This document shows positions 1 through 64,000 of a stretch of DNA of 64,000 bases, in pieces. The DNA is from Alicyclobacillus sp. GTDB lineage: Bacteria; Bacillota; Bacilli; Alicyclobacillales; Alicyclobacillaceae. The position numbers and the translations under genes are program-made. A model generated the notes under the pieces. The model did no database searches. It was not told where the DNA came from and was given only the letters and a program-made list of their open reading frames with translations. Within the stretch, counting starts at the first letter, position 1. The number at the start of each line of letters is the position of its first letter. Location: assembly GCA_023511295.1 (NCBI GenBank), contig JAIMBT010000023.1, positions 1-64,000 on the forward strand. Direction: 5' to 3'.

Positions 1-69
1 GTTCAAATGCTCGCACCGCGTTGTCGGTGCGTCCTCCGGCAGCCCTGCCGCGCCTGCCGTTCGGCCCCT

Positions 70-3000
70 TCAGCCGGATGCCAGGGGCCGTATTCGCTCC
101 AGGCCGACGCAGCCCGAACGACCGGACGCGTCCGCTTCCACGTGGTGTGTGACCACCACTTCCGCCCGCATCAGCCAGGCCAAGATCCCCGCGTGCGCCT
201 GGCTGTGCGCGTGCGCGACCTCGCGCAAGGCTTCGCCGTGTACCGTCTCGTCGTTCACTTCCGTGACGATGTCCGCCGTCACCCACCCCGGGTAGCGCTC
301 GATGAAGTTCGTCGCCGTCTCCGACGGCCGCGCCTGCCAGCGGTAGGTGATGACCCCGTCGACCGTCGTGATGGGGAACTGGTCGGGGCTGAACGCGTTG
401 CCCCACTTGGCATAGCGGCGGAGAAACACAGCGTTCCGCTCGCGAATGGCGGCGTCCGCGTCGAGCGTCTGCGACACCGTATCGATGAGGCCGCCTGGAA
501 CCACCGGCGCATCCGGTTGGAGTTCGCGCCAGATGGTGTATATCTGCGCGTGCGGAATCCAGTACGAAACCGGAAACGACGGCGGGCTGTTGTAGCCGGA
601 GAACGGCTGAATCCACTCGTGCGATGGGATGCCGTGGTCGTCCAACACGATGTCCGGCCGCCACAGGTCCCACAGCCTCGCCGCCACGCGGCTCTCGCCA
701 AAGGGCGTGGCCGGTTGGAAGTAGTCCCGGCCGAACTCGTAACCACAGGCGTTGAAGCGTGCGGCGTGGTGCTTCCAGTACGGGTGCTCGGCGGCGAGGT
801 CCCGGTGCAGCGCAGCGCCGTCCACGTTGTGAACCGGCACGACGACCAGGTTGACCTGCTGCAGCCATTCGGGCTGGTCCATCACTTGGCGAATCAGCTG
901 GACCGCGGCGTTCGTACTCGACACCTCGTTCGCGTGGTGCCGCGCCAGCACCAGCCACGTCGGCTTGAACAGCGCCTGCTTGCACCGGCTCGTCATGCAC
1001 CCCGGCCGCTGCTCGAACAACTCCACCGCAACCACCGGTCGGCCTTGGAAGGACCAGTCCACCACGAAGTGCCGTCCCGGCAGGTGCGGACCCATCTCGT
1101 TCAGCCAGCGGATGACGTCGTTGTTCTGGAGGATGCGGGGTTCTGCATCGCTGCTCGGGACGGGCCGCCCCGGCGGATCGAGCGGCGATTCCACCACCGG
1201 AGACGGCGTATGGTGCACCCGAGACAGGCCGTTCACCCAGGCCAACCAGGATTCGCCGCCGCTGGCGTCGTGCGCTCCATCGTCCGGTGCGACCGCCGTC
1301 CAGGTCCCGTCGGCGTAGATGGCCCGACGGATGCAGGCCGGGTCCACGGGGGGAGGCACCTGCGCGCAGTCGATCTCGATCCGCTCCCCCGCCCGCCCCC
1401 GCACGGCGATACGGGATGCAGCATCGGCCGTCCATCGGACCTCGGCGCGCGGCGCCCCGGGCCCGATGTGCACCAGCGGCACCACCAGCCCAGGGGTCTT
1501 CCAGGCGTCCTCACCAGTATCCTCCGCGTGCTTCCGCAAGGCGTGCAGGGTGTAGAAGTAGAGGTCCTCGTGCAAGGCTTCCGGCCAGGAGACCGCTTCC
1601 TCGTACACACCGCAGCGCCACTCGGCCCCGTTCACCCACACCTCCGCTTCGAGGCGGGCAAATCGGGTCGGAGCAGCGAGATGGGCCGGCATGTGAGTCA
1701 CGGCCGGCAGCACGGTGTTCTGGTACCAGTCCCAGAACTGGCTGTAGACCGTCGGGATGGTGTGCGTCCGGAGCAGTTGGGCGGTGCCAGTGTCGGGATC
1801 GACCCGCTGCATCCGATACCCGGCCGCCGGCACCAACACGCACGCCGCTTCGCCCGGCATGTACCGTCTTCGCTCCACCAGGCTCTCCCACGTCCAGACC
1901 CGGACGACAGCCCCGGTTGCATCGCGCGCCGTGACAGTATACATCGGGCCATCTGCAGCGGACAGCCGCAGGGTGACATCGTCACTGGACAGCGCGGTCT
2001 CTCGCTCGATGATGGCGTCCACCGGAAAGAACTCCTGCAGGTGGCGGTGCGGGAGAGCCATCACGCCACCCGGCACGGCACGCGCCGCCACCTCGACAGA
2101 CGCAACCTGCGGGTTTCGCTTCAATTCCGGCAGCACATCCGCCATGAACCAGTCGAGGCCAGCCTTTGTGATGTGGCGGTACACGAATTCGACCCGTGCC
2201 GCAAAGCGGTCGGCCGCTCGTTCCGACGAGCAGCTTGCTGGTCCGAGGAGCGGCTGAAGAAGGGCTTGCATCTCCGCGCGAAACGTCTCCTCGGGCGCGG
2301 TGGTGAAGACTTCCACGCGGATGGTCTCCGTGGATGGCGGGGACTGCAGCTGGCGCCGCAACTCCGCCTCCAAGCTCCCGCGCATGCGCTCCCACCCGGT
2401 CTCGCCGCGCCACGCCAGGCAAAACGGCTCAGCGTCGCGCTGCATTTCCACCGGCACGCCGGCGGCGTCGCACCACGCGGCGACGGCCTTCCGCAACTGC
2501 GCAGGGACGGTGACCGATGCGACACCGACGTCCGCATGGACGGACTCTAGCGCCGCCTCCGCCCGCGCACGTTGGCGGATGTCCGGCGCGGGACTGGCCA
2601 GAGCGGCCAGTCCGCCGCGCCAGTCGGACGGTTGGACATCGTCAGGGGGATCAAACCACGAACGGACGACGTCCCTGACCATCTCGCGCAAGGATTCAGC
2701 CGTTGGCGCGGTGAACCGGAGCCGCTGCTCGTCGAGAACTGCTTCCGCGTGAAGCTGCGACCCTTCCACCGAAACGGCAATCTGCAACGCCGACGGGCGC
2801 GGCACTTCCGATGGCGCCACCGCGAACGGAAACCGCGCGTGACTGCACGCCAGCCCCACTCGCGCCGCGAGTTCCAACAGCTCCGGCAGCACGGCAATCG
2901 GTTCAGACAGGTCGAACTGCACGTCGGCCTCAGGCAGCACACCCGTTGCCCCGCTCGTTGCATCGAGGTTCGAGAAGACGTCGAAGAGCCGCAGCCCGCG

Positions 3001-3690
3001 CCTATTCGGTCGCTCGTCTGCGGCAGGAGGGCGGATTGACCGCGGATTCGACGGGGGAACGCCGTCCGGCCCGCGTGTCGGCAGGCCTGGTGCGGCGGCT
3101 CGGACCACGCACTGGCGCGTTGCCGGAAACCCCTGCCCCCCGTTGTCCGAAGCGAGGGCGCGCAGGGCAGCCAGCAGACCCACTCCGGTCTGGGAAGCCA
3201 CGACGAGGAGGTCGCGTTCGGCGTGCTGCGGTCCGGCCGCATCGGCCACCCACAACAGGCCCTCCTGCGGACCGAGGCGGTCGTACTCCTGAACAAACGC
3301 TCTCGCCTCACGGCCGAGCGTCGTGAGCACCGCGACCAGCCAATCGCGTGACCACCCGATGACGGCGCCAACGCCGTCCGTGGGCAGGGCGTCACGCGGC
3401 GGATGTTCGCAAAACACTTGGCCCCAGACGGGCTGCGGCAGGAACAGGCATTCCAAGCCCAGCCGACACGCCACCTCGACCAGCCCGGCCTGCATCGAGG
3501 CGACGTCTGCCGGGGCGGAGCCTGTGGCGTTCGGGTTTGCGTTTCCACCCGCGCCGCCGCCTTCCGCCTCTGTGAGGCCGTCGGGCGTTGCGGGAAGCGG
3601 TTGAATCCACAGCGGGTGGCGCAGCGCCACGCCGCGAACGCCGTCGCGCCGAAGCAACCCGCCGGTCGTCCAGATTTCGTCCAAGGTCAC
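70..3690 (-). CDS. Large M14-family zinc carboxypeptidase-like protein
   Basis: About 1206 residues. The C-terminal third looks like an M14 metallopeptidase. The zinc motif HxxE is at H919-E922 (RHHANEVSS), an NVDG segment matches the family's NPDG, a third histidine is at H1019 (DDHGIPSHEW), and a glutamate in TEVND (E1144) fits the general base. The first roughly 850 residues match no family I can name. No signal peptide is obvious, so it is probably cytoplasmic. I chose the GTG at 3688-3690 because AAGGAGG lies six bases upstream; an in-frame GTG seven codons earlier lacks such a site. Ordinary M14 enzymes are 300-450 residues, so this is about three times the usual length. It is divergent from the galactanase gene and its substrate is unknown. 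The family call is fairly firm; activity is inferred. Confidence 0.7.
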   Translation of the reverse strand: MTLDEIWTTGGLLRRDGVRGVALRHPLWIQPLPATPDGLTEAEGGGAGGNANPNATGSAPADVASMQAGLVEVACRLGLECLFLPQPVWGQVFCEHPPRDALPTDGVGAVIGWSRDWLVAVLTTLGREARAFVQEYDRLGPQEGLLWVADAAGPQHAERDLLVVASQTGVGLLAALRALASDNGGQGFPATRQCVVRAAAPGLPTRGPDGVPPSNPRSIRPPAADERPNRRGLRLFDVFSNLDATSGATGVLPEADVQFDLSEPIAVLPELLELAARVGLACSHARFPFAVAPSEVPRPSALQIAVSVEGSQLHAEAVLDEQRLRFTAPTAESLREMVRDVVRSWFDPPDDVQPSDWRGGLAALASPAPDIRQRARAEAALESVHADVGVASVTVPAQLRKAVAAWCDAAGVPVEMQRDAEPFCLAWRGETGWERMRGSLEAELRRQLQSPPSTETIRVEVFTTAPEETFRAEMQALLQPLLGPASCSSERAADRFAARVEFVYRHITKAGLDWFMADVLPELKRNPQVASVEVAARAVPGGVMALPHRHLQEFFPVDAIIERETALSSDDVTLRLSAADGPMYTVTARDATGAVVRVWTWESLVERRRYMPGEAACVLVPAAGYRMQRVDPDTGTAQLLRTHTIPTVYSQFWDWYQNTVLPAVTHMPAHLAAPTRFARLEAEVWVNGAEWRCGVYEEAVSWPEALHEDLYFYTLHALRKHAEDTGEDAWKTPGLVVPLVHIGPGAPRAEVRWTADAASRIAVRGRAGERIEIDCAQVPPPVDPACIRRAIYADGTWTAVAPDDGAHDASGGESWLAWVNGLSRVHHTPSPVVESPLDPPGRPVPSSDAEPRILQNNDVIRWLNEMGPHLPGRHFVVDWSFQGRPVVAVELFEQRPGCMTSRCKQALFKPTWLVLARHHANEVSSTNAAVQLIRQVMDQPEWLQQVNLVVVPVHNVDGAALHRDLAAEHPYWKHHAARFNACGYEFGRDYFQPATPFGESRVAARLWDLWRPDIVLDDHGIPSHEWIQPFSGYNSPPSFPVSYWIPHAQIYTIWRELQPDAPVVPGGLIDTVSQTLDADAAIRERNAVFLRRYAKWGNAFSPDQFPITTVDGVITYRWQARPSETATNFIERYPGWVTADIVTEVNDETVHGEALREVAHAHSQAHAGILAWLMRAEVVVTHHVEADASGRSGCVGLERIRPLASG

Positions 3691-3758
3691 ACGGAAGCCC
3701 TCCTTCGACACGTCATGGGCACTCTATTTGTCTTGGGGCTCCAGGTAGTTCTGGGCGC

Positions 3759-3787
3759 TTGCGTCCGCTTTCTAGTGGTCATATAAT
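3759..3787 (+). promoter_or_regulatory. Probable sigma-A promoter of the secreted galactanase gene
   Basis: TTGCGT (3759-3764) and TATAAT (3782-3787) are separated by 17 bases. Transcription would start near 3794, giving a 5' leader of about 200 bases that contains both copies of the gan motif. This pair is the best promoter match in the 307-base gap 3691-3997, which holds no other gene. Confidence 0.6.
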
Positions 3788-3833
3788 TCTATCATTGTTT
3801 TGGAACAAAGGCATCATGATGGCCTTCGTCCAA

Positions 3834-3851
3834 GGTGGCCACGATTTCAGT
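3834..3851. promoter_or_regulatory. gan motif copy 1 (weaker)
   Basis: On the minus strand this reads ACTGAAATCGTGGCCACC. It matches the core TGAAATCGTGGCCAC of copy 2, exactly 100 bases further on. It lies downstream of the predicted promoter, so a bound repressor would act as a roadblock. Which protein binds is inferred. Confidence 0.5.
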
Positions 3852-3933
3852 TCCGAGCGGCCCGCATACAAAGGTTGAGCCGTATTCCGTGGTGCGCCGC
3901 CTTCGTATCACAGATCGGGGTACGCGACGGGAT

Positions 3934-3951
3934 TGTGGCCACGATTTCACG
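3934..3951. promoter_or_regulatory. gan motif copy 2
   Basis: On the minus strand this reads CGTGAAATCGTGGCCACA. It shares 15 of 18 positions with the two copies before the transporter operon (TGTGAAATCGAARCCACA). It is 46 bases before the galactanase start codon. Confidence 0.55.
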
Positions 3952-3997
3952 GCGTCTCCACGGAACCGGGAGGAATCCATCGTCTGGAGGTGTATGT

Positions 3998-6832
3998 ATG
4001 AAGAAAACGCTTACCAAACCTGTGAAGCGGGTGGCCGCCGCGGTGATGGCCGTTGCCGCGGCCACCACCGTCGGGGGCGGATGGAGTACAGAGTGGATGC
4101 CGAATGCATATGCGGCACCGCCTGCGACCACTGCTGCTCATCCAGGGACACCGGCTGCGAATGCGGTGTGGGTTCAGCCAGTCCCGGCGTTGGAGCACGG
4201 ACAGCGGCCGAACTTCATTATGGGCGCCGACGTCTCCGAACTATATGCCCTGGAGCAGGCGCAAAAGCAGTTTTACAATACGAACGGCGTCCAGGAAAAC
4301 TGCCTGAAAATCCTCAAGCAACACGGGGTCAATTGGATACGGATCCGCTTATGGAACGACCCGACGAACAGCCTGGGTCAACCGTTGGGCGGCGGAAACA
4401 ACGACCTCGCAACGGACATCGCCATTGCAAAGCAAGCCAAGGTGCTTGGCATGAAGATCTTGCTCGATTTTCAGTACAGCGACTTCTGGGCAGATCCGGG
4501 GAAGCAAAACAAGCCGAAGGCGTGGGCGACGGACCACGGGGCGGCCTTGCAGAAAGACATCTACGACTTTACGTATCGTACTCTGACCACCATGAAGAAC
4601 CAGGGCGTGTTGCCGAGCATGGTGCAACTTGGAAATGAAATCAACGCGGGGATCTTGTGGCCGGATGGCAACTCCGCGGTCAAGGCAGCCCCCTTTCTGC
4701 AGGCAGCCGCCGCAGCCGTACGAAAAGCAGATCCGCACGCGGACAACCCCAGCAAAAAGATCCAAATTATGCTTCACTTGGCCGGGAGTTCAGACGGAAG
4801 CGTCGGGAACTTCACGTCTGATCTGGACACGTGGACCACTGGAAATACCAAGGTGGATTTTGATGTGATTGGAATATCCTACTATCCATACTATCACGGC
4901 ACCGTCGCACAGGACGCAAACATTCTCGACACGTTGGCGGCACGATATCACAAACCTGTGGTGGTTGCAGAAACCTCGGAGGGCTGGACCGTCGCCCAAG
5001 GGGACGAAACCATCAACACATTCAATCAACAAACGGCCTACACCGCCGGCTACACGCCAACGCCGGAGGGGCAGGCCGCTGAAATTCGAGACGTCATCAA
5101 CAACGTCGCGAACGTACCAAACGACATGGGGCTCGGCGTCTTCTACTGGGGCGCAGATTGGCTGCCCGGCGATGAGACCGGATGGGAATCCGGGGCAGGA
5201 AGCAGTTGGGAAAACCAAGCGCTTTTCGACTTCAACGGACGTGCCCTACCGTCTCTGGACGTGTTCCGAGAAGTTCGTCATGCGGGTCCCACGCCTCCCG
5301 CAAATTTCGTAAGTGCAGATCCTGTTTACGTGAAGACTTCGGTTGGGACACCACCGATTCTCCCATCTCAAGTAGAGGGAGAATATAGCGACGGACACTA
5401 CCGAGAGGTCTCGGTCACCTCGTGGAACACCAGCGGTGCTGACCTTTCGAAGCCAGGCGTTTACACGATTCACGGACAGATCGGCACGAACTCGACAGCC
5501 GCCACAGCGGTCGTGACCGTGAACCCCGCGCAACCGCCCAACCTTGTCCAGAACGCCGGCCTGGAGAATGGCAGCAGTGGATGGACGAGTTCGAACCCGG
5601 CCGTGGCCACTCCCAGCACCAGCGGCACCGCCCACAATGGTTCAGGGGAGATTCATTACTGGAGCGCAACAGCATTTCAAAATGCGAGGGTCTTCCAGAC
5701 CATTACCAACGTCCCGAACGGGACTTACACGTTGTCTGTGTGGGCAGAGGGTTCGAGTACCAGTGGTGCGAGCCAGATTCCGTACCTGTACGCAACGGGC
5801 TTCAATGCTTCCAATCCATCCGAGGTGCAACAGCAAAGCCTGCAACAGTATGGGTGGAACATCTGGAAGCAGTACACGATGCAGGTCACAGTGACATCCG
5901 GTCAAGTCACCATCGGTGTGAACTGTAACGGGGATGCCGGAGCGTGGGGTGACGTCGACGACTTCTATTTTGGCCTGCCACCCGTATCCGACACGGCGAC
6001 CCAAACACAGGCTGTGTCTGCGACTGGCCCGGATGGCCAAGCGTTGGGAACCAGCCAAATTGTTCCTTATCGCGTCCCATACGTCACGCTGTCTTCGCCA
6101 ACACCGGGTGCCACCATCTATTACACGACAGATGGCAGCGACCCAACGACGTCCAGTACCACCGAGGTGTACACAGGCCCGCTGTCATTGACGCGAAACA
6201 CAGAGTTGAAGGCATATGCGATCGCCCCGGGCTATCGTGGCAGCCTTGTGACGAGCTACGATTTTACCGTGGATGAGGCCCAGGACAGCAACCTGGTGCC
6301 AAACGGAGGATTCGATACGGCCGCTTCTCTGGGACCGTGGAGACTCAGCGGCGTTCCCGAAGGTGGGGACGGATCATCCTACGTCTTCGACGCAACAGAC
6401 AGTGCGACGCCAGGAATTGTATACGCGGGCAACGGTGCGTTCCAATACTGGTCGGCAAAGCCCTATCAATTCACCTTGTCACAGACGGTGACGGGCCTAC
6501 CGAACGGTGTGTATACATTGTCGGTGGAATCAGCAGGTGCAAACAACTCCATTTTGCAACCGGACGGCCGTGCGACGAATGATGCGTCCAAAGCGACGCT
6601 CACACTGTCCGCAGAAACAACGTCGACATCCGAATCCGTGAATATGATTAATGAAGGAACCAATACGAACGGATGGAACCAATGGAACCGATTCGAAGTG
6701 CCAAACATTGTCGTTCGTGACGGGGTCTGTAGCATTTCATTCACGGTCGATGCGAGTGCCGGATATTGGGGGTACTTAGACCACGTCAGCCTCGTTCGAA
6801 CAGGTACTGTATCGCCGAATACAGACCGCTGA
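3998..6832 (+). CDS. ganB: Secreted arabinogalactan endo-beta-1,4-galactanase, GH53 with accessory domains
   Basis: 944 residues. It should hydrolyse beta-1,4-galactan outside the cell. The start ATG at 3998 follows GGAGG by seven bases and opens a signal peptide (KK, a hydrophobic alanine-rich stretch, likely cleavage after AYA39); the longer upstream frame would bury that signal. The GH53 domain spans about residues 70-430, with acid/base E214 (QLGNEINAG) and nucleophile E325 (VVAETSEGW). A bacterial Ig-like segment follows (about 430-510), then a CBM61/CBM4-like beta-sandwich (NLVQNAGLENGSSGW), a chitobiase/hexosaminidase C-terminal-type domain (IYYTTDGSDPTTSS), and a second CBM-like domain (NLVPNGGFDTAASLGPW). 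No sortase motif or S-layer domain is visible. The appended domains suggest binding to the polymer. GH53 assignment is firm; the CBM family numbers are less so. Confidence 0.93.
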   Translation: MKKTLTKPVKRVAAAVMAVAAATTVGGGWSTEWMPNAYAAPPATTAAHPGTPAANAVWVQPVPALEHGQRPNFIMGADVSELYALEQAQKQFYNTNGVQENCLKILKQHGVNWIRIRLWNDPTNSLGQPLGGGNNDLATDIAIAKQAKVLGMKILLDFQYSDFWADPGKQNKPKAWATDHGAALQKDIYDFTYRTLTTMKNQGVLPSMVQLGNEINAGILWPDGNSAVKAAPFLQAAAAAVRKADPHADNPSKKIQIMLHLAGSSDGSVGNFTSDLDTWTTGNTKVDFDVIGISYYPYYHGTVAQDANILDTLAARYHKPVVVAETSEGWTVAQGDETINTFNQQTAYTAGYTPTPEGQAAEIRDVINNVANVPNDMGLGVFYWGADWLPGDETGWESGAGSSWENQALFDFNGRALPSLDVFREVRHAGPTPPANFVSADPVYVKTSVGTPPILPSQVEGEYSDGHYREVSVTSWNTSGADLSKPGVYTIHGQIGTNSTAATAVVTVNPAQPPNLVQNAGLENGSSGWTSSNPAVATPSTSGTAHNGSGEIHYWSATAFQNARVFQTITNVPNGTYTLSVWAEGSSTSGASQIPYLYATGFNASNPSEVQQQSLQQYGWNIWKQYTMQVTVTSGQVTIGVNCNGDAGAWGDVDDFYFGLPPVSDTATQTQAVSATGPDGQALGTSQIVPYRVPYVTLSSPTPGATIYYTTDGSDPTTSSTTEVYTGPLSLTRNTELKAYAIAPGYRGSLVTSYDFTVDEAQDSNLVPNGGFDTAASLGPWRLSGVPEGGDGSSYVFDATDSATPGIVYAGNGAFQYWSAKPYQFTLSQTVTGLPNGVYTLSVESAGANNSILQPDGRATNDASKATLTLSAETTSTSESVNMINEGTNTNGWNQWNRFEVPNIVVRDGVCSISFTVDASAGYWGYLDHVSLVRTGTVSPNTDR

Positions 6833-6859
6833 ATGACAAGCGTCGGTTATGCGTTCATA

Positions 6860-6893
6860 GGGCCTGCACGTTTACTGGTAAACGTGCAGGCCC
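6860..6893. terminator. Hairpin between convergent genes
   Basis: A perfect 15-bp inverted repeat (GGGCCTGCACGTTTA and its complement) around a CTGG loop. It lies between the convergent ends of the galactanase and aldose epimerase genes, so it may end transcription from both sides. No long T-run follows on either strand. Confidence 0.65.
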
Positions 6894-6967
6894 CGATTCT
6901 GCCATCGGTGGCTTCCATGACCGAAGCCTGGTCAGATGCTTTCTACGCAGAGCCCCATTCGATGCTA

Positions 6968-8122
6968 TCAACCCACAAACTCTCGAATCGACTCCACGTG
7001 GAGACGGCTGACGGCGGTCCACACGCGATGTGGCTCCAGCACAACAAGCCCGGTTTCATCTCGGCTCATACCCAGAGCAGACTCCACATTCGGCGCGTTG
7101 ACCATTCCTGTCTGCGGCTCGGGGCAGACGAATCCGCCGCGTCCGAAATTGTTAAAAATCATCCAGTGGCGAAATTGAGGACCGACCTGATAGACCAGCC
7201 GGATGCCGAGACGTTGGTCCGTAAGAGCTGCCCCATGACTCGGGGCGCGCGCCATGGAGTCGAAAGTGCTCTCCGATGCCTCGATATCTGTTGGCTGGGC
7301 GACGGTGTAGTGCCGGTCCAGCGCGGTGTAAAAGGGATCGATGCCCGGCCCGCAGAGCTGCCGTTCTACAGCGTCCAGTGCGCATTTGCGCCCTGTCGGA
7401 AGCATCCGTTCCGAAAGCTCCCATCGATGTCCGACCGCAACCTGAAGGCGATAGTCCTCTGGCACGCTGTCCGGAGCAAAAGGAACGTTGAAGGTGGTGT
7501 GAAATCCGAGCATCAACGGCATCGCGTCCTGACCTTGGTTTTCCACCGTTACTCGCTGCTCCAAGCCCTGTGATCGTAGCGTGTAGCGAAGACGTATGGT
7601 GAACGTATGGGGAAACCACTGGAACACAGGGTGACCCCTGCCCACACGCTGTGTTAACTCAACATGCGCTTCGTTTCCTGGCGCTTCGCATCGCGCCACT
7701 GGAGATTCCGCCCCGCCGATGTCCGTTACCTCCCATGGGATCTCCGTGAAGAATCCATGGATGTGGTTGTGGGTCGCTGGCTCCGTGATGGGAAACTGAT
7801 ACGTTCTTCCCGCCAACGTGAACGTCCCATCCTCGTAGCGGTTCGGCGGAAACAGAACGGGGATACCGTATTCGACCGGATTGCTTCGAATGGCCGCGAC
7901 ATCAACCGGTGTTCGCAGGAACTTCAGCCCGTGGACCCGGTCCTCGTAGGAGACCAGGTTTCCTCCAATCTCAGGTAGCACCATCGCGCGATAGGATCCG
8001 GCGCAGAGGGTGATCGCCGGAGTGCCATCGAACAGGTGTTGCTCCACAGCCCAACGCGACGGGCCGTCATGAGATGCGGTGCTGTGTTCGCCACTGAGTC
8101 GCTCCCGTTGGTTCCACCCCAC
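6968..8122 (-). CDS. galM: Aldose 1-epimerase family protein (galactose mutarotase-like)
   Basis: 384 residues. It belongs to the galactose mutarotase superfamily, which interconverts alpha and beta anomers of aldoses. The family His motif is visible as THNHIHGFF, and a second likely histidine is in GFHTTF; the Glu base near the C-terminus I could not place with certainty. The GTG start at 8120-8122 has AGGGAGG eight bases before it and sits 19 bases after the galE stop; the open frame upstream lies inside galE. It is the last gene of the DeoR-galT-galK-galE operon, which fits mutarotation of galactose released from galactan. Classical GalM is about 340 residues, so this is slightly long. Action on galactose is inferred from position. 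Confidence 0.8.
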   Translation of the reverse strand: MGWNQRERLSGEHSTASHDGPSRWAVEQHLFDGTPAITLCAGSYRAMVLPEIGGNLVSYEDRVHGLKFLRTPVDVAAIRSNPVEYGIPVLFPPNRYEDGTFTLAGRTYQFPITEPATHNHIHGFFTEIPWEVTDIGGAESPVARCEAPGNEAHVELTQRVGRGHPVFQWFPHTFTIRLRYTLRSQGLEQRVTVENQGQDAMPLMLGFHTTFNVPFAPDSVPEDYRLQVAVGHRWELSERMLPTGRKCALDAVERQLCGPGIDPFYTALDRHYTVAQPTDIEASESTFDSMARAPSHGAALTDQRLGIRLVYQVGPQFRHWMIFNNFGRGGFVCPEPQTGMVNAPNVESALGMSRDETGLVVLEPHRVWTAVSRLHVESIREFVG

Positions 8123-8141
8123 GGCCGCTGCCTCCCTGTAC

Positions 8142-9131
8142 CTAGATATCAAATCCGTTTGGGTGCGTCCGATGCCAATTCCACGCACTGGAAATGATTG
8201 CAGACAAGTCGGTGTACGTGGGTTCCCATCCCAATACCTCCCGTGCGCAATCCGATGAGGCAACAAGCGCCGCAGGGTCGCCTGTACGTCGAGGCGCCAT
8301 CGTGACCGGGATCGGCTGACCTGTCACTTGGCGTGCAGCTTCGACCACCTCCTGGACAGTGAAACCTTTCCCGTTGCCCAAATTGAACGACTCGGCACCG
8401 CCGCGCTCGGTGCGCAGCCGCCGTACCGCCAGGCGATGTGCACTGGCTAGGTCCATCACGTGGATGTAATCGCGAACGCACGTACCATCTCGCGTCGGAT
8501 AATCGCTACCGAATATCGATACCGTGTCCCGTTGACCGCGGGCGACCTGTAATACAATGGGAATCAAATGAGTTTCCGGCCGGTGATCTTCTCCAATCGG
8601 CAATTCAGGATGTGCTCCTGCGGCGTTGAAGTAGCGTAAGCGAACCGAGCACAAGCCATAGGCTTGGTGACACCAGTCCAACATCCGTTCAATCGTCAGC
8701 TTCGTGTCACCGTAGGGACTCGTTGGTACCTTTCGGGCCGACTCAACAATGGGCACCTGTTCCGGCTCGCCGTAAACCGCGGCCGTCGATGAGAAGACCA
8801 TCCTTCGTACGCCGGCCTCCAACATGGCCTCCAATAACTTCCCCGTCGCGGCAACATTGTTCTCGTAGTACTTCAGTGGATTGTGAACACTTTCTCCAAC
8901 GAGCGAATCGGCCGCAAAATGAACGACGGTATCGACCTCGTGCCGGCGGCACACGTCGACCACAGCCGCCGTCTCCCGAATGTCGATCTCGTACAGCGGA
9001 ATTCCTTGAACCGCCTGCCGATGACCCGTCGAAAGGTTGTCCACAACAACAACGTCCTCCCCGTGCGCCGCCAGTTCCGCCACGGTATGACTCCCGATGT
9101 ACCCTGCGCCCCCAGTGACCAATATGGCCAT
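8142..9131 (-). CDS. galE: UDP-glucose 4-epimerase
   Basis: 329 residues, a typical GalE length. It interconverts UDP-galactose and UDP-glucose with bound NAD in the Leloir pathway. The N-terminal Rossmann motif GGAGYIGSHT begins at residue 7. The catalytic Ser-Tyr-Lys set is visible as the SSTAAVYGE region and SPYGDTK. I chose the ATG at 9129-9131, preceded by GAGGGGGGG, over an in-frame ATG 43 codons upstream that would overlap galK and precede the Rossmann fold. It sits 19 bases after galK. Confidence 0.93.
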   Translation of the reverse strand: MAILVTGGAGYIGSHTVAELAAHGEDVVVVDNLSTGHRQAVQGIPLYEIDIRETAAVVDVCRRHEVDTVVHFAADSLVGESVHNPLKYYENNVAATGKLLEAMLEAGVRRMVFSSTAAVYGEPEQVPIVESARKVPTSPYGDTKLTIERMLDWCHQAYGLCSVRLRYFNAAGAHPELPIGEDHRPETHLIPIVLQVARGQRDTVSIFGSDYPTRDGTCVRDYIHVMDLASAHRLAVRRLRTERGGAESFNLGNGKGFTVQEVVEAARQVTGQPIPVTMAPRRTGDPAALVASSDCAREVLGWEPTYTDLSAIISSAWNWHRTHPNGFDI

Positions 9132-9150
9132 TTGTAGCCCCCCCTCGTGG

Positions 9151-10431
9151 TTATGCACGACCGCGCACGACTTGGTCGGTAACCTCGCGCGCTCCGTCTC
9201 CAATCGACGTGATGTAGAACGTCGGAGCATAGCCAACCTGCTGCTCGTACGCTCGCCCAACCTGGTCGATGAACTCGGACGCCTTGTCTGCTTGCACCAA
9301 GTTGACCGTACATCCGCCGAACCCGGCTCCCGTCATCCGAGCCCCGACGCATCCCGGAGCGGCCCAGGCAAGCTCGGCAAGCGTATCGAGCTCCATCCCG
9401 GTGACTTCGTAGTCGTCGCGCAAGGATCTGTGGGAGGCGTTCATCAGTTGCCCAAACGCCTCCACGTCGCCGCGCCGCAACACGTCCGCCGCACGCTTTG
9501 CGCGGTCGTTTTCCAATACGACGTGCCGGGCCCGCTTCCGCAGAGTCTCGTCTTCAAAGATGGACTCCACGCGAGGCCAGTCGGTACGTCCTACGTCCGC
9601 TAGATGCCGTACGGACGCGTCATGAGCTTGAATCAGACGGAGTGCCTCATCACATTCCCGCCGGCGCTGATTGTATTTCGAATCCGAAAGACCGCGCCGC
9701 TTGTTTGTGTTGGCGATGATCAAATGGAGACCCCTCAGCTGGATTGGGACAATCTCGTAGGAAAGGGTGTCGCAGTTGAGCCAGATAGCGTGATCCCGTT
9801 TCCCCAGGGCCACTGCGAACTGGTCCATAATTCCGCAGTTGACCCCGACAAAGCCATTTTCGGCCGACTGGGCCAGAAGCGCCAGACGGTCTGGAGAGAG
9901 CCCAGCGTTCAGGAGCGTCCCGAGCATCCATGCAGTCGCCACCTCAACGGACGCTGAGCTGGAAAGCCCCGCACCATTCGGAAGGTTTCCGTCCAGCAAG
10001 ATATCCATTCCAGGCACGGCAAACCCGAGCGCCTGGAACTCTCGGATGACGCCCTTCGGGTAATTGGCATAGTCGTCTTCTGGCTTGTAACGCAGATTGC
10101 GGAGTGAAATCTCCACCGTACGTTCGAACGCTGTGGAGGCGAACCGCACACGGTGGTCGTCGCGAAGCCGGACGTACAACCAGGTGCCCATGTCGAGTGC
10201 CGCCGGTAGGACGTACCCTCCGTTGTAGTCCGTGTGCTCCCCAATGAGGTTCACGCGACCAGGGGCAAAGAAGACCCGGACGTCCGACAGAGGCCCTGGA
10301 GAGAACGTGAGAAATCGCTTCAGCGCTCCTTCGGTCTGAAGGGCATCCGGCTTCTCGGGCTGCACGGGGAGCGGCGATGTCATCGGCTCCGGCCCTGCTT
10401 CCCGCGAAGCGTATCGTTGGCAATCAGTCAA
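9151..10431 (-). CDS. galK: Galactokinase
   Basis: Up to 426 residues. It phosphorylates galactose at C1 with ATP. The galactokinase signature RVNLIGEHTDYNGG and the GHMP ATP-binding motif LPNGAGLSSSASVE are clear, and GARMTGAGFGG near the C-terminus is the third GHMP motif. The longest supported start is a TTG at 10429-10431 that overlaps the galT stop by eight bases, with GGTGGAG just upstream; this implies translational coupling. An in-frame ATG 16 codons later would give 410 residues, closer to the usual 390. The enzyme assignment is not in doubt. Confidence 0.93.
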   Translation of the reverse strand: MTDCQRYASREAGPEPMTSPLPVQPEKPDALQTEGALKRFLTFSPGPLSDVRVFFAPGRVNLIGEHTDYNGGYVLPAALDMGTWLYVRLRDDHRVRFASTAFERTVEISLRNLRYKPEDDYANYPKGVIREFQALGFAVPGMDILLDGNLPNGAGLSSSASVEVATAWMLGTLLNAGLSPDRLALLAQSAENGFVGVNCGIMDQFAVALGKRDHAIWLNCDTLSYEIVPIQLRGLHLIIANTNKRRGLSDSKYNQRRRECDEALRLIQAHDASVRHLADVGRTDWPRVESIFEDETLRKRARHVVLENDRAKRAADVLRRGDVEAFGQLMNASHRSLRDDYEVTGMELDTLAELAWAAPGCVGARMTGAGFGGCTVNLVQADKASEFIDQVGRAYEQQVGYAPTFYITSIGDGAREVTDQVVRGRA

Positions 10432-11440
10432 GGCTCATCTCCACCTTTCGTTTCTCAATAGCGGCGCGAAGTTCAGGTGCAGTGTCCTCCACCGCCACCG
10501 GATTGCAGGGGGCCCACGCTCCGGATTCCGACGACGCGAGGTATTTCAGCTTATCCGCAGACCGCAGCGGCGGGTAAAACTCGATGTGAAAATGGTAGGT
10601 GGCCTCCGAATGCAAGAAACTCTCGGTGGCAGCCGCCGTCCCTCTGGCTGTTTGGTTGACCGGGCTCTGGTGCAGCACCATCATGTACGGAAACGGGCGG
10701 TCAAACAACGCATCCATCCCCGCGGTCACCATCTTCAGCATTTTCGCGAGATCGGCTCGCTCTTCGCTCGTCAGTTGCGCAATATTCGACTTATGTGCCT
10801 TGCTGACGATAAACGCACCATACGGATAATCTGTGAAAAAAGGGATGTAACTGATAAAGGCTTCCGTCTCGACGAGTAGTCGCCGCCCAAACGACTGCTC
10901 TTCGCGGTTCATGTCGCAGAGTAAACAGCGACCGGTTTGGGTATGGTGCTCTTCACAGGAAGCAAGCTCCACCCGCAACTTTTGCGGCACGTAGGGATAT
11001 GCGTAGATCTGTCCGTGCGGGTGCGGCATGGTCACGCCGACTTCCTCACCGCGGTTTTCGAAGATCAGAATGTACTTGTGCGCTGGATTTCGCGACAACA
11101 CCTCAAACCGCTCCACCCATAGATCCACCAGTTTCCGGATGTGCGAAACGGGCAACTGCGGCAATGTGGCGTTGTGCTGCGGTGAGTACAGAATCACTTC
11201 ACATTTGCCGTAGGCATTTGCAACCTTGTAGAGCCCGGTCGCGACGCCGTCGGGCTGCGGGGGATGAGGGGACAGTGCGGGGAAATCATTGTCATACGCC
11301 AACACGTCGTACTCCTCCGGGACCCTCCCAGATCCCGGGCAAAACGGACAGTAGTCTTTCGGCATCTGCGGCCGGTTTTGCCGGTTCGAGGCGACCATCG
11401 TCCAGTCCCTCAAAAGCGGGTTGTATCGCAATTCAGCCAC
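10424..11440 (-). CDS. galT: Galactose-1-phosphate uridylyltransferase
   Basis: 338 residues. It transfers UMP from UDP-glucose to galactose-1-phosphate. The HIT-like active-site motif PHPHGQIYAYPY is present, and zinc ligands appear in the N-terminal CPFCPG. This is the class-I GalT (histidine-triad superfamily), unlike the class-II GalT of Bacillus subtilis and many lactic acid bacteria. It starts at GTG 11438-11440 with AAGGAGAG upstream. It lies 38 bases after the DeoR regulator and overlaps galK by eight bases. Confidence 0.93.
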   Translation of the reverse strand: MAELRYNPLLRDWTMVASNRQNRPQMPKDYCPFCPGSGRVPEEYDVLAYDNDFPALSPHPPQPDGVATGLYKVANAYGKCEVILYSPQHNATLPQLPVSHIRKLVDLWVERFEVLSRNPAHKYILIFENRGEEVGVTMPHPHGQIYAYPYVPQKLRVELASCEEHHTQTGRCLLCDMNREEQSFGRRLLVETEAFISYIPFFTDYPYGAFIVSKAHKSNIAQLTSEERADLAKMLKMVTAGMDALFDRPFPYMMVLHQSPVNQTARGTAAATESFLHSEATYHFHIEFYPPLRSADKLKYLASSESGAWAPCNPVAVEDTAPELRAAIEKRKVEMSLD

Positions 11441-11478
11441 CGGGATCGCTCTCCTTCACGTCGGAATTCATCGCGAGT

Positions 11479-12294
11479 TCAGGACATCTGCACGACGCAC
11501 ACTTCTGGCCCCAGCATTCGTAGTTCTGTCAGCCACTCATGGACCGCGTCGGGTGCAACCCCATCACCAGTGTCCACGGGTTTGCCGTTATCGGTCACAA
11601 CGACATCTACTTCCTCAATCCGCGCCAAATGTGCAAGTCCGCGGACGCTCCATTTCGTGTGATCAAAGAGCAGGGCGACCGCCTCAGCGCGTTCCATCAT
11701 CACACGGTGTATGGCTGCCTCAGGGAGGTTGGGCGACGTGACACCGAACTCGAGGTCGACACCGTGCGCTCCGAGAAAGAACAAGTCCGTGTGCAACTGC
11801 CGCGCGCTTCTCTCGGCCAAGGGACCCACCAACGCGTCAGACGGCGTTCGGAACTGGCCGCCAGTCAGGTAGATGTCCGTCCAGCCATTCGCATGGAGTG
11901 CACCCGCGACATTGGTCGAGTTGGTCACAAACGTTAAATCCGTGAGCGTTTTCCCCGCAGATTGAATCATCTGCGCCAACGTCCACGTCGTCGTCCCGGC
12001 AGATAACCCGACGGTCATGCCGGATTCAATCAAGCCCAAGGCCCGACGGGCAATCGCCTCCTTTTCCCTCTGTTGCAATACCCGCTTGTGGAGAAACGGA
12101 GGCTCCACCGTGCTCTTTGTGACCTGGCCACCTCCTAACACCTTCTCAACGAGCCCCTGCCGCTGTAACACCTTCAAATCTCTGCGGATGGTGATTTCGG
12201 ACACCTCGAGCTGAACGGCGAGATCGCGGATGGAGACAAAACCACGTTCATTCAGTAACTTCAACAGCAACGTTCGACGTTCAGCCGGATACAT
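11479..12294 (-). CDS. DeoR-family transcriptional regulator, first gene of the gal operon
   Basis: 271 residues. The N-terminal DeoR helix-turn-helix is clear (RRTLLLKLLNERGFVSI, then VSEITIRRDLKVLQRQG). The C-terminal DeoRC sensor domain carries typical segments (GLSAGTTT, TNSTNVA, GGQFR). Such proteins usually repress sugar operons and release DNA on binding a phosphosugar; here galactose-1-phosphate or tagatose-6-phosphate would be reasonable guesses only. I chose the ATG at 12292-12294, which follows GGAGGG by six bases. It leads the galT-galK-galE-epimerase genes and so probably controls its own operon. Confidence 0.85.
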   Translation of the reverse strand: MYPAERRTLLLKLLNERGFVSIRDLAVQLEVSEITIRRDLKVLQRQGLVEKVLGGGQVTKSTVEPPFLHKRVLQQREKEAIARRALGLIESGMTVGLSAGTTTWTLAQMIQSAGKTLTDLTFVTNSTNVAGALHANGWTDIYLTGGQFRTPSDALVGPLAERSARQLHTDLFFLGAHGVDLEFGVTSPNLPEAAIHRVMMERAEAVALLFDHTKWSVRGLAHLARIEEVDVVVTDNGKPVDTGDGVAPDAVHEWLTELRMLGPEVCVVQMS

Positions 12295-12319
12295 GGTCAC
12301 CCTCCGGTCGTGACGCATC

Positions 12320-12349
12320 AGTATATGATCACATTTTATCACTCGTTAA
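12320..12349 (-). promoter_or_regulatory. Probable promoter of the DeoR-gal operon
   Basis: On the minus strand TTAACG (12344-12349) and TATACT (12320-12325) are 18 bases apart. AACGAG occurs twice nearby on that strand (in AAAACGAGAACAAA and TTAACGAGTGATAA), which may mark a DeoR operator. The rest of the gap 12295-12468 carries a plus-strand TATAAT (12427-12432) with no good -35, possibly serving the LacI gene. Confidence 0.45.
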
Positions 12350-12468
12350 TCTAAATTTGTTCTCGTTTTGATCACGCACGTTCGCGGCGGTGGCTTAGAT
12401 CCTCGAACCCGTTTGAACCGCACATGTATAATGGTGACATCTGAGCTAACGGCAAAGGAGATATCCGT

Positions 12469-13473
12469 ATGCCAGTGACCCGTGTCGATGTCGCCAGACG
12501 CGCCGGCGTCTCCCCATCCACCGTGTCGCGTGTGGTGAATAGCAGCGGCTATGTGGCTGAGGACGTAAGACAGCGCGTCCTTCAGGCGATTCGCGACCTG
12601 AATTACGTCCCGAACCGAGCAGCTCGAAGTTTACGCTTGCAACACTTCAAACAAATCGCCTGCATCGCACCGGCGGTAGGGAACTTGTTCTACAGTGAGA
12701 TTGTCGCTGGCATGGAGGAGATGGCGAATCGAATGGACTATACGCTGTCGACGTACCACCTGCCCATGGACCGCCTCAAGGACATCGATGTCATCTTGCA
12801 CGGTTTCTACGATGGGCTCGTGTTTCTCGCGCCATACGACCTAGAGCACGTCCTCGACTTCGCACGTTTATCCAAAACGCACCCGTTGTGCGTGTACAGC
12901 GACCGCGGACGAGTCTACGACATCCCGCACGTGTCCGTGGATCTTCGGGCAGCGATGAGACAATCCGTTGAATACCTCATCAGCTTGGGCCATCAACAAA
13001 TTCTATTTCTTGGATATGAATTCACGCGCCCTGAGGAAAATCCGCGCTACCTGGGTTACCTGGACGCCTTGCATCGGCACGGACTCCATCCGCAAGCGGA
13101 CCTTGTTCAACTGATTCCCAATCACCAAGACACAATCTCCTATGGTCACGATTTGATCCGTTCCATCGTCGACCAAGACATCCGCTTCACCGCTGTGACG
13201 ACGTCCAACGACTCGATGGCCGTGGGGGCGTTGCGGGCACTGAATGAGAGGGGCCTCAGCGTGCCGCATGATATCTCCGTCGTTGGCATGGACGATATCG
13301 AGCTGGCGAGCCTCACGACACCGCCTCTGACCACCACCCGTATCCCAAAAGAAGAAATCGGAGCCAAACTTGTCGAGTTGTTGGTCGCCCAGGTTCACGG
13401 CGAAAAGCTGACCGGATGGGCTATCGAGCTGCCGACAGACCTCGTTGTGCGCGAGTCCACGGCAGCTCGATAA
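12469..13473 (+). CDS. LacI-family transcriptional regulator (gan locus, copy 1)
   Basis: 334 residues with a LacI N-terminal helix-turn-helix (VDVARRAGVSPSTVSRVVN) and hinge (NYVPNRAARSLR), then a periplasmic-binding-protein-like sensor domain. The start ATG follows AAAGGAG by eight bases. It is convergent with the intracellular GH53 gene. It is a paralogue of the LacI at 20458-21543: both share unusual segments such as GFYDG followed by FLxP, ILFLGYEF and NPRYLGYxDA. The two therefore probably arose by duplication and may see related ligands. Its ligand and operator are not known; no gan motif is visible before it. Confidence 0.88.
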   Translation: MPVTRVDVARRAGVSPSTVSRVVNSSGYVAEDVRQRVLQAIRDLNYVPNRAARSLRLQHFKQIACIAPAVGNLFYSEIVAGMEEMANRMDYTLSTYHLPMDRLKDIDVILHGFYDGLVFLAPYDLEHVLDFARLSKTHPLCVYSDRGRVYDIPHVSVDLRAAMRQSVEYLISLGHQQILFLGYEFTRPEENPRYLGYLDALHRHGLHPQADLVQLIPNHQDTISYGHDLIRSIVDQDIRFTAVTTSNDSMAVGALRALNERGLSVPHDISVVGMDDIELASLTTPPLTTTRIPKEEIGAKLVELLVAQVHGEKLTGWAIELPTDLVVRESTAAR

Positions 13474-13492
13474 CCCCACGCGCCCGAATCGG

Positions 13493-14497
13493 CTACGCGC
13501 GAAATGCCTGGAGCCCGGGTAGCGCCCGGCCCGTATGGTCAAAGAGGCCCACGCGGGCCCATCCTTCGGGGGCTTTGGCAACTGGGATAGCGTCCGGCTC
13601 CCAGTAGAAGACGCCCTTCCCAAAGCCACCTTTCACGTTCTTGACAATGTCGACGACCCGTTCGAGGAACGCGGACTGGGCATCTACCGACGGCGTGTAC
13701 GACTCCACTACATCGACGAAGTCCATGGCCGTCCAGGGGTACGCCGTTTCTGCGAGGATGATCTCTTTGCGGTAGCGTTTCGCGAGATCGTTGATGTTTG
13801 ACTCAAATTGCTCCACACCGCCGTGCCACCACGGGTAAAAGGACAGTCCGATGGTGTCGAAATCGACCCCGGCCTTCACCACATGGTCCAGGAAGAACCG
13901 GGCCCCTCGATTGTCGCCGCCCCGGTCAATGTGCAACATGACGGCGGACGCGTCTCCATGAACCTCCCGAACCGCACGGATACCGGACTGCAGCAGCACG
14001 ATGAATCGCTCCCACGCCGCATCATCCGGCGGAACGTCAGGCCCCGGAATGCGCCCGTCCTCCCAGAGAAATCCGTAGGTGATCTCGTTCCCAACCTGAA
14101 CAAAGTCCGCAGGCGCCTCAACCTCGCACAGCCTCGACAACACCATCTTCGTGAAATGGTAGACTTCCGAGGTGAGGTCTTCAAAATTGAGACGCTCCCA
14201 TGCCTGCGGTTTGAACTGTTTCCCTGGGTCCGCCCACCCATCAGAATAGTGGAAGTCGATGCCCAACATCATGCCCCGTTCTTTCACGCGACGAGCCATC
14301 TCCAAGGTGCGCTCCACTCCACAGTATCCGTCCGCTGGGTTGTTCCACACGCGAAGCCGAATCGCGTTCATCCCGGCCCCTTGAAGGATTGACAGGCAGT
14401 CCGCCGATTGTCCGTTCACAAAATACCTTCCGCCCCGAGTCTCAATCTCGTCCAGAAAACTGACATCCGCGCCTCGCATAAACGGCAGTGACACCAC
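13493..14497 (-). CDS. Intracellular GH53 endo-beta-1,4-galactanase
   Basis: 334 residues, the bare GH53 barrel with no signal peptide and no accessory domains. The acid/base glutamate is E138 (QVGNEITYGF) and the nucleophile is E250 (ILAETAYPW). Start is the first of two adjacent GTG codons, with GGGAGG seven bases before it. It lies 44 bases after the GH42 gene and is the last gene of the transporter operon. It probably shortens imported galacto-oligosaccharides in the cytoplasm. Sequence is clearly related to the secreted GH53 (shared FHYSDGWADPGKQ versus FQYSDFWADPGKQ) but far from identical. Confidence 0.9.
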   Translation of the reverse strand: MVSLPFMRGADVSFLDEIETRGGRYFVNGQSADCLSILQGAGMNAIRLRVWNNPADGYCGVERTLEMARRVKERGMMLGIDFHYSDGWADPGKQFKPQAWERLNFEDLTSEVYHFTKMVLSRLCEVEAPADFVQVGNEITYGFLWEDGRIPGPDVPPDDAAWERFIVLLQSGIRAVREVHGDASAVMLHIDRGGDNRGARFFLDHVVKAGVDFDTIGLSFYPWWHGGVEQFESNINDLAKRYRKEIILAETAYPWTAMDFVDVVESYTPSVDAQSAFLERVVDIVKNVKGGFGKGVFYWEPDAIPVAKAPEGWARVGLFDHTGRALPGLQAFRA

Positions 14498-14541
14498 AAA
14501 ACGCCTCCCATCGCCTTTGGGATAACCAATGAGACAGGCGC

Positions 14542-16665
14542 CTACCGGCCGGCAGGCGTGAGGACAGCCACTCCACTGGGAACAATCGGTATGAAATGCC
14601 CGTCCGAAGGTCGAGCCAGGACGCGTATCCCAAATGGTTCAATGTCGTGCTCGAGCGCCACAGGCTCACCCGTCAGCAAATCGGTCCATCTTTGTCTCGG
14701 AAGGCGAACGGGACGGGTTTGCGACGCAAAGTTCATGATGAACACGTAATCCGTTTCTCCATCCGTACGAATTTGTGCCGTGACCCCTGGCGGTAACTCT
14801 GTCTCCAGTACGCGAGAAAGGCCGTGCCGCTTGACCAGCTTCGAAATAAAATCGTAGTGAAACGGCGCACGATTTCGAGAGGCGACATAATATGCGTAAC
14901 CCCGTCCTGCACGATTCACCGTGATCGCCGGTCTCCCCCGATAGAAATCTCCTGTGTAATACGCGAGGACATCGGCGGTCTCGACATGAATCAAATCGCA
15001 AAGTTCATGCGCCTCGTAACGACCGGTCAGGGACAGTGGATTCGCGGGAACTGTTTCGATGTGATTGACGTCGTGATCGTAAAGACCATCGATTTCTTCG
15101 GACCAGATGCCCAGTATGCTGCGAAGTGGCCCAGGGAACCCGCCGAGAAAGCAGAGGTCGTTCTCATCGACAATCCCGGACCAATAGGTGGCGACAAAGA
15201 TACCGCCGCGCTCCACAAACGCAGAAACGCGTTCGGCAACCCCGGGACGCACCATGTACAGCATCGGCGCAATCACCAACCGGTACGACGCGAGGTCGGC
15301 GTCCATGTCGACAACATCCACCGGGATGCCCTGCTCCCACAATGCTTGATAGTACTCCCGTACCGTCTCTTCATAGTGCATACCCGCGTTGCGCGGTCCC
15401 TGTGCATCCTCAATCGCCCAACGATTTTCCCAGTCAAAGATCAGTGCCACCTCAGGGCGGACGCTGGTACCCGCGACGGGACCCAATGTTTGGAGTACCT
15501 CGCCGACCTTCCGGACGTCCTGAAATACGCGCGTGTGCTCGTGCCCGACATGGTCCACAACAGCACCATGCAGCTTCTCGCTTGAACCGCGGCTCTTTCG
15601 CCATTGAAAGTACTGTACACCGTCAGAGCCATGGGCAATCGCTTGAATGGAACTGAGCAAGTGCATTCCCGGACGCTTCACCTTGCTGACCGGTTGCCAG
15701 TTTGTCGTGGATGGAGTGCTCTCCATCAATAAGAAGGGTCTTCCGTGTTTCATCGCACGGTTGATATCGTGGGTCATCGCGACCTGCACAGCGAGAGCCG
15801 TGTCGTCTTGCCCGGCATGCCACGTTGGATAAGAGTCCCACGATACGACATCCAGTTCCTCGACCATTCGCCAATAATTGAGGCCGTTGTACGTCCCCAT
15901 GAAATTGGTCGTGACGGGTAGATTCGGATTTGCGGCGCGGATCGGCTGTATCTCTTGCCTCATGAAATCTGCTGTCTGGTCTGTCACAAACCGCTTCCAA
16001 TCGAGATTCAAGCCGTGTACCATCGTTTCGCCGTGGGGGGCCGGAGATTGAATTTGGGCCCAATCCGTGACTGTGTGACTCCAAAAGGCCGACCACCACG
16101 CTCGATTCAGGTTATCCAACGAGCCGTACTTCCGACGCAACCAAGCTCGAAACGCCTCCTGGCACAGTTCACAGTGACATTCGCCGCCGTACTCGTTTGA
16201 AATATGCCACCCAATCACAGCCGGGTGCTCCGCATACCGTTCCGCAAGGCGAGTGTTCATCTCGTGGACCTTTTGCCGATAAACAGGCGACGTATAGCAG
16301 TGGTTGTGCCGCGATCCGAATAAGATCCGCTGTCGGCTTGGATTGACGCGTAAAACCTCCGGATATTTCTGAGCCATCCACGCCGGCCTGGCACCACTCG
16401 GTGTCGCCAGCCATACAAAAATCTCGTTCTCCGCAAGGCGGTTCAAGACGTCGTCCAACCAGGCGAAGTGATACACACCTTCCTCCGGCTCCAACGTGGC
16501 CCAAGCGAAGATACCCACCGACATGACATTGCAATTCGCGAGTTTCATCAAACGCACGTCCTCGGCCAGGACATCCGGGTCGTTCAACCACTGATCTGGA
16601 TTGTAGTCCGCACCGTGTAAAAAGCCATGTATCTTTGAAGTCACAAGGGGGTAGCGGGCGCGCAT
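14542..16665 (-). CDS. ganA: Beta-galactosidase, GH42
   Basis: 707 residues. GH42 enzymes remove terminal beta-galactose; GanA of Bacillus acts on galacto-oligosaccharides. The acid/base is E158 (WHISNEYGGE) and the nucleophile E315 (FLLMESTPS). Cysteines in GECHCELCQ and an earlier Cys in RHNHCYTSP fit the GH42 structural zinc site. No signal peptide is present, so it is cytoplasmic. Start ATG 16663-16665 has AGAGGTGA upstream; the frame extends 18 codons further without a better site. It sits between the permease genes and the intracellular GH53. Confidence 0.92.
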   Translation of the reverse strand: MRARYPLVTSKIHGFLHGADYNPDQWLNDPDVLAEDVRLMKLANCNVMSVGIFAWATLEPEEGVYHFAWLDDVLNRLAENEIFVWLATPSGARPAWMAQKYPEVLRVNPSRQRILFGSRHNHCYTSPVYRQKVHEMNTRLAERYAEHPAVIGWHISNEYGGECHCELCQEAFRAWLRRKYGSLDNLNRAWWSAFWSHTVTDWAQIQSPAPHGETMVHGLNLDWKRFVTDQTADFMRQEIQPIRAANPNLPVTTNFMGTYNGLNYWRMVEELDVVSWDSYPTWHAGQDDTALAVQVAMTHDINRAMKHGRPFLLMESTPSTTNWQPVSKVKRPGMHLLSSIQAIAHGSDGVQYFQWRKSRGSSEKLHGAVVDHVGHEHTRVFQDVRKVGEVLQTLGPVAGTSVRPEVALIFDWENRWAIEDAQGPRNAGMHYEETVREYYQALWEQGIPVDVVDMDADLASYRLVIAPMLYMVRPGVAERVSAFVERGGIFVATYWSGIVDENDLCFLGGFPGPLRSILGIWSEEIDGLYDHDVNHIETVPANPLSLTGRYEAHELCDLIHVETADVLAYYTGDFYRGRPAITVNRAGRGYAYYVASRNRAPFHYDFISKLVKRHGLSRVLETELPPGVTAQIRTDGETDYVFIMNFASQTRPVRLPRQRWTDLLTGEPVALEHDIEPFGIRVLARPSDGHFIPIVPSGVAVLTPAGR

Positions 16666-16783
16666 GTGTCTGTCACCTCTTCGCAATATCTGTGTTGTGT
16701 TGCCAGATCCCGTGGACAACGACCGCCGCGTACGCCGTCACCCTCCGTCTCACGCGCCAGGATCCGCCTGTCGGAAAATTTCT

Positions 16784-17629
16784 CTAACCCTTGCTCGCCC
16801 CAGCCGTCAACCCCTTCGCCATCAACGGGTTCAAGAAGCCAAACGCCAGCGCGAGCGGGATGGCTGACAAGAGAGACGCCGCCGAAAACAGCCCCCAGTT
16901 CTGGGCAAACTGCGTGTTGATCAAGTTGTACATACCGAGCCCAAGCGTGTAGTTACTGGGAGATTGCAAGACGGTCCCCGCAAGGATGTATTCGCTGTAA
17001 AACCCGATCATCGACAGAAAAAACACGACGGCCAGCATGGGGCGCGCCAGGGGGATGATCACACTCAGGAAAATCCGGAAATGCCCGGCTCCATCAACCC
17101 GTGCAGCCTCATCCAGCTCGATTGGGATGGTGTCAAGGTAGCCTTTCATCAACCAGATGTTAAACGCGCTACCGCCAATCAGAAGCAACATGTACACCCA
17201 CAGCCGGTCCAACATGCCCCATTTCGCTAGAACGGCGTAAATCGCCGCGACGGCCATGGAGTTCGGAAACATCTGCAGCACCAGCAGTGTCATGAGGCCG
17301 TATTTCCGCCCAATGAAATGCATCCTCGAAAACGCGTACGCCGCCGTGCTGGTGATGAGCAGCTGCGCAGCGGAGACAACGAGGGCGATCTCCGTGCTGT
17401 TCCAAGCCCATCGAAGGAATCCAGACTGAAACACATTTCGATAGTTGGACAACGTCGGGTGGTGCGGAATCAATGATGCGGAGGACAGAGATTGCGTTGC
17501 ACTAAACGAAGCCGTCACGACATATAGGAGCGGCACCAAGGTAACGACCAGTACCACCCACAGCACAACCCGAATGACCCACGCTCGTGCTCTATCTTGT
17601 GGCCGCAGGCTCACATCGGTCTGTTTCAC
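16784..17629 (-). CDS. ganQ: Sugar ABC transporter permease, MalG type (galacto-oligosaccharide uptake)
   Basis: 281 residues with six predicted membrane helices. The inner-membrane coupling loop for the ATPase is visible as IELDEAARVDGAGHFRIF. I chose the GTG at 17627-17629, which begins two bases after the stop of the upstream permease, over an upstream ATG lying inside that gene. Its partner permease and binding protein are immediately upstream and GH42 and GH53 genes downstream. This is the order of the Bacillus gan genes. The substrate is inferred from the neighbours. Confidence 0.87.
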   Translation of the reverse strand: MKQTDVSLRPQDRARAWVIRVVLWVVLVVTLVPLLYVVTASFSATQSLSSASLIPHHPTLSNYRNVFQSGFLRWAWNSTEIALVVSAAQLLITSTAAYAFSRMHFIGRKYGLMTLLVLQMFPNSMAVAAIYAVLAKWGMLDRLWVYMLLLIGGSAFNIWLMKGYLDTIPIELDEAARVDGAGHFRIFLSVIIPLARPMLAVVFFLSMIGFYSEYILAGTVLQSPSNYTLGLGMYNLINTQFAQNWGLFSAASLLSAIPLALAFGFLNPLMAKGLTAGASKG

Positions 17630-17630
17630 G

Positions 17631-18599
17631 TCAATCTTCCCCCTTGAACGCGTTCGTGAATCGCATGTTGAACACGCTGATGAGGCCAATCATCACGAAC
17701 AAGACGACGGAAATCGTGGCACTCAGATCGTAGCGGTTGAATTGCAATGCGACCTTGTAGGAAGACGACGCCAAGATGTCCGTATACCCTGCAAATTGAG
17801 TGCTAGCCCGCGCAGGACCACCGCCGGTGAGCAAGAAGATGATGTTAAAGTTGTTGAACGTCGCCGAGTAGGCAGGTATGAGCATCGGCAGGCTGACACG
17901 CCAGACGTTCGGGAAGGTGATGTAGGCAAACCGCTGCCAAGCCGACGTTCCGTCGATGGCCGCGGAGTCATACTGTTCCGTTGGGATGGACTGCAAAGCA
18001 CCCAGACACACCGTCATGAAATACGGAAAGGACAGCCACAGGTTGACTAAGATGACACTGATCCGTGCCCACAGCGGGGTATCCAGCCACGGGACGGCCG
18101 GAATGTGGAACAGATGCAACAACGCGTTGATTTGCCCGTAATGTTGATTCAACAGCCCCTGCCACGACAGTGTGGAGATGAGCGCCGGAATGGCCCACGG
18201 AATGATCAGCAGTGTTCGGTATAACCGGGCCTCCCGCAGCGCCTTGTCATTGACCAAGACGGCGAGCACCAGGCCAACGAAGTAGTTGAGGGTGGTCGAG
18301 AGAAATGTAAAGACCAGTGTCCATACGAGCGTCGGAACGAAGGCGGTGGACAGTGGATTATTCTTCGAAAACAGCTCTATATAGTTCTTCCATCCGACGA
18401 AGTGATAGTTCATAAAATGCATCTCGTTCCAATCAGTAAACGAGATATAGATTGTAAAGAACATCGGCAAGAAGCTAAGGACCGCCATTGTGACGATGGC
18501 AGGCGACATGTACCCATAGGCACTCCATTGAATCTTGCGATGGGGGTGCCGCCTCGCGTTCGCGGACCGCTCGCCTCCAAGCTCCGCCGTCATACTCAT
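17631..18599 (-). CDS. ganP: Sugar ABC transporter permease, MalF type (galacto-oligosaccharide uptake)
   Basis: About 322 residues with six to seven membrane helices (YGYMSPAIVTMAVLSFLPMF begins the first). The coupling loop reads EQYDSAAIDGTSAWQRF, with Tyr-Asp-Ser in place of the usual Glu-Ala-Ala start. Two possible ATG codons at 18599 and 18593 follow a purine-rich stretch; I list the first. The open frame continues upstream but that part has no membrane or domain content. It pairs with the MalG-type protein two bases downstream. Confidence 0.86.
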   Translation of the reverse strand: MSMTAELGGERSANARRHPHRKIQWSAYGYMSPAIVTMAVLSFLPMFFTIYISFTDWNEMHFMNYHFVGWKNYIELFSKNNPLSTAFVPTLVWTLVFTFLSTTLNYFVGLVLAVLVNDKALREARLYRTLLIIPWAIPALISTLSWQGLLNQHYGQINALLHLFHIPAVPWLDTPLWARISVILVNLWLSFPYFMTVCLGALQSIPTEQYDSAAIDGTSAWQRFAYITFPNVWRVSLPMLIPAYSATFNNFNIIFLLTGGGPARASTQFAGYTDILASSSYKVALQFNRYDLSATISVVLFVMIGLISVFNMRFTNAFKGED

Positions 18600-18732
18600 C
18601 CCTAACCCCCATTTCGCCGCCAACCTGTGGAGAACGCTCCAGCCGACGTCAACCGGGTGGATGGTGTGTACCCACCCACCGTCGTGTTTGGGTGGCGGTC
18701 CATCAACCGCCACCCACAACCGTATGCGTGCT

Positions 18733-20022
18733 TTAGCCTTCCATCACACTGATGGCAGATTTGATGTTCTGCACAAACTGTTTTGCGCCGGCCTCAGGAC
18801 TCAACTTCCCATTGATAATGGAAAGGATAATGTCCTGTGCGCTGTACACGGCGTTCATCTGAGCGATGTTCGGAGACGGAACAGCCGTATTCAACTGATC
18901 CACAAACCCTTTCGCAATCGGGTCGCTCGTGATTGCGGAGTTGGTTTGCAGGCTCGTCAACGCCGGCAGATCAGTATCCGCCTTAAAGTACTGCAGTTCT
19001 GCAGAAGCATTCGTCAAATACTGTGCCAACGACTGCGCCGCATCCATGTACTTCGTCTTGGCACTGACAATGGCCGTAAGGTTGCTGATAAGCGGAGTGC
19101 CGGGTTTGCCGTTCGGAAGGGTCGGAATGGGGGCCACACCGACGTCGATGCCTGCCTTCTGAGCTGCAGCCACATCCCACGGACCACTGATGAACATGCC
19201 GACCTTGCCCGAATCGAACCGACTGGTGGCGATGCTCTGGTTTACACTCGGATTCATCCAATGGTACTTTGCGTCCATGTCGTGCAACAGGGAGAACCCG
19301 GCGATGGCTCCCTGGTTGTCCAGGCCGATGTCGTTGGGATCTAGCGTGCCATTGTTGTCCTTGAAGATGTATCCTCCCATACCGCCAATAAACACGTAGT
19401 CGTAGTAAAACTGCTCCTGGGCCATGGCAAATCCGTACTTGTTCGCATCTTGGACAAAATCATTCCAGGTCTTCGGAGGTGTCGGAATCTCCTTCTTGTT
19501 GTACATCAGCGCGACACTCTGAGCCGCCACGGGGTACGCGTAGTACTTCCCGGCAATTTTCACACCTTCGGCAACGGACGCCGGGTAATCGGACGGGTTC
19601 ATCAAGGTAGCTGGCGCCAGCAATCCCTCCTGGTAGAACACCCCGAGGTTGTCCGACGGCATGGCAATCGCAACGTCAGGCCCCGTTCCGGCGCGGACCA
19701 TCTGCGCCCAGTTCGAGAACTTCGCATTTCCGGTGGCCGTGTTCTGCTGCACGACCACCGTATCCCCGTGCTCCTTCCCCCACTGTGCCGCAAGCTGCTT
19801 GATGACCGTCATCTCTTGCGGCTGCCAATAAGACAGAACATGGAGCGTGATCCCCTGTGGAATGTCCGACGTCCCGGTCGCAGTTTGGTTACTGTTGTTG
19901 CTGCTCCCATTGGACGTCCCGTTCGACGATCCGGTGGATGCTCCACAGCCGGCCAACACACCCAATCCCGCAACGGACACGATTCCAAGCGTGAGCAACT
20001 TCATCGACTTTTTGACACCCAT
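18733..20022 (-). CDS. ganO: Extracellular solute-binding lipoprotein (galacto-oligosaccharide uptake)
   Basis: 429 residues. A lipoprotein signal with the lipobox LAGC places the lipidated cysteine at residue 26, followed by a Ser/Asn/Gly-rich linker. The rest is a CUT1-type maltose-binding-protein fold (TLHVLSYWQPQEMTVI near the start, GKVGMFISGPWDV in the middle). AAGGGG lies before the ATG. It is the first gene of the operon with two permeases, GH42 and GH53, and so should bring galacto-oligosaccharides to the importer. No ATPase gene is present, so a shared MsmX-like ATPase is expected elsewhere. Confidence 0.88.
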   Translation of the reverse strand: MGVKKSMKLLTLGIVSVAGLGVLAGCGASTGSSNGTSNGSSNNSNQTATGTSDIPQGITLHVLSYWQPQEMTVIKQLAAQWGKEHGDTVVVQQNTATGNAKFSNWAQMVRAGTGPDVAIAMPSDNLGVFYQEGLLAPATLMNPSDYPASVAEGVKIAGKYYAYPVAAQSVALMYNKKEIPTPPKTWNDFVQDANKYGFAMAQEQFYYDYVFIGGMGGYIFKDNNGTLDPNDIGLDNQGAIAGFSLLHDMDAKYHWMNPSVNQSIATSRFDSGKVGMFISGPWDVAAAQKAGIDVGVAPIPTLPNGKPGTPLISNLTAIVSAKTKYMDAAQSLAQYLTNASAELQYFKADTDLPALTSLQTNSAITSDPIAKGFVDQLNTAVPSPNIAQMNAVYSAQDIILSIINGKLSPEAGAKQFVQNIKSAISVMEG

Positions 20023-20194
20023 GCTTGACGACCCCTTTTCTACATTTGTGTCTTCCTACGGTTCCGCGCCGCATTCGGCGGGGCCCGAAACCGGTCCCGA
20101 CCTCCAGAATTCTCCTCTTGCGTGTGCGGCAATCAGCCTTGCCAACTCCTGAAACCAGCTCGACTCACTCGCCCACCTCTGCAACCCACTCCGA

Positions 20195-20212
20195 TGTGAA
20201 ATCGAAACCACA
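20195..20212. promoter_or_regulatory. gan motif copy 3
   Basis: TGTGAAATCGAAACCACA on the plus strand. It has TGTG and CACA ends around a TCGA centre, so it is partly palindromic. It lies in the leader of the transporter operon, 173 bases before the binding-protein start, and 141 bases from copy 4. Confidence 0.6.
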
Positions 20213-20335
20213 CCGGACGAATGGCTCTCCGACTACCCAAGCCGGTTCCATGACCGCAGGGCACATCGCTCCCGGAGGCCGCTGCATCCCTCTGCCACTT
20301 TCGCAGAAGATGCCTCGAGCAGGCTGGAAGGGGTT

Positions 20336-20353
20336 TGTGAAATCGAAGCCACA
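20336..20353. promoter_or_regulatory. gan motif copy 4
   Basis: TGTGAAATCGAAGCCACA on the plus strand, differing from copy 3 at one base. It lies about 70 bases downstream of the predicted transcription start of the transporter operon. Confidence 0.6.
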
Positions 20354-20418
20354 TCAGAAGAAACGCGATTTGCTTATCACACGGTACAAAACTACTTCCG
20401 ACCGCTGGCCGATACCAT

Positions 20419-20433
20419 ATGTAAGCGTTTTAA
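20419..20433. promoter_or_regulatory. Catabolite-responsive element (cre-like)
   Basis: ATGTAAGCGTTTTAA fits the Bacillota cre consensus WTGNAANCGNWNNCW at all but one position. It abuts the predicted -10 box of the transporter operon, so CcpA binding there would block initiation. The match is by eye. Confidence 0.5.
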
Positions 20434-20461
20434 TGATAGGCCTCCGAGAAATCCGTGTCAA
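20433..20461 (-). promoter_or_regulatory. Probable sigma-A promoter of the gan transporter operon
   Basis: On the minus strand TTGACA (20456-20461) and TATCAT (20433-20438) are 17 bases apart. The -35 box overlaps the stop codon of the upstream LacI gene. The 435-base gap 20023-20457 contains this promoter, the cre box and two gan motifs. I see no credible gene in it; open frames there lack ribosome sites and family matches. Confidence 0.65.
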
Positions 20462-21543
20462 GCGCCCCGCATCTTTTCTGTTCGGTCCATGGCGTCCACA
20501 CCCGCACTGGCATGCGACGCTTGGGTGAGCTGGGTCCCCGTTGCGCTTGGCCCGGTGGACTCCCGTTCGACGTACGATGTGCGCACCTCTATCGTGGAGC
20601 TCGTGACCTCGTCTCCGCAAATGGTCCCTAGCAACAGCTCCATGAGTCTGGTTCCAATCTGACGCTTTGGAACTCGGGCCGTCGAAAGCGCAGGTGTGAC
20701 CAACCGCGCCATTTCGATGTCGTCAACACCGACGACGCTTACGTCCTCCGGAATGCGTACGCCGGCTTGTTGCAGCGCTCGCATGGCGCCGATGGCCAAA
20801 AGGTCATTCGAAGCTGCCACCGCCGTGAAGGGTATTCTTTGTTGCAGCACGGTGGTCATCCGCTTATATCCCACCGACAGCGTATCGTCAAAGTCAGCAA
20901 TGAATTGAAGGTACTCGGGTAAAACCTTCAGCCCGTGTTCCCTCATCGCGTCCATATATCCGAGGTAACGCGGATTGTCCGTTTCGACGGCAAACTCGTA
21001 GCCGAGGAAGAGTATCCCGCGATGTCCCTGCTCAATGAGTTTCGTGACGTTGGTGTACATCGTCTCACGTAGATTTACGTAGACATGAGGCACAGAAAAT
21101 GGATGGCCGCGGTCGTCGTAGACCACCGTTGGCAGAACTTCGCCAATCTCCGCGATGTTGTATACTTTCTCCACCTCGAACGGAGACAGAAAGATGATGC
21201 CGTCATAGAACCCGCCGAGGATCACTTTGAGGTACTCCTCTTTCTTCGCAATCCGGTGAAAGAGGGAAAACGTGTAGCCCCGGGCAAGGCCGGCTTCCTG
21301 AATACCCAGCAGAATCTCGTGGTAAAACGGATTGCGAATCGACGGTAGAACGCACGCAATCTGCGCAAACCGCTGTTTCCGCAAGCCGCGAGCAAGCCGG
21401 TTCGGGACATAATTCAGTTCCGCAATCGCACGCTGTACCCGGTCACGGACGTCGGGGGCAACGTAACCGCTATCATTCAGCACACGAGACACAGTTGCTG
21501 GCGACACACCAGCTAGTCGCGCAACGTCTCGGTTCGTCGCCAC
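20458..21543 (-). CDS. ganR: LacI-family transcriptional regulator (gan locus, copy 2; likely galactan-operon repressor)
   Basis: 361 residues: LacI helix-turn-helix (NRDVARLAGVSPATVSRVLN), hinge (NYVPNRLARGLR) and PBP1-type sensor domain. I chose the GTG at 21541-21543, with GGGGG about seven bases before it; the frame extends 14 codons upstream but that part precedes the usual LacI start. A gan motif spans the start codon, so the protein probably controls its own synthesis. It is directly upstream of the transporter operon, and gan motifs also precede that operon and the secreted galactanase, making it the best candidate for their regulator. The name is by analogy with Bacillus GanR. The last 30 or so residues are Thr/Ser/Ala-rich and unlike the family. 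Confidence 0.85.
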   Translation of the reverse strand: MATNRDVARLAGVSPATVSRVLNDSGYVAPDVRDRVQRAIAELNYVPNRLARGLRKQRFAQIACVLPSIRNPFYHEILLGIQEAGLARGYTFSLFHRIAKKEEYLKVILGGFYDGIIFLSPFEVEKVYNIAEIGEVLPTVVYDDRGHPFSVPHVYVNLRETMYTNVTKLIEQGHRGILFLGYEFAVETDNPRYLGYMDAMREHGLKVLPEYLQFIADFDDTLSVGYKRMTTVLQQRIPFTAVAASNDLLAIGAMRALQQAGVRIPEDVSVVGVDDIEMARLVTPALSTARVPKRQIGTRLMELLLGTICGDEVTSSTIEVRTSYVERESTGPSATGTQLTQASHASAGVDAMDRTEKMRGA

Positions 21544-21552
21544 GATTTCACC
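21535..21552. promoter_or_regulatory. gan motif copy 5, across a regulator start codon
   Basis: On the minus strand this reads GGTGAAATCGTGGCGACG, matching the core TGAAATCGTGGC of copies 1 and 2. It includes the GTG start codon of the LacI gene. Part of the likeness could be forced by coding sequence, but the first six bases are untranslated. Confidence 0.4.
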
Positions 21553-21594
21553 CCCGCACCTCAGATGCATTCCAAGAATGCTCAACTATCTTAC

Positions 21595-21624
21595 ATTCTA
21601 TGGAGACCACTTGCCCATCGTCAA
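21595..21624 (-). promoter_or_regulatory. Probable promoter of the second LacI gene
   Basis: On the minus strand TTGACG (21619-21624) and TAGAAT (21595-21600) are 18 bases apart, placing the start of transcription about 40 bases before the GTG start codon. Confidence 0.5.
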
Positions 21625-21678
21625 ACAGGGGATTTTGCGCAAACTAACCATTCAATGGACGAACATCCCCAGTCGGCC

Positions 21679-22419
21679 TCACCCCACCGCCACGCCGCCC
21701 AGTGCAAACCGGACCGCCGCCGCCGCCAGGATGTCCGTCGAGCTGAACACCTGGCACCGGGTGGACAAACCCTGCCGCGACCATTCGTCCGGGAACAAGA
21801 CCGGCAGTTCGGTGCAACCAAGCAGGAGTGCGTCCACGTCTTGCGCCCAAGCACGGGCCGCGACAGCGGCGATGCGGGTGTGGAGGGCGGCGAGCGGATT
21901 TGCCGCTCGCGCGTTTCCACCCGACGCCGCCTTCACCGCGTGAATCACCGCCATCACCTCGGCCTGCGACGCCTCGTCCGGGTAGGCGGCGGTCATGCCG
22001 CGCCGGGCAAACGCCTGCTCGTACACCGCGAAGGTCCGCGTCGGCGTGGTGCCGAGCACGCCGACGCGCCGGCAGCCGCTCGCCGCAACCACCTCCGCAA
22101 CCTCCTCAATCAGCGACAGGATGGGCACCGGCACCTGCTCGGCGAGCTGCGGTTGATAAATGCTCGTGGTTGTGGACGGCAGGGCGATGGCGTCCGCTCC
22201 GGCTTGGACCAGCCGCTGACACACCGCCACCAGTTGCGGCAGCGGCGACTCGCCCCGGCCAGACAGGTGGTCGATGCGGCTTGGCACAGTGGGATCTGAC
22301 ACCAACACCACCGGAATGTGTTCCTCGTCCCGCCCAGCCGGCGTCAGTTCGACCAGCCGACGATAAAAGTGCGCGCCTGCGAGGGGGCCGAGCCCCCCGA
22401 TGATACCCATCGTCTTCAT
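21679..22419 (-). CDS. Aspartate/glutamate racemase-family protein with Ser in place of the first catalytic Cys
   Basis: 246 residues. The fold is that of PLP-independent Asp/Glu racemases (MGIIGGLGPLAG at the N-terminus). These enzymes normally use two cysteines, in PCNT-like and GCTE motifs. Here the second is present (C202 in LLGCTELP) but the first position is serine (S82 in ALPSTTTSIY). Relatives with Thr at this position are known to act in one direction or on other substrates, so this may not be a true aspartate racemase. The ATG at 22417-22419 has GGAGG about nine bases upstream. It lies 57 bases after the D-cysteine desulfhydrase-family gene and probably shares its transcript. Confidence 0.78.
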   Translation of the reverse strand: MKTMGIIGGLGPLAGAHFYRRLVELTPAGRDEEHIPVVLVSDPTVPSRIDHLSGRGESPLPQLVAVCQRLVQAGADAIALPSTTTSIYQPQLAEQVPVPILSLIEEVAEVVAASGCRRVGVLGTTPTRTFAVYEQAFARRGMTAAYPDEASQAEVMAVIHAVKAASGGNARAANPLAALHTRIAAVAARAWAQDVDALLLGCTELPVLFPDEWSRQGLSTRCQVFSSTDILAAAAVRFALGGVAVG

Positions 22420-22476
22420 CCGCGCCGTCCTCCTCACCCTGTGCTCCACATGCCCGCCGGCGGCGAAGCGCGTGCG

Positions 22477-23514
22477 TTACGACACGTGCTCGACCTTCGT
22501 CACCTTCACCGTTTCATCGCCCAGAATCACCGGCATGTACGCGTACAGTGCGGGCGATCCGCCGGTGTGCACGAACAACACCTTGTGTTCGGGGCGGAAG
22601 AAGCCGCTCCGGCTGAGTCCAATCAGGCCGGCCATCGCCTTGCCGGTGTACACCGGATCTAGCAAAATCCCTTCCGTCTTCGCCAGCAGATGGACCGCCT
22701 CGACCATCTCTGGCGTCGGCCGGGAGTAGCCCGGGCCGACGTACTCGTCGAAGCAGCGCACCGTCTCGCGGGGCAGCCCGCCGCGGATGCCAACGTGTTC
22801 CGCCGTGCGTTGGGCGAGATCAAAAATCAGTGCCTCCTGCACCTCGCGCGGGCGGCTCACGTCGATACCCACCACCGAGATCCCGCTGTTGTTGCCGTAG
22901 AACCCGGTCACGAGACCTGCATGCGTGCCGCCGCTCCCGCTCGCACAGACCACGTAGTCGAAGGTGAGGCCGAGGTCGAACATCTGCCCGAGAATCTCCT
23001 CCGCGCACGCGACGTATCCGGTCGTGCCAATCTCGTTTGATCCGCCCCCAGGGATGATGTAGGGCCGCCGTCCTTCGGCCTCGGCCTGCTCGGCGACGGC
23101 CTGCATCTCCGCCATCATGTCTGAGCCGCCCGGCACGACGGTGAACGACTCGACGCCGAGCAGGCGAAAGAGGAAGTTGTTGCCGCTCGCATCGACGTCG
23201 TAGCTGTCCTTGACCCGCTCTTCCAGCACCAGCCGGCAGGCGAGTCCTTCCTTCACCGCTGCGCCGGCCGTCAGTCGGCAGTGGTTGGATTGGACCGCAC
23301 CGCAGGTGATGATGGTATCCGCCCCCTGCGCCAGCGCGTCTGCCATGAGAAATTCCAGCTTGCGGGTCTTGTTCCCGCCAGCGGTGAGACCCAGGAGGTC
23401 ATCGCGTTTGATGTAGATGGTGGGCCCGCCGACAGCTTCGGAAAACCGCGGCACGGCTTCGATGGGCGTTGCTCCCTGCGTGTACCGACGACGCGGAAAC
23501 TTTGCGAGATTCAT
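22477..23514 (-). CDS. PLP-dependent D-cysteine desulfhydrase / ACC deaminase family enzyme
   Basis: 345 residues. The family splits D-cysteine to pyruvate, sulfide and ammonia, or deaminates 1-aminocyclopropane-1-carboxylate. The PLP-binding lysine is K49 in AGGNKTRKLE, followed by CGAVQSNHCRLTAG, a segment shared by the family. ASGSGGTHAGL binds the cofactor phosphate. DcyD-type enzymes are about 330 residues, so length fits. The ATG at 23512-23514 has GAGGGGGT upstream; the open frame upstream is unsupported. It is followed by the racemase-family gene. Sequence alone does not decide between D-cysteine and other substrates. Confidence 0.85.
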   Translation of the reverse strand: MNLAKFPRRRYTQGATPIEAVPRFSEAVGGPTIYIKRDDLLGLTAGGNKTRKLEFLMADALAQGADTIITCGAVQSNHCRLTAGAAVKEGLACRLVLEERVKDSYDVDASGNNFLFRLLGVESFTVVPGGSDMMAEMQAVAEQAEAEGRRPYIIPGGGSNEIGTTGYVACAEEILGQMFDLGLTFDYVVCASGSGGTHAGLVTGFYGNNSGISVVGIDVSRPREVQEALIFDLAQRTAEHVGIRGGLPRETVRCFDEYVGPGYSRPTPEMVEAVHLLAKTEGILLDPVYTGKAMAGLIGLSRSGFFRPEHKVLFVHTGGSPALYAYMPVILGDETVKVTKVEHVS

Positions 23515-23676
23515 GACGCATACCCCCTCGTTCCGGTGGGAAGGAAACGATATCAGTTCAACCGAAGTGTATGCCAATCATAGAAATGCGTAAAGCGAAT
23601 CGTTGTCATCGCGTGCATGCGCGAGTCCCCTCCCTCTGACCACGCGAGGACGGCGGTTGCAAACGTTCCGTGCCGG

Positions 23677-25020
23677 TTAGTTTCCCATCGACTGCAGGTC
23701 GTGGTCCACCTGTCCCGCAACTTGTTGCATGGTGGACGACACAGGCTTCCCTTCATCGAAGATGGCTTGCAACCCCTGTTGAACATCCTGGACCACCGTT
23801 AAGTAGTCCGGCGAAGCCGGCGGGCTCACCTGGTATTTCAATTCGGACAGCGCTACTTGGTACTGCGGGTTTTTCTTCAGAAACGCTTGATAGCTCGCCA
23901 GGTTCACCGTCGCCGTCTGCGTCGGGAGATAGCCGGTCATCATGGACCATGTTGCGTCCTGGGCGGGAGAGGTCCACCACTGCATAAACGTCCACGCTGC
24001 CTTTTGTTGTTGCTCTGGAATTCCGCTCATCATGGCGATGTCGCCCCCACCCGGCGGTACCTCCAGTTTGTGGCCTTGGTAGGTCGGCAGAATGGCGGTG
24101 CCCCACTGGAACTTGTGGTTGATTTCCGAAGCAATCTCGCCCGCTGATCCAATGGAATCAATGTCCATCGCCACTTTCCCGTGCGCAAAGTCCGATATCA
24201 TCAAATCCCAGTAGTTCGGCCCGGACTCAACCATCGCGTCGCCAGATTGCACCAGCTTCGACTCCGCTTCCAAAATGCCGACGGCGTTGGCCTGGCCAAA
24301 GGTCGCGGATTGTCCATCTGAGGAGAGAATGGTGCCCCCGCTCGACATCACTTCGTACTCCCACGGCCACCAATCGACAAGCGGTTCAAAGCCATACACC
24401 TTGTTATCTCCACTGCCGCGCGTCAGTTTGGCGGCATCCTGCGTCAACTGCCCCCAGGTGGCAGGCGGAGATGAAATTCCCGCACTCGCAAACAGAGCCT
24501 TGTTGTAATAGAAGACCGGGACGCTGCGGTTGAACGGGAGCCCATAGGAGTGCCCATGGAATTGCGTCGATGCGAGCATCCCTTGCAAGAAGTTGGTGGG
24601 CCTGTCCGATGCACTTTGGTTCATCAACGACGTGATGTCGGCCAGCTTCCCGGAACTTGCAAACAGCGGCATGGAGTGAACTTCGATTTGCGCGATGTCG
24701 GGCGGGTCTCCCGCTTTCAGCGCCGCGAGCAGCTTCTGTTGCTCGGCACCGCCGCCCGAATAGCTACCTTGATAGGTTGCAACGACGTGAATCCCCGGGT
24801 GTGTACGGTTGAACTGTTGCACCATCTGTTGAATTTGTTGACTCAGTTGGCCGCCAATCCCGTACCAGAAGGTGACCGTCACCGGTTTGTTGGACCCCGG
24901 GTCTGTGTTCCCGGTCGCCTGCGATTGGGTGCTCGGCGGTGCCGAGGACGCCCCGCACCCCGCCAACAGTGCCGACAGCAAGGTGCCAACCGATATAGAG
25001 ACCATCATGCCACGATTCAT
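23677..25020 (-). CDS. Extracellular solute-binding lipoprotein, second sugar ABC transporter
   Basis: 447 residues. The lipobox LLAGC puts the lipidated cysteine at residue 22. A CUT1 binding-protein fold follows (VTFWYGIGGQLSQQIQQM; VPPGGGDIAMMSG). It resembles the glycerol-phosphate/UgpB branch. The ATG at 25018-25020 follows GGGGTGG; ten upstream in-frame codons would place extra residues ahead of the signal. It lies 54 bases after the MalG-type permease. The substrate is not evident from neighbours. Confidence 0.85.
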   Translation of the reverse strand: MNRGMMVSISVGTLLSALLAGCGASSAPPSTQSQATGNTDPGSNKPVTVTFWYGIGGQLSQQIQQMVQQFNRTHPGIHVVATYQGSYSGGGAEQQKLLAALKAGDPPDIAQIEVHSMPLFASSGKLADITSLMNQSASDRPTNFLQGMLASTQFHGHSYGLPFNRSVPVFYYNKALFASAGISSPPATWGQLTQDAAKLTRGSGDNKVYGFEPLVDWWPWEYEVMSSGGTILSSDGQSATFGQANAVGILEAESKLVQSGDAMVESGPNYWDLMISDFAHGKVAMDIDSIGSAGEIASEINHKFQWGTAILPTYQGHKLEVPPGGGDIAMMSGIPEQQQKAAWTFMQWWTSPAQDATWSMMTGYLPTQTATVNLASYQAFLKKNPQYQVALSELKYQVSPPASPDYLTVVQDVQQGLQAIFDEGKPVSSTMQQVAGQVDHDLQSMGN

Positions 25021-25074
25021 TTTATCCACCCCCGTATCATTCCAGCTCATCTATGTGAACGGTGAACGGATCGT

Positions 25075-25911
25075 TCACCCCTTGTTGGAAACGCTCGCAA
25101 CGCCCTGAACGAAGTATCGTTGTCCCAACAAAAACAGCACAATCACCGGGAGGACCGAGAAGACATCGGCCGCCATCATGAGGTTCCACTGCAGCCCTTG
25201 GCCCGCGTCCTGGCTTAAAAAATAGGAGAGCGCAACCGGAATCACGCGCATGCTGGTGGAATTGGTGGCAATCAGCGGCCAGAACAGCGCGTTATAGTGG
25301 TAGACAAAGTTCAGCAACAGAAGCGTCGTCAGCGCTGGCTTCGCGTTCGGCAAGACGATTTTCCAAAGGATGTAGAACTCGTTCGCACCGTCCACCCTTG
25401 CGGCGCGGACCATTTCTTGTGGAATGGCGGTAAACGCCTGCCTCAAAAGGAACACACCAAAGGCGGAACCCACAAAGGGCAAGACGAGCGCCCCATAGGT
25501 GTTGATAAGGTGGACCACACTCAGCATGTTGTAGATGGGAATGAACGTTGCCTGCATCGGCACCATCATGCCAATCAGCATCACGAAGAACACCACTTGT
25601 TTGAAGCGATACTGCACGAACACCAGGGAATAGGCCGCCAAGGCCGACGTCACCAACTGGCACGCGACGATGGCCGCGTTCGAGGCGAAACTGTTGAAGA
25701 AGAAGAGCGCGAACGGCTCCGCGCGCCATGCTTGGGCAAAATTGGACCACTCCAGCCGCGGCGGTAGAAACTGTAGCGACGGCCCGAAGATCTCCCCATT
25801 TGTTGAAACCGCACTGCGAAGCATCCAGTAGAGCGGAATCAGACACAGCCCACAAGCCACCATCAGAATGAGATGACCCGCCATCCGACGCACTCGTCCG
25901 CGTTGCATCAT
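25075..25911 (-). CDS. Sugar ABC transporter permease, MalG/UgpE type
   Basis: 278 residues with six membrane helices. The coupling loop reads QEMVRAARVDGANEFYILW, typical of CUT1 permeases. Its start overlaps the end of the MalF-type gene by four bases (translational coupling). The order permease-permease-binding protein differs from the gan operon, so the two transporters are not a simple recent duplication. Confidence 0.87.
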   Translation of the reverse strand: MMQRGRVRRMAGHLILMVACGLCLIPLYWMLRSAVSTNGEIFGPSLQFLPPRLEWSNFAQAWRAEPFALFFFNSFASNAAIVACQLVTSALAAYSLVFVQYRFKQVVFFVMLIGMMVPMQATFIPIYNMLSVVHLINTYGALVLPFVGSAFGVFLLRQAFTAIPQEMVRAARVDGANEFYILWKIVLPNAKPALTTLLLLNFVYHYNALFWPLIATNSTSMRVIPVALSYFLSQDAGQGLQWNLMMAADVFSVLPVIVLFLLGQRYFVQGVASVSNKG

Positions 25912-26810
25912 GGTTCATCCACCACCCATCGCCGGCCAATCGCCATCTGCAGAAGGGACAGCAGGGCCAAAATCACCAGCAGGACGACAGATGCCGCAGC
26001 TGCGGGTCCGACATCGGCCATTTGAAACCCTTTGCTGAAGAGGTAGTACGTGAGTGTCGAGGTGGCGTTGTCCGGCCCTCCATCCGTCATCACGTACACT
26101 TGATCGAACGTCTGAAACGACTGAATCAGACACACGACGATGGCGAAGAACACATTCGGCGAGATGGACGGCAGCGTCACGTGCCAGAGGGTCCGCCAGC
26201 GGCTACCGCCATCGACGCGGCAGGAATCCATCAGCGCTTCTGGGACATTCTGCAGGCCGGCCAAGAAGATCAACATGTAGTACCCCACGTATTGCCAGAC
26301 CGAAACCATCAGGACCGACCACAGTGCGTAATGGCTGGACCCGAGCCAATCAATCGGCTGTCGGCCGAATTGCTCCAGTACCCGGTTCACCAAGCCATCG
26401 TGGGTGTTCAAGAGCAGCGTGAAGACCAAGCCCGAGGCGGTGAGCGGGACCACGTACGAGCTAAACAAGATAGAACGGTAAATCACGGTGCCGCGAAGTT
26501 TCATGTTGAGCAACACGGCGAAGAAGAAGCCCAGTGGGAGCGAGAACACGAACATGCCAATCGCGAGCAGCAAACTGTTGGTCACAGACTCCCGGAACAC
26601 GGAGGAGTTCCACAAGTAAACATAGTTTTGGAAGCCCACCCGCACCGGCCGTGGGCTTAACAGATTCCACCGGTAGGTGCTCAACACGGCGACGTAAACC
26701 AGTGGGCCGATGACAAACACGGCAACGAACACAAGATACGGTGCAATCATGAGCCAGCCGAGAGATTTTTCACGCCACCGAGCGATGACCAACACCTCCC
26801 CCAAGCGCAC
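25908..26810 (-). CDS. Sugar ABC transporter permease, MalF/UgpA type
   Basis: About 300 residues with six membrane helices (LGWLMIAPYLVFVAVFVIGP opens the first). The coupling loop EALMDSCRVDGGSRWRTLW has Met-Asp-Ser for Glu-Ala-Ala. The start is uncertain: a GTG at 26808-26810 opens the frame, while GGGGGAGG lies just inside it before a possible TTG; either gives the same mature protein within a few residues. It begins 52 bases after the phosphopantetheinyl transferase gene, so read-through from the lipid cluster is possible. Confidence 0.85.
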   Translation of the reverse strand: MRLGEVLVIARWREKSLGWLMIAPYLVFVAVFVIGPLVYVAVLSTYRWNLLSPRPVRVGFQNYVYLWNSSVFRESVTNSLLLAIGMFVFSLPLGFFFAVLLNMKLRGTVIYRSILFSSYVVPLTASGLVFTLLLNTHDGLVNRVLEQFGRQPIDWLGSSHYALWSVLMVSVWQYVGYYMLIFLAGLQNVPEALMDSCRVDGGSRWRTLWHVTLPSISPNVFFAIVVCLIQSFQTFDQVYVMTDGGPDNATSTLTYYLFSKGFQMADVGPAAAASVVLLVILALLSLLQMAIGRRWVVDEP

Positions 26811-26862
26811 GCATCAGCAGCTTCACCGCGCATGCGCTTTCGACCGAATCGAATCACGAGAC

Positions 26863-27573
26863 CTAAGCCATCCGGCAGAGCATCCCCTCTAACTCCTCCA
26901 CGGACCACACACGGACGACGCTGTCGACGTGCGCAGCGGCTGGCGTACAGAGGGCCGCCTGATAACCCGCCGCCACGCGACAGGAAGTGATCTTCCACTG
27001 GGTTCCGGACGTACCGTCGGCGAGACAGGCATCTCCCTCCTCGGCAGGAACGACGCAGAACGATGAAAGGGGTTCAGCGAATCCCCGCCCCATCGCTTTC
27101 ACGTAGCTTTCCTTGCGCGTCCAAATCTCGTAGAATCGCACCAACTGCCGTGCGGCACTGCCTTGCGCAGCGATGTCTCGTTGCTCCGCGGGATGCAGGT
27201 AGCGGTGAACGGCACCGTGATTGAACGGTTGCATGTACTGGATGTCCACCCCGACCTCGGCCGTCCCGACGGCGCACAGAATCCACTCCCGAGAGTGCGA
27301 GACGTTGTAATGAACCTGAGAAGTCCCCCGCAGGGACGGTTTCCCGTGCTCGTTCCGTTCAAATGCCAGTTGGTGGTTCTTCACCTGCAAGCGCTCGCCC
27401 AGCACCGCCCGCACCAACAGGTCGGCCACCACAATCTGCCGGCTTGCCATGGGGTCCAGACATCGGGACACGCGCTCCTGCTGGTCCTCCGCGAGAAATC
27501 CCAGGAACTTGCGCCGCAGTCTGTCTGCTCCCTCCGGTTTCCATGTCACGGCGACGAGATTCACCCTGCACAT
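26863..27573 (-). CDS. 4'-phosphopantetheinyl transferase, Sfp type
   Basis: 236 residues. It should load the phosphopantetheine arm of CoA onto the ACP serine of the neighbouring KS-AT-ACP protein. The Sfp-family motifs are present: HYNVSHSREW, GVDIQYM, and FYEIWTRKESYVKAMGRG (the W-x-x-K-E-x-x-x-K core). Start ATG 27571-27573 lies 28 bases after pfaD; a GTG three codons later is also possible, and the ribosome site is weak in both cases. It is the last gene of the lipid synthase run. An Sfp-type enzyme serving secondary-lipid synthases in addition to AcpS is the usual arrangement. Confidence 0.9.
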   Translation of the reverse strand: MCRVNLVAVTWKPEGADRLRRKFLGFLAEDQQERVSRCLDPMASRQIVVADLLVRAVLGERLQVKNHQLAFERNEHGKPSLRGTSQVHYNVSHSREWILCAVGTAEVGVDIQYMQPFNHGAVHRYLHPAEQRDIAAQGSAARQLVRFYEIWTRKESYVKAMGRGFAEPLSSFCVVPAEEGDACLADGTSGTQWKITSCRVAAGYQAALCTPAAAHVDSVVRVWSVEELEGMLCRMA

Positions 27574-27601
27574 AGCGCGCCCTGTTCGCCTGTCCAATCG
27601 G

Positions 27602-29194
27602 TCACAAGGGGCGGGGCCGGAACGCGAACACGCTGCTCGGCATGCGGACACCGGCACTTCGCAGTTGTTGTGCCCGCGTGGCAACCGCAGCCCCCTCCAG
27701 CAAATTCAGCGCCATCTGCACGACTGATCTGCGCTGCACATCTTCTAAAAACGAGCCCTGCACCCATTCGTTGAACGCCCCCATCGCTGGCCCACACCAA
27801 ATTTGGTAGTCCATCTGCCTGTCTCGCTGTCCGCGAATCGCCCACTTGCTGGCGTTTCCTAAATACCAACGAAACACCAGCGCCATCTTGTGCTTGGAAT
27901 CGGACTCCGCCTTTTGTACCTGGGACGCGTCGCGCAGGGCAAAGAACGACCGCGTGCTGGCCCAGATCTCGTCCAACGGCGTCCGGAAGATCTCCCTTTC
28001 CAGCCGCGACCGAACCTGACTTGGAATGTCCGTTAGCCCCCCATACGACCGGTACAGTTCGTACAGTTGCGTTGCCCTGGACGCGAACAGCGTGCCCCGC
28101 TTCAGCACCTGGACCTTCGCACCCAGTTCGAACATGTCGGCCGCAGGTGCGGTCGCGACGTCCGTGGCGGTCGCCTGTGCCAACATCGCCTTGACGGCGT
28201 CGGATGCACCGGACTCCACCGCACACTGGTTGATAGATCCGGTCAAGACGTATGCCGCACCCGCAGCGAAGGCTGCAGCGGCGCTTTGCGGCGTTCCAAT
28301 CCCGCCCGCCGCGCCGACGCGCACGGGCCGGACATAGTGAAATCGCTCGCAGATCTCATCCCGCAGGCGCAAGATCTCCGGCAGAAGCACGAGCAATGGC
28401 CGCCCGTCCGTATGTCCGCCGGAATCTGCCTCGACCGTGATGTCCTCCGCCACTGGCAAGCCCGCAGCCAATTCGGCCTCCTCTGCCGTGAGTTGCCCCA
28501 GCCGGACCAGTTCGCCGAGCATCTCCGGCGGTGCAGGCGACAAAAACTGCCTCGCGACTTCGGCGCGGGAGATCTTCGCAAACACGTGGTGCGGACGCAC
28601 AACCCGTCCATCGGAGGTTCTGCGGAGCCCAGCGCACGCAAAGCGGACCACCGCGGGCGTCAGCCGCAAGAAGGCGGACGCAGAAATGCGACTGACGCCA
28701 GAGCGGAGGTACAAATCCACGAGAGCCGCTTCGAGCGCAGGGTCGTACGGCGAGTGAATCAGGTTCACGCCCCACGGACGCCCACTGGAGCCAAGCTCCG
28801 CCCGCATCTCCTGAACGGCTCGCTCGACCGTTTCCACGCTGAGCCCGCCAGCTCCGAAGAAGCCCATCATGCCCGCGTTCGCCATGGCGATGACCATCCG
28901 GCTGGTCGCAATCCCGTTTGCCATCTCGCCGGCAAGGTACGGGAACCGCAAGCGGTGGGTCTCGAGGAACGACGCGTCACCCAGCCACTCTGGGTGGCAC
29001 GGGGGGACGGTGGCCATCCAGGCGAGGGGACCCCGCCCGCTTTGACCCACGTGCGCTTCCCAGTCCGAGCTCGTGACCACCGCCATCGTGTTCGTGCTCT
29101 GGTTCACCACGATGTGCAGCGGCTCTCGAATTTGTTCGACCGCGAACTTCAGGTAACTGGGTTGAAAAATGTCGACTGCGCTGACCGCTTTCAT
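27602..29194 (-). CDS. pfaD: PfaD-type enoyl reductase of PUFA/polyketide synthases
   Basis: 530 residues. PfaD proteins are FMN-dependent TIM barrels of the nitronate-monooxygenase family that reduce enoyl intermediates on the ACP. Family segments are GMMGFFGAGGLS, an AAGGIGTPQSAAAAF flavin-phosphate region, and the PfaD-specific C-terminal part (QVLKRGTLFASRATQLYELY). Length fits PfaD (about 530-550). The ATG at 29192-29194 has GAGGGGTG about ten bases before it and lies 43 bases after the dehydratase-acyltransferase gene. It would act as the trans enoyl reductase of the synthase encoded upstream. Confidence 0.92.
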   Translation of the reverse strand: MKAVSAVDIFQPSYLKFAVEQIREPLHIVVNQSTNTMAVVTSSDWEAHVGQSGRGPLAWMATVPPCHPEWLGDASFLETHRLRFPYLAGEMANGIATSRMVIAMANAGMMGFFGAGGLSVETVERAVQEMRAELGSSGRPWGVNLIHSPYDPALEAALVDLYLRSGVSRISASAFLRLTPAVVRFACAGLRRTSDGRVVRPHHVFAKISRAEVARQFLSPAPPEMLGELVRLGQLTAEEAELAAGLPVAEDITVEADSGGHTDGRPLLVLLPEILRLRDEICERFHYVRPVRVGAAGGIGTPQSAAAAFAAGAAYVLTGSINQCAVESGASDAVKAMLAQATATDVATAPAADMFELGAKVQVLKRGTLFASRATQLYELYRSYGGLTDIPSQVRSRLEREIFRTPLDEIWASTRSFFALRDASQVQKAESDSKHKMALVFRWYLGNASKWAIRGQRDRQMDYQIWCGPAMGAFNEWVQGSFLEDVQRRSVVQMALNLLEGAAVATRAQQLRSAGVRMPSSVFAFRPRPL

Positions 29195-29237
29195 GCGTCT
29201 GACACCCCTCCCTGGATTGGCATGACCGGTGGCCTCC

Positions 29238-32200
29238 CTAGTCGACGAACACAACCCGTGGTCCACCCGGCCCATACAGCAACTCCGCGACATGTCCCAA
29301 CCAGCGGCCGTGGGCATCTCCCTGCAACCGCAACACGCCATCCTGAAGACCCTGCAGGAGTTGTACGGCGTCTGGCCCCGGATGCCGCAACGCCAGCAAA
29401 CCGGCAACGAGGAGCGCGTACGCGGGGTCCATGTTCCACCGGCCAACCAGGCGGGAAACATCGGCAGCCAGGGCCTTGTTGGCCCGGTTCAACCCACCTG
29501 TTCTGGATACCGCGCCGGTCTGGTTGATGGCCTCCAGAATCAACTTCTTGCGGTCCAGCAGGTGCCGGTCCCGAAGCTGCTGCGGGTCAATCGGCGAACC
29601 GAAAAACACATCCTGCGGTGCCAGACCAGCGGGCACATCCAGCAACTCTTGCACCGGCCGCACAGGCAAACCGCCGCCAAACCACACGGGTACGATGGGC
29701 AGGCCTTCGTTCATGGCGAAGTCGACCAGCCCGGCGCTGATATTGCGGACGACATCCCGGGCGCTGTACATCCGCGCGCCCTCCACGTGAATCAGCACGG
29801 AGTGTCCCGTTTCGCGAACCTGGTTTCCAAGTTGTTCCAGCAACGGGATCAGCGAGAGGCCGTCCTGTTGTTGGAAGTACACCAGCAATTCCGAGAGACG
29901 GACGGAGGGATGCGCCATCGCGTCGACCAGTTGGCCAACCCACGAGTCTCGATGCTCCGCCTTGGACACGGCCATGACAGGCGTACGGTGCAGCGCTGCG
30001 GCCAGGTAGAGAAACCACATCGACTCAATGGCGGTCTGGTGATTCGCCATGAAGATGACGGGTTTGCCCCTCTGGCCTTCCAACCCGGCCGGGTCGAGGA
30101 TCTGAACCCGCCGTGTCATGACCTCAATCAACCCCGTCATGAGGTCGTCTACCAACCATCCACTGGGAGCTCCAGCGTACGCTTGCCAGAACCCAACGAG
30201 GCGGGACACGTCCCGGACGGGCCGCCCACGGTCGGAAACCTGTATCTGGCCGCCCTCCGCCGCCGTTGCGAGGTGGTACTGCACGAGAGGATTCCTCTCC
30301 GACCACGCGCGGTCGCCCTCTTCCGACACAGTGACAAACCGCGGATGCACTTGCTCTTTTCGCGCCACATGTTCTTTGACCGCGACGGTCCTGCCCAGCG
30401 CAGGCAACCGTTCGCCGGTCGCGTAGACCGCATTCACGGTTCCCGGGAACCAGTCGAAGCTCTTGACGTCTGCAAGTTGGAGCCGCGTCGTGGCGCCGTC
30501 CCAGACCGACAGGTGGACATTCGGGACATACACTCGGTCCCGTAAAAACCGTCGCAGGTCCGCCAGGTCGACCTCTGCCAGAACGCCTTTCGGAAACAAC
30601 ACGCCGACCAAGCGCAGGGTCAGGATGTCCCTGTCCCCTTGGTACATCCGAACTCGAAACGCCGGAAACTTCTCTCCGCCAAAGAAGCCATCGGGCCGCA
30701 GCTCACAGGACACCGTCCCCGCGTCCGGAATCGGCCGATGGATGCGCGCCCACTCGATGGCTTTCGGAAAGACCACGTACGCCTCCGAGAGTTCCGGAAA
30801 AGCCAGGTTCAGCCGATGGTTTGGAATCCCGTGCGTCAAGCCATCCAGCAACAGCTGGTTCAGGCAGCCCTTCGGGACGGACCGGATGGACGCGTCCAGC
30901 GTGTAATCGGCACCGTTTCTCCCATAGCTGATCTCCTGAACCACCTGAAACGTCGGGCCGTGCATCATGCGGCCCGCCTGATACGGGTGCCCGTCGTCGC
31001 TCGGGTCTATCAGCCGCTCGAGAGGCGCGCAGGGAACCGCCCCCGGATAGCCAGACCCCAACAGCACCCGGCCCTGCGCAATCGGCTCGTACCGGGAGAG
31101 CGCCTCGGTCAAGGCGTCCCGCCAGCACAGCAGGGTCACATCCAGCGCATCGGGATTGTCTGGATTCGGCGCAACTTCCGTCCGTAGATGGCGCGGTTTG
31201 TCGCAAACCAACCAGTTGTTCACCTGGACTTGCTCCAAGCCGATGACCACCGCGCCCGGGCGGGTCGCCAGGGCGGCCGCCGCGAGGCGGTCTACCATGA
31301 ACATGAAGGGCAGCGCTGGTGCGGTGTACGTCGGACAATGGTCGTTCAGCCAGGTTTGTACGGCTGGGTCGATGATTTCGCCGCCTCCGTCCGACGTGCC
31401 AACAGGTGCTTCGCCCCATTCGTCCGCCTGGTTGGCAAGGCGGATGCCGAGGTTGTGGACACGGTAGATCTTCTTTCCATCCACCCACAAGGTACCGTCC
31501 GCCATCACCGTCACGCCGGACGCCGAGCGTTCAATGGACGATACCTCCAAATCGACGGTGATCTGACCATTGGTCGGCAAGACTTGGCCGCGGTAGGTCC
31601 ATTCACAAGACTGCGTCGAGACGTGGGCAAACACCGGGTCAGGGATCCCCGCATGAAGGGATTTCTGAAGGCTGAAACATTTCAACAACTGGATCATCGC
31701 TTCGATGCCGAGTGACCCGGGCTGTACCGGATCCGTGTAGAAGTGCGCTTTGAAAAACCAATCGCTCGGCCGGACCTGTTTCTCGCCGCGGATTCTGCCG
31801 AGCCCGAACCGGCCACCCTCCGGCCAGTAGCCGCTGACCCGGTCAATCATCAGCAGATCAGACTGCAGGAGGAGCGGCGGTTCCGACCCGTGCTGGCCCG
31901 GCACCGGCAGGCTCACCGGAGCGGAAGACGCTTCATGGAGACGATCTCGCTCCTCGTCCGTCGTCGGTAGGCCAACCTGCCGCGCCAGGTCCTGTCGCGT
32001 GAAGTACCCGAAGGTCGCCTCCGCGCGGAAGACGACCTCACCGCGCGCTGTACAGGTGATTTCATACGTTCCAATCCACGTGTCCATGAACCTGGATTGC
32101 GACACCAAGGTTGCCTCGGTGCGGATGGTACCGACGTCAGGACGAAGCGTCCGGTACTGTACGCTGGAACCGTCGAGGTTCCGAAACCAGCGGTCTTTGT

Positions 32201-33347
32201 TGGACTCAAGCGGGACCCCCACGTACAGAGCCAACCAGCCGCACGGCTGCAGCGCCGTCTCGAGCAGGATACAAAACGGCAGGGTCCCACCGTTTGCTGC
32301 AAAATACCACGCGTCCGGTGGAACGTCATACTCGGCCACCACCTTCAGCTTGCGGTCCGTGTCACCCGGGTCCGGCACTTCGACGTCGCAGATCCGCGAC
32401 AGGCACTGATACGCGGGTCCCGGCAAACGAGAGAACTGGCGTTCCGTGTCAAAGGCCTGGTAACGGGAGCCGAGCGCACGGGACGGCCGGCCAAGCGAAA
32501 ACTCCGCCATGGCCAGGCGATTGAACACAATCTCTCCATCCGAGAACGCCGGGACATCGTCCTCGATGTTCATCAGTTCGGGATGGTCCCGCAGAGGCCA
32601 GTCCGGCACGAGCGCCGCAGCGAATCCCTCGCCCTGCCACGTGTGCACCCCACCTGTCACGCACACGTTGGCGCGAACCCTGTACTCCGCCGGATGCAGG
32701 TGCATCTCCATCGCGACAACCGGATATTCTCGCAGCCAGGCGAGACTCCCCTGTGTCGCTTGGAACCCGGACGTCTGTTCGAAGCGCCACCCATCGTGGT
32801 CCAGGGTCTGCCCGGCCTGTATCATGTAGGCTGCCAGCGCCTGCAAACTGGCGGTCTCCACCCGATTCAGCAGGTCGCGCTCGGTTCCGGCCAGGTCGCT
32901 GGACCGTCGCTGAAAATCACATGCCACCTGCAGAACGACGGCGCCCGGCTCCGTCCCGTCCGCCACGCGGTGGATGGTCATTCCTTCGAGGAACAGCGAA
33001 TCCGACTGAGGCAGGCGCGGCGTCCGGACGTGCGCGTCGCACCGTGTAAAATCCCGGCCGAAACACTCCGCAACCCGGCCGTCCGCAAGCAACTGGAGCT
33101 GATCTTTCGACAGCACCGCGGAGTCGACGACCTCTACCTCTGTGGTGTCGTAGGGTTCCCATCCCATCTGGCCGACGGTGCAGAGCAGGAGTCCCTGGTT
33201 GTCCATGTACCTCTGATAGAGAGAGAGGGACGCGTTCAGATACTGTTGATGGGCCTGCCACACACCGCGATACCACCGCCGCCAGTCGTGTGAGGCCTGA
33301 CCCTCGTCCACACCGGCCTCAAGGTCGATTGGTTCCTGCGCCTTCAA
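29238..33347 (-). CDS. Pfa-like dehydratase protein with C-terminal PlsC-type acyltransferase (DH-DH-AGPAT)
   Basis: 1369 residues. An N-terminal hot-dog unit carries YDVPPDAWYFAANGG and LETALQPCGWLALY (residues about 340-375), typical of PfaC-type FabA-like dehydratases. A second has LLMIDRV and AHFYTDPVQPGSLGIEA with likely catalytic H535. A third, weaker hot-dog stretch lies near residues 780-880 (KGCLNQLLLDGLTHG). The C-terminal part is a PlsC-like acyltransferase: H1103-E1108 in NHQTAIES is the HX4(D/E) motif and HVEGARMYS fits the second block. No KS or chain-length factor is present, unlike classical PfaC. I chose the TTG at 33345-33347: GGAGGTGA lies seven bases upstream and the codon overlaps the stop of the KS-AT-KR gene. 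It probably dehydrates beta-hydroxyacyl-ACP and then hands the chain to a glycerol-type or other acceptor. Confidence 0.87.
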   Translation of the reverse strand: MKAQEPIDLEAGVDEGQASHDWRRWYRGVWQAHQQYLNASLSLYQRYMDNQGLLLCTVGQMGWEPYDTTEVEVVDSAVLSKDQLQLLADGRVAECFGRDFTRCDAHVRTPRLPQSDSLFLEGMTIHRVADGTEPGAVVLQVACDFQRRSSDLAGTERDLLNRVETASLQALAAYMIQAGQTLDHDGWRFEQTSGFQATQGSLAWLREYPVVAMEMHLHPAEYRVRANVCVTGGVHTWQGEGFAAALVPDWPLRDHPELMNIEDDVPAFSDGEIVFNRLAMAEFSLGRPSRALGSRYQAFDTERQFSRLPGPAYQCLSRICDVEVPDPGDTDRKLKVVAEYDVPPDAWYFAANGGTLPFCILLETALQPCGWLALYVGVPLESNKDRWFRNLDGSSVQYRTLRPDVGTIRTEATLVSQSRFMDTWIGTYEITCTARGEVVFRAEATFGYFTRQDLARQVGLPTTDEERDRLHEASSAPVSLPVPGQHGSEPPLLLQSDLLMIDRVSGYWPEGGRFGLGRIRGEKQVRPSDWFFKAHFYTDPVQPGSLGIEAMIQLLKCFSLQKSLHAGIPDPVFAHVSTQSCEWTYRGQVLPTNGQITVDLEVSSIERSASGVTVMADGTLWVDGKKIYRVHNLGIRLANQADEWGEAPVGTSDGGGEIIDPAVQTWLNDHCPTYTAPALPFMFMVDRLAAAALATRPGAVVIGLEQVQVNNWLVCDKPRHLRTEVAPNPDNPDALDVTLLCWRDALTEALSRYEPIAQGRVLLGSGYPGAVPCAPLERLIDPSDDGHPYQAGRMMHGPTFQVVQEISYGRNGADYTLDASIRSVPKGCLNQLLLDGLTHGIPNHRLNLAFPELSEAYVVFPKAIEWARIHRPIPDAGTVSCELRPDGFFGGEKFPAFRVRMYQGDRDILTLRLVGVLFPKGVLAEVDLADLRRFLRDRVYVPNVHLSVWDGATTRLQLADVKSFDWFPGTVNAVYATGERLPALGRTVAVKEHVARKEQVHPRFVTVSEEGDRAWSERNPLVQYHLATAAEGGQIQVSDRGRPVRDVSRLVGFWQAYAGAPSGWLVDDLMTGLIEVMTRRVQILDPAGLEGQRGKPVIFMANHQTAIESMWFLYLAAALHRTPVMAVSKAEHRDSWVGQLVDAMAHPSVRLSELLVYFQQQDGLSLIPLLEQLGNQVRETGHSVLIHVEGARMYSARDVVRNISAGLVDFAMNEGLPIVPVWFGGGLPVRPVQELLDVPAGLAPQDVFFGSPIDPQQLRDRHLLDRKKLILEAINQTGAVSRTGGLNRANKALAADVSRLVGRWNMDPAYALLVAGLLALRHPGPDAVQLLQGLQDGVLRLQGDAHGRWLGHVAELLYGPGGPRVVFVD

Positions 33348-36300
33348 CTGGATTTCACCTCCGTCCGGCCCATGCCCATGGCCGTGCCCGTCGCTTGCAA
33401 AACGACCTCGGGGTTGCCGTCTCCGCGGAGCAGTTCCTCCACGAATGCGCGCGCACCCGTTTGGATGTCGATGAGGCCCAGGCCAAGGCGCGTCAGATGG
33501 GCCTTCAGTGCGCCATCCACCATGCCACCGTCCCACGGCCCCCAGCCAATCGACCGCACGACGCACGATGCGCCGCGCCGGGCCTGTTCCTGTCTCGCGA
33601 TTTTGTTCAGGACTTCATTCGCCATCGCGTAGTCGCTCTGACCCGGATTCCCGTATCGCGCTGCCACCGAGGAAAACAGGCAGATCAGTTTGAGTGGATC
33701 TTCCTTGGTTGCCTCGAGAAATACTTGTAACGGGCGCACCTTCGTTGCAAAGACGCGCCGGAACTGATCCACCGACTTCTCCGTGATGCGCGCATCCTCA
33801 ATGACCCCCGCACCGTGAATCAGGCCGGAGATTGCGCCAAACTGGCGCCTTGCCCATTGAATGGAGGCCTGCAGTGCCTGCCGGTCGCTGACGTCCACGG
33901 ACTGGTAGGCCACCTTTGCGCCTGCTTGCGTCAAGCGACGCAACGTATGGCGCACTTCGCGCTCGGCCACCAGGTCCTTGGCGCGCCTGGATAACTCGGC
34001 AGGGGCGGGACGTCGACCGGCTTCCCGCTCCGTTCTCCAGAGCCACTCCATGATTTGTGGAGCCTCCAAGTCTTCGAGCTCCGGGCGCCCTTCGCGAAGG
34101 CGTGTGCGGCCGAAGATGACAAACTGCGGTTGCACTTCCTGCGCCAGTGCCTCCAGGCAGCGGCCCGTGACACCCCGCGCGCCGCCTGTGACGAGGACCA
34201 CCGACCCCGCGTCGAGCGGCATCGCCACGCCGCCGTGGCTTGCGTGGGACAGTGGGCGCCGCTCGACAACCGGCGTCACACGACCACCGCCGGCTGCCAG
34301 CCCGACTTCCAGCGTCGGCCCACCGTGGCGCATCTCTTCATACATGCGTTGTGCAATCCAATCCGCACGCTGCCCCGCCATGGCGATGTCGAGGACCTTG
34401 ACCTTCACACCCGGCCACTCCCTGGCCACCGTCTTGCCCAAACTCGCGATGCCAGCCGACCACACGCGGACCCCCCCCCGGCCGGAAGCACCAAAGTCGC
34501 CGTCCGTCGATTGAACCAAGACGAGCCGGCCTTGTTCTCGAAACCCAGAGGGCAGCCCCTGACACAGGCGGAACGCCTCCTCGTTACACCCTATCGCGGA
34601 TTCGATATCGTCCATCTCGCGGAGGGCTGCGAGGTGAACCACCAACCCGGCGTCCTCTGGAACCTGGTCGACAACCGACGCGCGGTATCCTGCGTCGCGG
34701 AACACGCGCACCAGCGCCTGCGCCACGCCGCGGCCGTCATCCGTCACCGCCACGAGCTGGTGCTGAGGAAATCCATCCAGGAACGACGGCCCGCCGGGCA
34801 TGACGGGCGCCAAGGTCACGATCCCCCTGTCGACCGTCGGCTGCGCCGCAGGGGCCGACCCGCTCTGGTGGACCCGCGGATACGGTTTCCCGTAGTTTGA
34901 TCCGTTCAGCATCACCACCGCCCCTGTGCCCGCGTCGCGATGCGTCCGTGCAGGCTTCCGAACTTCCTGGAACTCCTGCCAGAGGGCGGCGAAATCGATA
35001 CGGAGGCCCGCCACTGCCAACTCGGCCAGTCCATTCCAGAACCCGTTCATCCGCTGACCGCGTTTATCGAGGCTGACCACCACCGCCTGGCGCTCACCGA
35101 GGCACTGCGCGGTGAGTCCTGTCAGGGTTGATCCCGGTCCAACTTCGATGTAGGTCCGGACGCCCGCGTCGTACATCGCGTCGACCTGGGCTTGGAACAG
35201 GACGGGCTTCGCCAGTTGTTGCGCAATCTGGCGCTTGATTTGGGCGCCCGCGGATGGATAGGGCTTGGCATACGTGTTCGAGATGACGGGAGTCACGGGG
35301 CGCGAAACCTTCATCTTCGCGAGCGTTGCCGCAAGGTCCCCTGTGGCCGCCGCCACCAACGGCGAGTGAAACGCCGTGGACACGTTGAGGCGAGTGGAGC
35401 GGATGCCCTGCTGGGTCAGCCGCCGCTCCAGCTCGAGCACGTCGTCTTCGGGTCCGCCGACGACCACCTGTTCCGGTGCGTTTCGATTCGCCACGACGAC
35501 GGGCAGGTCGCGCATGAGGTCCCTGAACGCAGATTCCTGTGCGAACACGCTCAACATGGCGCCTGGGGTGTCGGATGCCGCAGCCATCAACTCGCCCCGA
35601 CGCCGCGCGAGCGCCAGCAGGGTCCGGGCGTCCATCGCACCGGCCGCGTGGAGGGCCGTCAATTCGCCAAAGCTGTGGCCGGCCATACAGTCCGGCTGGA
35701 TGTTCAAGGACCGGAGCACCGCCAATCCGGCCATGCTCGCCACCGCAATACACGGTTGCGCCCACTCCGTCCGCGTCAGCCGCTCCCGCTGCGCCTGGCG
35801 CGCCGCTTCGCTGAACACCGGCTGCGGAAAGACTACGTCGTGTACCCGAAGCCCGTCCTCTATCTCCACCTCTGCCGCCTCATCCCACACCGCCCGCGCT
35901 GCCTCAAAGGTCATCGCCAAGTCGGCGCCCATCCCGACATACTGGCTCCCCTGCCCCGGAAACAGGAACGCCACCTTCCCCGGCTCCCGGCCAACCGCGT
36001 AATGCAGCCGGTTCATCTGGCGGACGCTCCGCTCCGGTTCCACCTGCATGTGCGAAATCGCCTGCTCCAAACGCTCCCCCAGTTCTGCTTCATCTGCGGC
36101 GAGAACCGCGAGGCGCACCGGCTGCGCGCTGTCCCACGCCAGCTGCGTCCGCCTCGCCAACTCGACGAGCGTTGCGCCTGCCGCCCGCTCTGCCTGCAGC
36201 TGCCGGCTCTGTTCCATCACGTCCTCTGCGCTCGCCCCGCTCACCAGCACCAGTTCCACCGCACTCGTCCGCAGCTTCCCCGGACGCTGTGGGCCCTGGT

Positions 36301-37696
36301 ACTCCTCCAGGGTCACGTGGTAGTTGCTGCCCCCAAACCCAAACGAACTCACCGATGCGCGCCGCGGTTGGCCCTTCGCGCGAATCCACGGCCTCGCCTC
36401 TGTGTTCAGGTAGAACGCACTCTCGTCCAGCTTTAAGTCAGGGTTCGGACGCTCCACCTTAATCGTCGGCGGCAGCACTTTGTGGTGGAGCGCCATCACC
36501 GCCTTGAACAACCCAGCGGCCCCGGCCGCCGCCTTCGTATGCCCAATCTGCGACTTCACCGACCCCAGCGCACACCACGCCTGCGACGGCTTGCCCTCTG
36601 CCTCGAACACGTCCCGCAACGCTTCGACCTCCGCGGCATCCCCGGCGGCCGTCGCCGTCCCATGTCCCTCGACCAACTCCACCGTGCGCGGCGAATACCC
36701 CGCCATTTCGTACGCTCGGCGCAGCGCCTTCGCCTGCCCCTTGGCATGCGGGGCATACACACTCTTCGCCCGGCCGTCTGACGACGACCCGATTCCCCGT
36801 ATCACCGCGTAGATGGCGTTGCCGTCCCGCTCCGCATCCGCCAACCGCTTGAGTGCCAACACCCCGACCCCTTCGCCGAGGATGGTCCCGTCCGCCTTGT
36901 CGGAAAACGGCCGGCTGTCCCCGGTGGGAGACAGAGCAGGCGTCTTCGTGAAACACATGAACGTGAAGATGGTGTTCAGCGCGTCCACACCGCCCGTGAG
37001 CATCAGGTCGGCAGAACCGCTCTCCAGCGCCCTGATTGACATTTCCACCGCTGCCAAGGAGCTCGCGCAGGCCGCGTCCACCGTGCAATTCTCGCCGCCG
37101 AGGTTGAGCCGGTTCGCGATTCTCCCCGCCACCACGTTGCTCAGCAACCCCGGAAACGTGCTCTCACTCCAGGGCGTGAATCGGGCTTCGATTGCGTCGC
37201 AGATCACGCGCACCCGCTCTTCCGCAAACCCGCGCTGCTTCAGAACCCGCTGCCAGATGGGCCGACCGATTCTGCCGACCATATCCGAGGCCAGCTGCGT
37301 CCCGGAGGCGACCCCCAGAATCACGCCGACCCGGTCGAGTTCTGGAAAGCTTTGTTCAGCCAGGCCCTCACCCATAACTTCACTCAAGACCTGCTTGGCC
37401 AGCAGGAGCGCGAGCAGTTGCGTGGTATCGGTATGGCGAAGGAGGTTGGGCGGCATCCCGAATTCCAGCGTCGAAAACGGCACCGCGGGGATGAACCCGC
37501 CCTTGCGGCCGTACGTCTTGTCTCGCGTGCCGGGATTGGGATTGTAATAGTCCTCCACCAACCAATGGGAGGGCGGCACGTCCGTGATGCGGTCACTGCC
37601 CGTGAGGATGTCCCTCCAAAACCCGACGCGATTCGTCGAACCAGGAAACAGGGTCTCATATCCGACAACGGCAATCGCCATGCTTTGCGCTGACAT
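33344..37696 (-). CDS. Pfa-like synthase subunit KS-AT-KR
   Basis: 1450 residues. A ketosynthase occupies about residues 1-450: active-site C210 in TVDAACASS, histidines in EGHGTATAAG and GSVKSQIGHTKAA. An acyltransferase follows (about 570-870; S675 in GHSFGE; STAFHSP, a malonyl-type motif). After a linker of unknown role comes a ketoreductase (about 1160-1420; TGGARGVTGR; active-site Y1356 in GQSDYAMANE). No ACP is visible, so it must work on the ACP of the partner protein. Residues about 174-678 are almost identical to the same part of the KS-AT-ACP protein. The ATG at 37694-37696 follows GGAGGGGTGGAG. It lies 36 bases after the KS-AT-ACP gene. Confidence 0.92.
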   Translation of the reverse strand: MSAQSMAIAVVGYETLFPGSTNRVGFWRDILTGSDRITDVPPSHWLVEDYYNPNPGTRDKTYGRKGGFIPAVPFSTLEFGMPPNLLRHTDTTQLLALLLAKQVLSEVMGEGLAEQSFPELDRVGVILGVASGTQLASDMVGRIGRPIWQRVLKQRGFAEERVRVICDAIEARFTPWSESTFPGLLSNVVAGRIANRLNLGGENCTVDAACASSLAAVEMSIRALESGSADLMLTGGVDALNTIFTFMCFTKTPALSPTGDSRPFSDKADGTILGEGVGVLALKRLADAERDGNAIYAVIRGIGSSSDGRAKSVYAPHAKGQAKALRRAYEMAGYSPRTVELVEGHGTATAAGDAAEVEALRDVFEAEGKPSQAWCALGSVKSQIGHTKAAAGAAGLFKAVMALHHKVLPPTIKVERPNPDLKLDESAFYLNTEARPWIRAKGQPRRASVSSFGFGGSNYHVTLEEYQGPQRPGKLRTSAVELVLVSGASAEDVMEQSRQLQAERAAGATLVELARRTQLAWDSAQPVRLAVLAADEAELGERLEQAISHMQVEPERSVRQMNRLHYAVGREPGKVAFLFPGQGSQYVGMGADLAMTFEAARAVWDEAAEVEIEDGLRVHDVVFPQPVFSEAARQAQRERLTRTEWAQPCIAVASMAGLAVLRSLNIQPDCMAGHSFGELTALHAAGAMDARTLLALARRRGELMAAASDTPGAMLSVFAQESAFRDLMRDLPVVVANRNAPEQVVVGGPEDDVLELERRLTQQGIRSTRLNVSTAFHSPLVAAATGDLAATLAKMKVSRPVTPVISNTYAKPYPSAGAQIKRQIAQQLAKPVLFQAQVDAMYDAGVRTYIEVGPGSTLTGLTAQCLGERQAVVVSLDKRGQRMNGFWNGLAELAVAGLRIDFAALWQEFQEVRKPARTHRDAGTGAVVMLNGSNYGKPYPRVHQSGSAPAAQPTVDRGIVTLAPVMPGGPSFLDGFPQHQLVAVTDDGRGVAQALVRVFRDAGYRASVVDQVPEDAGLVVHLAALREMDDIESAIGCNEEAFRLCQGLPSGFREQGRLVLVQSTDGDFGASGRGGVRVWSAGIASLGKTVAREWPGVKVKVLDIAMAGQRADWIAQRMYEEMRHGGPTLEVGLAAGGGRVTPVVERRPLSHASHGGVAMPLDAGSVVLVTGGARGVTGRCLEALAQEVQPQFVIFGRTRLREGRPELEDLEAPQIMEWLWRTEREAGRRPAPAELSRRAKDLVAEREVRHTLRRLTQAGAKVAYQSVDVSDRQALQASIQWARRQFGAISGLIHGAGVIEDARITEKSVDQFRRVFATKVRPLQVFLEATKEDPLKLICLFSSVAARYGNPGQSDYAMANEVLNKIARQEQARRGASCVVRSIGWGPWDGGMVDGALKAHLTRLGLGLIDIQTGARAFVEELLRGDGNPEVVLQATGTAMGMGRTEVKSS
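35663..37176 (-). repeat. Long direct repeat, copy in KS-AT-KR gene
   Basis: This 1514-base block matches 39497-41010 at a constant offset of 3834 bases. I see three mismatches, all within the first 75 bases (plus-strand order), and none after. It covers the last two thirds of the KS and the AT up to the active-site GHSFGE. The flanks diverge abruptly on both sides. Confidence 0.93.
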
Positions 37697-37732
37697 CTCC
37701 ACCCCTCCTCTCGGTTCCTGCACAGGGCCTGG

Positions 37733-40700
37733 TCATCGTCCGCTGACTCCGGCCGCGGTCGTTTCCGCCTGCTGGACGTACGTAATCACCTGCCGCAGCG
37801 TGCCCAGCGTTGCCAATTCGCTCAACGAAATCTCTGGCAGCGTCGGCACCCGGTCCTGAACGGCCGATAAGATCTCCACGCGCTTGATGGAGTCAATCCC
37901 GAGGTCCCCTTCCATGTCCATGTCCAATTCCAGGATGTCGCGCGGATACCCCGTCTTCTCCGCGACGATATCGAGAAACACCTCCGCGATGTCGGTGGAC
38001 GGGTGGGGTACCATCGCGCTTGTCTCGTCCGCTCCGCTGATGACATGGGTAGCGGCGGGCGGGCTCGCTGCGGCCTGGCTCCCGGGCGCATCCACGGTCT
38101 CCGCACCCCGTGCAGGCTGGGCCGCTTCCAGGGAAGGTGCCACCTCCGCAACACCCGGTTCCAGCCCATCGGTGCTTGGCGCGTCGAAACGCGGAGCCGG
38201 AAACGAGGGGGCGGGGAGTGAAGGTGCTGGAATCGCAGCCGCTCGGTAGGCCGGCCGCTCCGGTTCTAGAACGATGTCGCCGTGTGTCGCCGCCACTTGA
38301 CGGATGGCGAGATCACAGAGCCGCAGATACGTCTCATGTACTTCTGCCATGGTCTTCTGATAGGAAATGTGCGCTTCCGTCATGTGGTTCTGCAGCTCCT
38401 GCAGGATGAGGAGTCTTTCGTTGACGCGCGTGCACGGATGGTTCACGGTTTGTCCTCCTTCTTCGAATGAAAGATTTGGGAAGGGTTCGAATCGCAGGGT
38501 CCCTACGGGTGCGGAGACCTCGTGTGCGCTCCCGTGCGCCATACGCAGAGCTGGAGCGGGCTCAACCGGTGGTTCCGGCTGCTGCATCCGAATCGCCCAA
38601 TCCCGGTCCTCCGACGCCCCCGACGCCTCCGCCGACGATTCCCTCGACGACGCCGCCGTGTTCACCGGCACGGGTTCCTCCACGGGTTGGTCGAGGAACC
38701 GGGTCGGATAGGGGCGGTTGCTGTTGGCGCCAGAGATTGTGACGCGAGGGCCGTTGGAACTGCGCAAAGACGCGGAGTCGGTCGCCGACTCCGACTCCGG
38801 AAATTCCGCCCACATCGACGCCAGGTGCATCGGGACGCCGGCCACGGCCAACTGGGCCAGCGCATTCCACAGACCCGTGAGTCCACGCGAGTTGTTGCGA
38901 TCTAGGCTGACGATGGTCGCCTCTTGGCCCTCCAGACACTGTTCCGTGATCCCGGCGAGGACAGACCCAGGGCCCACTTCGATGAACGTCCGCACCCCAT
39001 CGCGGTACATCGCAGCGACCTGTTGCGCGTACAGAACCGGACGGGCCGCAACCTGAACGTACTGATTCAGCACCTCCTCGCTCGTCTTCGCCGCATACTT
39101 CTCACCCGTCAGACACGAGTACACATCCACCATCGGCGTCCTCGCCGGATACGCTGTGAGCAGTTCGCGAAACGGTGGCAAAATCGGCTCGGCGGCCGGA
39201 GAGTGAAATGCGACGTCGACTGGAATGGGCTGCAGGCGCGTTCTGGCAGGCAGCCGCTCCTTCAACTGCTCGATTTGCGCGGGTTGACCGGTGACCACGC
39301 ATTGCTTCCGAGAGTTGTAGTTCGCAATGGAGACCCCGCAGGCTTCGAACAGAGGGCTCAATTCGTCCACATCGGTCCTGCTGAAGACAGCGGCCATCGC
39401 ACCAGGCGCGGTGTCCTTCGCGAGGCGGGCCACACCCCGACAAATTTCAATGGTGGAAGCCATCTCCCATACGCCGGCTGCATACAGGCTGGTGGTTTCG
39501 CCAAAGCTGTGGCCAGCCATACAGTCCGGCTGGATGTTCAAGGACCGCAGCACCGCCAATCCTGCCATGCTCGCCACCGCAATACACGGTTGCGCCCACT
39601 CCGTCCGCGTCAGCCGCTCCCGCTGCGCCTGGCGCGCCGCTTCGCTGAACACCGGCTGCGGAAAGACTACGTCGTGTACCCGAAGCCCGTCCTCTATCTC
39701 CACCTCTGCCGCCTCATCCCACACCGCCCGCGCTGCCTCAAAGGTCATCGCCAAGTCGGCGCCCATCCCGACATACTGGCTCCCCTGCCCCGGAAACAGG
39801 AACGCCACCTTCCCCGGCTCCCGGCCAACCGCGTAATGCAGCCGGTTCATCTGGCGGACGCTCCGCTCCGGTTCCACCTGCATGTGCGAAATCGCCTGCT
39901 CCAAACGCTCCCCCAGTTCTGCTTCATCTGCGGCGAGAACCGCGAGGCGCACCGGCTGCGCGCTGTCCCACGCCAGCTGCGTCCGCCTCGCCAACTCGAC
40001 GAGCGTTGCGCCTGCCGCCCGCTCTGCCTGCAGCTGCCGGCTCTGTTCCATCACGTCCTCTGCGCTCGCCCCGCTCACCAGCACCAGTTCCACCGCACTC
40101 GTCCGCAGCTTCCCCGGACGCTGTGGGCCCTGGTACTCCTCCAGGGTCACGTGGTAGTTGCTGCCCCCAAACCCAAACGAACTCACCGATGCGCGCCGCG
40201 GTTGGCCCTTCGCGCGAATCCACGGCCTCGCCTCTGTGTTCAGGTAGAACGCACTCTCGTCCAGCTTTAAGTCAGGGTTCGGACGCTCCACCTTAATCGT
40301 CGGCGGCAGCACTTTGTGGTGGAGCGCCATCACCGCCTTGAACAACCCAGCGGCCCCGGCCGCCGCCTTCGTATGCCCAATCTGCGACTTCACCGACCCC
40401 AGCGCACACCACGCCTGCGACGGCTTGCCCTCTGCCTCGAACACGTCCCGCAACGCTTCGACCTCCGCGGCATCCCCGGCGGCCGTCGCCGTCCCATGTC
40501 CCTCGACCAACTCCACCGTGCGCGGCGAATACCCCGCCATTTCGTACGCTCGGCGCAGCGCCTTCGCCTGCCCCTTGGCATGCGGGGCATACACACTCTT
40601 CGCCCGGCCGTCTGACGACGACCCGATTCCCCGTATCACCGCGTAGATGGCGTTGCCGTCCCGCTCCGCATCCGCCAACCGCTTGAGTGCCAACACCCCG

Positions 40701-41524
40701 ACCCCTTCGCCGAGGATGGTCCCGTCCGCCTTGTCGGAAAACGGCCGGCTGTCCCCGGTGGGAGACAGAGCAGGCGTCTTCGTGAAACACATGAACGTGA
40801 AGATGGTGTTCAGCGCGTCCACACCGCCCGTGAGCATCAGGTCGGCAGAACCGCTCTCCAGCGCCCTGATTGACATTTCCACCGCTGCCAAGGAGCTCGC
40901 GCAGGCCGCGTCCACCGTGCAATTCTCGCCGCCGAGGTTGAGCCGGTTCGCGATTCTCCCCGCCACCACGTTGCTCAGCAACCCCGGAAACGTGCTCTCA
41001 CTCCAGGGCGCGTAGCCGTCCGCAATCGCGTCACAGATCTCCTCCACCTCTTCTTCAGGAACCGCACAGGCCCGCAGGGCATCCGCCCACAGCGGTCGTT
41101 GCAGGCGGGCCGACATCTCGGTGAAGCCTTCGGTGGCGCCGATGGAGCCGAGAATCACGCCAATCCGATCTCGGTCGATCTCCACGCTCGTGCCCTTCAT
41201 CGCGTCATCGAGTGCCCGTTTGGCCGCCAACAACGCCAGCAACTGCGCTGTGTCGGTGTGCGGTATGACACTTGGTGGGATGCCGAAATCGAGGGCCGGG
41301 AACTCCACTGGCGTCAGAAAAGCCCCGCGCTTCGCGTACGTTTTGTCTTGCGTGCCAGGATTGGGATTGTAATAGTCCTCCACCAACCAATGGGACGAAG
41401 GAACCTCCGTCACCAGGTCTCGACCTTCGACAATGCTCCTCCAAAACCCCGACGTATCGGTCGAACCGGGAAAGAGCGCGGAACAACCGACGATGGCAAT
41501 TGGGACGCTCCGCAACTCAGACAA
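37733..41524 (-). CDS. Pfa-like synthase subunit KS-AT-ACP
   Basis: 1263 residues. Ketosynthase (about 1-450; C208 in TVDAACASS), acyltransferase (about 570-870; S673 in GHSFGE; DVAFHSP, malonyl-type), a long Pro/Ala-rich linker with a helical stretch, and one C-terminal ACP with phosphopantetheine serine S1212 in GDLGIDSIKRVEIL. That ACP motif is the form typical of PfaA and heterocyst-glycolipid synthases. PfaA proteins usually carry five or more tandem ACPs; here there is one. I chose the TTG at 41522-41524: GGAGGGGAG lies nine bases upstream and the codon overlaps the stop of the MFS gene by eight bases. An in-frame ATG further up lies inside that gene and has no ribosome site. Confidence 0.92.
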   Translation of the reverse strand: MSELRSVPIAIVGCSALFPGSTDTSGFWRSIVEGRDLVTEVPSSHWLVEDYYNPNPGTQDKTYAKRGAFLTPVEFPALDFGIPPSVIPHTDTAQLLALLAAKRALDDAMKGTSVEIDRDRIGVILGSIGATEGFTEMSARLQRPLWADALRACAVPEEEVEEICDAIADGYAPWSESTFPGLLSNVVAGRIANRLNLGGENCTVDAACASSLAAVEMSIRALESGSADLMLTGGVDALNTIFTFMCFTKTPALSPTGDSRPFSDKADGTILGEGVGVLALKRLADAERDGNAIYAVIRGIGSSSDGRAKSVYAPHAKGQAKALRRAYEMAGYSPRTVELVEGHGTATAAGDAAEVEALRDVFEAEGKPSQAWCALGSVKSQIGHTKAAAGAAGLFKAVMALHHKVLPPTIKVERPNPDLKLDESAFYLNTEARPWIRAKGQPRRASVSSFGFGGSNYHVTLEEYQGPQRPGKLRTSAVELVLVSGASAEDVMEQSRQLQAERAAGATLVELARRTQLAWDSAQPVRLAVLAADEAELGERLEQAISHMQVEPERSVRQMNRLHYAVGREPGKVAFLFPGQGSQYVGMGADLAMTFEAARAVWDEAAEVEIEDGLRVHDVVFPQPVFSEAARQAQRERLTRTEWAQPCIAVASMAGLAVLRSLNIQPDCMAGHSFGETTSLYAAGVWEMASTIEICRGVARLAKDTAPGAMAAVFSRTDVDELSPLFEACGVSIANYNSRKQCVVTGQPAQIEQLKERLPARTRLQPIPVDVAFHSPAAEPILPPFRELLTAYPARTPMVDVYSCLTGEKYAAKTSEEVLNQYVQVAARPVLYAQQVAAMYRDGVRTFIEVGPGSVLAGITEQCLEGQEATIVSLDRNNSRGLTGLWNALAQLAVAGVPMHLASMWAEFPESESATDSASLRSSNGPRVTISGANSNRPYPTRFLDQPVEEPVPVNTAASSRESSAEASGASEDRDWAIRMQQPEPPVEPAPALRMAHGSAHEVSAPVGTLRFEPFPNLSFEEGGQTVNHPCTRVNERLLILQELQNHMTEAHISYQKTMAEVHETYLRLCDLAIRQVAATHGDIVLEPERPAYRAAAIPAPSLPAPSFPAPRFDAPSTDGLEPGVAEVAPSLEAAQPARGAETVDAPGSQAAASPPAATHVISGADETSAMVPHPSTDIAEVFLDIVAEKTGYPRDILELDMDMEGDLGIDSIKRVEILSAVQDRVPTLPEISLSELATLGTLRQVITYVQQAETTAAGVSGR
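39497..41010 (-). repeat. Long direct repeat, copy in KS-AT-ACP gene
   Basis: Partner of 35663-37176. It encodes residues about 172-676 of the KS-AT-ACP protein. Beyond the ends the two proteins fall to roughly half identity in the KS N-terminus and lower in the AT C-terminus. Confidence 0.93.
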
Positions 41525-42920
41525 CCGTATCACTCCCCTCCGTTTGTGCATGACGGGCCTTCCAACGCCCGGGTCCCTTCGAGGCACGGCCGGCCTCCAG
41601 GCCCAGCAGGGTCAGCGCCATCAACGCCAGAAGCACGTACAGTGCCATGGTCCCGATGACCATCACCGCATACGAGGCGTCCAACCAGGCCGACAGGAGA
41701 GAAACCACCAAACCTGTCAGGAAACCAGCGAGGGAAGCCACGCTCTGCAGCAGGTTGAACCAGGTCAAGACGTGTTCACTACCGGCGTGCGCGATACGTG
41801 AACTCGCGTACTGCCTCGTGGTCAGTTGAAACAAGCCGTACGCACATCCAGCCAGGCAGGCCAACGTCAAGAAATACCCATAGGCCGGAACCACTTTCAC
41901 GAGCAGCATGACAACCGCAAACAGGTACAGCGTGGCCACGAAAAATCCCGCTCGGAGGACAGCCGCTGGCGACGGGTTGGTGCGTGCGCGTCGAATGGGC
42001 GCGAAACGGTACAGGGCAATCGCGAAGATACCGCACACGCTGCTGCAGCCAATCGCCATGCCGCCGAGTTGAACTGCGTTGTCGACGCGATAAAACTCTC
42101 TCAGGATATAGATGCAATTGGACGCCATCACCACCGATGACGAGAACATCGCGCAACTGAAGATGAGAAACAGCGCATCGCTTCGCCGTAGATTCGGCCG
42201 CGTCCAGTTCCGGTTAAGCGAACCGACACCGCCAGGTCCGCGGTCGTGTCGCAACGGCGAATAGGTGGTCAACACGGTGACCACGAGGCCGATACACAGT
42301 GCTGTGACAACGCCCGCGTTCACGCGAAATCCCTGAAACAGCGCGTAGTAGAACGGGCCGACGGTGATGGCCATCATTTGCGCGACGGTCGCTCGACTGA
42401 GATGCCCGTCCAATGCTGCACCAGACTGGGCTTGCACATATCGATTGTCCATGACATTGAAGACCAGCTCGACCGACGCTGCGACGACACAGGTCAGCAC
42501 GAGAAAGTCCAGGTAACGCCGGACCGCGAACATCCCCATCCAACATCCAGACAGGCCCACCCACAGCACCAACAGCAGGATGTTCCTCGTTCCTCTCGAC
42601 GACGCGTCCAGAAACCGGCCGACGCGCCTCGACAGCAGCGCACCTGCAATCGCGGAGAGCGAAGATGCCACGAGGCACGACATCAGCAGCTCGTCGCGGT
42701 TGCCACCGGCCCAGCGAAGCAGAAACGCCTGTGGAACGATGTTTTCCAGCCCATTGAACACGAGAGACCGCGCGAAGTAGACCAACGCGCATCGCTTTCC
42801 CAACGATGGCGCATCCCGCGAACTGAATCGACTCACGGTCCGATACACCCCCTCATCCAGACGCCGTCTCGTGGCATGGACAACGGATCGACATCGCCGC
42901 CTCGACATGTCGCGTTTCAA
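41517..42920 (-). CDS. MFS-type transporter, first gene of the lipid synthase run
   Basis: Up to 467 residues with about twelve hydrophobic segments and a basic N-terminal tail of about 40 residues. General MFS features are visible (a Gly/Arg-rich loop SRRVGRFLDASSRGTRN between helices 2 and 3). I do not recognise a specific subfamily. The start could be TTG at 42918-42920 or ATG four codons later; GGAAGGG lies upstream. Its stop overlaps the start of the KS-AT-ACP gene by eight bases, so the two are translationally coupled. It may export the lipid product or a precursor, but that is inference from position. Confidence 0.75.
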   Translation of the reverse strand: MKRDMSRRRCRSVVHATRRRLDEGVYRTVSRFSSRDAPSLGKRCALVYFARSLVFNGLENIVPQAFLLRWAGGNRDELLMSCLVASSLSAIAGALLSRRVGRFLDASSRGTRNILLLVLWVGLSGCWMGMFAVRRYLDFLVLTCVVAASVELVFNVMDNRYVQAQSGAALDGHLSRATVAQMMAITVGPFYYALFQGFRVNAGVVTALCIGLVVTVLTTYSPLRHDRGPGGVGSLNRNWTRPNLRRSDALFLIFSCAMFSSSVVMASNCIYILREFYRVDNAVQLGGMAIGCSSVCGIFAIALYRFAPIRRARTNPSPAAVLRAGFFVATLYLFAVVMLLVKVVPAYGYFLTLACLAGCAYGLFQLTTRQYASSRIAHAGSEHVLTWFNLLQSVASLAGFLTGLVVSLLSAWLDASYAVMVIGTMALYVLLALMALTLLGLEAGRASKGPGRWKARHAQTEGSDTVV

Positions 42921-42947
42921 GGCCCTTCCTGTCGCTTCCCGTCGTTT

Positions 42948-42953
42948 ATTCTA
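42948..42953 (-). promoter_or_regulatory. Possible -10 box of the lipid synthase run
   Basis: TAGAAT on the minus strand, about 28 bases before the MFS start. No convincing -35 box is visible at the right distance. The gap 42921-43189 otherwise holds the terminator of the symporter gene and the tandem CGTGGAACG repeat near 43010. Confidence 0.25.
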
Positions 42954-43042
42954 GTCGCCAGGCGTGTCCCAACCGTCCCGGCTTTGTTCCAGATGTCTCA
43001 AATCGACGGACGTGGAACGCGTGGAACGAATGGAAGAAAACA

Positions 43043-43072
43043 AAAAGGCACGCGGACATCCGCATGCCTTTT
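43043..43072 (-). terminator. Rho-independent terminator of the symporter gene
   Basis: On the minus strand a stem of 13 paired positions out of 14 (AAAAGGCATGCGGA and partner) is followed by TTTTTGTTTTC. It lies about 118 bases after the symporter stop codon and separates it from the lipid synthase genes. Confidence 0.85.
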
Positions 43073-43189
43073 CCAATCCGTGAGTTATCTTGACAAACGC
43101 CGTCAGCGTCACCTTCGTGCGGTTGCGGTGGAACAGCCTCGTCCCAAGGTCCCGCTCCAGTGACGGAACCCGCGCCGCCTCGTCAAACG

Positions 43190-44473
43190 CTACGAAACGG
43201 AACGGCCTGTCGCGCTCGGGCCTTGGCCCTGCTTGCGCCGCTCGAAGTAGGCCTGCAGCTTGCTCTCGTCAAACTCTTTCTCCCACTTCGACACCGCGAT
43301 GGCCGCCACAGGGTGCCCCACCACGTTCACCGCCGTGCGAGCCATGTCGAGCACCCGGTCAATCGCCGCCAACAACGCCACACCTTGCAACGGCAGGCCA
43401 ACCGCGGTCGCCGTTGTCAGAAGCACCACGAAGCCCGCCATCGGAACCCCCGCCATCCCCTTCGAGGTGAGGATGAGCATGAGAATCATCGTGACCTCCT
43501 GGCCGATGGACAGGTGCAAACCACCCATTTGCGCCACGAACATCGCCGCGACCGACAGGTACAAGCTCGTCCCGTCGTCGTTCCAAGAGAGGCCGAGCGG
43601 GATGACGAACGACGCGATGGCCTTCGACACCCCAATTTCCTCCGCAAACGCAATCAACTGCGGCATCACGGCCTCCGAACTCGTCGTGGAGAACGCAATC
43701 AAAAACAGGTCGATGATACCCCAGAACACCTTGAAGAACGGAACGTGCAGGACCACCCGGCAGACCAGGGGGAACAGGATGAAGAGCACAATCGCGAGCC
43801 CCAGGTACGTCACACCAATCACTTTGGCCAGCGGCAGGAACACCTGCACCCCGTACTTCCCAGAGGCATACGCTGCGAGCGCGAAGACCCCGATAGGGGC
43901 CGTGTGCATCACCCAGCGGATGAGCGTGAACGTCGCCTGCGAGATGCCTTCGAAGAACCGGACGGCCGTCTTGCCCAGGTCGCCCGGCACCGTCGCCAGT
44001 GCCAGGCCCAGCATCGTCGCGAAGAACACGATGGACAGCATCGAATCCGCAGAAAGCGCCTGGAAGACGTTGGACGGAGGGATGTTCACGAGCATCGAAA
44101 CGATGTCAATCTTCTGGCCCTTCGCCGCACTGTAATCGCCCACGTGCGCGTGTTGCAACTGCACCCCGGTCCCCGGGTGGAACAGGTTCGCCAGCAAGAG
44201 GCCAATCACCAGGATGATGGTCGTGATGATTTCAAACCAGACGATGGTTTTGAGGCCGATGCGCCCCATGCGCTTCAGGTCCGCAATCCCAGAGGCCCCC
44301 ACCACCAGCGTCGAGAACACCAGCGGAACAACCACCATTTCAATCAGGTTCAAAAAGATCTTGCCAACCGGCTGAATCGCCACGCCGAACGACGGGAAGA
44401 TCAGTCCCACAATGGCGCCAACCACCAGACCCGCAAAGATGTACAGTGCGAGCTTCTTGCTCAACCATTTCAT
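43190..44473 (-). CDS. Dicarboxylate/amino acid:cation symporter (DAACS family)
   Basis: 427 residues with eight or more membrane segments. The family's substrate-site motifs are present: the serine-rich hairpin AFSTTSSEAVMP, then MAGVPMAGF and the helix-8 segment DRVLDMARTAVNVVG. Such proteins import glutamate, aspartate or C4-dicarboxylates with protons or sodium. The ATG at 44471-44473 directly follows AAAGGAG, which is too close; a TTG three codons later (KWL-S) is better spaced and may be the true start. A structured leader of about 200 bases precedes it. Confidence 0.9.
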   Translation of the reverse strand: MKWLSKKLALYIFAGLVVGAIVGLIFPSFGVAIQPVGKIFLNLIEMVVVPLVFSTLVVGASGIADLKRMGRIGLKTIVWFEIITTIILVIGLLLANLFHPGTGVQLQHAHVGDYSAAKGQKIDIVSMLVNIPPSNVFQALSADSMLSIVFFATMLGLALATVPGDLGKTAVRFFEGISQATFTLIRWVMHTAPIGVFALAAYASGKYGVQVFLPLAKVIGVTYLGLAIVLFILFPLVCRVVLHVPFFKVFWGIIDLFLIAFSTTSSEAVMPQLIAFAEEIGVSKAIASFVIPLGLSWNDDGTSLYLSVAAMFVAQMGGLHLSIGQEVTMILMLILTSKGMAGVPMAGFVVLLTTATAVGLPLQGVALLAAIDRVLDMARTAVNVVGHPVAAIAVSKWEKEFDESKLQAYFERRKQGQGPSATGRSVS

Positions 44474-44685
44474 CTCCTTTCTCAAATCGGTAGAAATGAC
44501 GTGCGCGCGCAGGCCCCATACCAAGGTCGCGGAGCGCCGGGGACGCCCGAAGTCGCCGCATCTTGCGGCCCTTGTCTCTATGGCGGCAGGCAGGTCCCGC
44601 GGAAGCGGTTACCTGCCGGGCCGCAACCCCTCCTGCAACCGAATCGAACCGGCGCAGATGTCCCATCGTTCTCCCCTTTTTCATG
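44474..44685 (-). promoter_or_regulatory. Structured 5' leader of the symporter gene
   Basis: The minus-strand leader contains a nested stem (GGCAGGT with ACCTGCC at 44589-44617, enclosing CCGC and GCGG) and a second stem (GCCGC-AAGA-TGCGGC). I compared it with T-box, glycine and other common riboswitches and found no match to their core sequences. The rest of the gap up to 44967 shows no gene I would support. Confidence 0.35.
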
Positions 44686-44967
44686 AAATTCCGCTCATTG
44701 CTATCAGGGCATGAACTTTCGATGCAAGACTACCAGAGAGCGCCGAGATGGGTCAACTACAATTTTTATCGGTATAGTTGGATTTAGGGCGGTTGTGCGC
44801 GCCTCGACGAGGCGCGGACGCGCGGCGGAGCGGCTGCCCGGCTTGCAGACCGCGCCGATTCAGGCGCTCGATTCGAGATTCTTATGAGCGTGCGAGCGCG
44901 TTCATTCCAAAACGGCAAGATCTTCTCTACAATCGGACATAGTCCGCTCAGAAAGCGAGGGAACGTC

Positions 44968-45474
44968 GTGTCTCTATCCATCCGCCAGGCCCGTCCTGAA
45001 GAGATGCTGTCCATCCGATCCGCCCGCCTCCACGCCTACGAGCCGTACGCCGCCGTGCAGCCGGACAATTGGGAAGATCTCCGCCAGTCCATCCTGTCGA
45101 CGTCCGACCAAGACGAGAACGTGCTGGTGCTGGTCGCCGAAGTCGACCATCAGCTTGCGGGAAGCGTCGTTCTGTACCCCGCCCAACAGGACGCGTACGA
45201 CGGTCGCCTTGCGGCCTTGCCGTATCCGGAAATTCGCATGTTGGCGGTATCGGAAGGCTATCGCAAGCAAGGAATTGGGGAAGCGCTCGTCAAGGCCTGC
45301 GTGGAATGCGCACGGTCGCGAGGGGAGCACGCTGTTGGACTACACACCGGAAGCTTTATGGAAAGCGCCCTGCGCCTGTATTCACGTTTGGGCTTTCGCC
45401 GCGTACCAGAACTCGATTTCCACCCGACGCCAGATGTGACCGTCATGGCATTTCGCCTCAATCTCGCCGAATAG
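44968..45474 (+). CDS. GNAT-family N-acetyltransferase
   Basis: 168 residues. The acetyl-CoA binding motif A is visible as IRMLAVSEGYRKQGIGEALV (R/Q-x-x-G-x-G/A), and motif B near ALRLYSRLGFRRV. These enzymes acetylate amines of small molecules or proteins; the substrate is not predictable here. The GTG at 44968 follows GCGAGGGA; an in-frame ATG at 44884 would add 28 residues that match nothing in the family. Confidence 0.85.
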   Translation: MSLSIRQARPEEMLSIRSARLHAYEPYAAVQPDNWEDLRQSILSTSDQDENVLVLVAEVDHQLAGSVVLYPAQQDAYDGRLAALPYPEIRMLAVSEGYRKQGIGEALVKACVECARSRGEHAVGLHTGSFMESALRLYSRLGFRRVPELDFHPTPDVTVMAFRLNLAE

Positions 45475-45477
45475 CTG

Positions 45478-45539
45478 AACCTGGCCGCAACCCGACAGGC
45501 GCCCATCTGCGCGGGCGTCTGTGCGGTTGCGGCCAGGTT
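45478..45539. terminator. Strong hairpin after the acetyltransferase gene
   Basis: A perfect 15-bp outer stem (45478-45492 with 45525-45539) encloses a second inner stem (ACAGGCGCCC with GGGCGTCTGT). Only TTTC follows, so it is a weak intrinsic terminator by T-run but a very stable structure. Confidence 0.6.
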
Positions 45540-45662
45540 TCACGGCCCCTCACGAACGCCCCCATGACCTTGTGTAGATCCCCTCAAACTCCGTTCACAC
45601 TCTCTTCACAACTGCCGACTATACTCACTGCACACAGAGATCCACGACAGGGGGCCTGCAGA

Positions 45663-46865
45663 ATGAAGCGTGCGGGACAGGCGTTCGCAAGTGTGCTCGG
45701 CGTCGGCATGTTGACGGCAGCGGTAACCGGGTGTGCGCCGGAACATCCAACCGCGGCCGCACCGACACCCGTGACCTCGAAGACCATTCACCTGGCCGCA
45801 GCGGCGTCCGACGATGTGCCGGGCGCAACCGTTCGGGTACAGCCGCTCGACATGCATCACTTGAACGTCGATCTCAGCCACCACATCTACTACCAAGACA
45901 AGGTGGTGGTGGTGACGTTTCACGACATCTCGCCGCGGGTGTACTCCCCGTTTGTCATCACGCCGCAGCAGTTCTCGGCCGATTTGAACGCCATCCACGC
46001 GCACTTCAACGTCATCACGAACCAGCAGTTCATCGACTTTCTGAATCACCGCGGCACCGTCCCGCCGAATGCCGTGCTGCTCACGTTCGACGACGGTTAC
46101 CGCGACATGTACACCTACGCCCTGCCGGCGCTGGTGCAACACGAGATGCAGGGGACGTTTTTCGACATCGTCGGATCACTCGATTCGAAAATCCACGGCG
46201 AGTTTCTCAAGCCGTATCAGGTTCAGCAGATGGCCCATGACGGGATGGTGTTCGAGAGCCACACCTATCAATCGCACTACGAAGTGAAGGATGCCGCCGG
46301 CCAGCTCACTCCCGTTTTCGACACCAGGATTGTGGTCGACGGCAAGCTGGAGACGCCTGCACAGTATGTCCACCGCGTGTACACCGACTTCTACAAGGCG
46401 CGCACAGAACTCAGCCACCTGACCGGAGAGCCGGTGACCGAGTTTGCGTGGCCCTACGGATACGGTACCCCCATTGCGACCTACCTCGCGAATCGAGCCG
46501 GGTACCAGTACCTGTTCACGACCAACAACGGGTACGTGACGGCGTACTCGAATCGCGATTATCTGGATCGGATTGACATCGGCAAGCCCTTCATCACGCC
46601 TGCCGAGGCGGTGCAGGACATCATTGACACGGCAAATCCACCCACGCACTTCCACCGCTTGCTCCACCACCTGGAAACCGTCGGCCACGCGAGCCGGAAC
46701 GGCGACTGGAGCAGTGTCGGCAAGGTGAGTGCCAGGGGGTCGGGAGCGGGATCTGTCAAAGGCGGTTCGTCAAAGGCAGGAGCGAACACGACGACCCAGC
46801 AAAGCGCACCGAAGCTGCCGAGCCATTCGACGAACAGCACCACGCCAGGAACCAACAAGGTGTGA
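45663..46865 (+). CDS. Polysaccharide deacetylase (NodB domain) lipoprotein
   Basis: 400 residues. A signal peptide ends in the lipobox VTGC (C24), so the enzyme is tethered outside the membrane. The NodB motifs are D143-D144 in TFDDGYRD, H200 and H205 in SHTYQSH, and FAWPYGYGT. The arrangement, with HDISP near the start of the domain, resembles the IcaB/PgaB group that de-N-acetylates poly-N-acetylglucosamine. The C-terminal 50 residues are Ser/Gly/Thr-rich and probably unstructured. ATG 45663 follows AGGGGG. Long upstream extension of the frame overlaps the acetyltransferase gene and is not real. Substrate is inferred only at family level. Confidence 0.88.
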   Translation: MKRAGQAFASVLGVGMLTAAVTGCAPEHPTAAAPTPVTSKTIHLAAAASDDVPGATVRVQPLDMHHLNVDLSHHIYYQDKVVVVTFHDISPRVYSPFVITPQQFSADLNAIHAHFNVITNQQFIDFLNHRGTVPPNAVLLTFDDGYRDMYTYALPALVQHEMQGTFFDIVGSLDSKIHGEFLKPYQVQQMAHDGMVFESHTYQSHYEVKDAAGQLTPVFDTRIVVDGKLETPAQYVHRVYTDFYKARTELSHLTGEPVTEFAWPYGYGTPIATYLANRAGYQYLFTTNNGYVTAYSNRDYLDRIDIGKPFITPAEAVQDIIDTANPPTHFHRLLHHLETVGHASRNGDWSSVGKVSARGSGAGSVKGGSSKAGANTTTQQSAPKLPSHSTNSTTPGTNKV

Positions 46866-46905
46866 GGAGCGAACTGGAGATCAGAACTGGGTACCGAAGA
46901 AGAGG

Positions 46906-46931
46906 CGGCCCCAACAAAACGTTTGGGGCCG
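46906..46931 (+). terminator. Rho-independent terminator of the deacetylase gene
   Basis: Stem CGGCCCCAA (46906-46914) with TTGGGGCCG (46923-46931), followed by TCTGTGCATTTTT. It may also stop transcription arriving from the convergent lyase gene. Confidence 0.75.
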
Positions 46932-47026
46932 TCTGTGCATTTTTATTCGTGGCTACAATCCGGAATGCATCGGGGACGTACGTTTGAAACAGCCTTCCGA
47001 GCGCGACGCGCCGCACCTCTGATTTC

Positions 47027-47899
47027 TCATCCGTTTTCCGGCGAGGCGTATTGTGCCGCGAGCTGATCCCACACGTCAGCTCCAAACCGTCTAAACTTCT
47101 CTCGAATGGTAAACCCCTCCCGTAACGGTGGTAAGGTACCAGTTTTACGCACATGGGCGAGCGCGTCATCACACGCCGCCATCACTGTAGTCACCAGCAG
47201 GCCTGGGAGGATGGCCAATTTAAACCCACATCCTTCGGCATCGTCCAAGCTGATCATCGGCGTCTTGCCTCCCTGAGCAAGGTTCAACACGCACGGAGCA
47301 TGGACGCGACGCGGAATGTCCCTAATTTCGTCGACACTTTGTGGAGCTTCAACGAATATCAGGTCGGCGCCAGCATCTGCTGCCGCGTTTGCCCGCCTGA
47401 TAGCCTCCTCAAAGCCCAGAACCGCCCGTGCGTCGGTTCGGGCGATGACGACAAACGAGGGATCCAATCGTTCGTGCACAGCGGCGCGAATCTTTGCAAG
47501 AAAGTTTTCAATGCCAACGACCTGCTTGTTATCTAAGTGCCCACATTTCTTTGGAAACGATTGATCTTCGATGTGGACACCCGCAATGCCATGCTTTTCG
47601 TACTCGCGAACGGCGCGGATGACGTTCAGCTCGTTGCCATACCCGGTGTCGGCGTCGGCAATGACAGGAATGTTGACAGCCCCCGCAATCCGCGCCGCAT
47701 TTTGGACCATCTCGGTCATCGTCAGCAGTCCATAGTCAGGTAACCCTGCCAGGCTCATGGATGTGCCCGCCCCGGTCATGTAGACCGCAGGGAAGCCGGC
47801 CTGTTCAATTACTTTAGCCGTGATACAGTCGTAGGCTCCAGGTGCTACGATGAGTCCTTGTTGCGATAGAAGCGAGCGGAGCTCGAACGATCGGTTCAA
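47027..47899 (-). CDS. Isocitrate lyase / PEP mutase family lyase
   Basis: 290 residues, the length of 2-methylisocitrate lyase, oxaloacetate decarboxylase and 2,3-dimethylmalate lyase. The catalytic loop EDQSFPKKCGHL contains the KKCGH signature, and ADADTGYGN is the metal-binding segment. These enzymes cleave 2-hydroxy acids to pyruvate or succinate plus a second acid. The start is a TTG (47897-47899) preceded by AAGGCGG; the nearby ATG is out of frame. It is the last gene after the MFS transporter. No prpC or prpD lies near, so a 2-methylcitrate role is not supported; a branched C5-C6 hydroxy acid is more likely given the neighbours. Confidence 0.85.
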   Translation of the reverse strand: MNRSFELRSLLSQQGLIVAPGAYDCITAKVIEQAGFPAVYMTGAGTSMSLAGLPDYGLLTMTEMVQNAARIAGAVNIPVIADADTGYGNELNVIRAVREYEKHGIAGVHIEDQSFPKKCGHLDNKQVVGIENFLAKIRAAVHERLDPSFVVIARTDARAVLGFEEAIRRANAAADAGADLIFVEAPQSVDEIRDIPRRVHAPCVLNLAQGGKTPMISLDDAEGCGFKLAILPGLLVTTVMAACDDALAHVRKTGTLPPLREGFTIREKFRRFGADVWDQLAAQYASPENG

Positions 47900-48001
47900 C
47901 GTGCATTCCGCCTTTCTGTGTCAATCCTTTTGCAGGCGGCGACAAATGCGGGGCGGAGGTCCCAAATTGCCAACCGTCTGATGGCTTCGCATCACATTCG
48001 G

Positions 48002-49408
48002 TCACCCGACAAACGTCGTGTCCTCGCCGAGAACCCCTGCAATTTCGGACTTCGCAATCTCCTCTAAGCTCTGTTGCTTAGTCTCGTGCCCAAGGAGCAA
48101 GATGAACAGTCCCATGATGAGATAGAGAATGAACGCAAACCAAAATACCGATCTCGGTCCCACATTTGCGTACAAATACGCGATGATGTACGGCGAGACA
48201 ATGGTCGCGCCTCGCCCAAACGCATTCGCGAGTGAAGAACCTGCCATCCGAACGGACGTTGGAAACAGTTCTGGAATATAGCTGGCCGTCGTGACGGCAA
48301 TCAGGATGTTGCCCCCCATAATGAAGAGGAAGCCAATCAACATAATCATGGCCGGCGAGGACGAATAGCCATACAAGATTCCGAGAATGGCCAGAACAAC
48401 TGACAAGACCACTAACGTCTTCTTGCGACCAACGCGATCACTGAGCCAAGCCGCCAGTGCATTACCGGGAATGGCTCCTAACATAATTACGAATGAAAAT
48501 GTGAAACTTTTCACAACGGAGATCCCTTGTTTTACGAAGAACGTCGGTATCCAAGACGCGAACGTATACCACGTCACGAGAGACAGAACAGAGATCACTA
48601 TGGTGAGAATTGTCACTCGTCGAACTCCAGGTGACCACAGCGAGATAGCGGGTCCCAGATTGCCTGTTGCGCCTTCCCTCTGCGCAGCTTCTGCTTGCCC
48701 AAAGACCCTGCCTGCCCCGGCTAGAGCCGTCGTCGACCCGCCGAACTGCGCGAGCACCCTCTCGGCCTCTTCACGGCGGCCTTTTGACTCGAGCCAACGT
48801 GGGGATTCGGGGAGTAATCGGAACTGGAAGAGCCAAACCACGATCGCCCCGAGGCCTGATATCCAGAACAGAACACGCCATCCATAGTGCGGGATGAGGG
48901 TCAGGGCAAGAAGCGCGGATACCGGTTGCGAGAGATTGATCACAAAAGACATGGCACTCGTCCAGAAACCGCGCGATTTTTTTGGAACAAATTCAACCCA
49001 TAGCCCATAGCTCGTGACAATGACTGTACCGAGGCCGATGCCTGCAATGAACCGAAACCACAGCAGGGCTTGGAAAGAAGAGACGATGGCACAGACGACA
49101 GTTGCAAGACCATAGACAAGCAGCGAGTACTTTGCCGTAAACGAGCGTCCCAGTCGATCTCCAAGGAATGCCGCGCTCAGTGCACCGATCAGGAGCCCGA
49201 AGAACGTCATGGAAATAAACGTGGCGTTCCCACCGATACTGGAGAACTTCGACGCCAACATTGCTGCCAGAACGGATCCTGCCAGGTAGATATCGAATCC
49301 GTCGAAGAACCCGCCGCCAGCCAACATGCCAAATATGGAGGCGTGGCGACGACCCATTTTCAGTCCGTCCAAGCGGTCGCCAGCTCTTGCATCTTGTGGA
49401 GCGGACAT
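48002..49408 (-). CDS. MFS transporter, aromatic/organic acid or sugar:proton symporter type
   Basis: 468 residues with twelve predicted helices. Family motifs are GGGFFDGFDIYLAG in helix 1, GDRLGRSF between helices 2 and 3, LPESPRWL after helix 6, SDRVGRKKT, and PELFPTSVRMAG. This combination marks the sugar-porter/AAHS-like group. GAGGAGG lies before the ATG. It sits between the CoA-transferase and lyase genes, so it probably imports the organic acid they degrade. Confidence 0.87.
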   Translation of the reverse strand: MSAPQDARAGDRLDGLKMGRRHASIFGMLAGGGFFDGFDIYLAGSVLAAMLASKFSSIGGNATFISMTFFGLLIGALSAAFLGDRLGRSFTAKYSLLVYGLATVVCAIVSSFQALLWFRFIAGIGLGTVIVTSYGLWVEFVPKKSRGFWTSAMSFVINLSQPVSALLALTLIPHYGWRVLFWISGLGAIVVWLFQFRLLPESPRWLESKGRREEAERVLAQFGGSTTALAGAGRVFGQAEAAQREGATGNLGPAISLWSPGVRRVTILTIVISVLSLVTWYTFASWIPTFFVKQGISVVKSFTFSFVIMLGAIPGNALAAWLSDRVGRKKTLVVLSVVLAILGILYGYSSSPAMIMLIGFLFIMGGNILIAVTTASYIPELFPTSVRMAGSSLANAFGRGATIVSPYIIAYLYANVGPRSVFWFAFILYLIMGLFILLLGHETKQQSLEEIAKSEIAGVLGEDTTFVG

Positions 49409-49538
49409 ACTTTAACCTCCTCACAATCTCTTGTTTCGGGTAGAAAGATCAGCTGACATCACGCGCTGTCCACGCATCATGACAACGCTTTCCCAAATGT
49501 GTATTCAGGAACCACCCTCTGGCCGGTGAACACACCAG

Positions 49539-50747
49539 TTAAATTACCCCCTGCTCTCGCAGCGCATTGAGACGCGCCTCGGTATAACCGAGTAACCCCT
49601 GGTAAACCTCTCGGTTATGGGCCCCAAGCGTATGCGCACCGGCCCAGCGTATCCTCCCCGGCGTTCGGCCGAGTTTGGGAACCACCGCAGGCATCGGGAA
49701 ATCCCCTAGGATCGGATGCGGCACCGTGACAATCATTTCTCTTGCTTGGTAGTGCGGATCGTTCAAAATGTCCTTTACACTGTATATCCGCCCAGATGGA
49801 ACCCCGTGACGTTCCAAAATCTCCAGACACTTTTCCGCGTCCAACGTCTTTGTCCACTCGGCAATCCGATGATCGAGCACGCCCATGTTGCGACCGCGCG
49901 CCTCATGTGTCATGAACCTCGGGTCATCGGCGAGTTCAGGTTCTCCCATGGCGGCACACAACCGACGAAACACCGTATCGGCATTGGCACCAATTACGAT
50001 GTAAGTCGCATCCCTGGTTGGGTAGATGTTGGATGGTGCAACGCCTGGAATCTCGTTGCCCATGCGCTCGCGTACGTATCCAGCTAGGATGTAATCTGGC
50101 ACCAAACTCTCCATCGTTGAGAAGACCGCTTCATAGATAGCCGTATCCACCACCTGCCCGAGTCGCGACCGAGATCGCTCGTGCAAGGCGGTCAGGCACC
50201 CGATTGTTGCGTATAGGGCAGCCAGTTGATCTCCAATGCTAATTCCAATACGTGCTGGCGGTCGATCTGGAAAGCCCATGACATAACGAAGGCCGCCCAT
50301 TGCTTCCCCCACACTACCAAAACCAGCGCGTTCGCGATAAGGACCACTTTGACCAAATCCAGATGTACGAACCATAATGAGACCGGGGTTCCTTTCAGAC
50401 AATTTTTCATAAGACAGTCCCCAGTTCTCCATCGTGCCAGGGCGAAAGTTCTCGATGATAATATCGGCCTTTGCGGCCAGTTCACGAAACACAGCCTGGC
50501 CTTCCTCAACGCGCAAGTTCAACGTAACCGATTTCTTGTTACGCGACTGGATGGGCCACCACAACCCGTGCCCATCCTTCTCCTTGCCCCACCTTCGCAG
50601 CGGGTCCGGACGGTCGGGTGGCTCGATTTTGATTACCTCCGCCCCAAAGTCCGCGAGCAAGCGACCGGTGAACGGCCCCGCCAGGAGCGTTCCCACCTCC
50701 AATACACGGACGTCATCGAATGCAAGTGACTCGGTCATTTGTGACAT
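49539..50747 (-). CDS. CaiB/BaiF family (class III) CoA-transferase
   Basis: 402 residues. These enzymes move CoA between carboxylic acids. The N-terminal VLEVGTLLAGPFTGRLLADFG segment, ENFRPGTMENWGL and the catalytic aspartate in QVVDTAIYEA are all present. The ATG at 50745-50747 follows AGGGGTG; the frame extends three codons upstream to a GTG. It is divergent from the GntR regulator, whose palindrome lies in the shared gap. With the HMG-CoA lyase-family gene it would make and cleave a 3-hydroxyacyl-CoA. Confidence 0.87.
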   Translation of the reverse strand: MSQMTESLAFDDVRVLEVGTLLAGPFTGRLLADFGAEVIKIEPPDRPDPLRRWGKEKDGHGLWWPIQSRNKKSVTLNLRVEEGQAVFRELAAKADIIIENFRPGTMENWGLSYEKLSERNPGLIMVRTSGFGQSGPYRERAGFGSVGEAMGGLRYVMGFPDRPPARIGISIGDQLAALYATIGCLTALHERSRSRLGQVVDTAIYEAVFSTMESLVPDYILAGYVRERMGNEIPGVAPSNIYPTRDATYIVIGANADTVFRRLCAAMGEPELADDPRFMTHEARGRNMGVLDHRIAEWTKTLDAEKCLEILERHGVPSGRIYSVKDILNDPHYQAREMIVTVPHPILGDFPMPAVVPKLGRTPGRIRWAGAHTLGAHNREVYQGLLGYTEARLNALREQGVI

Positions 50748-50799
50748 CGCTTTCACCCCTAGTTGCTGACCTGTGGTACAATCATCTCACCACTCGTTA

Positions 50800-50814
50800 T
50801 TGTATGCAATACAA
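50800..50814. promoter_or_regulatory. Probable GntR operator
   Basis: TTGTATGCAATACAA: perfect 6-base arms around GCA. It lies in the divergent gap between the CoA-transferase and GntR genes. A second, partial copy (TTGTATGCAATTC, 50916-50928) overlaps the GntR start. Confidence 0.6.
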
Positions 50815-50919
50815 ATTTTCTTTCAAAACAAAACACGAAGTTTCTACGTGAAATCCGTCGACCTTTGGCGTTTTTCAACGCACGCATCGATCTCTAGTCG
50901 ATTTCAATTCCATTTTTGT

Positions 50920-51624
50920 ATGCAATTCGGCGGGGGGGCGGTCGCTATCGACGTGTATGAAGCTGTCAAGACTTCGATTGTACAGGGTGAATTGCTACCT
51001 GGGCAGCGCCTGACTGAAGAGTTCCTATCTAACACGCTTGGCGTCAGCAGAACACCTGTCCGTGAGGCAATGAAACGCCTTGAAGCGGACGGACTGGTAA
51101 CCCCCATCAAGCGCCGGGGAGTCGTCGTTCGGAGCTTTACGCGGGAAGACGTGCAACAGATATACGACATCCGAGCCCTTTTGGAGGGCTTTGCGGCCGG
51201 ACACGCCGCGCTCCATAGAACCGACGAGCAATTGGGACAGATGCACCATGCCGTTAGCCAGTACGAACGGTGTCTAACCGCGCGTATTCACCGGCGACAG
51301 CACGTACATGACATCATGCGCTGCAACAACCTCTTCCACCAGCTCATTCATGCCAGTGCTCACAACCCGCACCTTACATTCATGATTGGGAAGGTGATCG
51401 TCCTGCCACTCGTCTTCCGATCATTCTACTGGTACAACACCTTAGAAATTGCAGGTTCGCTAGAAGAACACAAGCACATCCTCCGTGCCATTGCTTGTCA
51501 GGACGTCGAGTGGGCGACCGCGGCGATGCGTAGCCACATTTACCGCGGACGGGACCATGTTCTCGCCCATATTTCAGATCTGGCGACATCGATAACCGAC
51601 GCACCCCTAAAGCCCGGGGAGTGA
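50920..51624 (+). CDS. GntR-family regulator, FCD type
   Basis: 234 residues with a winged helix (VYEAVKTSIVQGELLPG, then VSRTPVREAMKRLEADGLV) and an all-helical FCD ligand domain, which in many members binds a metal and an organic acid (likely ligands in DIRALLEGFAA, NNLFHQLIH and EHKHILRAI). The start is uncertain. The ATG at 50920 lies inside a partial operator copy and has no clear ribosome site; a GTG at 50953 follows a G-run and would leave only the helix itself. It probably controls the divergent CoA-transferase genes and the downstream lyase, which begins 13 bases after its stop. Confidence 0.82.
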   Translation: MQFGGGAVAIDVYEAVKTSIVQGELLPGQRLTEEFLSNTLGVSRTPVREAMKRLEADGLVTPIKRRGVVVRSFTREDVQQIYDIRALLEGFAAGHAALHRTDEQLGQMHHAVSQYERCLTARIHRRQHVHDIMRCNNLFHQLIHASAHNPHLTFMIGKVIVLPLVFRSFYWYNTLEIAGSLEEHKHILRAIACQDVEWATAAMRSHIYRGRDHVLAHISDLATSITDAPLKPGE

Positions 51625-51637
51625 GGAGGAACTTCAC

Positions 51638-52576
51638 GTGATTCAAATTATCGAAGTCGGGCCGCGTGACGGCCTTCAGAACGAGAAAAAGTGTCTGTCT
51701 CCTGAAGACCGCGCCGCATTCATCCAGCGCTTAGTGGATTCAGGGATTCGTACGGTGGAAGCCGTGTCGTTCGTGAATTCAAAGGTGGTTCCCCAGATGG
51801 CTCTGGCTGAGGAAGTACTGGCACAGGTTCCACACCGAAGCCAAGTGGAGTACGCGGGATTGGTGCTCAGCCGCTCCGGTGCAGAGCGTGCGCTTCGATG
51901 CAATGTGGACGTCGTCCACGTCGCGATGGCAACCAGCGACACCTTCAACAGAAAGAATGTACGCCGTTCCGTACAGAGGTCTGTGGAGGAGATCCAGCAG
52001 ATCATTACCGACGTTCGCTCGGCAGGGCTTCCTGTTGTGGTCTGTCTCGGAACTGCGTTTGGTTGCCCGTTCGAAGGGGACATTGCATTGGATCACGTGC
52101 TTGGAATTGCCGAACAATTCCTTGAGGCCGGATGCACTGGAATAACTCTCGCCGATACCGTCGGCGTCGCAAACCCCGCACAAGTTGCTGATTACGTACG
52201 CAGCTTCTTTGAACGCTTTGGCTCACGTACGTCTCTCGGCCTGCATTTTCACAACACCCGGGGTCTAGGAATCGCGAATGTGTATGCCGGCTATCTCGCC
52301 GGAGTCGAGCGTTTCGACACGTCCATCGGCGGACTCGGCGGTTGCCCCTTTGCACCGAAGGCGGTCGGCAACGTGTGTACCGAGGATGTTGTCCACATGT
52401 TCCAGGAGATGGGACTTGACATTGCAATCGACCTCGAACGACTCATTGCAACGTCAAATTGGATTGAAGGTGTACTCGGACACGAATTGGACGGCAAGGT
52501 CATGAAGGCTGGACCCGTATACCATGGTGACCGACGGCACCAATGCGAACGGCATGGGACAAACAGCGATGTGTGA
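51638..52576 (+). CDS. HMG-CoA lyase family enzyme
   Basis: 312 residues. The DRE-TIM barrel starts with EVGPRDGLQNE, which holds the catalytic arginine and the metal aspartate. HFHNTRGLG supplies metal histidines, with Asn where most members have Asp. GLGGCPFAPKAVGN is the HMG-CoA lyase signature with its catalytic Cys. GTG 51638 follows GAGGAGG. The enzyme would cleave 3-hydroxy-3-methylglutaryl-CoA, or a near relative such as a citramalyl-type CoA ester, to acetyl-CoA or acetoacetate/pyruvate. The C-terminus after KVMKAG is short and Arg/His-rich, unlike the family. Confidence 0.87.
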   Translation: MIQIIEVGPRDGLQNEKKCLSPEDRAAFIQRLVDSGIRTVEAVSFVNSKVVPQMALAEEVLAQVPHRSQVEYAGLVLSRSGAERALRCNVDVVHVAMATSDTFNRKNVRRSVQRSVEEIQQIITDVRSAGLPVVVCLGTAFGCPFEGDIALDHVLGIAEQFLEAGCTGITLADTVGVANPAQVADYVRSFFERFGSRTSLGLHFHNTRGLGIANVYAGYLAGVERFDTSIGGLGGCPFAPKAVGNVCTEDVVHMFQEMGLDIAIDLERLIATSNWIEGVLGHELDGKVMKAGPVYHGDRRHQCERHGTNSDV

Positions 52577-52793
52577 CTCGGAGTGAGACTGCTGTAATAC
52601 CATCCTCGGAATCGCATATGCCATCTGGAAAGAAGGACGCCCTATCGTTGAACGTAGAATATGAGGCAATCGCGCTGCGGACCTGTTGGTGTCCGCGATC
52701 CCTGGCAGGGAGCTTCCAAAACACCCCTGTCGACCCCATCAGACACCCTTCATACCTTTTAGACGTAAAAATCTTACCTGTTCAAGTGGCGGG

Positions 52794-52820
52794 CATGCCC
52801 ATGAGGGGCGTATGGGCATG
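52794..52820. terminator. Possible terminator hairpin
   Basis: CATGCCCAT (52794-52802) and ATGGGCATG (52812-52820) form a perfect 9-bp stem; TTCCCCTT follows. It lies 218 bases after the HMG-CoA lyase gene. A smaller stem (GCGGAC/GTCCGC) sits at 52677-52696. Apart from these and the pseudogene below, the 667-base gap 52577-53243 shows nothing I recognise. Confidence 0.4.
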
Positions 52821-52964
52821 TTCCCCTTCCATGAGGCTCGAGGCATCCGAAGCAACCGTCCCGCAAGGCAGTGTGCAGCCAAACTAGACGACTCGCTCGA
52901 ACCTGCCAGCTACGTAGGACGCTGCGCCCTCGTATCATCGGCCCCTCCCACGGGCGGCTTACCC

Positions 52965-53159
52965 TCACCCCACCCGCACCGTCTCATTTTCCAAATACCA
53001 CTGGTACACACTCTCGATTCCCTCTCGTAGCCCAATCCTTGGTGCCCACCCGAGCGCGCGCAACTTCGAGACATCGAGCAGCTTTCTTGGTGTACCGTCC
53101 GGTTTCGTCGTGTCGAATGCGATAGCTCTACCGGCGTCATATCGAGACAGGGCTCGAAC
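52965..53159 (-). pseudogene. C-terminal remnant of GDP-L-fucose synthase (NAD-dependent epimerase family)
   Basis: The 64-residue open stretch contains [31 protein letters not shown] and [13 protein letters not shown], the characteristic end of Fcl/WcaG-type GDP-L-fucose synthase, with a proper stop at 52965-52967. An in-frame stop lies just upstream of 53159 and nothing of the Rossmann fold or active site is present. A whole enzyme is about 310 residues, so about four fifths is missing. It lies on the same strand as, and just after, the operon that contains L-fucose isomerase. Confidence 0.75.
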
Positions 53160-53243
53160 CTAGACGCCCTGTGAGGGTGTGACGCAGGCAGTGCGTACCC
53201 GGGGGCCTTTGCCCCTAACTGCTCGAGGCCAGAGTCCCTCGAC

Positions 53244-54053
53244 TTATGTTCGAGCGGGTGCGATTCCGTTCTCGCGCATCCAGTCCACAATGACACCGAC
53301 CATTGCGCGTGAAGGATAACCGAGCAGAATGTTGACACGCCGATTGACTTCCTGTTGAAGCTCTGCTGCCTCTTCGACGTTTCGGGACACGCAGGCCTCG
53401 TACAGTCTGCATATAAGACCTGGGAATGCAGTTGCAAATCCAGAGACAAAACCGGCTCCACCCATCAATAGGTTATACAAACCAAGCCGCTCGTCGCCCA
53501 CCAGTACGCTACATGGATTGCTCTTCGCGAATTCGAGGTAGCTAATCAGTTGACTGACATCGCCGCTGCTATCCTTAATGCCAGCAATCGGTACGTGTTG
53601 CGCAGCCACCTGCAGAGATCCCAGTGTCCAACGATGATGCATACCACCTGGGATGTTGTACATGTAGTACTCAATCTCTGTTGGACTGTTGCTTAGGGTC
53701 TTATTCAACCAGGCGTACAACTCTTCCTCCGCGTATTTACCATAATAAGGTGCTGTAACGGCGACCCCGCGGACACCACAGGAGGCTGCGTGTGCAATCA
53801 GATCTCGAACGTCTTCGGACGCGTTTGCGGTCACTCCAATAATCAGTTGCCTTGGCAGGCAGACCCGACTGAGTCGTTCGACTTCGTTCATGCGTTGCTT
53901 CAGAGATTTATCAGGGCCTTGACCTGTTGTTCCCAAAGCCAGTGCACCTTGTACACCTTCCGTAAACAACCGTTCAAAGATGTCACGCAACGCCCCGTCA
54001 TCAGGCCCAAAATAGTCAAGATTCGGAAACGCAACCCAGACGCCTTTTACCAT
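53244..54053 (-). CDS. DapA/NanA-family aldolase or lyase
   Basis: 269 residues, shorter than the usual 290-300. The Schiff-base lysine is K160 (AGIKDSSGD) and the active-site tyrosine Y132 (YYMYNIPGG). The usual GTTGE is GTTGQ here (Q45), which sets it apart from dihydrodipicolinate synthase and sialic-acid lyase. The family also contains 2-keto-3-deoxy-sugar-acid aldolases and dehydratases, which fits a catabolic operon. GGAGGG precedes the ATG. It is the last intact gene of the LacI-controlled operon, 32 bases after the kinase. Substrate unknown. Confidence 0.8.
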   Translation of the reverse strand: MVKGVWVAFPNLDYFGPDDGALRDIFERLFTEGVQGALALGTTGQGPDKSLKQRMNEVERLSRVCLPRQLIIGVTANASEDVRDLIAHAASCGVRGVAVTAPYYGKYAEEELYAWLNKTLSNSPTEIEYYMYNIPGGMHHRWTLGSLQVAAQHVPIAGIKDSSGDVSQLISYLEFAKSNPCSVLVGDERLGLYNLLMGGAGFVSGFATAFPGLICRLYEACVSRNVEEAAELQQEVNRRVNILLGYPSRAMVGVIVDWMRENGIAPART

Positions 54054-54085
54054 CTTTGTCCCTCCATGCTGAGTCTGCTCAGCCT

Positions 54086-55750
54086 CTATTTTGCTTTTAC
54101 CAGCTCACGAATGGACCGAAGCTTGTGCATGACATTCGCTGGTGTGCTCAAGGAATCGTGCAACTCGCAGTACAGGGAGTACAGTTCGTTGTATGTACGA
54201 ACGGACTCGGGATTGGGATAATAGGACTCTGTCTCCACAGGGCGTAGGGCCTTAATCGCCTCGGGAACCGTGTCGTACCCGCCTGCGCCCTGCCCCGCCG
54301 CGACTGCGCCCAACATGGCGGCCCCCAAAGCGGTGACTTCATCCGCCTTTAGCACTGTGATGGCATATCCCGTCACGTCCGCATAAATCTGCATGAGCAA
54401 TCGGTTCTTCTTTGGCAACCCTCCACCTGCAACCAGTTCACGAATTTGTACGCCAGTTTTTGTAAACTGTTCAATAATCCGGCGGGTCCCGAATGCAGTT
54501 GCCTCAATCAACGCACGGTATAGTTCCGCAGGCTGCGTGCTGAGTGTCAGCCCAATCACGAGGCCGCTCAATTTTGCATCGGCCAGAATGGAACGGTTCC
54601 CATTCCACCAGTCCAATGCAACCAGGCCTGATTCCCCGGGGACTAGCGCACCGGCTTTACGCTCGAGGTAAGCATGGATAGATAGTCCTGCTTTCTGTGC
54701 TTCTCTGTGTACATGTGCTGGTACACAGTTATCCACGAACCAGGCAAAGATATCGCCTACGGCCGCCTGACCGGCCTCATAACCATAGTAACCAGGCAGA
54801 ATGCCATCCCGAACGACCCCGGTCATACCCTGAACCAAGTGCATTTCATTGGACAGAACCATGTGGCACGTTGATGTGCCCATGGCCATCACCATGGTTC
54901 CAGGTCCGGCGACGCCGCTTCCAGGCACAGCTGCGAAGGCGTCAATGATGGCCGTAGCAACGGGAATTCCCGGAATTAAGCCAATCTCGGCAGCTATTCC
55001 AGGCTGCAACACACCGGCTCTACTTCCAACAGGACCAATAGGGTCCCTGAGTTTCGTTGTCAAGACGTGTTCCAAGGAAGGATGCAGGGCTGCAAAGTAA
55101 TCTGGCGCTGGGCTAGCCTCTTCCACCCACATTCCCTTGAACCCCGCGCCGCTGACGTTTCGGACAAACTGCCCGGTAAGGACGAAAACTATCCAGTCCC
55201 CAGCCTCCATGAATCGGTCTGCCGCTGCATAGACCTCCGGATTTTCGCGGAGAATCTGCAATATTTTCGGAACCATCCATTCAGAGGAGACGGCGCCGCC
55301 GTATCGATGGAGGAACGACTCCCCACGGTCAGCGGCCAAATTCGTGACATCTTCTGCCTCTTTTTTGGCTGCGTGGTGCTTCCACAACTTCGGCCAACTG
55401 TGCGGGATCCGTTGAAACGCTGGCAGTAAACAGAGCGGGTTGCCATCCGCATCTACTGGCAACATGGTGCATGAGGTAAAGTCAATCCCAATGCCGATGA
55501 CGTCGGAGGCAGAAACGCCGCTTTGTCGAAGAACCTCTGGAATCGAGGACTTGAGAACCAGTACGTAGTCCTCTGGATGCTGCAATGCCCAATCATCCCC
55601 TAGGGCTTCCCCGCTTGGCAAGCGGTCATCGAGAACACCGTGCGGGTACGCCGTCACATGTACGCCTAGGAGCGCGCCCGTTGCTGTATCCACGAGGACA
55701 ACGCGTCCCGATTCCGTCCCGAAATCAATGCCAATTACGGCCTTCGCCAC
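54086..55750 (-). CDS. FGGY carbohydrate kinase, ribulokinase (AraB) type
   Basis: 554 residues, the length of AraB rather than of L-fuculokinase (about 480). The opening GIDFGTESGRVVLVDT and AYPHGVLDDRLPSG are AraB-like, as are the GIGIDFTSCTMLP and GGGLPKKNRLLMQIYADV segments of the FGGY fold. Ribulokinases phosphorylate L- or D-ribulose and some other ketoses at O5. GTG 55748-55750 follows GAGGAGGA. It lies 25 bases after L-fucose isomerase. No araA or araD is near, so the likely substrate is the ketose made by the isomerase: D-ribulose from D-arabinose, or L-fuculose from L-fucose. Confidence 0.85.
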   Translation of the reverse strand: MAKAVIGIDFGTESGRVVLVDTATGALLGVHVTAYPHGVLDDRLPSGEALGDDWALQHPEDYVLVLKSSIPEVLRQSGVSASDVIGIGIDFTSCTMLPVDADGNPLCLLPAFQRIPHSWPKLWKHHAAKKEAEDVTNLAADRGESFLHRYGGAVSSEWMVPKILQILRENPEVYAAADRFMEAGDWIVFVLTGQFVRNVSGAGFKGMWVEEASPAPDYFAALHPSLEHVLTTKLRDPIGPVGSRAGVLQPGIAAEIGLIPGIPVATAIIDAFAAVPGSGVAGPGTMVMAMGTSTCHMVLSNEMHLVQGMTGVVRDGILPGYYGYEAGQAAVGDIFAWFVDNCVPAHVHREAQKAGLSIHAYLERKAGALVPGESGLVALDWWNGNRSILADAKLSGLVIGLTLSTQPAELYRALIEATAFGTRRIIEQFTKTGVQIRELVAGGGLPKKNRLLMQIYADVTGYAITVLKADEVTALGAAMLGAVAAGQGAGGYDTVPEAIKALRPVETESYYPNPESVRTYNELYSLYCELHDSLSTPANVMHKLRSIRELVKAK

Positions 55751-55775
55751 TGGACATCCTCCTCACTCATGGGAA

Positions 55776-57563
55776 TCAACAGTATATCGGGCCGTACGCC
55801 TGGCATGCACGATAGTCTGCAGATTCCAGATCTGCCGTGCCAAATTGGTTCCACGCAGACGGACGAAACACGGAAGTATCCGGCACGTTGTGCATGCAGA
55901 CCGGAATCCGGAGCATGGACGCCAGGGTGATGAGGTCAGCACCAATGTGGCCATAGCTGACAGCGCAATGGTTGGAACCCCAGTGATTCATAACGGAGTA
56001 CACATCGCGGAATGCACCCCGCCCAGTCAATCGTGGCACAAACCACGTGGCCGGCCAGGTTGGATTGGTCCGCGCATCTAACACGGAATGAATGTCATCA
56101 GGTAGTTCCACCGTGTACCCTTCTGCCAGTTGAAGCACTGGGCCCAAACCCTTAACAACGTTGATGCGAGCCATGGTAACTGGCATTCCGGCGCGGCTCA
56201 CATAGCGGGACGAAAATCCACCGCCGCGGAAAAAGTCTACCGCCGGGCACCAGGTCGTGGCTTCCAAACAAGCATGCGCGTCTTCTTCTGTAATCTCCCA
56301 CCACGGTTTCATGACAGGCTTCCCGTCCAAGGTCTGGCGGCCGCTACCGTCCAGGGTGGCTGCCCCGGAGTTCGTCAGATGAATCACGCCGCCTTCCGCC
56401 AGTCCAGTGAGTTTTTTACCAGTCACGCGCTGCACCGCGTCTGGGCTCCAATACGTTCGTACATCTGCGAATATTTGTGCGCGATTCGTCAGAAGATGTC
56501 CAAACAACATCGTGGCCGCGTTCAAGGAATCATTTTCTGTGGCGAACACGAACGGAGCCCGAGCACCGTTCCAATCAAAGGAGGTAGTCAGTATTGCCTC
56601 CGTAAAGTCACCGTTAGGCAGGTGGTCCGTCCATGCTCGCTGCCCCTGAAATCCACCGGCGATGGCATTGTGGCCCAATGCTTCTTCTCCGTATCCTATA
56701 TCTGCGAGGCGTGGGTTGCCGACCATCAAGTCACGCATAATCAGGGTCATCTTGACGACCGTTTTCCAATCTTCATCCTTCTGTGAACGAGTCCGTTGCA
56801 GTTCGGGAGGGTTCACATCTACGCCCTCCGGACAGTTCTTACGGACCCACGCTAGTGCGCGTTGGTACTCGCCTTCGTCGTAAATCTTTTTGTCCATCCG
56901 GCGCACAATCTCTGTCATGTCTACATATTCACACCGCATACCCAGGTAGGATTGAAAGAAGTCTTCTTGCGGAATGCATCCGGCAATGCCCATGGAAACA
57001 GTGCCAATCGACAAGTACGATTTTTGTCGCATCAGAGCGACCGCGATAGCCGAACGGCCAAACCGCAACAACTTCTCTTGCACGTCAGGTTCAATCGACT
57101 CGTCGCCCATGTCCTGTACGTTGTGGCCGTAAATGGTGTACACAGGCAACCCCTTTTGGTTATGTGCAGCCTGAACCGCTGCCAAGTATACGGCACCGGG
57201 TCGCTCTGTTCCATTAAATCCCCAGACTGCTTTCGGCATGAGCGGATCCTGGTCCATGGTTTCCGTTGGATAACACCACGAAGGTGTCACTGTCAACGTC
57301 GCTCCAACTCCGCACAGTGCAAACTTCCGGCTGGCAGCCGTCGCTTCTGCGACGCCGCCAATGCACGTGTCGGCAATCACGGTTTGCACCGGGTCACCAT
57401 TTGGATACCTCAGTTTCTCGGATAAAAAAGCAGCAGCCGCTTTTGCCATATTCATCGTGACGTCTTCGAGCGATTCACGAATTCCGCCGCGTCGGCCATC
57501 TACAACAGGACGAATCCCGATTTTCGGATACTCGGACCTGGAATTCATTGTATTCGTTGACAT
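55776..57563 (-). CDS. fucI: L-fucose isomerase (also D-arabinose isomerase)
   Basis: 595 residues, full length. It converts L-fucose to L-fuculose, and members of the family also convert D-arabinose to D-ribulose, using manganese. Family segments are [35 protein letters not shown], the metal region [10 protein letters not shown] and [24 protein letters not shown] precedes the ATG. It is 33 bases after the frameshifted SDR gene and 25 before the kinase gene. No L-fuculose-phosphate aldolase is found in the window. Confidence 0.93.
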
Positions 57564-57596
57564 GTTGTCACTCCCCCATACAGCATGTATCCATGG

Positions 57597-58372
57597 TTAC
57601 TGTATAGCCCCGCCGAAGGGCGGGAAGATTCCGGCTGCTTTTCCCCCATCTACAGGAATGGCGGCGCCGGTGATGTATGATGCGTGCTTGGAAAGCAAGA
57701 AGCAAGCGACGTTCGCCACCTCGTCGGCAGTAGCAGCTCTTCCGAGCGGAATTCGTCGAATGACCGACGGGTCGCTGTCGAGTTGTCGGGTCTGCACTGG
57801 TCCGGGACAAATGCAATTGATCCGAACTCCGTATTCTGCCGCCGTCAACGAAGCAGACTTCACCAGCGCAATGAGCGCCGCCTTTGAGGCGCAGTACATT
57901 GGGTCCTCCGGATGGGCTACAAGTCCTTTTACGGAGGCATTGAACAGGAATGCGCCTCTCTTTCGTTGCAACATGGGCGGAAGCAAGCCTCGCAACAAAA
58001 CGAACGCGCTCCGTACATTCAACTGAAACGTCTCATCGAACGCAGCTTCAGGAAGGTCCGTCAGCAGGCCCACACGGTTTGCTCCCGCGCTGTGGAACAC
58101 GCCGTCTGGAACTCCGTAACTTTCCATATGCTGTAGAAGTGCATCACCGAAAGCTCCCGCATCTCTGACATCTATGGACATAAAGGTATGCGCGCCGGTT
58201 GACACCCTAGGAAGTTCCTGCAATACCCTCTGGGTTTTCTCAGCATCTTTTCCGCGTGCCATGAGATGAACGCGTGCACCGGAGGAAGCAGCCAATTGGG
58301 CGACTTCGAAGCCAATACCTGAGGTTCCCCAATGACTAGGATGCTGCGGTTGGCAAAGGAAAAATGGTACAT
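57597..58372 (-). pseudogene. Short-chain dehydrogenase/reductase, frameshifted in the NAD(P)-binding motif
   Basis: The start ATG (58370-58372) has a perfect AGGAGG and encodes MYHFSFANRSILVIG. The frame is then lost within a CCCC run (58327-58330, GGGG on the coding strand). One extra G would restore VIGGTSGIGFEVAQ, the SDR cofactor motif. After that the sequence is intact to the stop: ICPGPV, the catalytic Tyr-Lys in YCASKAA, and NASVKG for the Ser region. With the base restored it would be 258 residues. Either the gene is recently broken, or slippage or a sequencing error is involved. It lies between a permease and fucI, so a sugar dehydrogenase role is plausible. Confidence 0.8.
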
Positions 58373-58448
58373 GATTACATCCTCCTGTTGCGTTGTAAAG
58401 CATGGATTGAACTGCGGTCTCCAGTACGGCGCGCAACGTCCTATGCCC

Positions 58449-59276
58449 TTATCCCTTGACGCTGCCTGCCATGAGTCCACCGACAAACCATTTCTGGAGC
58501 GCTACATAGACAACCATCGGAACAATGGAGATGACAGTCAAAATCGCGAACAATGCCCCAGGGTCGGTCATATAGGGCCCTTGAAATTCAAGCGGCAACA
58601 GCGGCACAGTTTTCATGAAATTATCAGTCATTACCACTAATGATAGAAAGAATTCGTTCCAAGAGTAAAGGAACTGCCAGATTGCCACTACTAGGAGAGA
58701 GGGCACTACGGTCGGTAGAACGACTCTCCAGAGCACGCCAATCGATGTCGCGCCATCCAGAACCGCTGCTTCTTCCAGTTCGCGCGGAAAATTGTCCATG
58801 GCGCCTTTCAGGACGAGCATTCCAAACGGTGTGCCAATGGCAGTAAATGGCCCTATCAACCCAAAGTAATTGTTCAACAAATTCATGTCTTTGAGTGAGA
58901 CGGTGAGCGGGACAATCAATGCGGCCAAGGGCACCATCATGCCTGCAATTAGCAAGTAGAACACGAACGCGTGTCCGCGGATTTTAATCCTTGATAGACC
59001 AAACGACGCCAAGATGACCACCGTTAACGTTAGTAAAACGGTAAGAATGGAAACAATGGCGCTGTTCAGGAAGAACTTCATAAACCCGGGGTTGTTGAAC
59101 ACTGTGCGGTAATTGTCGAGAATCGGGTGTTGCGCGAGCAAGACAGGTTGGAAGCTCTGCACCGGGTCTCGCAATGACAGGTCAATCATGTAGACCGTTG
59201 GCAAGACGCTGAACAGCGTCAGCACAATCAGCACGACGTACGCCAGTGTTCTGCCCGAGATGGATGTACGTCTCAT
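58449..59276 (-). CDS. Sugar ABC transporter permease, MalG type, third transporter
   Basis: 275 residues, six membrane helices, and the coupling loop RELEEAAVLDGATSIGVLW. Its start overlaps the preceding permease by four bases. The downstream SDR and isomerase suggest an oligosaccharide or sugar containing fucose or a related deoxy or pentose unit as cargo. Confidence 0.87.
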   Translation of the reverse strand: MRRTSISGRTLAYVVLIVLTLFSVLPTVYMIDLSLRDPVQSFQPVLLAQHPILDNYRTVFNNPGFMKFFLNSAIVSILTVLLTLTVVILASFGLSRIKIRGHAFVFYLLIAGMMVPLAALIVPLTVSLKDMNLLNNYFGLIGPFTAIGTPFGMLVLKGAMDNFPRELEEAAVLDGATSIGVLWRVVLPTVVPSLLVVAIWQFLYSWNEFFLSLVVMTDNFMKTVPLLPLEFQGPYMTDPGALFAILTVISIVPMVVYVALQKWFVGGLMAGSVKG

Positions 59277-60157
59277 GATTTGGCCCCCCCTATAGAGAAA
59301 TCTCCACGCGTTGCCAGCAACTGAAGGCCAGCTAGCAGCAGTGCAAGAAGCAGCAGGATGACAGAGATGGCAGACGCGAAGGGCATCTGGTTCTCCACAA
59401 ATCCTTTTTGAAAGATGTATGTAGCTAGGACCTGCGTTGTATTCGCCGGTCCGCCCTCAGTCATGAGATAGATGAGCGGGAACTGCTGCAACGCCTGTAT
59501 GCTCCCGAGAACCAACAGCGACCAGTGGGTAGAGCGCAACATGGGCCACACCACATGGCGGATTCGCTTCCATCCAAACGCACCGTCTACATCCGCCGCG
59601 GCAAGCACTTCAGTATCCAGTGAAGCAATGCCAACGGAGTACATTAACACGTAGAACCCTAACCATTGCCAAATGTTGACCATTTGTACGGCATACGTTG
59701 CCAGATGAGGATCGCCAAGCAGCGTTGGAAATTTGTCCGATATGCCGAGGGACTGAAACACCCCGTATAGGAGCCCGTACTGTGGTGCGTAGATGTTGCC
59801 GAACACAATGGCGCTGACTGTGGGCGTCACGGCCATCGGTAGAAACAAGACAGTTCGCAACACAACGCGGAACCGCCGTGCATAATTTTCCAGCACAAAC
59901 GCCAGAATGAAGCCGAACAACATTTGTATCAACGTTGTGACGATAACCCAAAGGATGGAGTTTCGAAAGGCCAGGCAGAAAACCGGATCGTGAAGCAATT
60001 CGCTGAAGTTCCCAAAGCTGATTCCCTGTCCTGTCCGGAGACTGTTGATAACGTTGTATACCACCGGATACAGCAAAAACAGCAGGGAAAAGGCCAACGC
60101 CGGTACTACATACAGCCAGCCGAGGATTCTTGACGATTTCCCGAACGGAGTTTGCAT
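59273..60157 (-). CDS. Sugar ABC transporter permease, MalF type, third transporter
   Basis: 294 residues with six to seven helices (ILGWLYVVPALAFSLLFLLY opens the first). The coupling loop reads TEVLAAADVDGAFGWKRI. I chose the ATG at 60155-60157, with GGTGGTG eight bases upstream, over one 21 codons earlier. It lies 81 bases after the binding-protein gene. Confidence 0.86.
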   Translation of the reverse strand: MQTPFGKSSRILGWLYVVPALAFSLLFLLYPVVYNVINSLRTGQGISFGNFSELLHDPVFCLAFRNSILWVIVTTLIQMLFGFILAFVLENYARRFRVVLRTVLFLPMAVTPTVSAIVFGNIYAPQYGLLYGVFQSLGISDKFPTLLGDPHLATYAVQMVNIWQWLGFYVLMYSVGIASLDTEVLAAADVDGAFGWKRIRHVVWPMLRSTHWSLLVLGSIQALQQFPLIYLMTEGGPANTTQVLATYIFQKGFVENQMPFASAISVILLLLALLLAGLQLLATRGDFSIGGAKS

Positions 60158-60238
60158 ATCGATAGCACCACCAGTTGGAGTGGGCTCCCCGATGGGAGCC
60201 CGTACTCCGGAGAGTTTCAAACTGGAATGTCTGATTCC

Positions 60239-61570
60239 TTACTTTTGTGCCACAGCCTGGACATTCGTCATGGCTTGCTCAGGGGTCTCCCTACCGACCG
60301 CAATGGCTTGCAGGTTGCTGTCGAGCGCCTGCTCTACCGACGGGTTGCCAATATCGTGGTTATACGCTTTATCAACTTCACTGAGGTAGTTTTGATAGAT
60401 GGTTTGAATGCTGTCACTGTATTTGGTCTGTGGTTGGAATCCCTTGAAGGCGGGCAAGTCATTGAGGTCATTGACCATGATTTGCTCACCGACACCGCTG
60501 ATTAATTCCTTCAGCACCGTCTCGCTGGCCTGCTGAACAGCGGGGTCTTTCGCGGCATTCTTAGTCAGACCCCAACCAAAGTCAATGCCGCCCATCGGAG
60601 GCGTTGGATTGCCTCCCGGGGTCACTGCCGGGAAGAAGAAGGTTCCGTAGTCGCTCATGGTTTTGAGGCCTTGCGGAGACGTGTCCAGTGCAGCCTCCTG
60701 CAGCCACCAAGATCCAAGGGAAATCATGCCGACTCGTCCAGCGGCGAACAGGTTTGCACCGGTTGGATACTGCTGGTCGCCGGTTGCCCCATCCTGAAAC
60801 ACTTTGTTGTCAAACAGTCGCTTCCACACTTGAGCCGCCTGAATCATTCCCGGTTGCGTCCAGGTAGCTTTACCAACTTGCGCGTCTTGCAAACCTTGCA
60901 AGTCGGTTTGTGCGGCAATCTGTTCGAAGAGCCACGTATCAAAGTTGGTCTGAGCAGCCCCTTGATAGAACGGAATGTATCCAGCAGCTTTAATCTTTTG
61001 TGCGTCCCGAATCATCTCATCGACCGTTTTCGGCGGCGTCAGGTCCAACTGACTGAAGATCTTCTTGTTGTACCACAGGTTAATGACCTCTGTTTCCTGT
61101 GGCAGCATGTAGAAGTGAGTATCGCCAGCAGGATTGCCCAGCGTTGCCTGCTTGATGGCCGAAGCCGGAAAGTTGGATTGCCAGTTTACACCCCACAGTT
61201 GCTGTGCAATCGGATCTAACGGTTGCAAATCTTCTCGATATTGTTGCGTTTGCGAACCAGGCGGCAAGCCAATGATGTCGGGTAAAGATCCTGATGCTGC
61301 AGCTGCCTGTAGTGCCGTATTGTAATCTGCATGTGGCTCAATGCTGGTTTGAATGTTGATGTTCGGATACTTCCGTTCAATAGCCGCCACAATCTTCTTC
61401 ATCGTAGAATCAACGGGCGTCCAGGACCACAAAGTGACAGTTACCTGTTTTCCGCTACTGCCAGTGCTGGTGCTGGTGTTGTTGCTCCCGCTGGTGGAAC
61501 CGCACCCCGCGACACCTGCCACCGTTGCAATACACACGGCAATACAAATTCCAGTTTTTGGCCTATTCAT
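60239..61570 (-). CDS. Extracellular solute-binding lipoprotein, third sugar ABC transporter
   Basis: 443 residues. The lipobox VAGC gives lipidated C23, followed by a Ser/Thr/Asn linker. The fold is CUT1-type (VTVTLWSWTPVDSTMKKI at the start; AAGRVGMISLGSWW in the middle). GGGGAGG lies before the ATG at 61568-61570; the frame upstream has no ribosome site. It follows the sialidase-like gene by 108 bases. As in the other two systems no ATPase gene accompanies it. Confidence 0.87.
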   Translation of the reverse strand: MNRPKTGICIAVCIATVAGVAGCGSTSGSNNTSTSTGSSGKQVTVTLWSWTPVDSTMKKIVAAIERKYPNINIQTSIEPHADYNTALQAAAASGSLPDIIGLPPGSQTQQYREDLQPLDPIAQQLWGVNWQSNFPASAIKQATLGNPAGDTHFYMLPQETEVINLWYNKKIFSQLDLTPPKTVDEMIRDAQKIKAAGYIPFYQGAAQTNFDTWLFEQIAAQTDLQGLQDAQVGKATWTQPGMIQAAQVWKRLFDNKVFQDGATGDQQYPTGANLFAAGRVGMISLGSWWLQEAALDTSPQGLKTMSDYGTFFFPAVTPGGNPTPPMGGIDFGWGLTKNAAKDPAVQQASETVLKELISGVGEQIMVNDLNDLPAFKGFQPQTKYSDSIQTIYQNYLSEVDKAYNHDIGNPSVEQALDSNLQAIAVGRETPEQAMTNVQAVAQK

Positions 61571-61678
61571 TTCTGCAAACCTCCCCAATTCACTTGTGCA
61601 AAGACTTGCAACACAGTCAAACCCCTCATTCTCGTTGCCACAGAAGTCTCGACGACACCGCACCTCTTGAGAAGGTGC

Positions 61679-62659
61679 TCACCCCCCTCTCAGTGTGTTT
61701 AACCAACTCGGAACATCGATGTAGAGATATCGAATGAAGACGCGATCCTCCGTAAATACGAGGTGTGCGCCCCCGTCGCTAGCTGGAATCATGGTTGGGT
61801 AGGAATATTCTCCATCCCCTTTATAGACCGTGGTACGTCCGCTCCAGGTTTGGCCGCCGTCCCAGGACACACTGAGCGTCAACAATCCCCGCCCCATCGT
61901 GGTCGGATTATGAATCATCATGTGGCCGTCGCGACCCTCAAAATGGATAGCGATGACATCAATACTGGAGTTCGGGTTGGGCTCGGCCAACGGCTGCGAA
62001 GCCGTCCAACTGCGCCCGCCATTGGTCGACGTCGAGCGATAGATGCGTCCACGGTTCGTTCTGGACAGCATCAGCACACGTCCATCGGGCAGCGGTGCCA
62101 ACGACGGCTGAATTGCGACTCCGCGCGCCGTCGTGTCACCAATGATGCCCCACGTGCGTCCGTTATCTACAGACCGAAGCACCAGAGGAGCCCACATTGT
62201 TTCACTGTATATTGGGAATAAGAGTGTGCCATCCGACAGAGTGAGGAGTGGCGTCCTCGGCATCAGTCCCTTTTCCTCAAGCAATAGTTTGGGCGAACTC
62301 CATGTCGTTCCGCCATCCGCCGAAGTAACGACGGCCAACCGCGACTCTGTCCACCAGTTTCCGTACAAAATCACAAAATACAGATGCAGCAAGGCATCCC
62401 GTTCGTTATACCAAAGCACAGGATTGCCCACAGGCAGTCCAGGCAGGTCAATAATGACTCGCGGCGTGCTCCATTCCCCAGCCGCACTGCGAGAGGATGC
62501 GTACAAGACGGTATCTGCCGAACCCTCGTAAGATCCCGAATACCATACGCAGTACAGAGTTCCGCCCGGCAATTCAGCCAGTGTCGCGGAATGAGATGCC
62601 GGAGGCGACAATGTTTCAGCATACAATCGTGAAGGAACCGGAATTGAGTACTTCCTCAT
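61679..62659 (-). CDS. BNR-repeat sialidase-like protein, cytoplasmic
   Basis: 326 residues with no signal peptide. Four Asp-box repeats of a beta-propeller are visible: SADGGTTW (113-120), SVDNGRTW (163-170), STNGGRSW (211-218) and SWDGGQTW (265-272). The family includes exo-alpha-sialidases, but several BNR proteins of this size hydrolyse or cleave other acidic or deoxy sugars. I could not place the sialidase Arg triad with confidence. GAGGAGG precedes the ATG. It is the first gene after the operator and leads the transporter operon, so it probably acts on imported oligosaccharides. Confidence 0.75.
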   Translation of the reverse strand: MRKYSIPVPSRLYAETLSPPASHSATLAELPGGTLYCVWYSGSYEGSADTVLYASSRSAAGEWSTPRVIIDLPGLPVGNPVLWYNERDALLHLYFVILYGNWWTESRLAVVTSADGGTTWSSPKLLLEEKGLMPRTPLLTLSDGTLLFPIYSETMWAPLVLRSVDNGRTWGIIGDTTARGVAIQPSLAPLPDGRVLMLSRTNRGRIYRSTSTNGGRSWTASQPLAEPNPNSSIDVIAIHFEGRDGHMMIHNPTTMGRGLLTLSVSWDGGQTWSGRTTVYKGDGEYSYPTMIPASDGGAHLVFTEDRVFIRYLYIDVPSWLNTLRGG

Positions 62660-62676
62660 CTAGCAGCCTCCTCTTG

Positions 62677-62690
62677 TGATAACGATTACA
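62677..62690. promoter_or_regulatory. LacI operator before the sialidase-transporter operon
   Basis: TGATAACGATTACA. It shares AACGATTACA with the operator before the LacI gene itself. It lies 18 bases before the sialidase-like gene and just after a TAAAAT -10-like box (62690-62695, minus strand), a typical repressor position. Confidence 0.6.
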
Positions 62691-62708
62691 TTTTAATGTT
62701 AGAAATTT

Positions 62709-63740
62709 TTATCCAACGTTAGCAGGATTGAGAATCTTTACCGAGTCACCCAATCGGATGTGTGTCGCCAACGTAATAGACTCTGCGTTGGCTGGAAATT
62801 CGCTGTCCAATTTCTCTAGTAACAGCCGGCCAGCTATGCTTCCTACCCGAACAGGATCTTGAATGACCGCAGTCAGTCTGGGGCGGATTAGCTCCGGGAG
62901 CAATAGTTCACCGAAGCTTACCACCGACACATCTTCCGGGATGCTTAACCCTAGTTCATTGATGGCAACAATCAAACCGACAGCTATAAAGTTGTTGCAA
63001 CAGAAAATCGCAGTTGGTGCTGACTTCATTTTCAGTAATCGTTTACCTAAAATATATCCACTTTCTTGATCGAAATGACCTTGCTGTACATATTCATCAG
63101 GTATTGAAAGTTTATAGTCCTGTGTCGCCCGTTCGAATCCGCGCTGTCTTTCAATGACGGTACTGATGGGCGCACTGCCGTTAATAATTGCAATTTTGCG
63201 ATGACCCGCCGTGACAAGGTATTTCACCAATTCGTATGCTCCGGACACATTCTCTTCAACAATGGTATCAACCTCAGCATCTGCCACTGAACGGTCTACT
63301 AACATTAGTGGCACGTTCCGTTTCCAACAATTCTTTACAGTATCAGCTAACTGCCCTCGGCTTGTTGCCAACACAATGGCATCGACCCGTTTTTCCAGAA
63401 AAACCTCGATTAGACGTTGTTCCTTTTCAGGTCGTTCGCTGGAACTGGCAACTATGATGTTGTAATTCCCTGCGCTCACCACGTCTTCAAACGAGCGAAT
63501 GAGTTCCATGAAGTAGGGGTTTGAGATATCTGGCACCAAGACACCAATCGTGTTCGTCTTTGCTCTACGCAAGCTTCTTGCTATCCCATTGGGCTGGTAG
63601 TTGAGTTGGTCCACCACAGACTGAACGCGTTTTCGCACCACGGGCGAAACATATCCATTTCCGCTCAAAACCCGAGATACTGTCGCTGTGGAAACTCCAG
63701 CGGCTCGGGCTACATCTTTCAAGGTTGTCAAGTGTCTCAC
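62709..63740 (-). CDS. LacI-family transcriptional regulator, third copy
   Basis: 343 residues: helix-turn-helix TLKDVARAAGVSTATVSRVLS, hinge NYQPNGIARSLRR and a PBP1 sensor domain (NTIGVLVPDISNPYFMELI). It is closer to the general CcpA/RbsR-like type than to the two gan LacI proteins. The start is a GTG at 63738-63740 or a TTG three codons later with GGTGAG before it. It is the first gene upstream of the sialidase-transporter operon and has its own promoter and operator, so it probably represses both itself and that operon. The ligand is unknown. Confidence 0.88.
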   Translation of the reverse strand: MRHLTTLKDVARAAGVSTATVSRVLSGNGYVSPVVRKRVQSVVDQLNYQPNGIARSLRRAKTNTIGVLVPDISNPYFMELIRSFEDVVSAGNYNIIVASSSERPEKEQRLIEVFLEKRVDAIVLATSRGQLADTVKNCWKRNVPLMLVDRSVADAEVDTIVEENVSGAYELVKYLVTAGHRKIAIINGSAPISTVIERQRGFERATQDYKLSIPDEYVQQGHFDQESGYILGKRLLKMKSAPTAIFCCNNFIAVGLIVAINELGLSIPEDVSVVSFGELLLPELIRPRLTAVIQDPVRVGSIAGRLLLEKLDSEFPANAESITLATHIRLGDSVKILNPANVG

Positions 63741-63746
63741 CGCTTC

Positions 63747-63760
63747 TGTAAACGATTACA
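63747..63760. promoter_or_regulatory. LacI operator before the regulator gene
   Basis: TGTAAACGATTACA: TGTAA and TTACA arms around ACGA, a near-perfect LacI-type palindrome. It lies just downstream of the predicted transcription start. Confidence 0.65.
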
Positions 63761-63775
63761 TATACGCTTAAGACA

Positions 63776-63804
63776 CTTATATACTGTAGTTTGAAGTCTG
63801 TCAA
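63776..63804 (-). promoter_or_regulatory. Sigma-A promoter of the third LacI gene
   Basis: On the minus strand TTGACA (63799-63804) and TATAAG (63776-63781) are 17 bases apart. The operator follows at once. Confidence 0.75.
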
Positions 63805-63932
63805 CAAACTTTTTGAAACCATCTAGTTAGAGTCTCAGGTAGTGGCGTAAATTCCGGGGCTGGATCTTGACGAGAAAGCCATCGAGTGAAGTCTACTAAA
63901 AGTGCCGAGCAATCAGTAGAGGAGGCACATCG

Positions 63933-64000
63933 GGTGATGCCAGGCTGACCGCCGCACCGGTGGACCGCCTCGTGCACCATGCACACGTGCCGGCCTTCAC
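63933..64000 (+). pseudogene. Possible C-terminal piece of IS21-family IstB ATPase, cut by the window edge
   Basis: The frame reads GDARLTAAPVDRLVHHAHV, resembling the conserved end of IstB (FGDxxLxAALLDRLxHHAH). The sequence immediately upstream in this frame does not continue as IstB, so the piece is probably a remnant. Only about 22 codons are available and the frame runs off the window, so this is tentative. Confidence 0.5.

Follow-up and report, generated by a model that had tools for sequence, protein, structure and literature searches.

Which kind of synthase is encoded by a run of six genes in Alicyclobacillus sp., and how did its unusual domain layout arise? The window analyzed is a 64,000 nucleotide stretch of contig JAIMBT010000023.1. 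The six ORFs are all on the minus strand, with ends that overlap or nearly abut. Our overall account, which we consider likely, is that a PfaA KS-AT has been duplicated in a synthase missing KS2-CLF-AT2, that gene conversion acts on the two copies, and that a shared-out division of labour yields a lipid product. Statements about the literature refer to the consulted parts of the cited papers.

The locus and its class

The genes and the parts discussed below are:

41517..42920, minus strand: gene M, membrane protein, first in the unit (ORF)
37733..41587, minus strand: gene A, KS-AT-ACP with PfaA-type KS (Pfam KS 29-524, AT 596-918, ACP 1204-1271); a true start nearer 41533-41551 is more likely
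37775..37978, minus strand: single ACP of A (Pfam PP-binding 1204-1271)
33344..37723, minus strand: gene B, KS-AT-KR (Pfam KS, AT, KR); the start is probably 37696, an ATG with AGGAGG
33530..34201, minus strand: KR domain of B (Pfam KR 1175-1398); its motifs are the active-site S-Y-N and TGGARG
29238..33566, minus strand: gene C, DH-DH-AGPAT (Pfam FabA 568-703, Acyltransferase 1165-1296); the start is probably about 33347
27602..29461, minus strand: gene D, PfaD-family enoyl reductase (TIGR02814); the true start is possibly 29194 (residue 90)
26863..27684, minus strand: gene E, Sfp-type PPTase (Pfam ACPS and AASDHPPT_N; motifs YNVSH, WTRKE)
39497..41010, minus strand: homogenised tract in A; it spans the KS core and the front half of the AT, with GHSFGE at its end (comparison with B)
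35663..37176, minus strand: homogenised tract in B (comparison with A)
39431..39433, minus strand: codon of Val719 in A, which lies 25 positions beyond Ser694, the catalytic serine of the AT; malonyl-type ATs have Arg here
21677..46668, no strand assigned: window segment repeated on contig C14 (28554-57604), 73-92% identical piecewise

By its sequence, the locus is a Pfa-type (secondary lipid) iterative synthase from the neighbourhood of the actinobacterial H and M types, not a modular PKS. An earlier note on this DNA had read it as a Pfa-type lipid synthase with a PfaD partner and had given the order KS-AT-ACP, KS-AT-KR, DH-DH-acyltransferase, PfaD and PPTase on the minus strand. The order agrees with the ORFs, with Pfam and NCBIfam and, for DH-DH, with blast; the class agrees with TIGR02814, for which gene D scores 658 bits (cut-off 449), enough to be assigned to the PfaD family, and with the KS trees.

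In a tree of 92 KS rows, the four from this genome and 37 PfaA-type KS are separated by one branch (SH-aLRT 99.8) from 51 other KS, which are KS2, CLF and PKS from PfaD-bearing loci, with no separate set of cis-AT modular PKS. A modular PKS origin, which the earlier note proposed to check with such a tree, is ruled out by sequence identity and by this tree: our KS do not fall inside the PKS rows tested. Their neighbours are Frankia, Saccharopolyspora, Actinopolyspora and Streptomyces noursei. They form one clade with the actinobacterial KS (98/99), in which they branch off as sister to the 16 rows as a whole, outside both Frankia and Saccharopolyspora. Two part-trees of the KS contain 33 of the 37 PfaA-type rows (L057_11545, L096_2676, L118_2384 and L122_2 are omitted) and six of the 51 others as outgroup. 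Tree-tool warnings about long branches that meet concern the outgroup and a small number of distant rows.

The features expected of a Pfa synthase are mostly present. KS, ACP and KR, found in all clusters of PMC3098273, are detected by Pfam. The ketosynthases are PfaA-type in the KS trees, with B above the TIGR02813 cut-off and A below it. There is a FabA-like dehydratase/isomerase pair: gene C has one Pfam FabA match, with the motif HF..DPV.PGS, and both halves of its DH region show blast similarity to DH-DH proteins of S. noursei and Actinopolyspora; the first DH is recognised by similarity alone. A structure model of this region (pLDDT 37.6) is too poor for use. The AGPAT domain of C has the motif HX4E, where HX4D is usual. 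Tandem ACPs are absent: GIDSI at residue 1230 of A is the only DS[ILMV] site found by a motif scan, and B has none. Such ACPs are called distinguishing for Pfa synthases in PMC3098273, which nevertheless admits clusters with one ACP. The KS phylogeny places the locus with the actinobacterial H and M types, the domain organisation does not. We have rejected a heterocyst glycolipid synthase (Type F): gene C has DH domains and no KS-CLF, while HglC is KS-CLF-AT and Type F has no DH/I domains (PMC3098273).

A genome-wide search of this draft assembly of 42 contigs reveals neither the KS2-CLF-AT2 part of PfaC nor an AT of PfaB type. As the genome is a draft, an assembly gap could account for this. 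Of six strong KS matches, four belong to the clusters described here; the other two, 420 and 446 aa long, have TACA at the active site. Four further matches are weak and partial (25-33 bits). There are five ATs: A, B, the corresponding A2 and B2 of a second cluster, and a FabD-like one. Pfam finds no KS in gene C, which therefore lacks the KS-CLF didomain of classical PfaC. The locus indeed departs from the PfaA-B-C-D order, with neither this didomain nor a separate PfaB. The "complete iterative synthase" of the earlier note is thus iterative and Pfa-type, but not complete in the classical sense, as neither KS2-CLF nor a PfaB-type AT was found in the genome.

Among known systems, the closest are actinobacterial Types M (Frankia) and H (Saccharopolyspora) as defined by Shulse and Allen in 2011 (PMC3098273), with type letters assigned by genus and not by the test of that paper. 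They have a PfaD 47-63% identical to gene D, and their KS belong to the same clade. The contig search retained 80 of 147 relatives. Of the 18 mapped actinobacterial loci, 15 have a single ACP, as here; two short contigs end before the ACP, and Nocardia (L073) has two. These loci have one set of KS, AT, ACP and KR, while here KS-AT is doubled and KS2-CLF-AT2 was not found; L050, L051 and L052 contain an additional KS-containing protein. The nearest named PfaD by tree path belongs to plasmid AZO_p1 of Azospirillum lipoferum 4B (NC_016585, L134). The C-terminal half of a large protein of this plasmid resembles gene C (83% of C covered, 34% identity) and shares its AGPAT motif. However, Azospirillum has one KS-AT-ACP2-KR protein and an unsplit KS-CLF-AT-DH-DH-AGPAT protein. 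S. noursei (L061) and Actinopolyspora (L054) have ER, PfaA and a stand-alone DH-DH like those found here, with no second KS in the stretch examined, but their PfaA is single and they show no AGPAT match.

Two copies of one KS-AT

Sequence comparisons strongly support a duplication by which a single PfaA KS-AT gave rise to the KS-AT of both A and B, with the ACP in A and the KR in B. The earlier note remarked on the unusual layout but missed the cause of the split: this duplication and a near-identical tract of 1.5 kb. Outside the tract, the N-termini of the two KS form their own clade (97/91), and the C-termini of the two ATs group together (95/93; the AT tree contains 42 of the 84 non-own rows). 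Both KS are PfaA-type in the tree. Against the PfaA model TIGR02813, with a cut-off of 1010 bits, B scores 1105 and A 935. The Cys-His-His motifs are intact in both, and 29 of 32 conserved N-terminal columns are kept.

ORF-level annotation of seven actinobacterial sister loci shows one set of PfaA-type KS, AT, ACP and KR in each. The set is on one ORF in four of them (L048, L050, L054, L061) and on two neighbouring or overlapping ORFs in the other three (L047, L049, L067). A split PfaA is by itself nothing special, since three Frankiaceae loci read as split PfaA ORFs. The duplication may have followed either of two routes, between which the data do not discriminate: the whole KS-AT-ACP-KR was doubled, followed by reciprocal loss of KR and ACP, or a KS-AT copy was inserted between ACP and KR.

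The two KS-AT pairs might instead derive from different ancient subunits, B for example from PfaC KS2, and be alike through recent conversion. The tract cannot show their origin, since it is homogenised, and split pfaA genes are known from Types D and H (PMC3098273), from one clade in PMC13291983 and from the Frankiaceae loci mentioned above. Nevertheless, we find separate origins very unlikely: outside the tract, A and B pair up in the trees of both the KS N-terminus and the AT C-terminus, and they do so among PfaA-type sequences, at a distance from KS2 and AT2. The KS N-terminus of B shares 29-44% identity with 36 of the 37 PfaA-type rows, 14% with the remaining one, which is truncated, and 17-29% with the 51 other KS; its tree rules out that the KS of B is a converted PfaC KS2.

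The earlier note suggested an undescribed system. Clusters without CLF and split pfaA genes have already been described (PMC3098273, PMC13291983), so this can only be said of the duplicated layout of A and B, for which we have met no description in the part of the open-licence literature covered.

Concerted evolution in two clusters

The tract of A and B is 99.8% identical over 1514 bp, while the flanks beside it are 36-78% identical in windows of 90 bases. A second cluster, overlooked by the earlier note, lies on another contig, C14, and is about 82% identical to the first. Its genes A2 and B2 present the same tract with the same boundaries, 98.6% identical. Between the two clusters the tract differs by about 10%. 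The repeated segment also includes a sugar-type ABC transporter, a PALP enzyme, an Asp/Glu racemase, a dicarboxylate symporter and a polysaccharide deacetylase.

Inside the tract, 145 sites unite the two genes of each cluster (A with B, A2 with B2), and no site supports another grouping. Outside it, 327 sites (110 and 217) pair A with A2, against eight (five and three) for the A-B pairing and three and three for the third pairing. This contrast points to concerted evolution. Fourfold sites give the same picture: within the tract, 3 of 286 differ between A and B and 9 of 285 between A2 and B2, but 74-79 of 266-270 differ between clusters. These comparisons strongly support gene conversion within each cluster as the process that has kept A and B nearly identical over the KS core and the front half of the AT. 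We have also looked for a GRINS-like skew: in blocks of 300 bases, the GC skew of the tract lies mostly between +0.1 and +0.3, and a strong TA skew is absent.

An assembly artefact, with the reads from one gene assembled into both, would fit a draft of 42 contigs and the location of the mismatches near the tract ends in both clusters, but it is most improbable, given identical boundaries in two clusters which differ by about 10% within the tract, 145 sites that distinguish them and flanks too divergent for 1.5 kb to merge easily. A short-read assembler may possibly have smoothed a few differences in the middle of a real repeat, which the position of the mismatches fits, so the true A-B identity may be below 99.8%.

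Acyltransferases, division of labour and product

The residue 25 positions after the catalytic serine is V in A and A2 and R in B and B2. It is R in all 64 non-own GHS-type ATs and in the fifth, FabD-like AT of this genome. Among eight GYS-type rows, arginine is missing in seven and present in one (L096_10758); 12 of the 84 non-own rows have no G[HY]SxG match and were left unscored. AT-A keeps 27 of 38 conserved C-terminal columns and AT-B 33. GHSFGE and AFHSP are retained in AT-A, which probably also retains the glutamine (WAQP, within the tract), if our equivalence is correct. According to PMC12895367, bacterial PfaB lacks the Gln-Arg pair, and its proposed origin is a duplicate of the PfaA KS-MAT. 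As AT-A lacks the malonyl-selecting arginine, A probably took a PfaB-like role in acyl transfer, and AT-B probably loads malonyl. The likeness to gammaproteobacterial PfaB is partial: the KS of PfaB is an inactive pseudo-KS, while that of A is intact and homogenised with B, and A keeps an ACP and probably the glutamine. We have also considered AT-A as a relic of a lost AT2. Its first residues are AT2-like (GETT, then W), but its whole C-terminal half is nearer to malonyl-type ATs and groups with B.

Alternatively, AT-A may have its arginine in a displaced position and be a normal malonyl transferase, which would make A and B largely redundant. It has RG at Ser+23, two residues ahead of the usual place; one alignment sets this RG opposite the arginine by means of a gap, two others set valine there, so AT-A may still have malonyl activity. 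The other AT motifs examined are also retained. On the other hand, the same residue state is kept in both clusters despite about 13% divergence of the region, none of the 64 GHS-type ATs departs from R at Ser+25, and in both clusters all six ORFs are free of internal stops. We consider this explanation unlikely.

In the division of labour that we infer, with AT-A as a PfaB-like transferase, the AT of B would load malonyl onto the ACP of A, activated by E. The two active-looking KS would split elongation, as KS1 and KS2-CLF do in classical synthases. KR of B, the DH pair of C and ER of D would modify the chain, in which some double bonds would persist owing to the FabA-like DH. The AT of A would handle acyl chains as PfaB does, and the AGPAT domain of C would hand the finished chain to a lysophospholipid-type acceptor. 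The likeliest product is a specialised long-chain, probably unsaturated, membrane lipid. The earlier note considered an unsaturated or hydroxylated lipid, and either may be the case.

Gene M might also act as exporter, and the product might be a lipid for export or serve as the starter chain of some other molecule, although we think this rather unlikely. Gene M, an MFS transporter in the earlier note, has no hit in either Pfam or NCBIfam at E<=0.001; nothing is found in PDB up to E=10, nor in PADLOC. It has many hydrophobic helices, and a single-sequence structure model (pLDDT 46) is too poor to name a fold. Its second copy (C14:35275-36669) is 79% identical and none is found in 40 relatives, so that among 41 genomes, this one included, it only appears beside the two clusters. 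Moreover, pfa-like enzymes supply hybrid metabolites elsewhere (PMC13291983), and the S. noursei cluster adjoins fatty-acyl-reductase-like and WS/DGAT-like (wax-ester-synthase-like) genes. However, there is no NRPS/PKS partner among the flanking genes scanned (part of the window genes), and the AGPAT domain suggests that a lipid receives the acyl chain, the analogy being with myxobacterial Pfa3, for which such a role is presumed (PMC6731297).

Returning to the lipid synthase, we tentatively suggest, with somewhat more doubt than confidence, that a megasynthase without KS2-CLF-AT2 rebuilt its second condensing half from a duplicate of the first. A would have re-evolved a PfaB-like terminal acyltransferase, B would load malonyl, and conversion would hold the cores identical, perhaps since they work as one (mixed) dimer. 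In modular PKS, concerted evolution also homogenises KS and AT within a cluster (PMC4256081). Those are multimodular PKS/NRPS; here, two subunits of an iterative lipid synthase are involved, with fixed boundaries and two clusters in one genome.

In summary, a Pfa-type synthase is added to an order in which a full-length PfaD match is found in only one of the 59 genomes searched, the present one. The architecture of an iterative synthase has changed: KS-AT is doubled and the remaining domains are shared out. Two clusters about 18% diverged, each internally homogenised, provide a natural replicate for concerted evolution. As the two ATs differ at one known specificity position, a PfaB-like shift from malonyl transferase to chain-handling acyltransferase is directly testable. 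If the second half was rebuilt as suggested, the step from which PfaB is proposed to have arisen would have been taken a second time, independently, and would be visible here at a stage where the KS has remained active.

Two copies of a Pfa-type lipid synthase cluster

The earlier note described a row of consecutive minus-strand synthase genes, and ORF and Pfam/NCBIfam domain annotation bears this out: Six genes follow each other from 42920 to 26863. They are listed here in that order, together with a second cluster found in the same genome.

M, minus strand: membrane protein
A, minus strand: KS-AT-ACP
B, minus strand: KS-AT-KR
C, minus strand: DH-DH-AGPAT
D, minus strand: PfaD
E, minus strand: PPTase
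Second cluster (A2, B2 and D2 are its counterparts of A, B and D): contig C14, about 35275-51293

The longest ORFs of A, B, C and D contain likely starts further inside, so the large ORF overlaps are partly ORF-calling effects. One flank of the cluster has a dicarboxylate symporter and a polysaccharide deacetylase, the other a sugar-type ABC transporter, a PALP enzyme and a racemase. G+C is 0.62-0.65 in the 4-kb blocks at 28-44 kb and 0.51-0.61 in the remaining blocks of the contig, except for one block at its start (0.675). A locus for galactan or galactoside use is found at 12469-20022 (LacI regulator, GH53, GH42, two ABC permeases and a binding protein).

A search of the whole genome, 3.43 Mb in 42 contigs and 99.6% complete, found two genes for PfaD and four KS of the cluster type. 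Positions 21677-46668 of the window are repeated in C14 (28554-57604), with a piecewise identity of 73-92%. The C14 repeat has lyase and racemase genes in addition to those of the window copy: A fumarase-type lyase and an additional Asp/Glu racemase lie between the symporter and gene M (L011:8571-10783). The six ORFs of either cluster have no internal stops, and a TGA reported near D2 is upstream of the ORF used for this gene.

Relatives, possible transfer and parts not found

Among 59 genomes of the order, our own included, PfaD matches at E<=1e-30 are only found in our genome and in G042, another member. The G042 PfaD is N-terminally shortened, fused to a short reductase-like start and adjoins a PPTase (L127:7974-9796), perhaps a remnant of a similar cluster. 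A phylum sample of 398 genomes, our own included, gives four PfaD matches at E<=1e-40: one is our genome, and the three others have a PfaD-like domain beside trans-AT-type ATs or PKS proteins. The best matches in the named species collection are from Frankiaceae, with up to 63% identity (80 of 147 relatives kept). Transfer from a donor resembling actinobacteria would be plausible, though in the PfaD tree our protein is placed beside the Actinomycetota, not inside.

Gene C corresponds to the DH-DH-AGPAT end of an unsplit KS-CLF-AT-DH-DH-AGPAT protein of Azospirillum lipoferum 4B, which adjoins a KS-AT-ACP2-KR protein. This pfa-like cluster is on plasmid AZO_p1 (L134:2533-17747), whose gene table has no entry there. 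The AGPAT motif is usually HX4D; that of gene C (29679-30074) is NHQTAIE, HX4E, and the Azospirillum counterpart has NHQVAVE. Myxobacterial Pfa3 likewise ends in an AGPAT, presumed in PMC6731297 to acylate 1-acylglycerol-3-phosphate.

Beyond the clusters, the whole genome has two strong KS matches, proteins of 420 and 446 aa whose active sites read TACA. Four further ones are weak partial matches (25-33 bits), perhaps thiolases, and the sole AT besides those of the clusters is FabD-like. KS2-CLF and AT2, parts of classical PfaC, were thus not found in a whole-genome search of the 42-contig draft. The Streptomyces noursei and Actinopolyspora stretches examined have no second KS either, and CLF-less clusters are known in other organisms, according to PMC13291983. 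After the pfa-like cluster of S. noursei (L061:10034-21561) come a fatty-acyl-reductase-like gene and one resembling a wax-ester synthase, pointing to a product that is a fatty alcohol or wax ester.

Doubling and concerted evolution of A and B

Trees were computed with LG+G4, some long branches being flagged. The KS tree of all 92 rows separates our four KS and 37 of PfaA type from 51 others (SH-aLRT 99.8). A and B share a near-identical tract, covering the KS core and the front half of the AT. Outside it, the KS N-termini form one clade, ((A,A2),(B,B2)), with support 97/91, adjoining 16 actinobacterial PfaA KS rows (98/99), and the AT C-terminal halves likewise join A and B (95/93). Seven actinobacterial sister loci annotated by ORF have one PfaA-type KS, AT, ACP and KR set each, on one ORF in four cases and on two in three. 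Because A and B group outside the tract and the sister loci have a single set, we conclude that KS-AT was doubled in this lineage. The whole unit may have been doubled, KR then being lost from A and ACP from B, or a KS-AT copy may have been inserted between ACP and KR. The three sister loci with PfaA domains on two ORFs are from Frankiaceae (L049:11559-18589, L047:5671-13010, L067:10165-18491), and these may be either real splits or draft frameshifts. Among them, Parafrankia soli has KS-AT-ACP with KR apart.

Inside the tract the KS tree groups the two genes of each cluster, ((A,B),(A2,B2)). Identity there is 99.8% between A and B (1514 bp) and 98.6% between A2 and B2 (1512 bp), against 36-78% in the A and B flanks (90-base windows). 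The boundaries are alike in both clusters, from the codons of PWSESTFPG (KS) to those of GHSFGE (AT). Among 1512 tract positions, 145 sites unite the two genes of each cluster (A with B, A2 with B2), none any other way. Before the tract 110 sites pair A with A2 (other pairings 5 and 3), after it 217 (3 and 3). Fourfold-degenerate tract sites differ at 3/286 and 9/285 within clusters and at 74-79 of 266-270 between them, so the likeness reflects DNA copying, not protein constraint. From these counts and the pairings we infer that a first homogenising event would be older than the cluster duplication, and that later events kept each pair alike. The leftover mismatches lie close to the tract ends, as expected from real conversion and from assembler smoothing alike, so the pattern can be relied on but not the precise identity value.

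Possible roles of A and B

Both KS look active, because they keep the catalytic motifs and 29/32 conserved N-terminal columns. The ATs keep 27/38 (A) and 33/38 (B) of the conserved C-terminal columns. The Arg that malonyl-type ATs carry 25 residues after the catalytic Ser is present in all 64 GHS-type AT rows other than our own and in the FabD-like AT of the genome, and missing from 7/8 AT2-type (GYS) rows. B and B2 have this Arg, A and A2 have Val. PMC12895367 states that the Gln-Arg pair on which malonyl specificity depends is absent from bacterial PfaB, and proposes a duplicated PfaA KS-MAT as the origin of PfaB. The glutamine is probably still present in A, since its region is inside the tract. 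As judged from these residues, A and B may divide their labour; the weakest link is an RG that lies two residues before this position in A and could make up for the absent Arg. The synthase is of a known kind, but its PfaA has been doubled and its domains shared out between two genes that evolve in concert.
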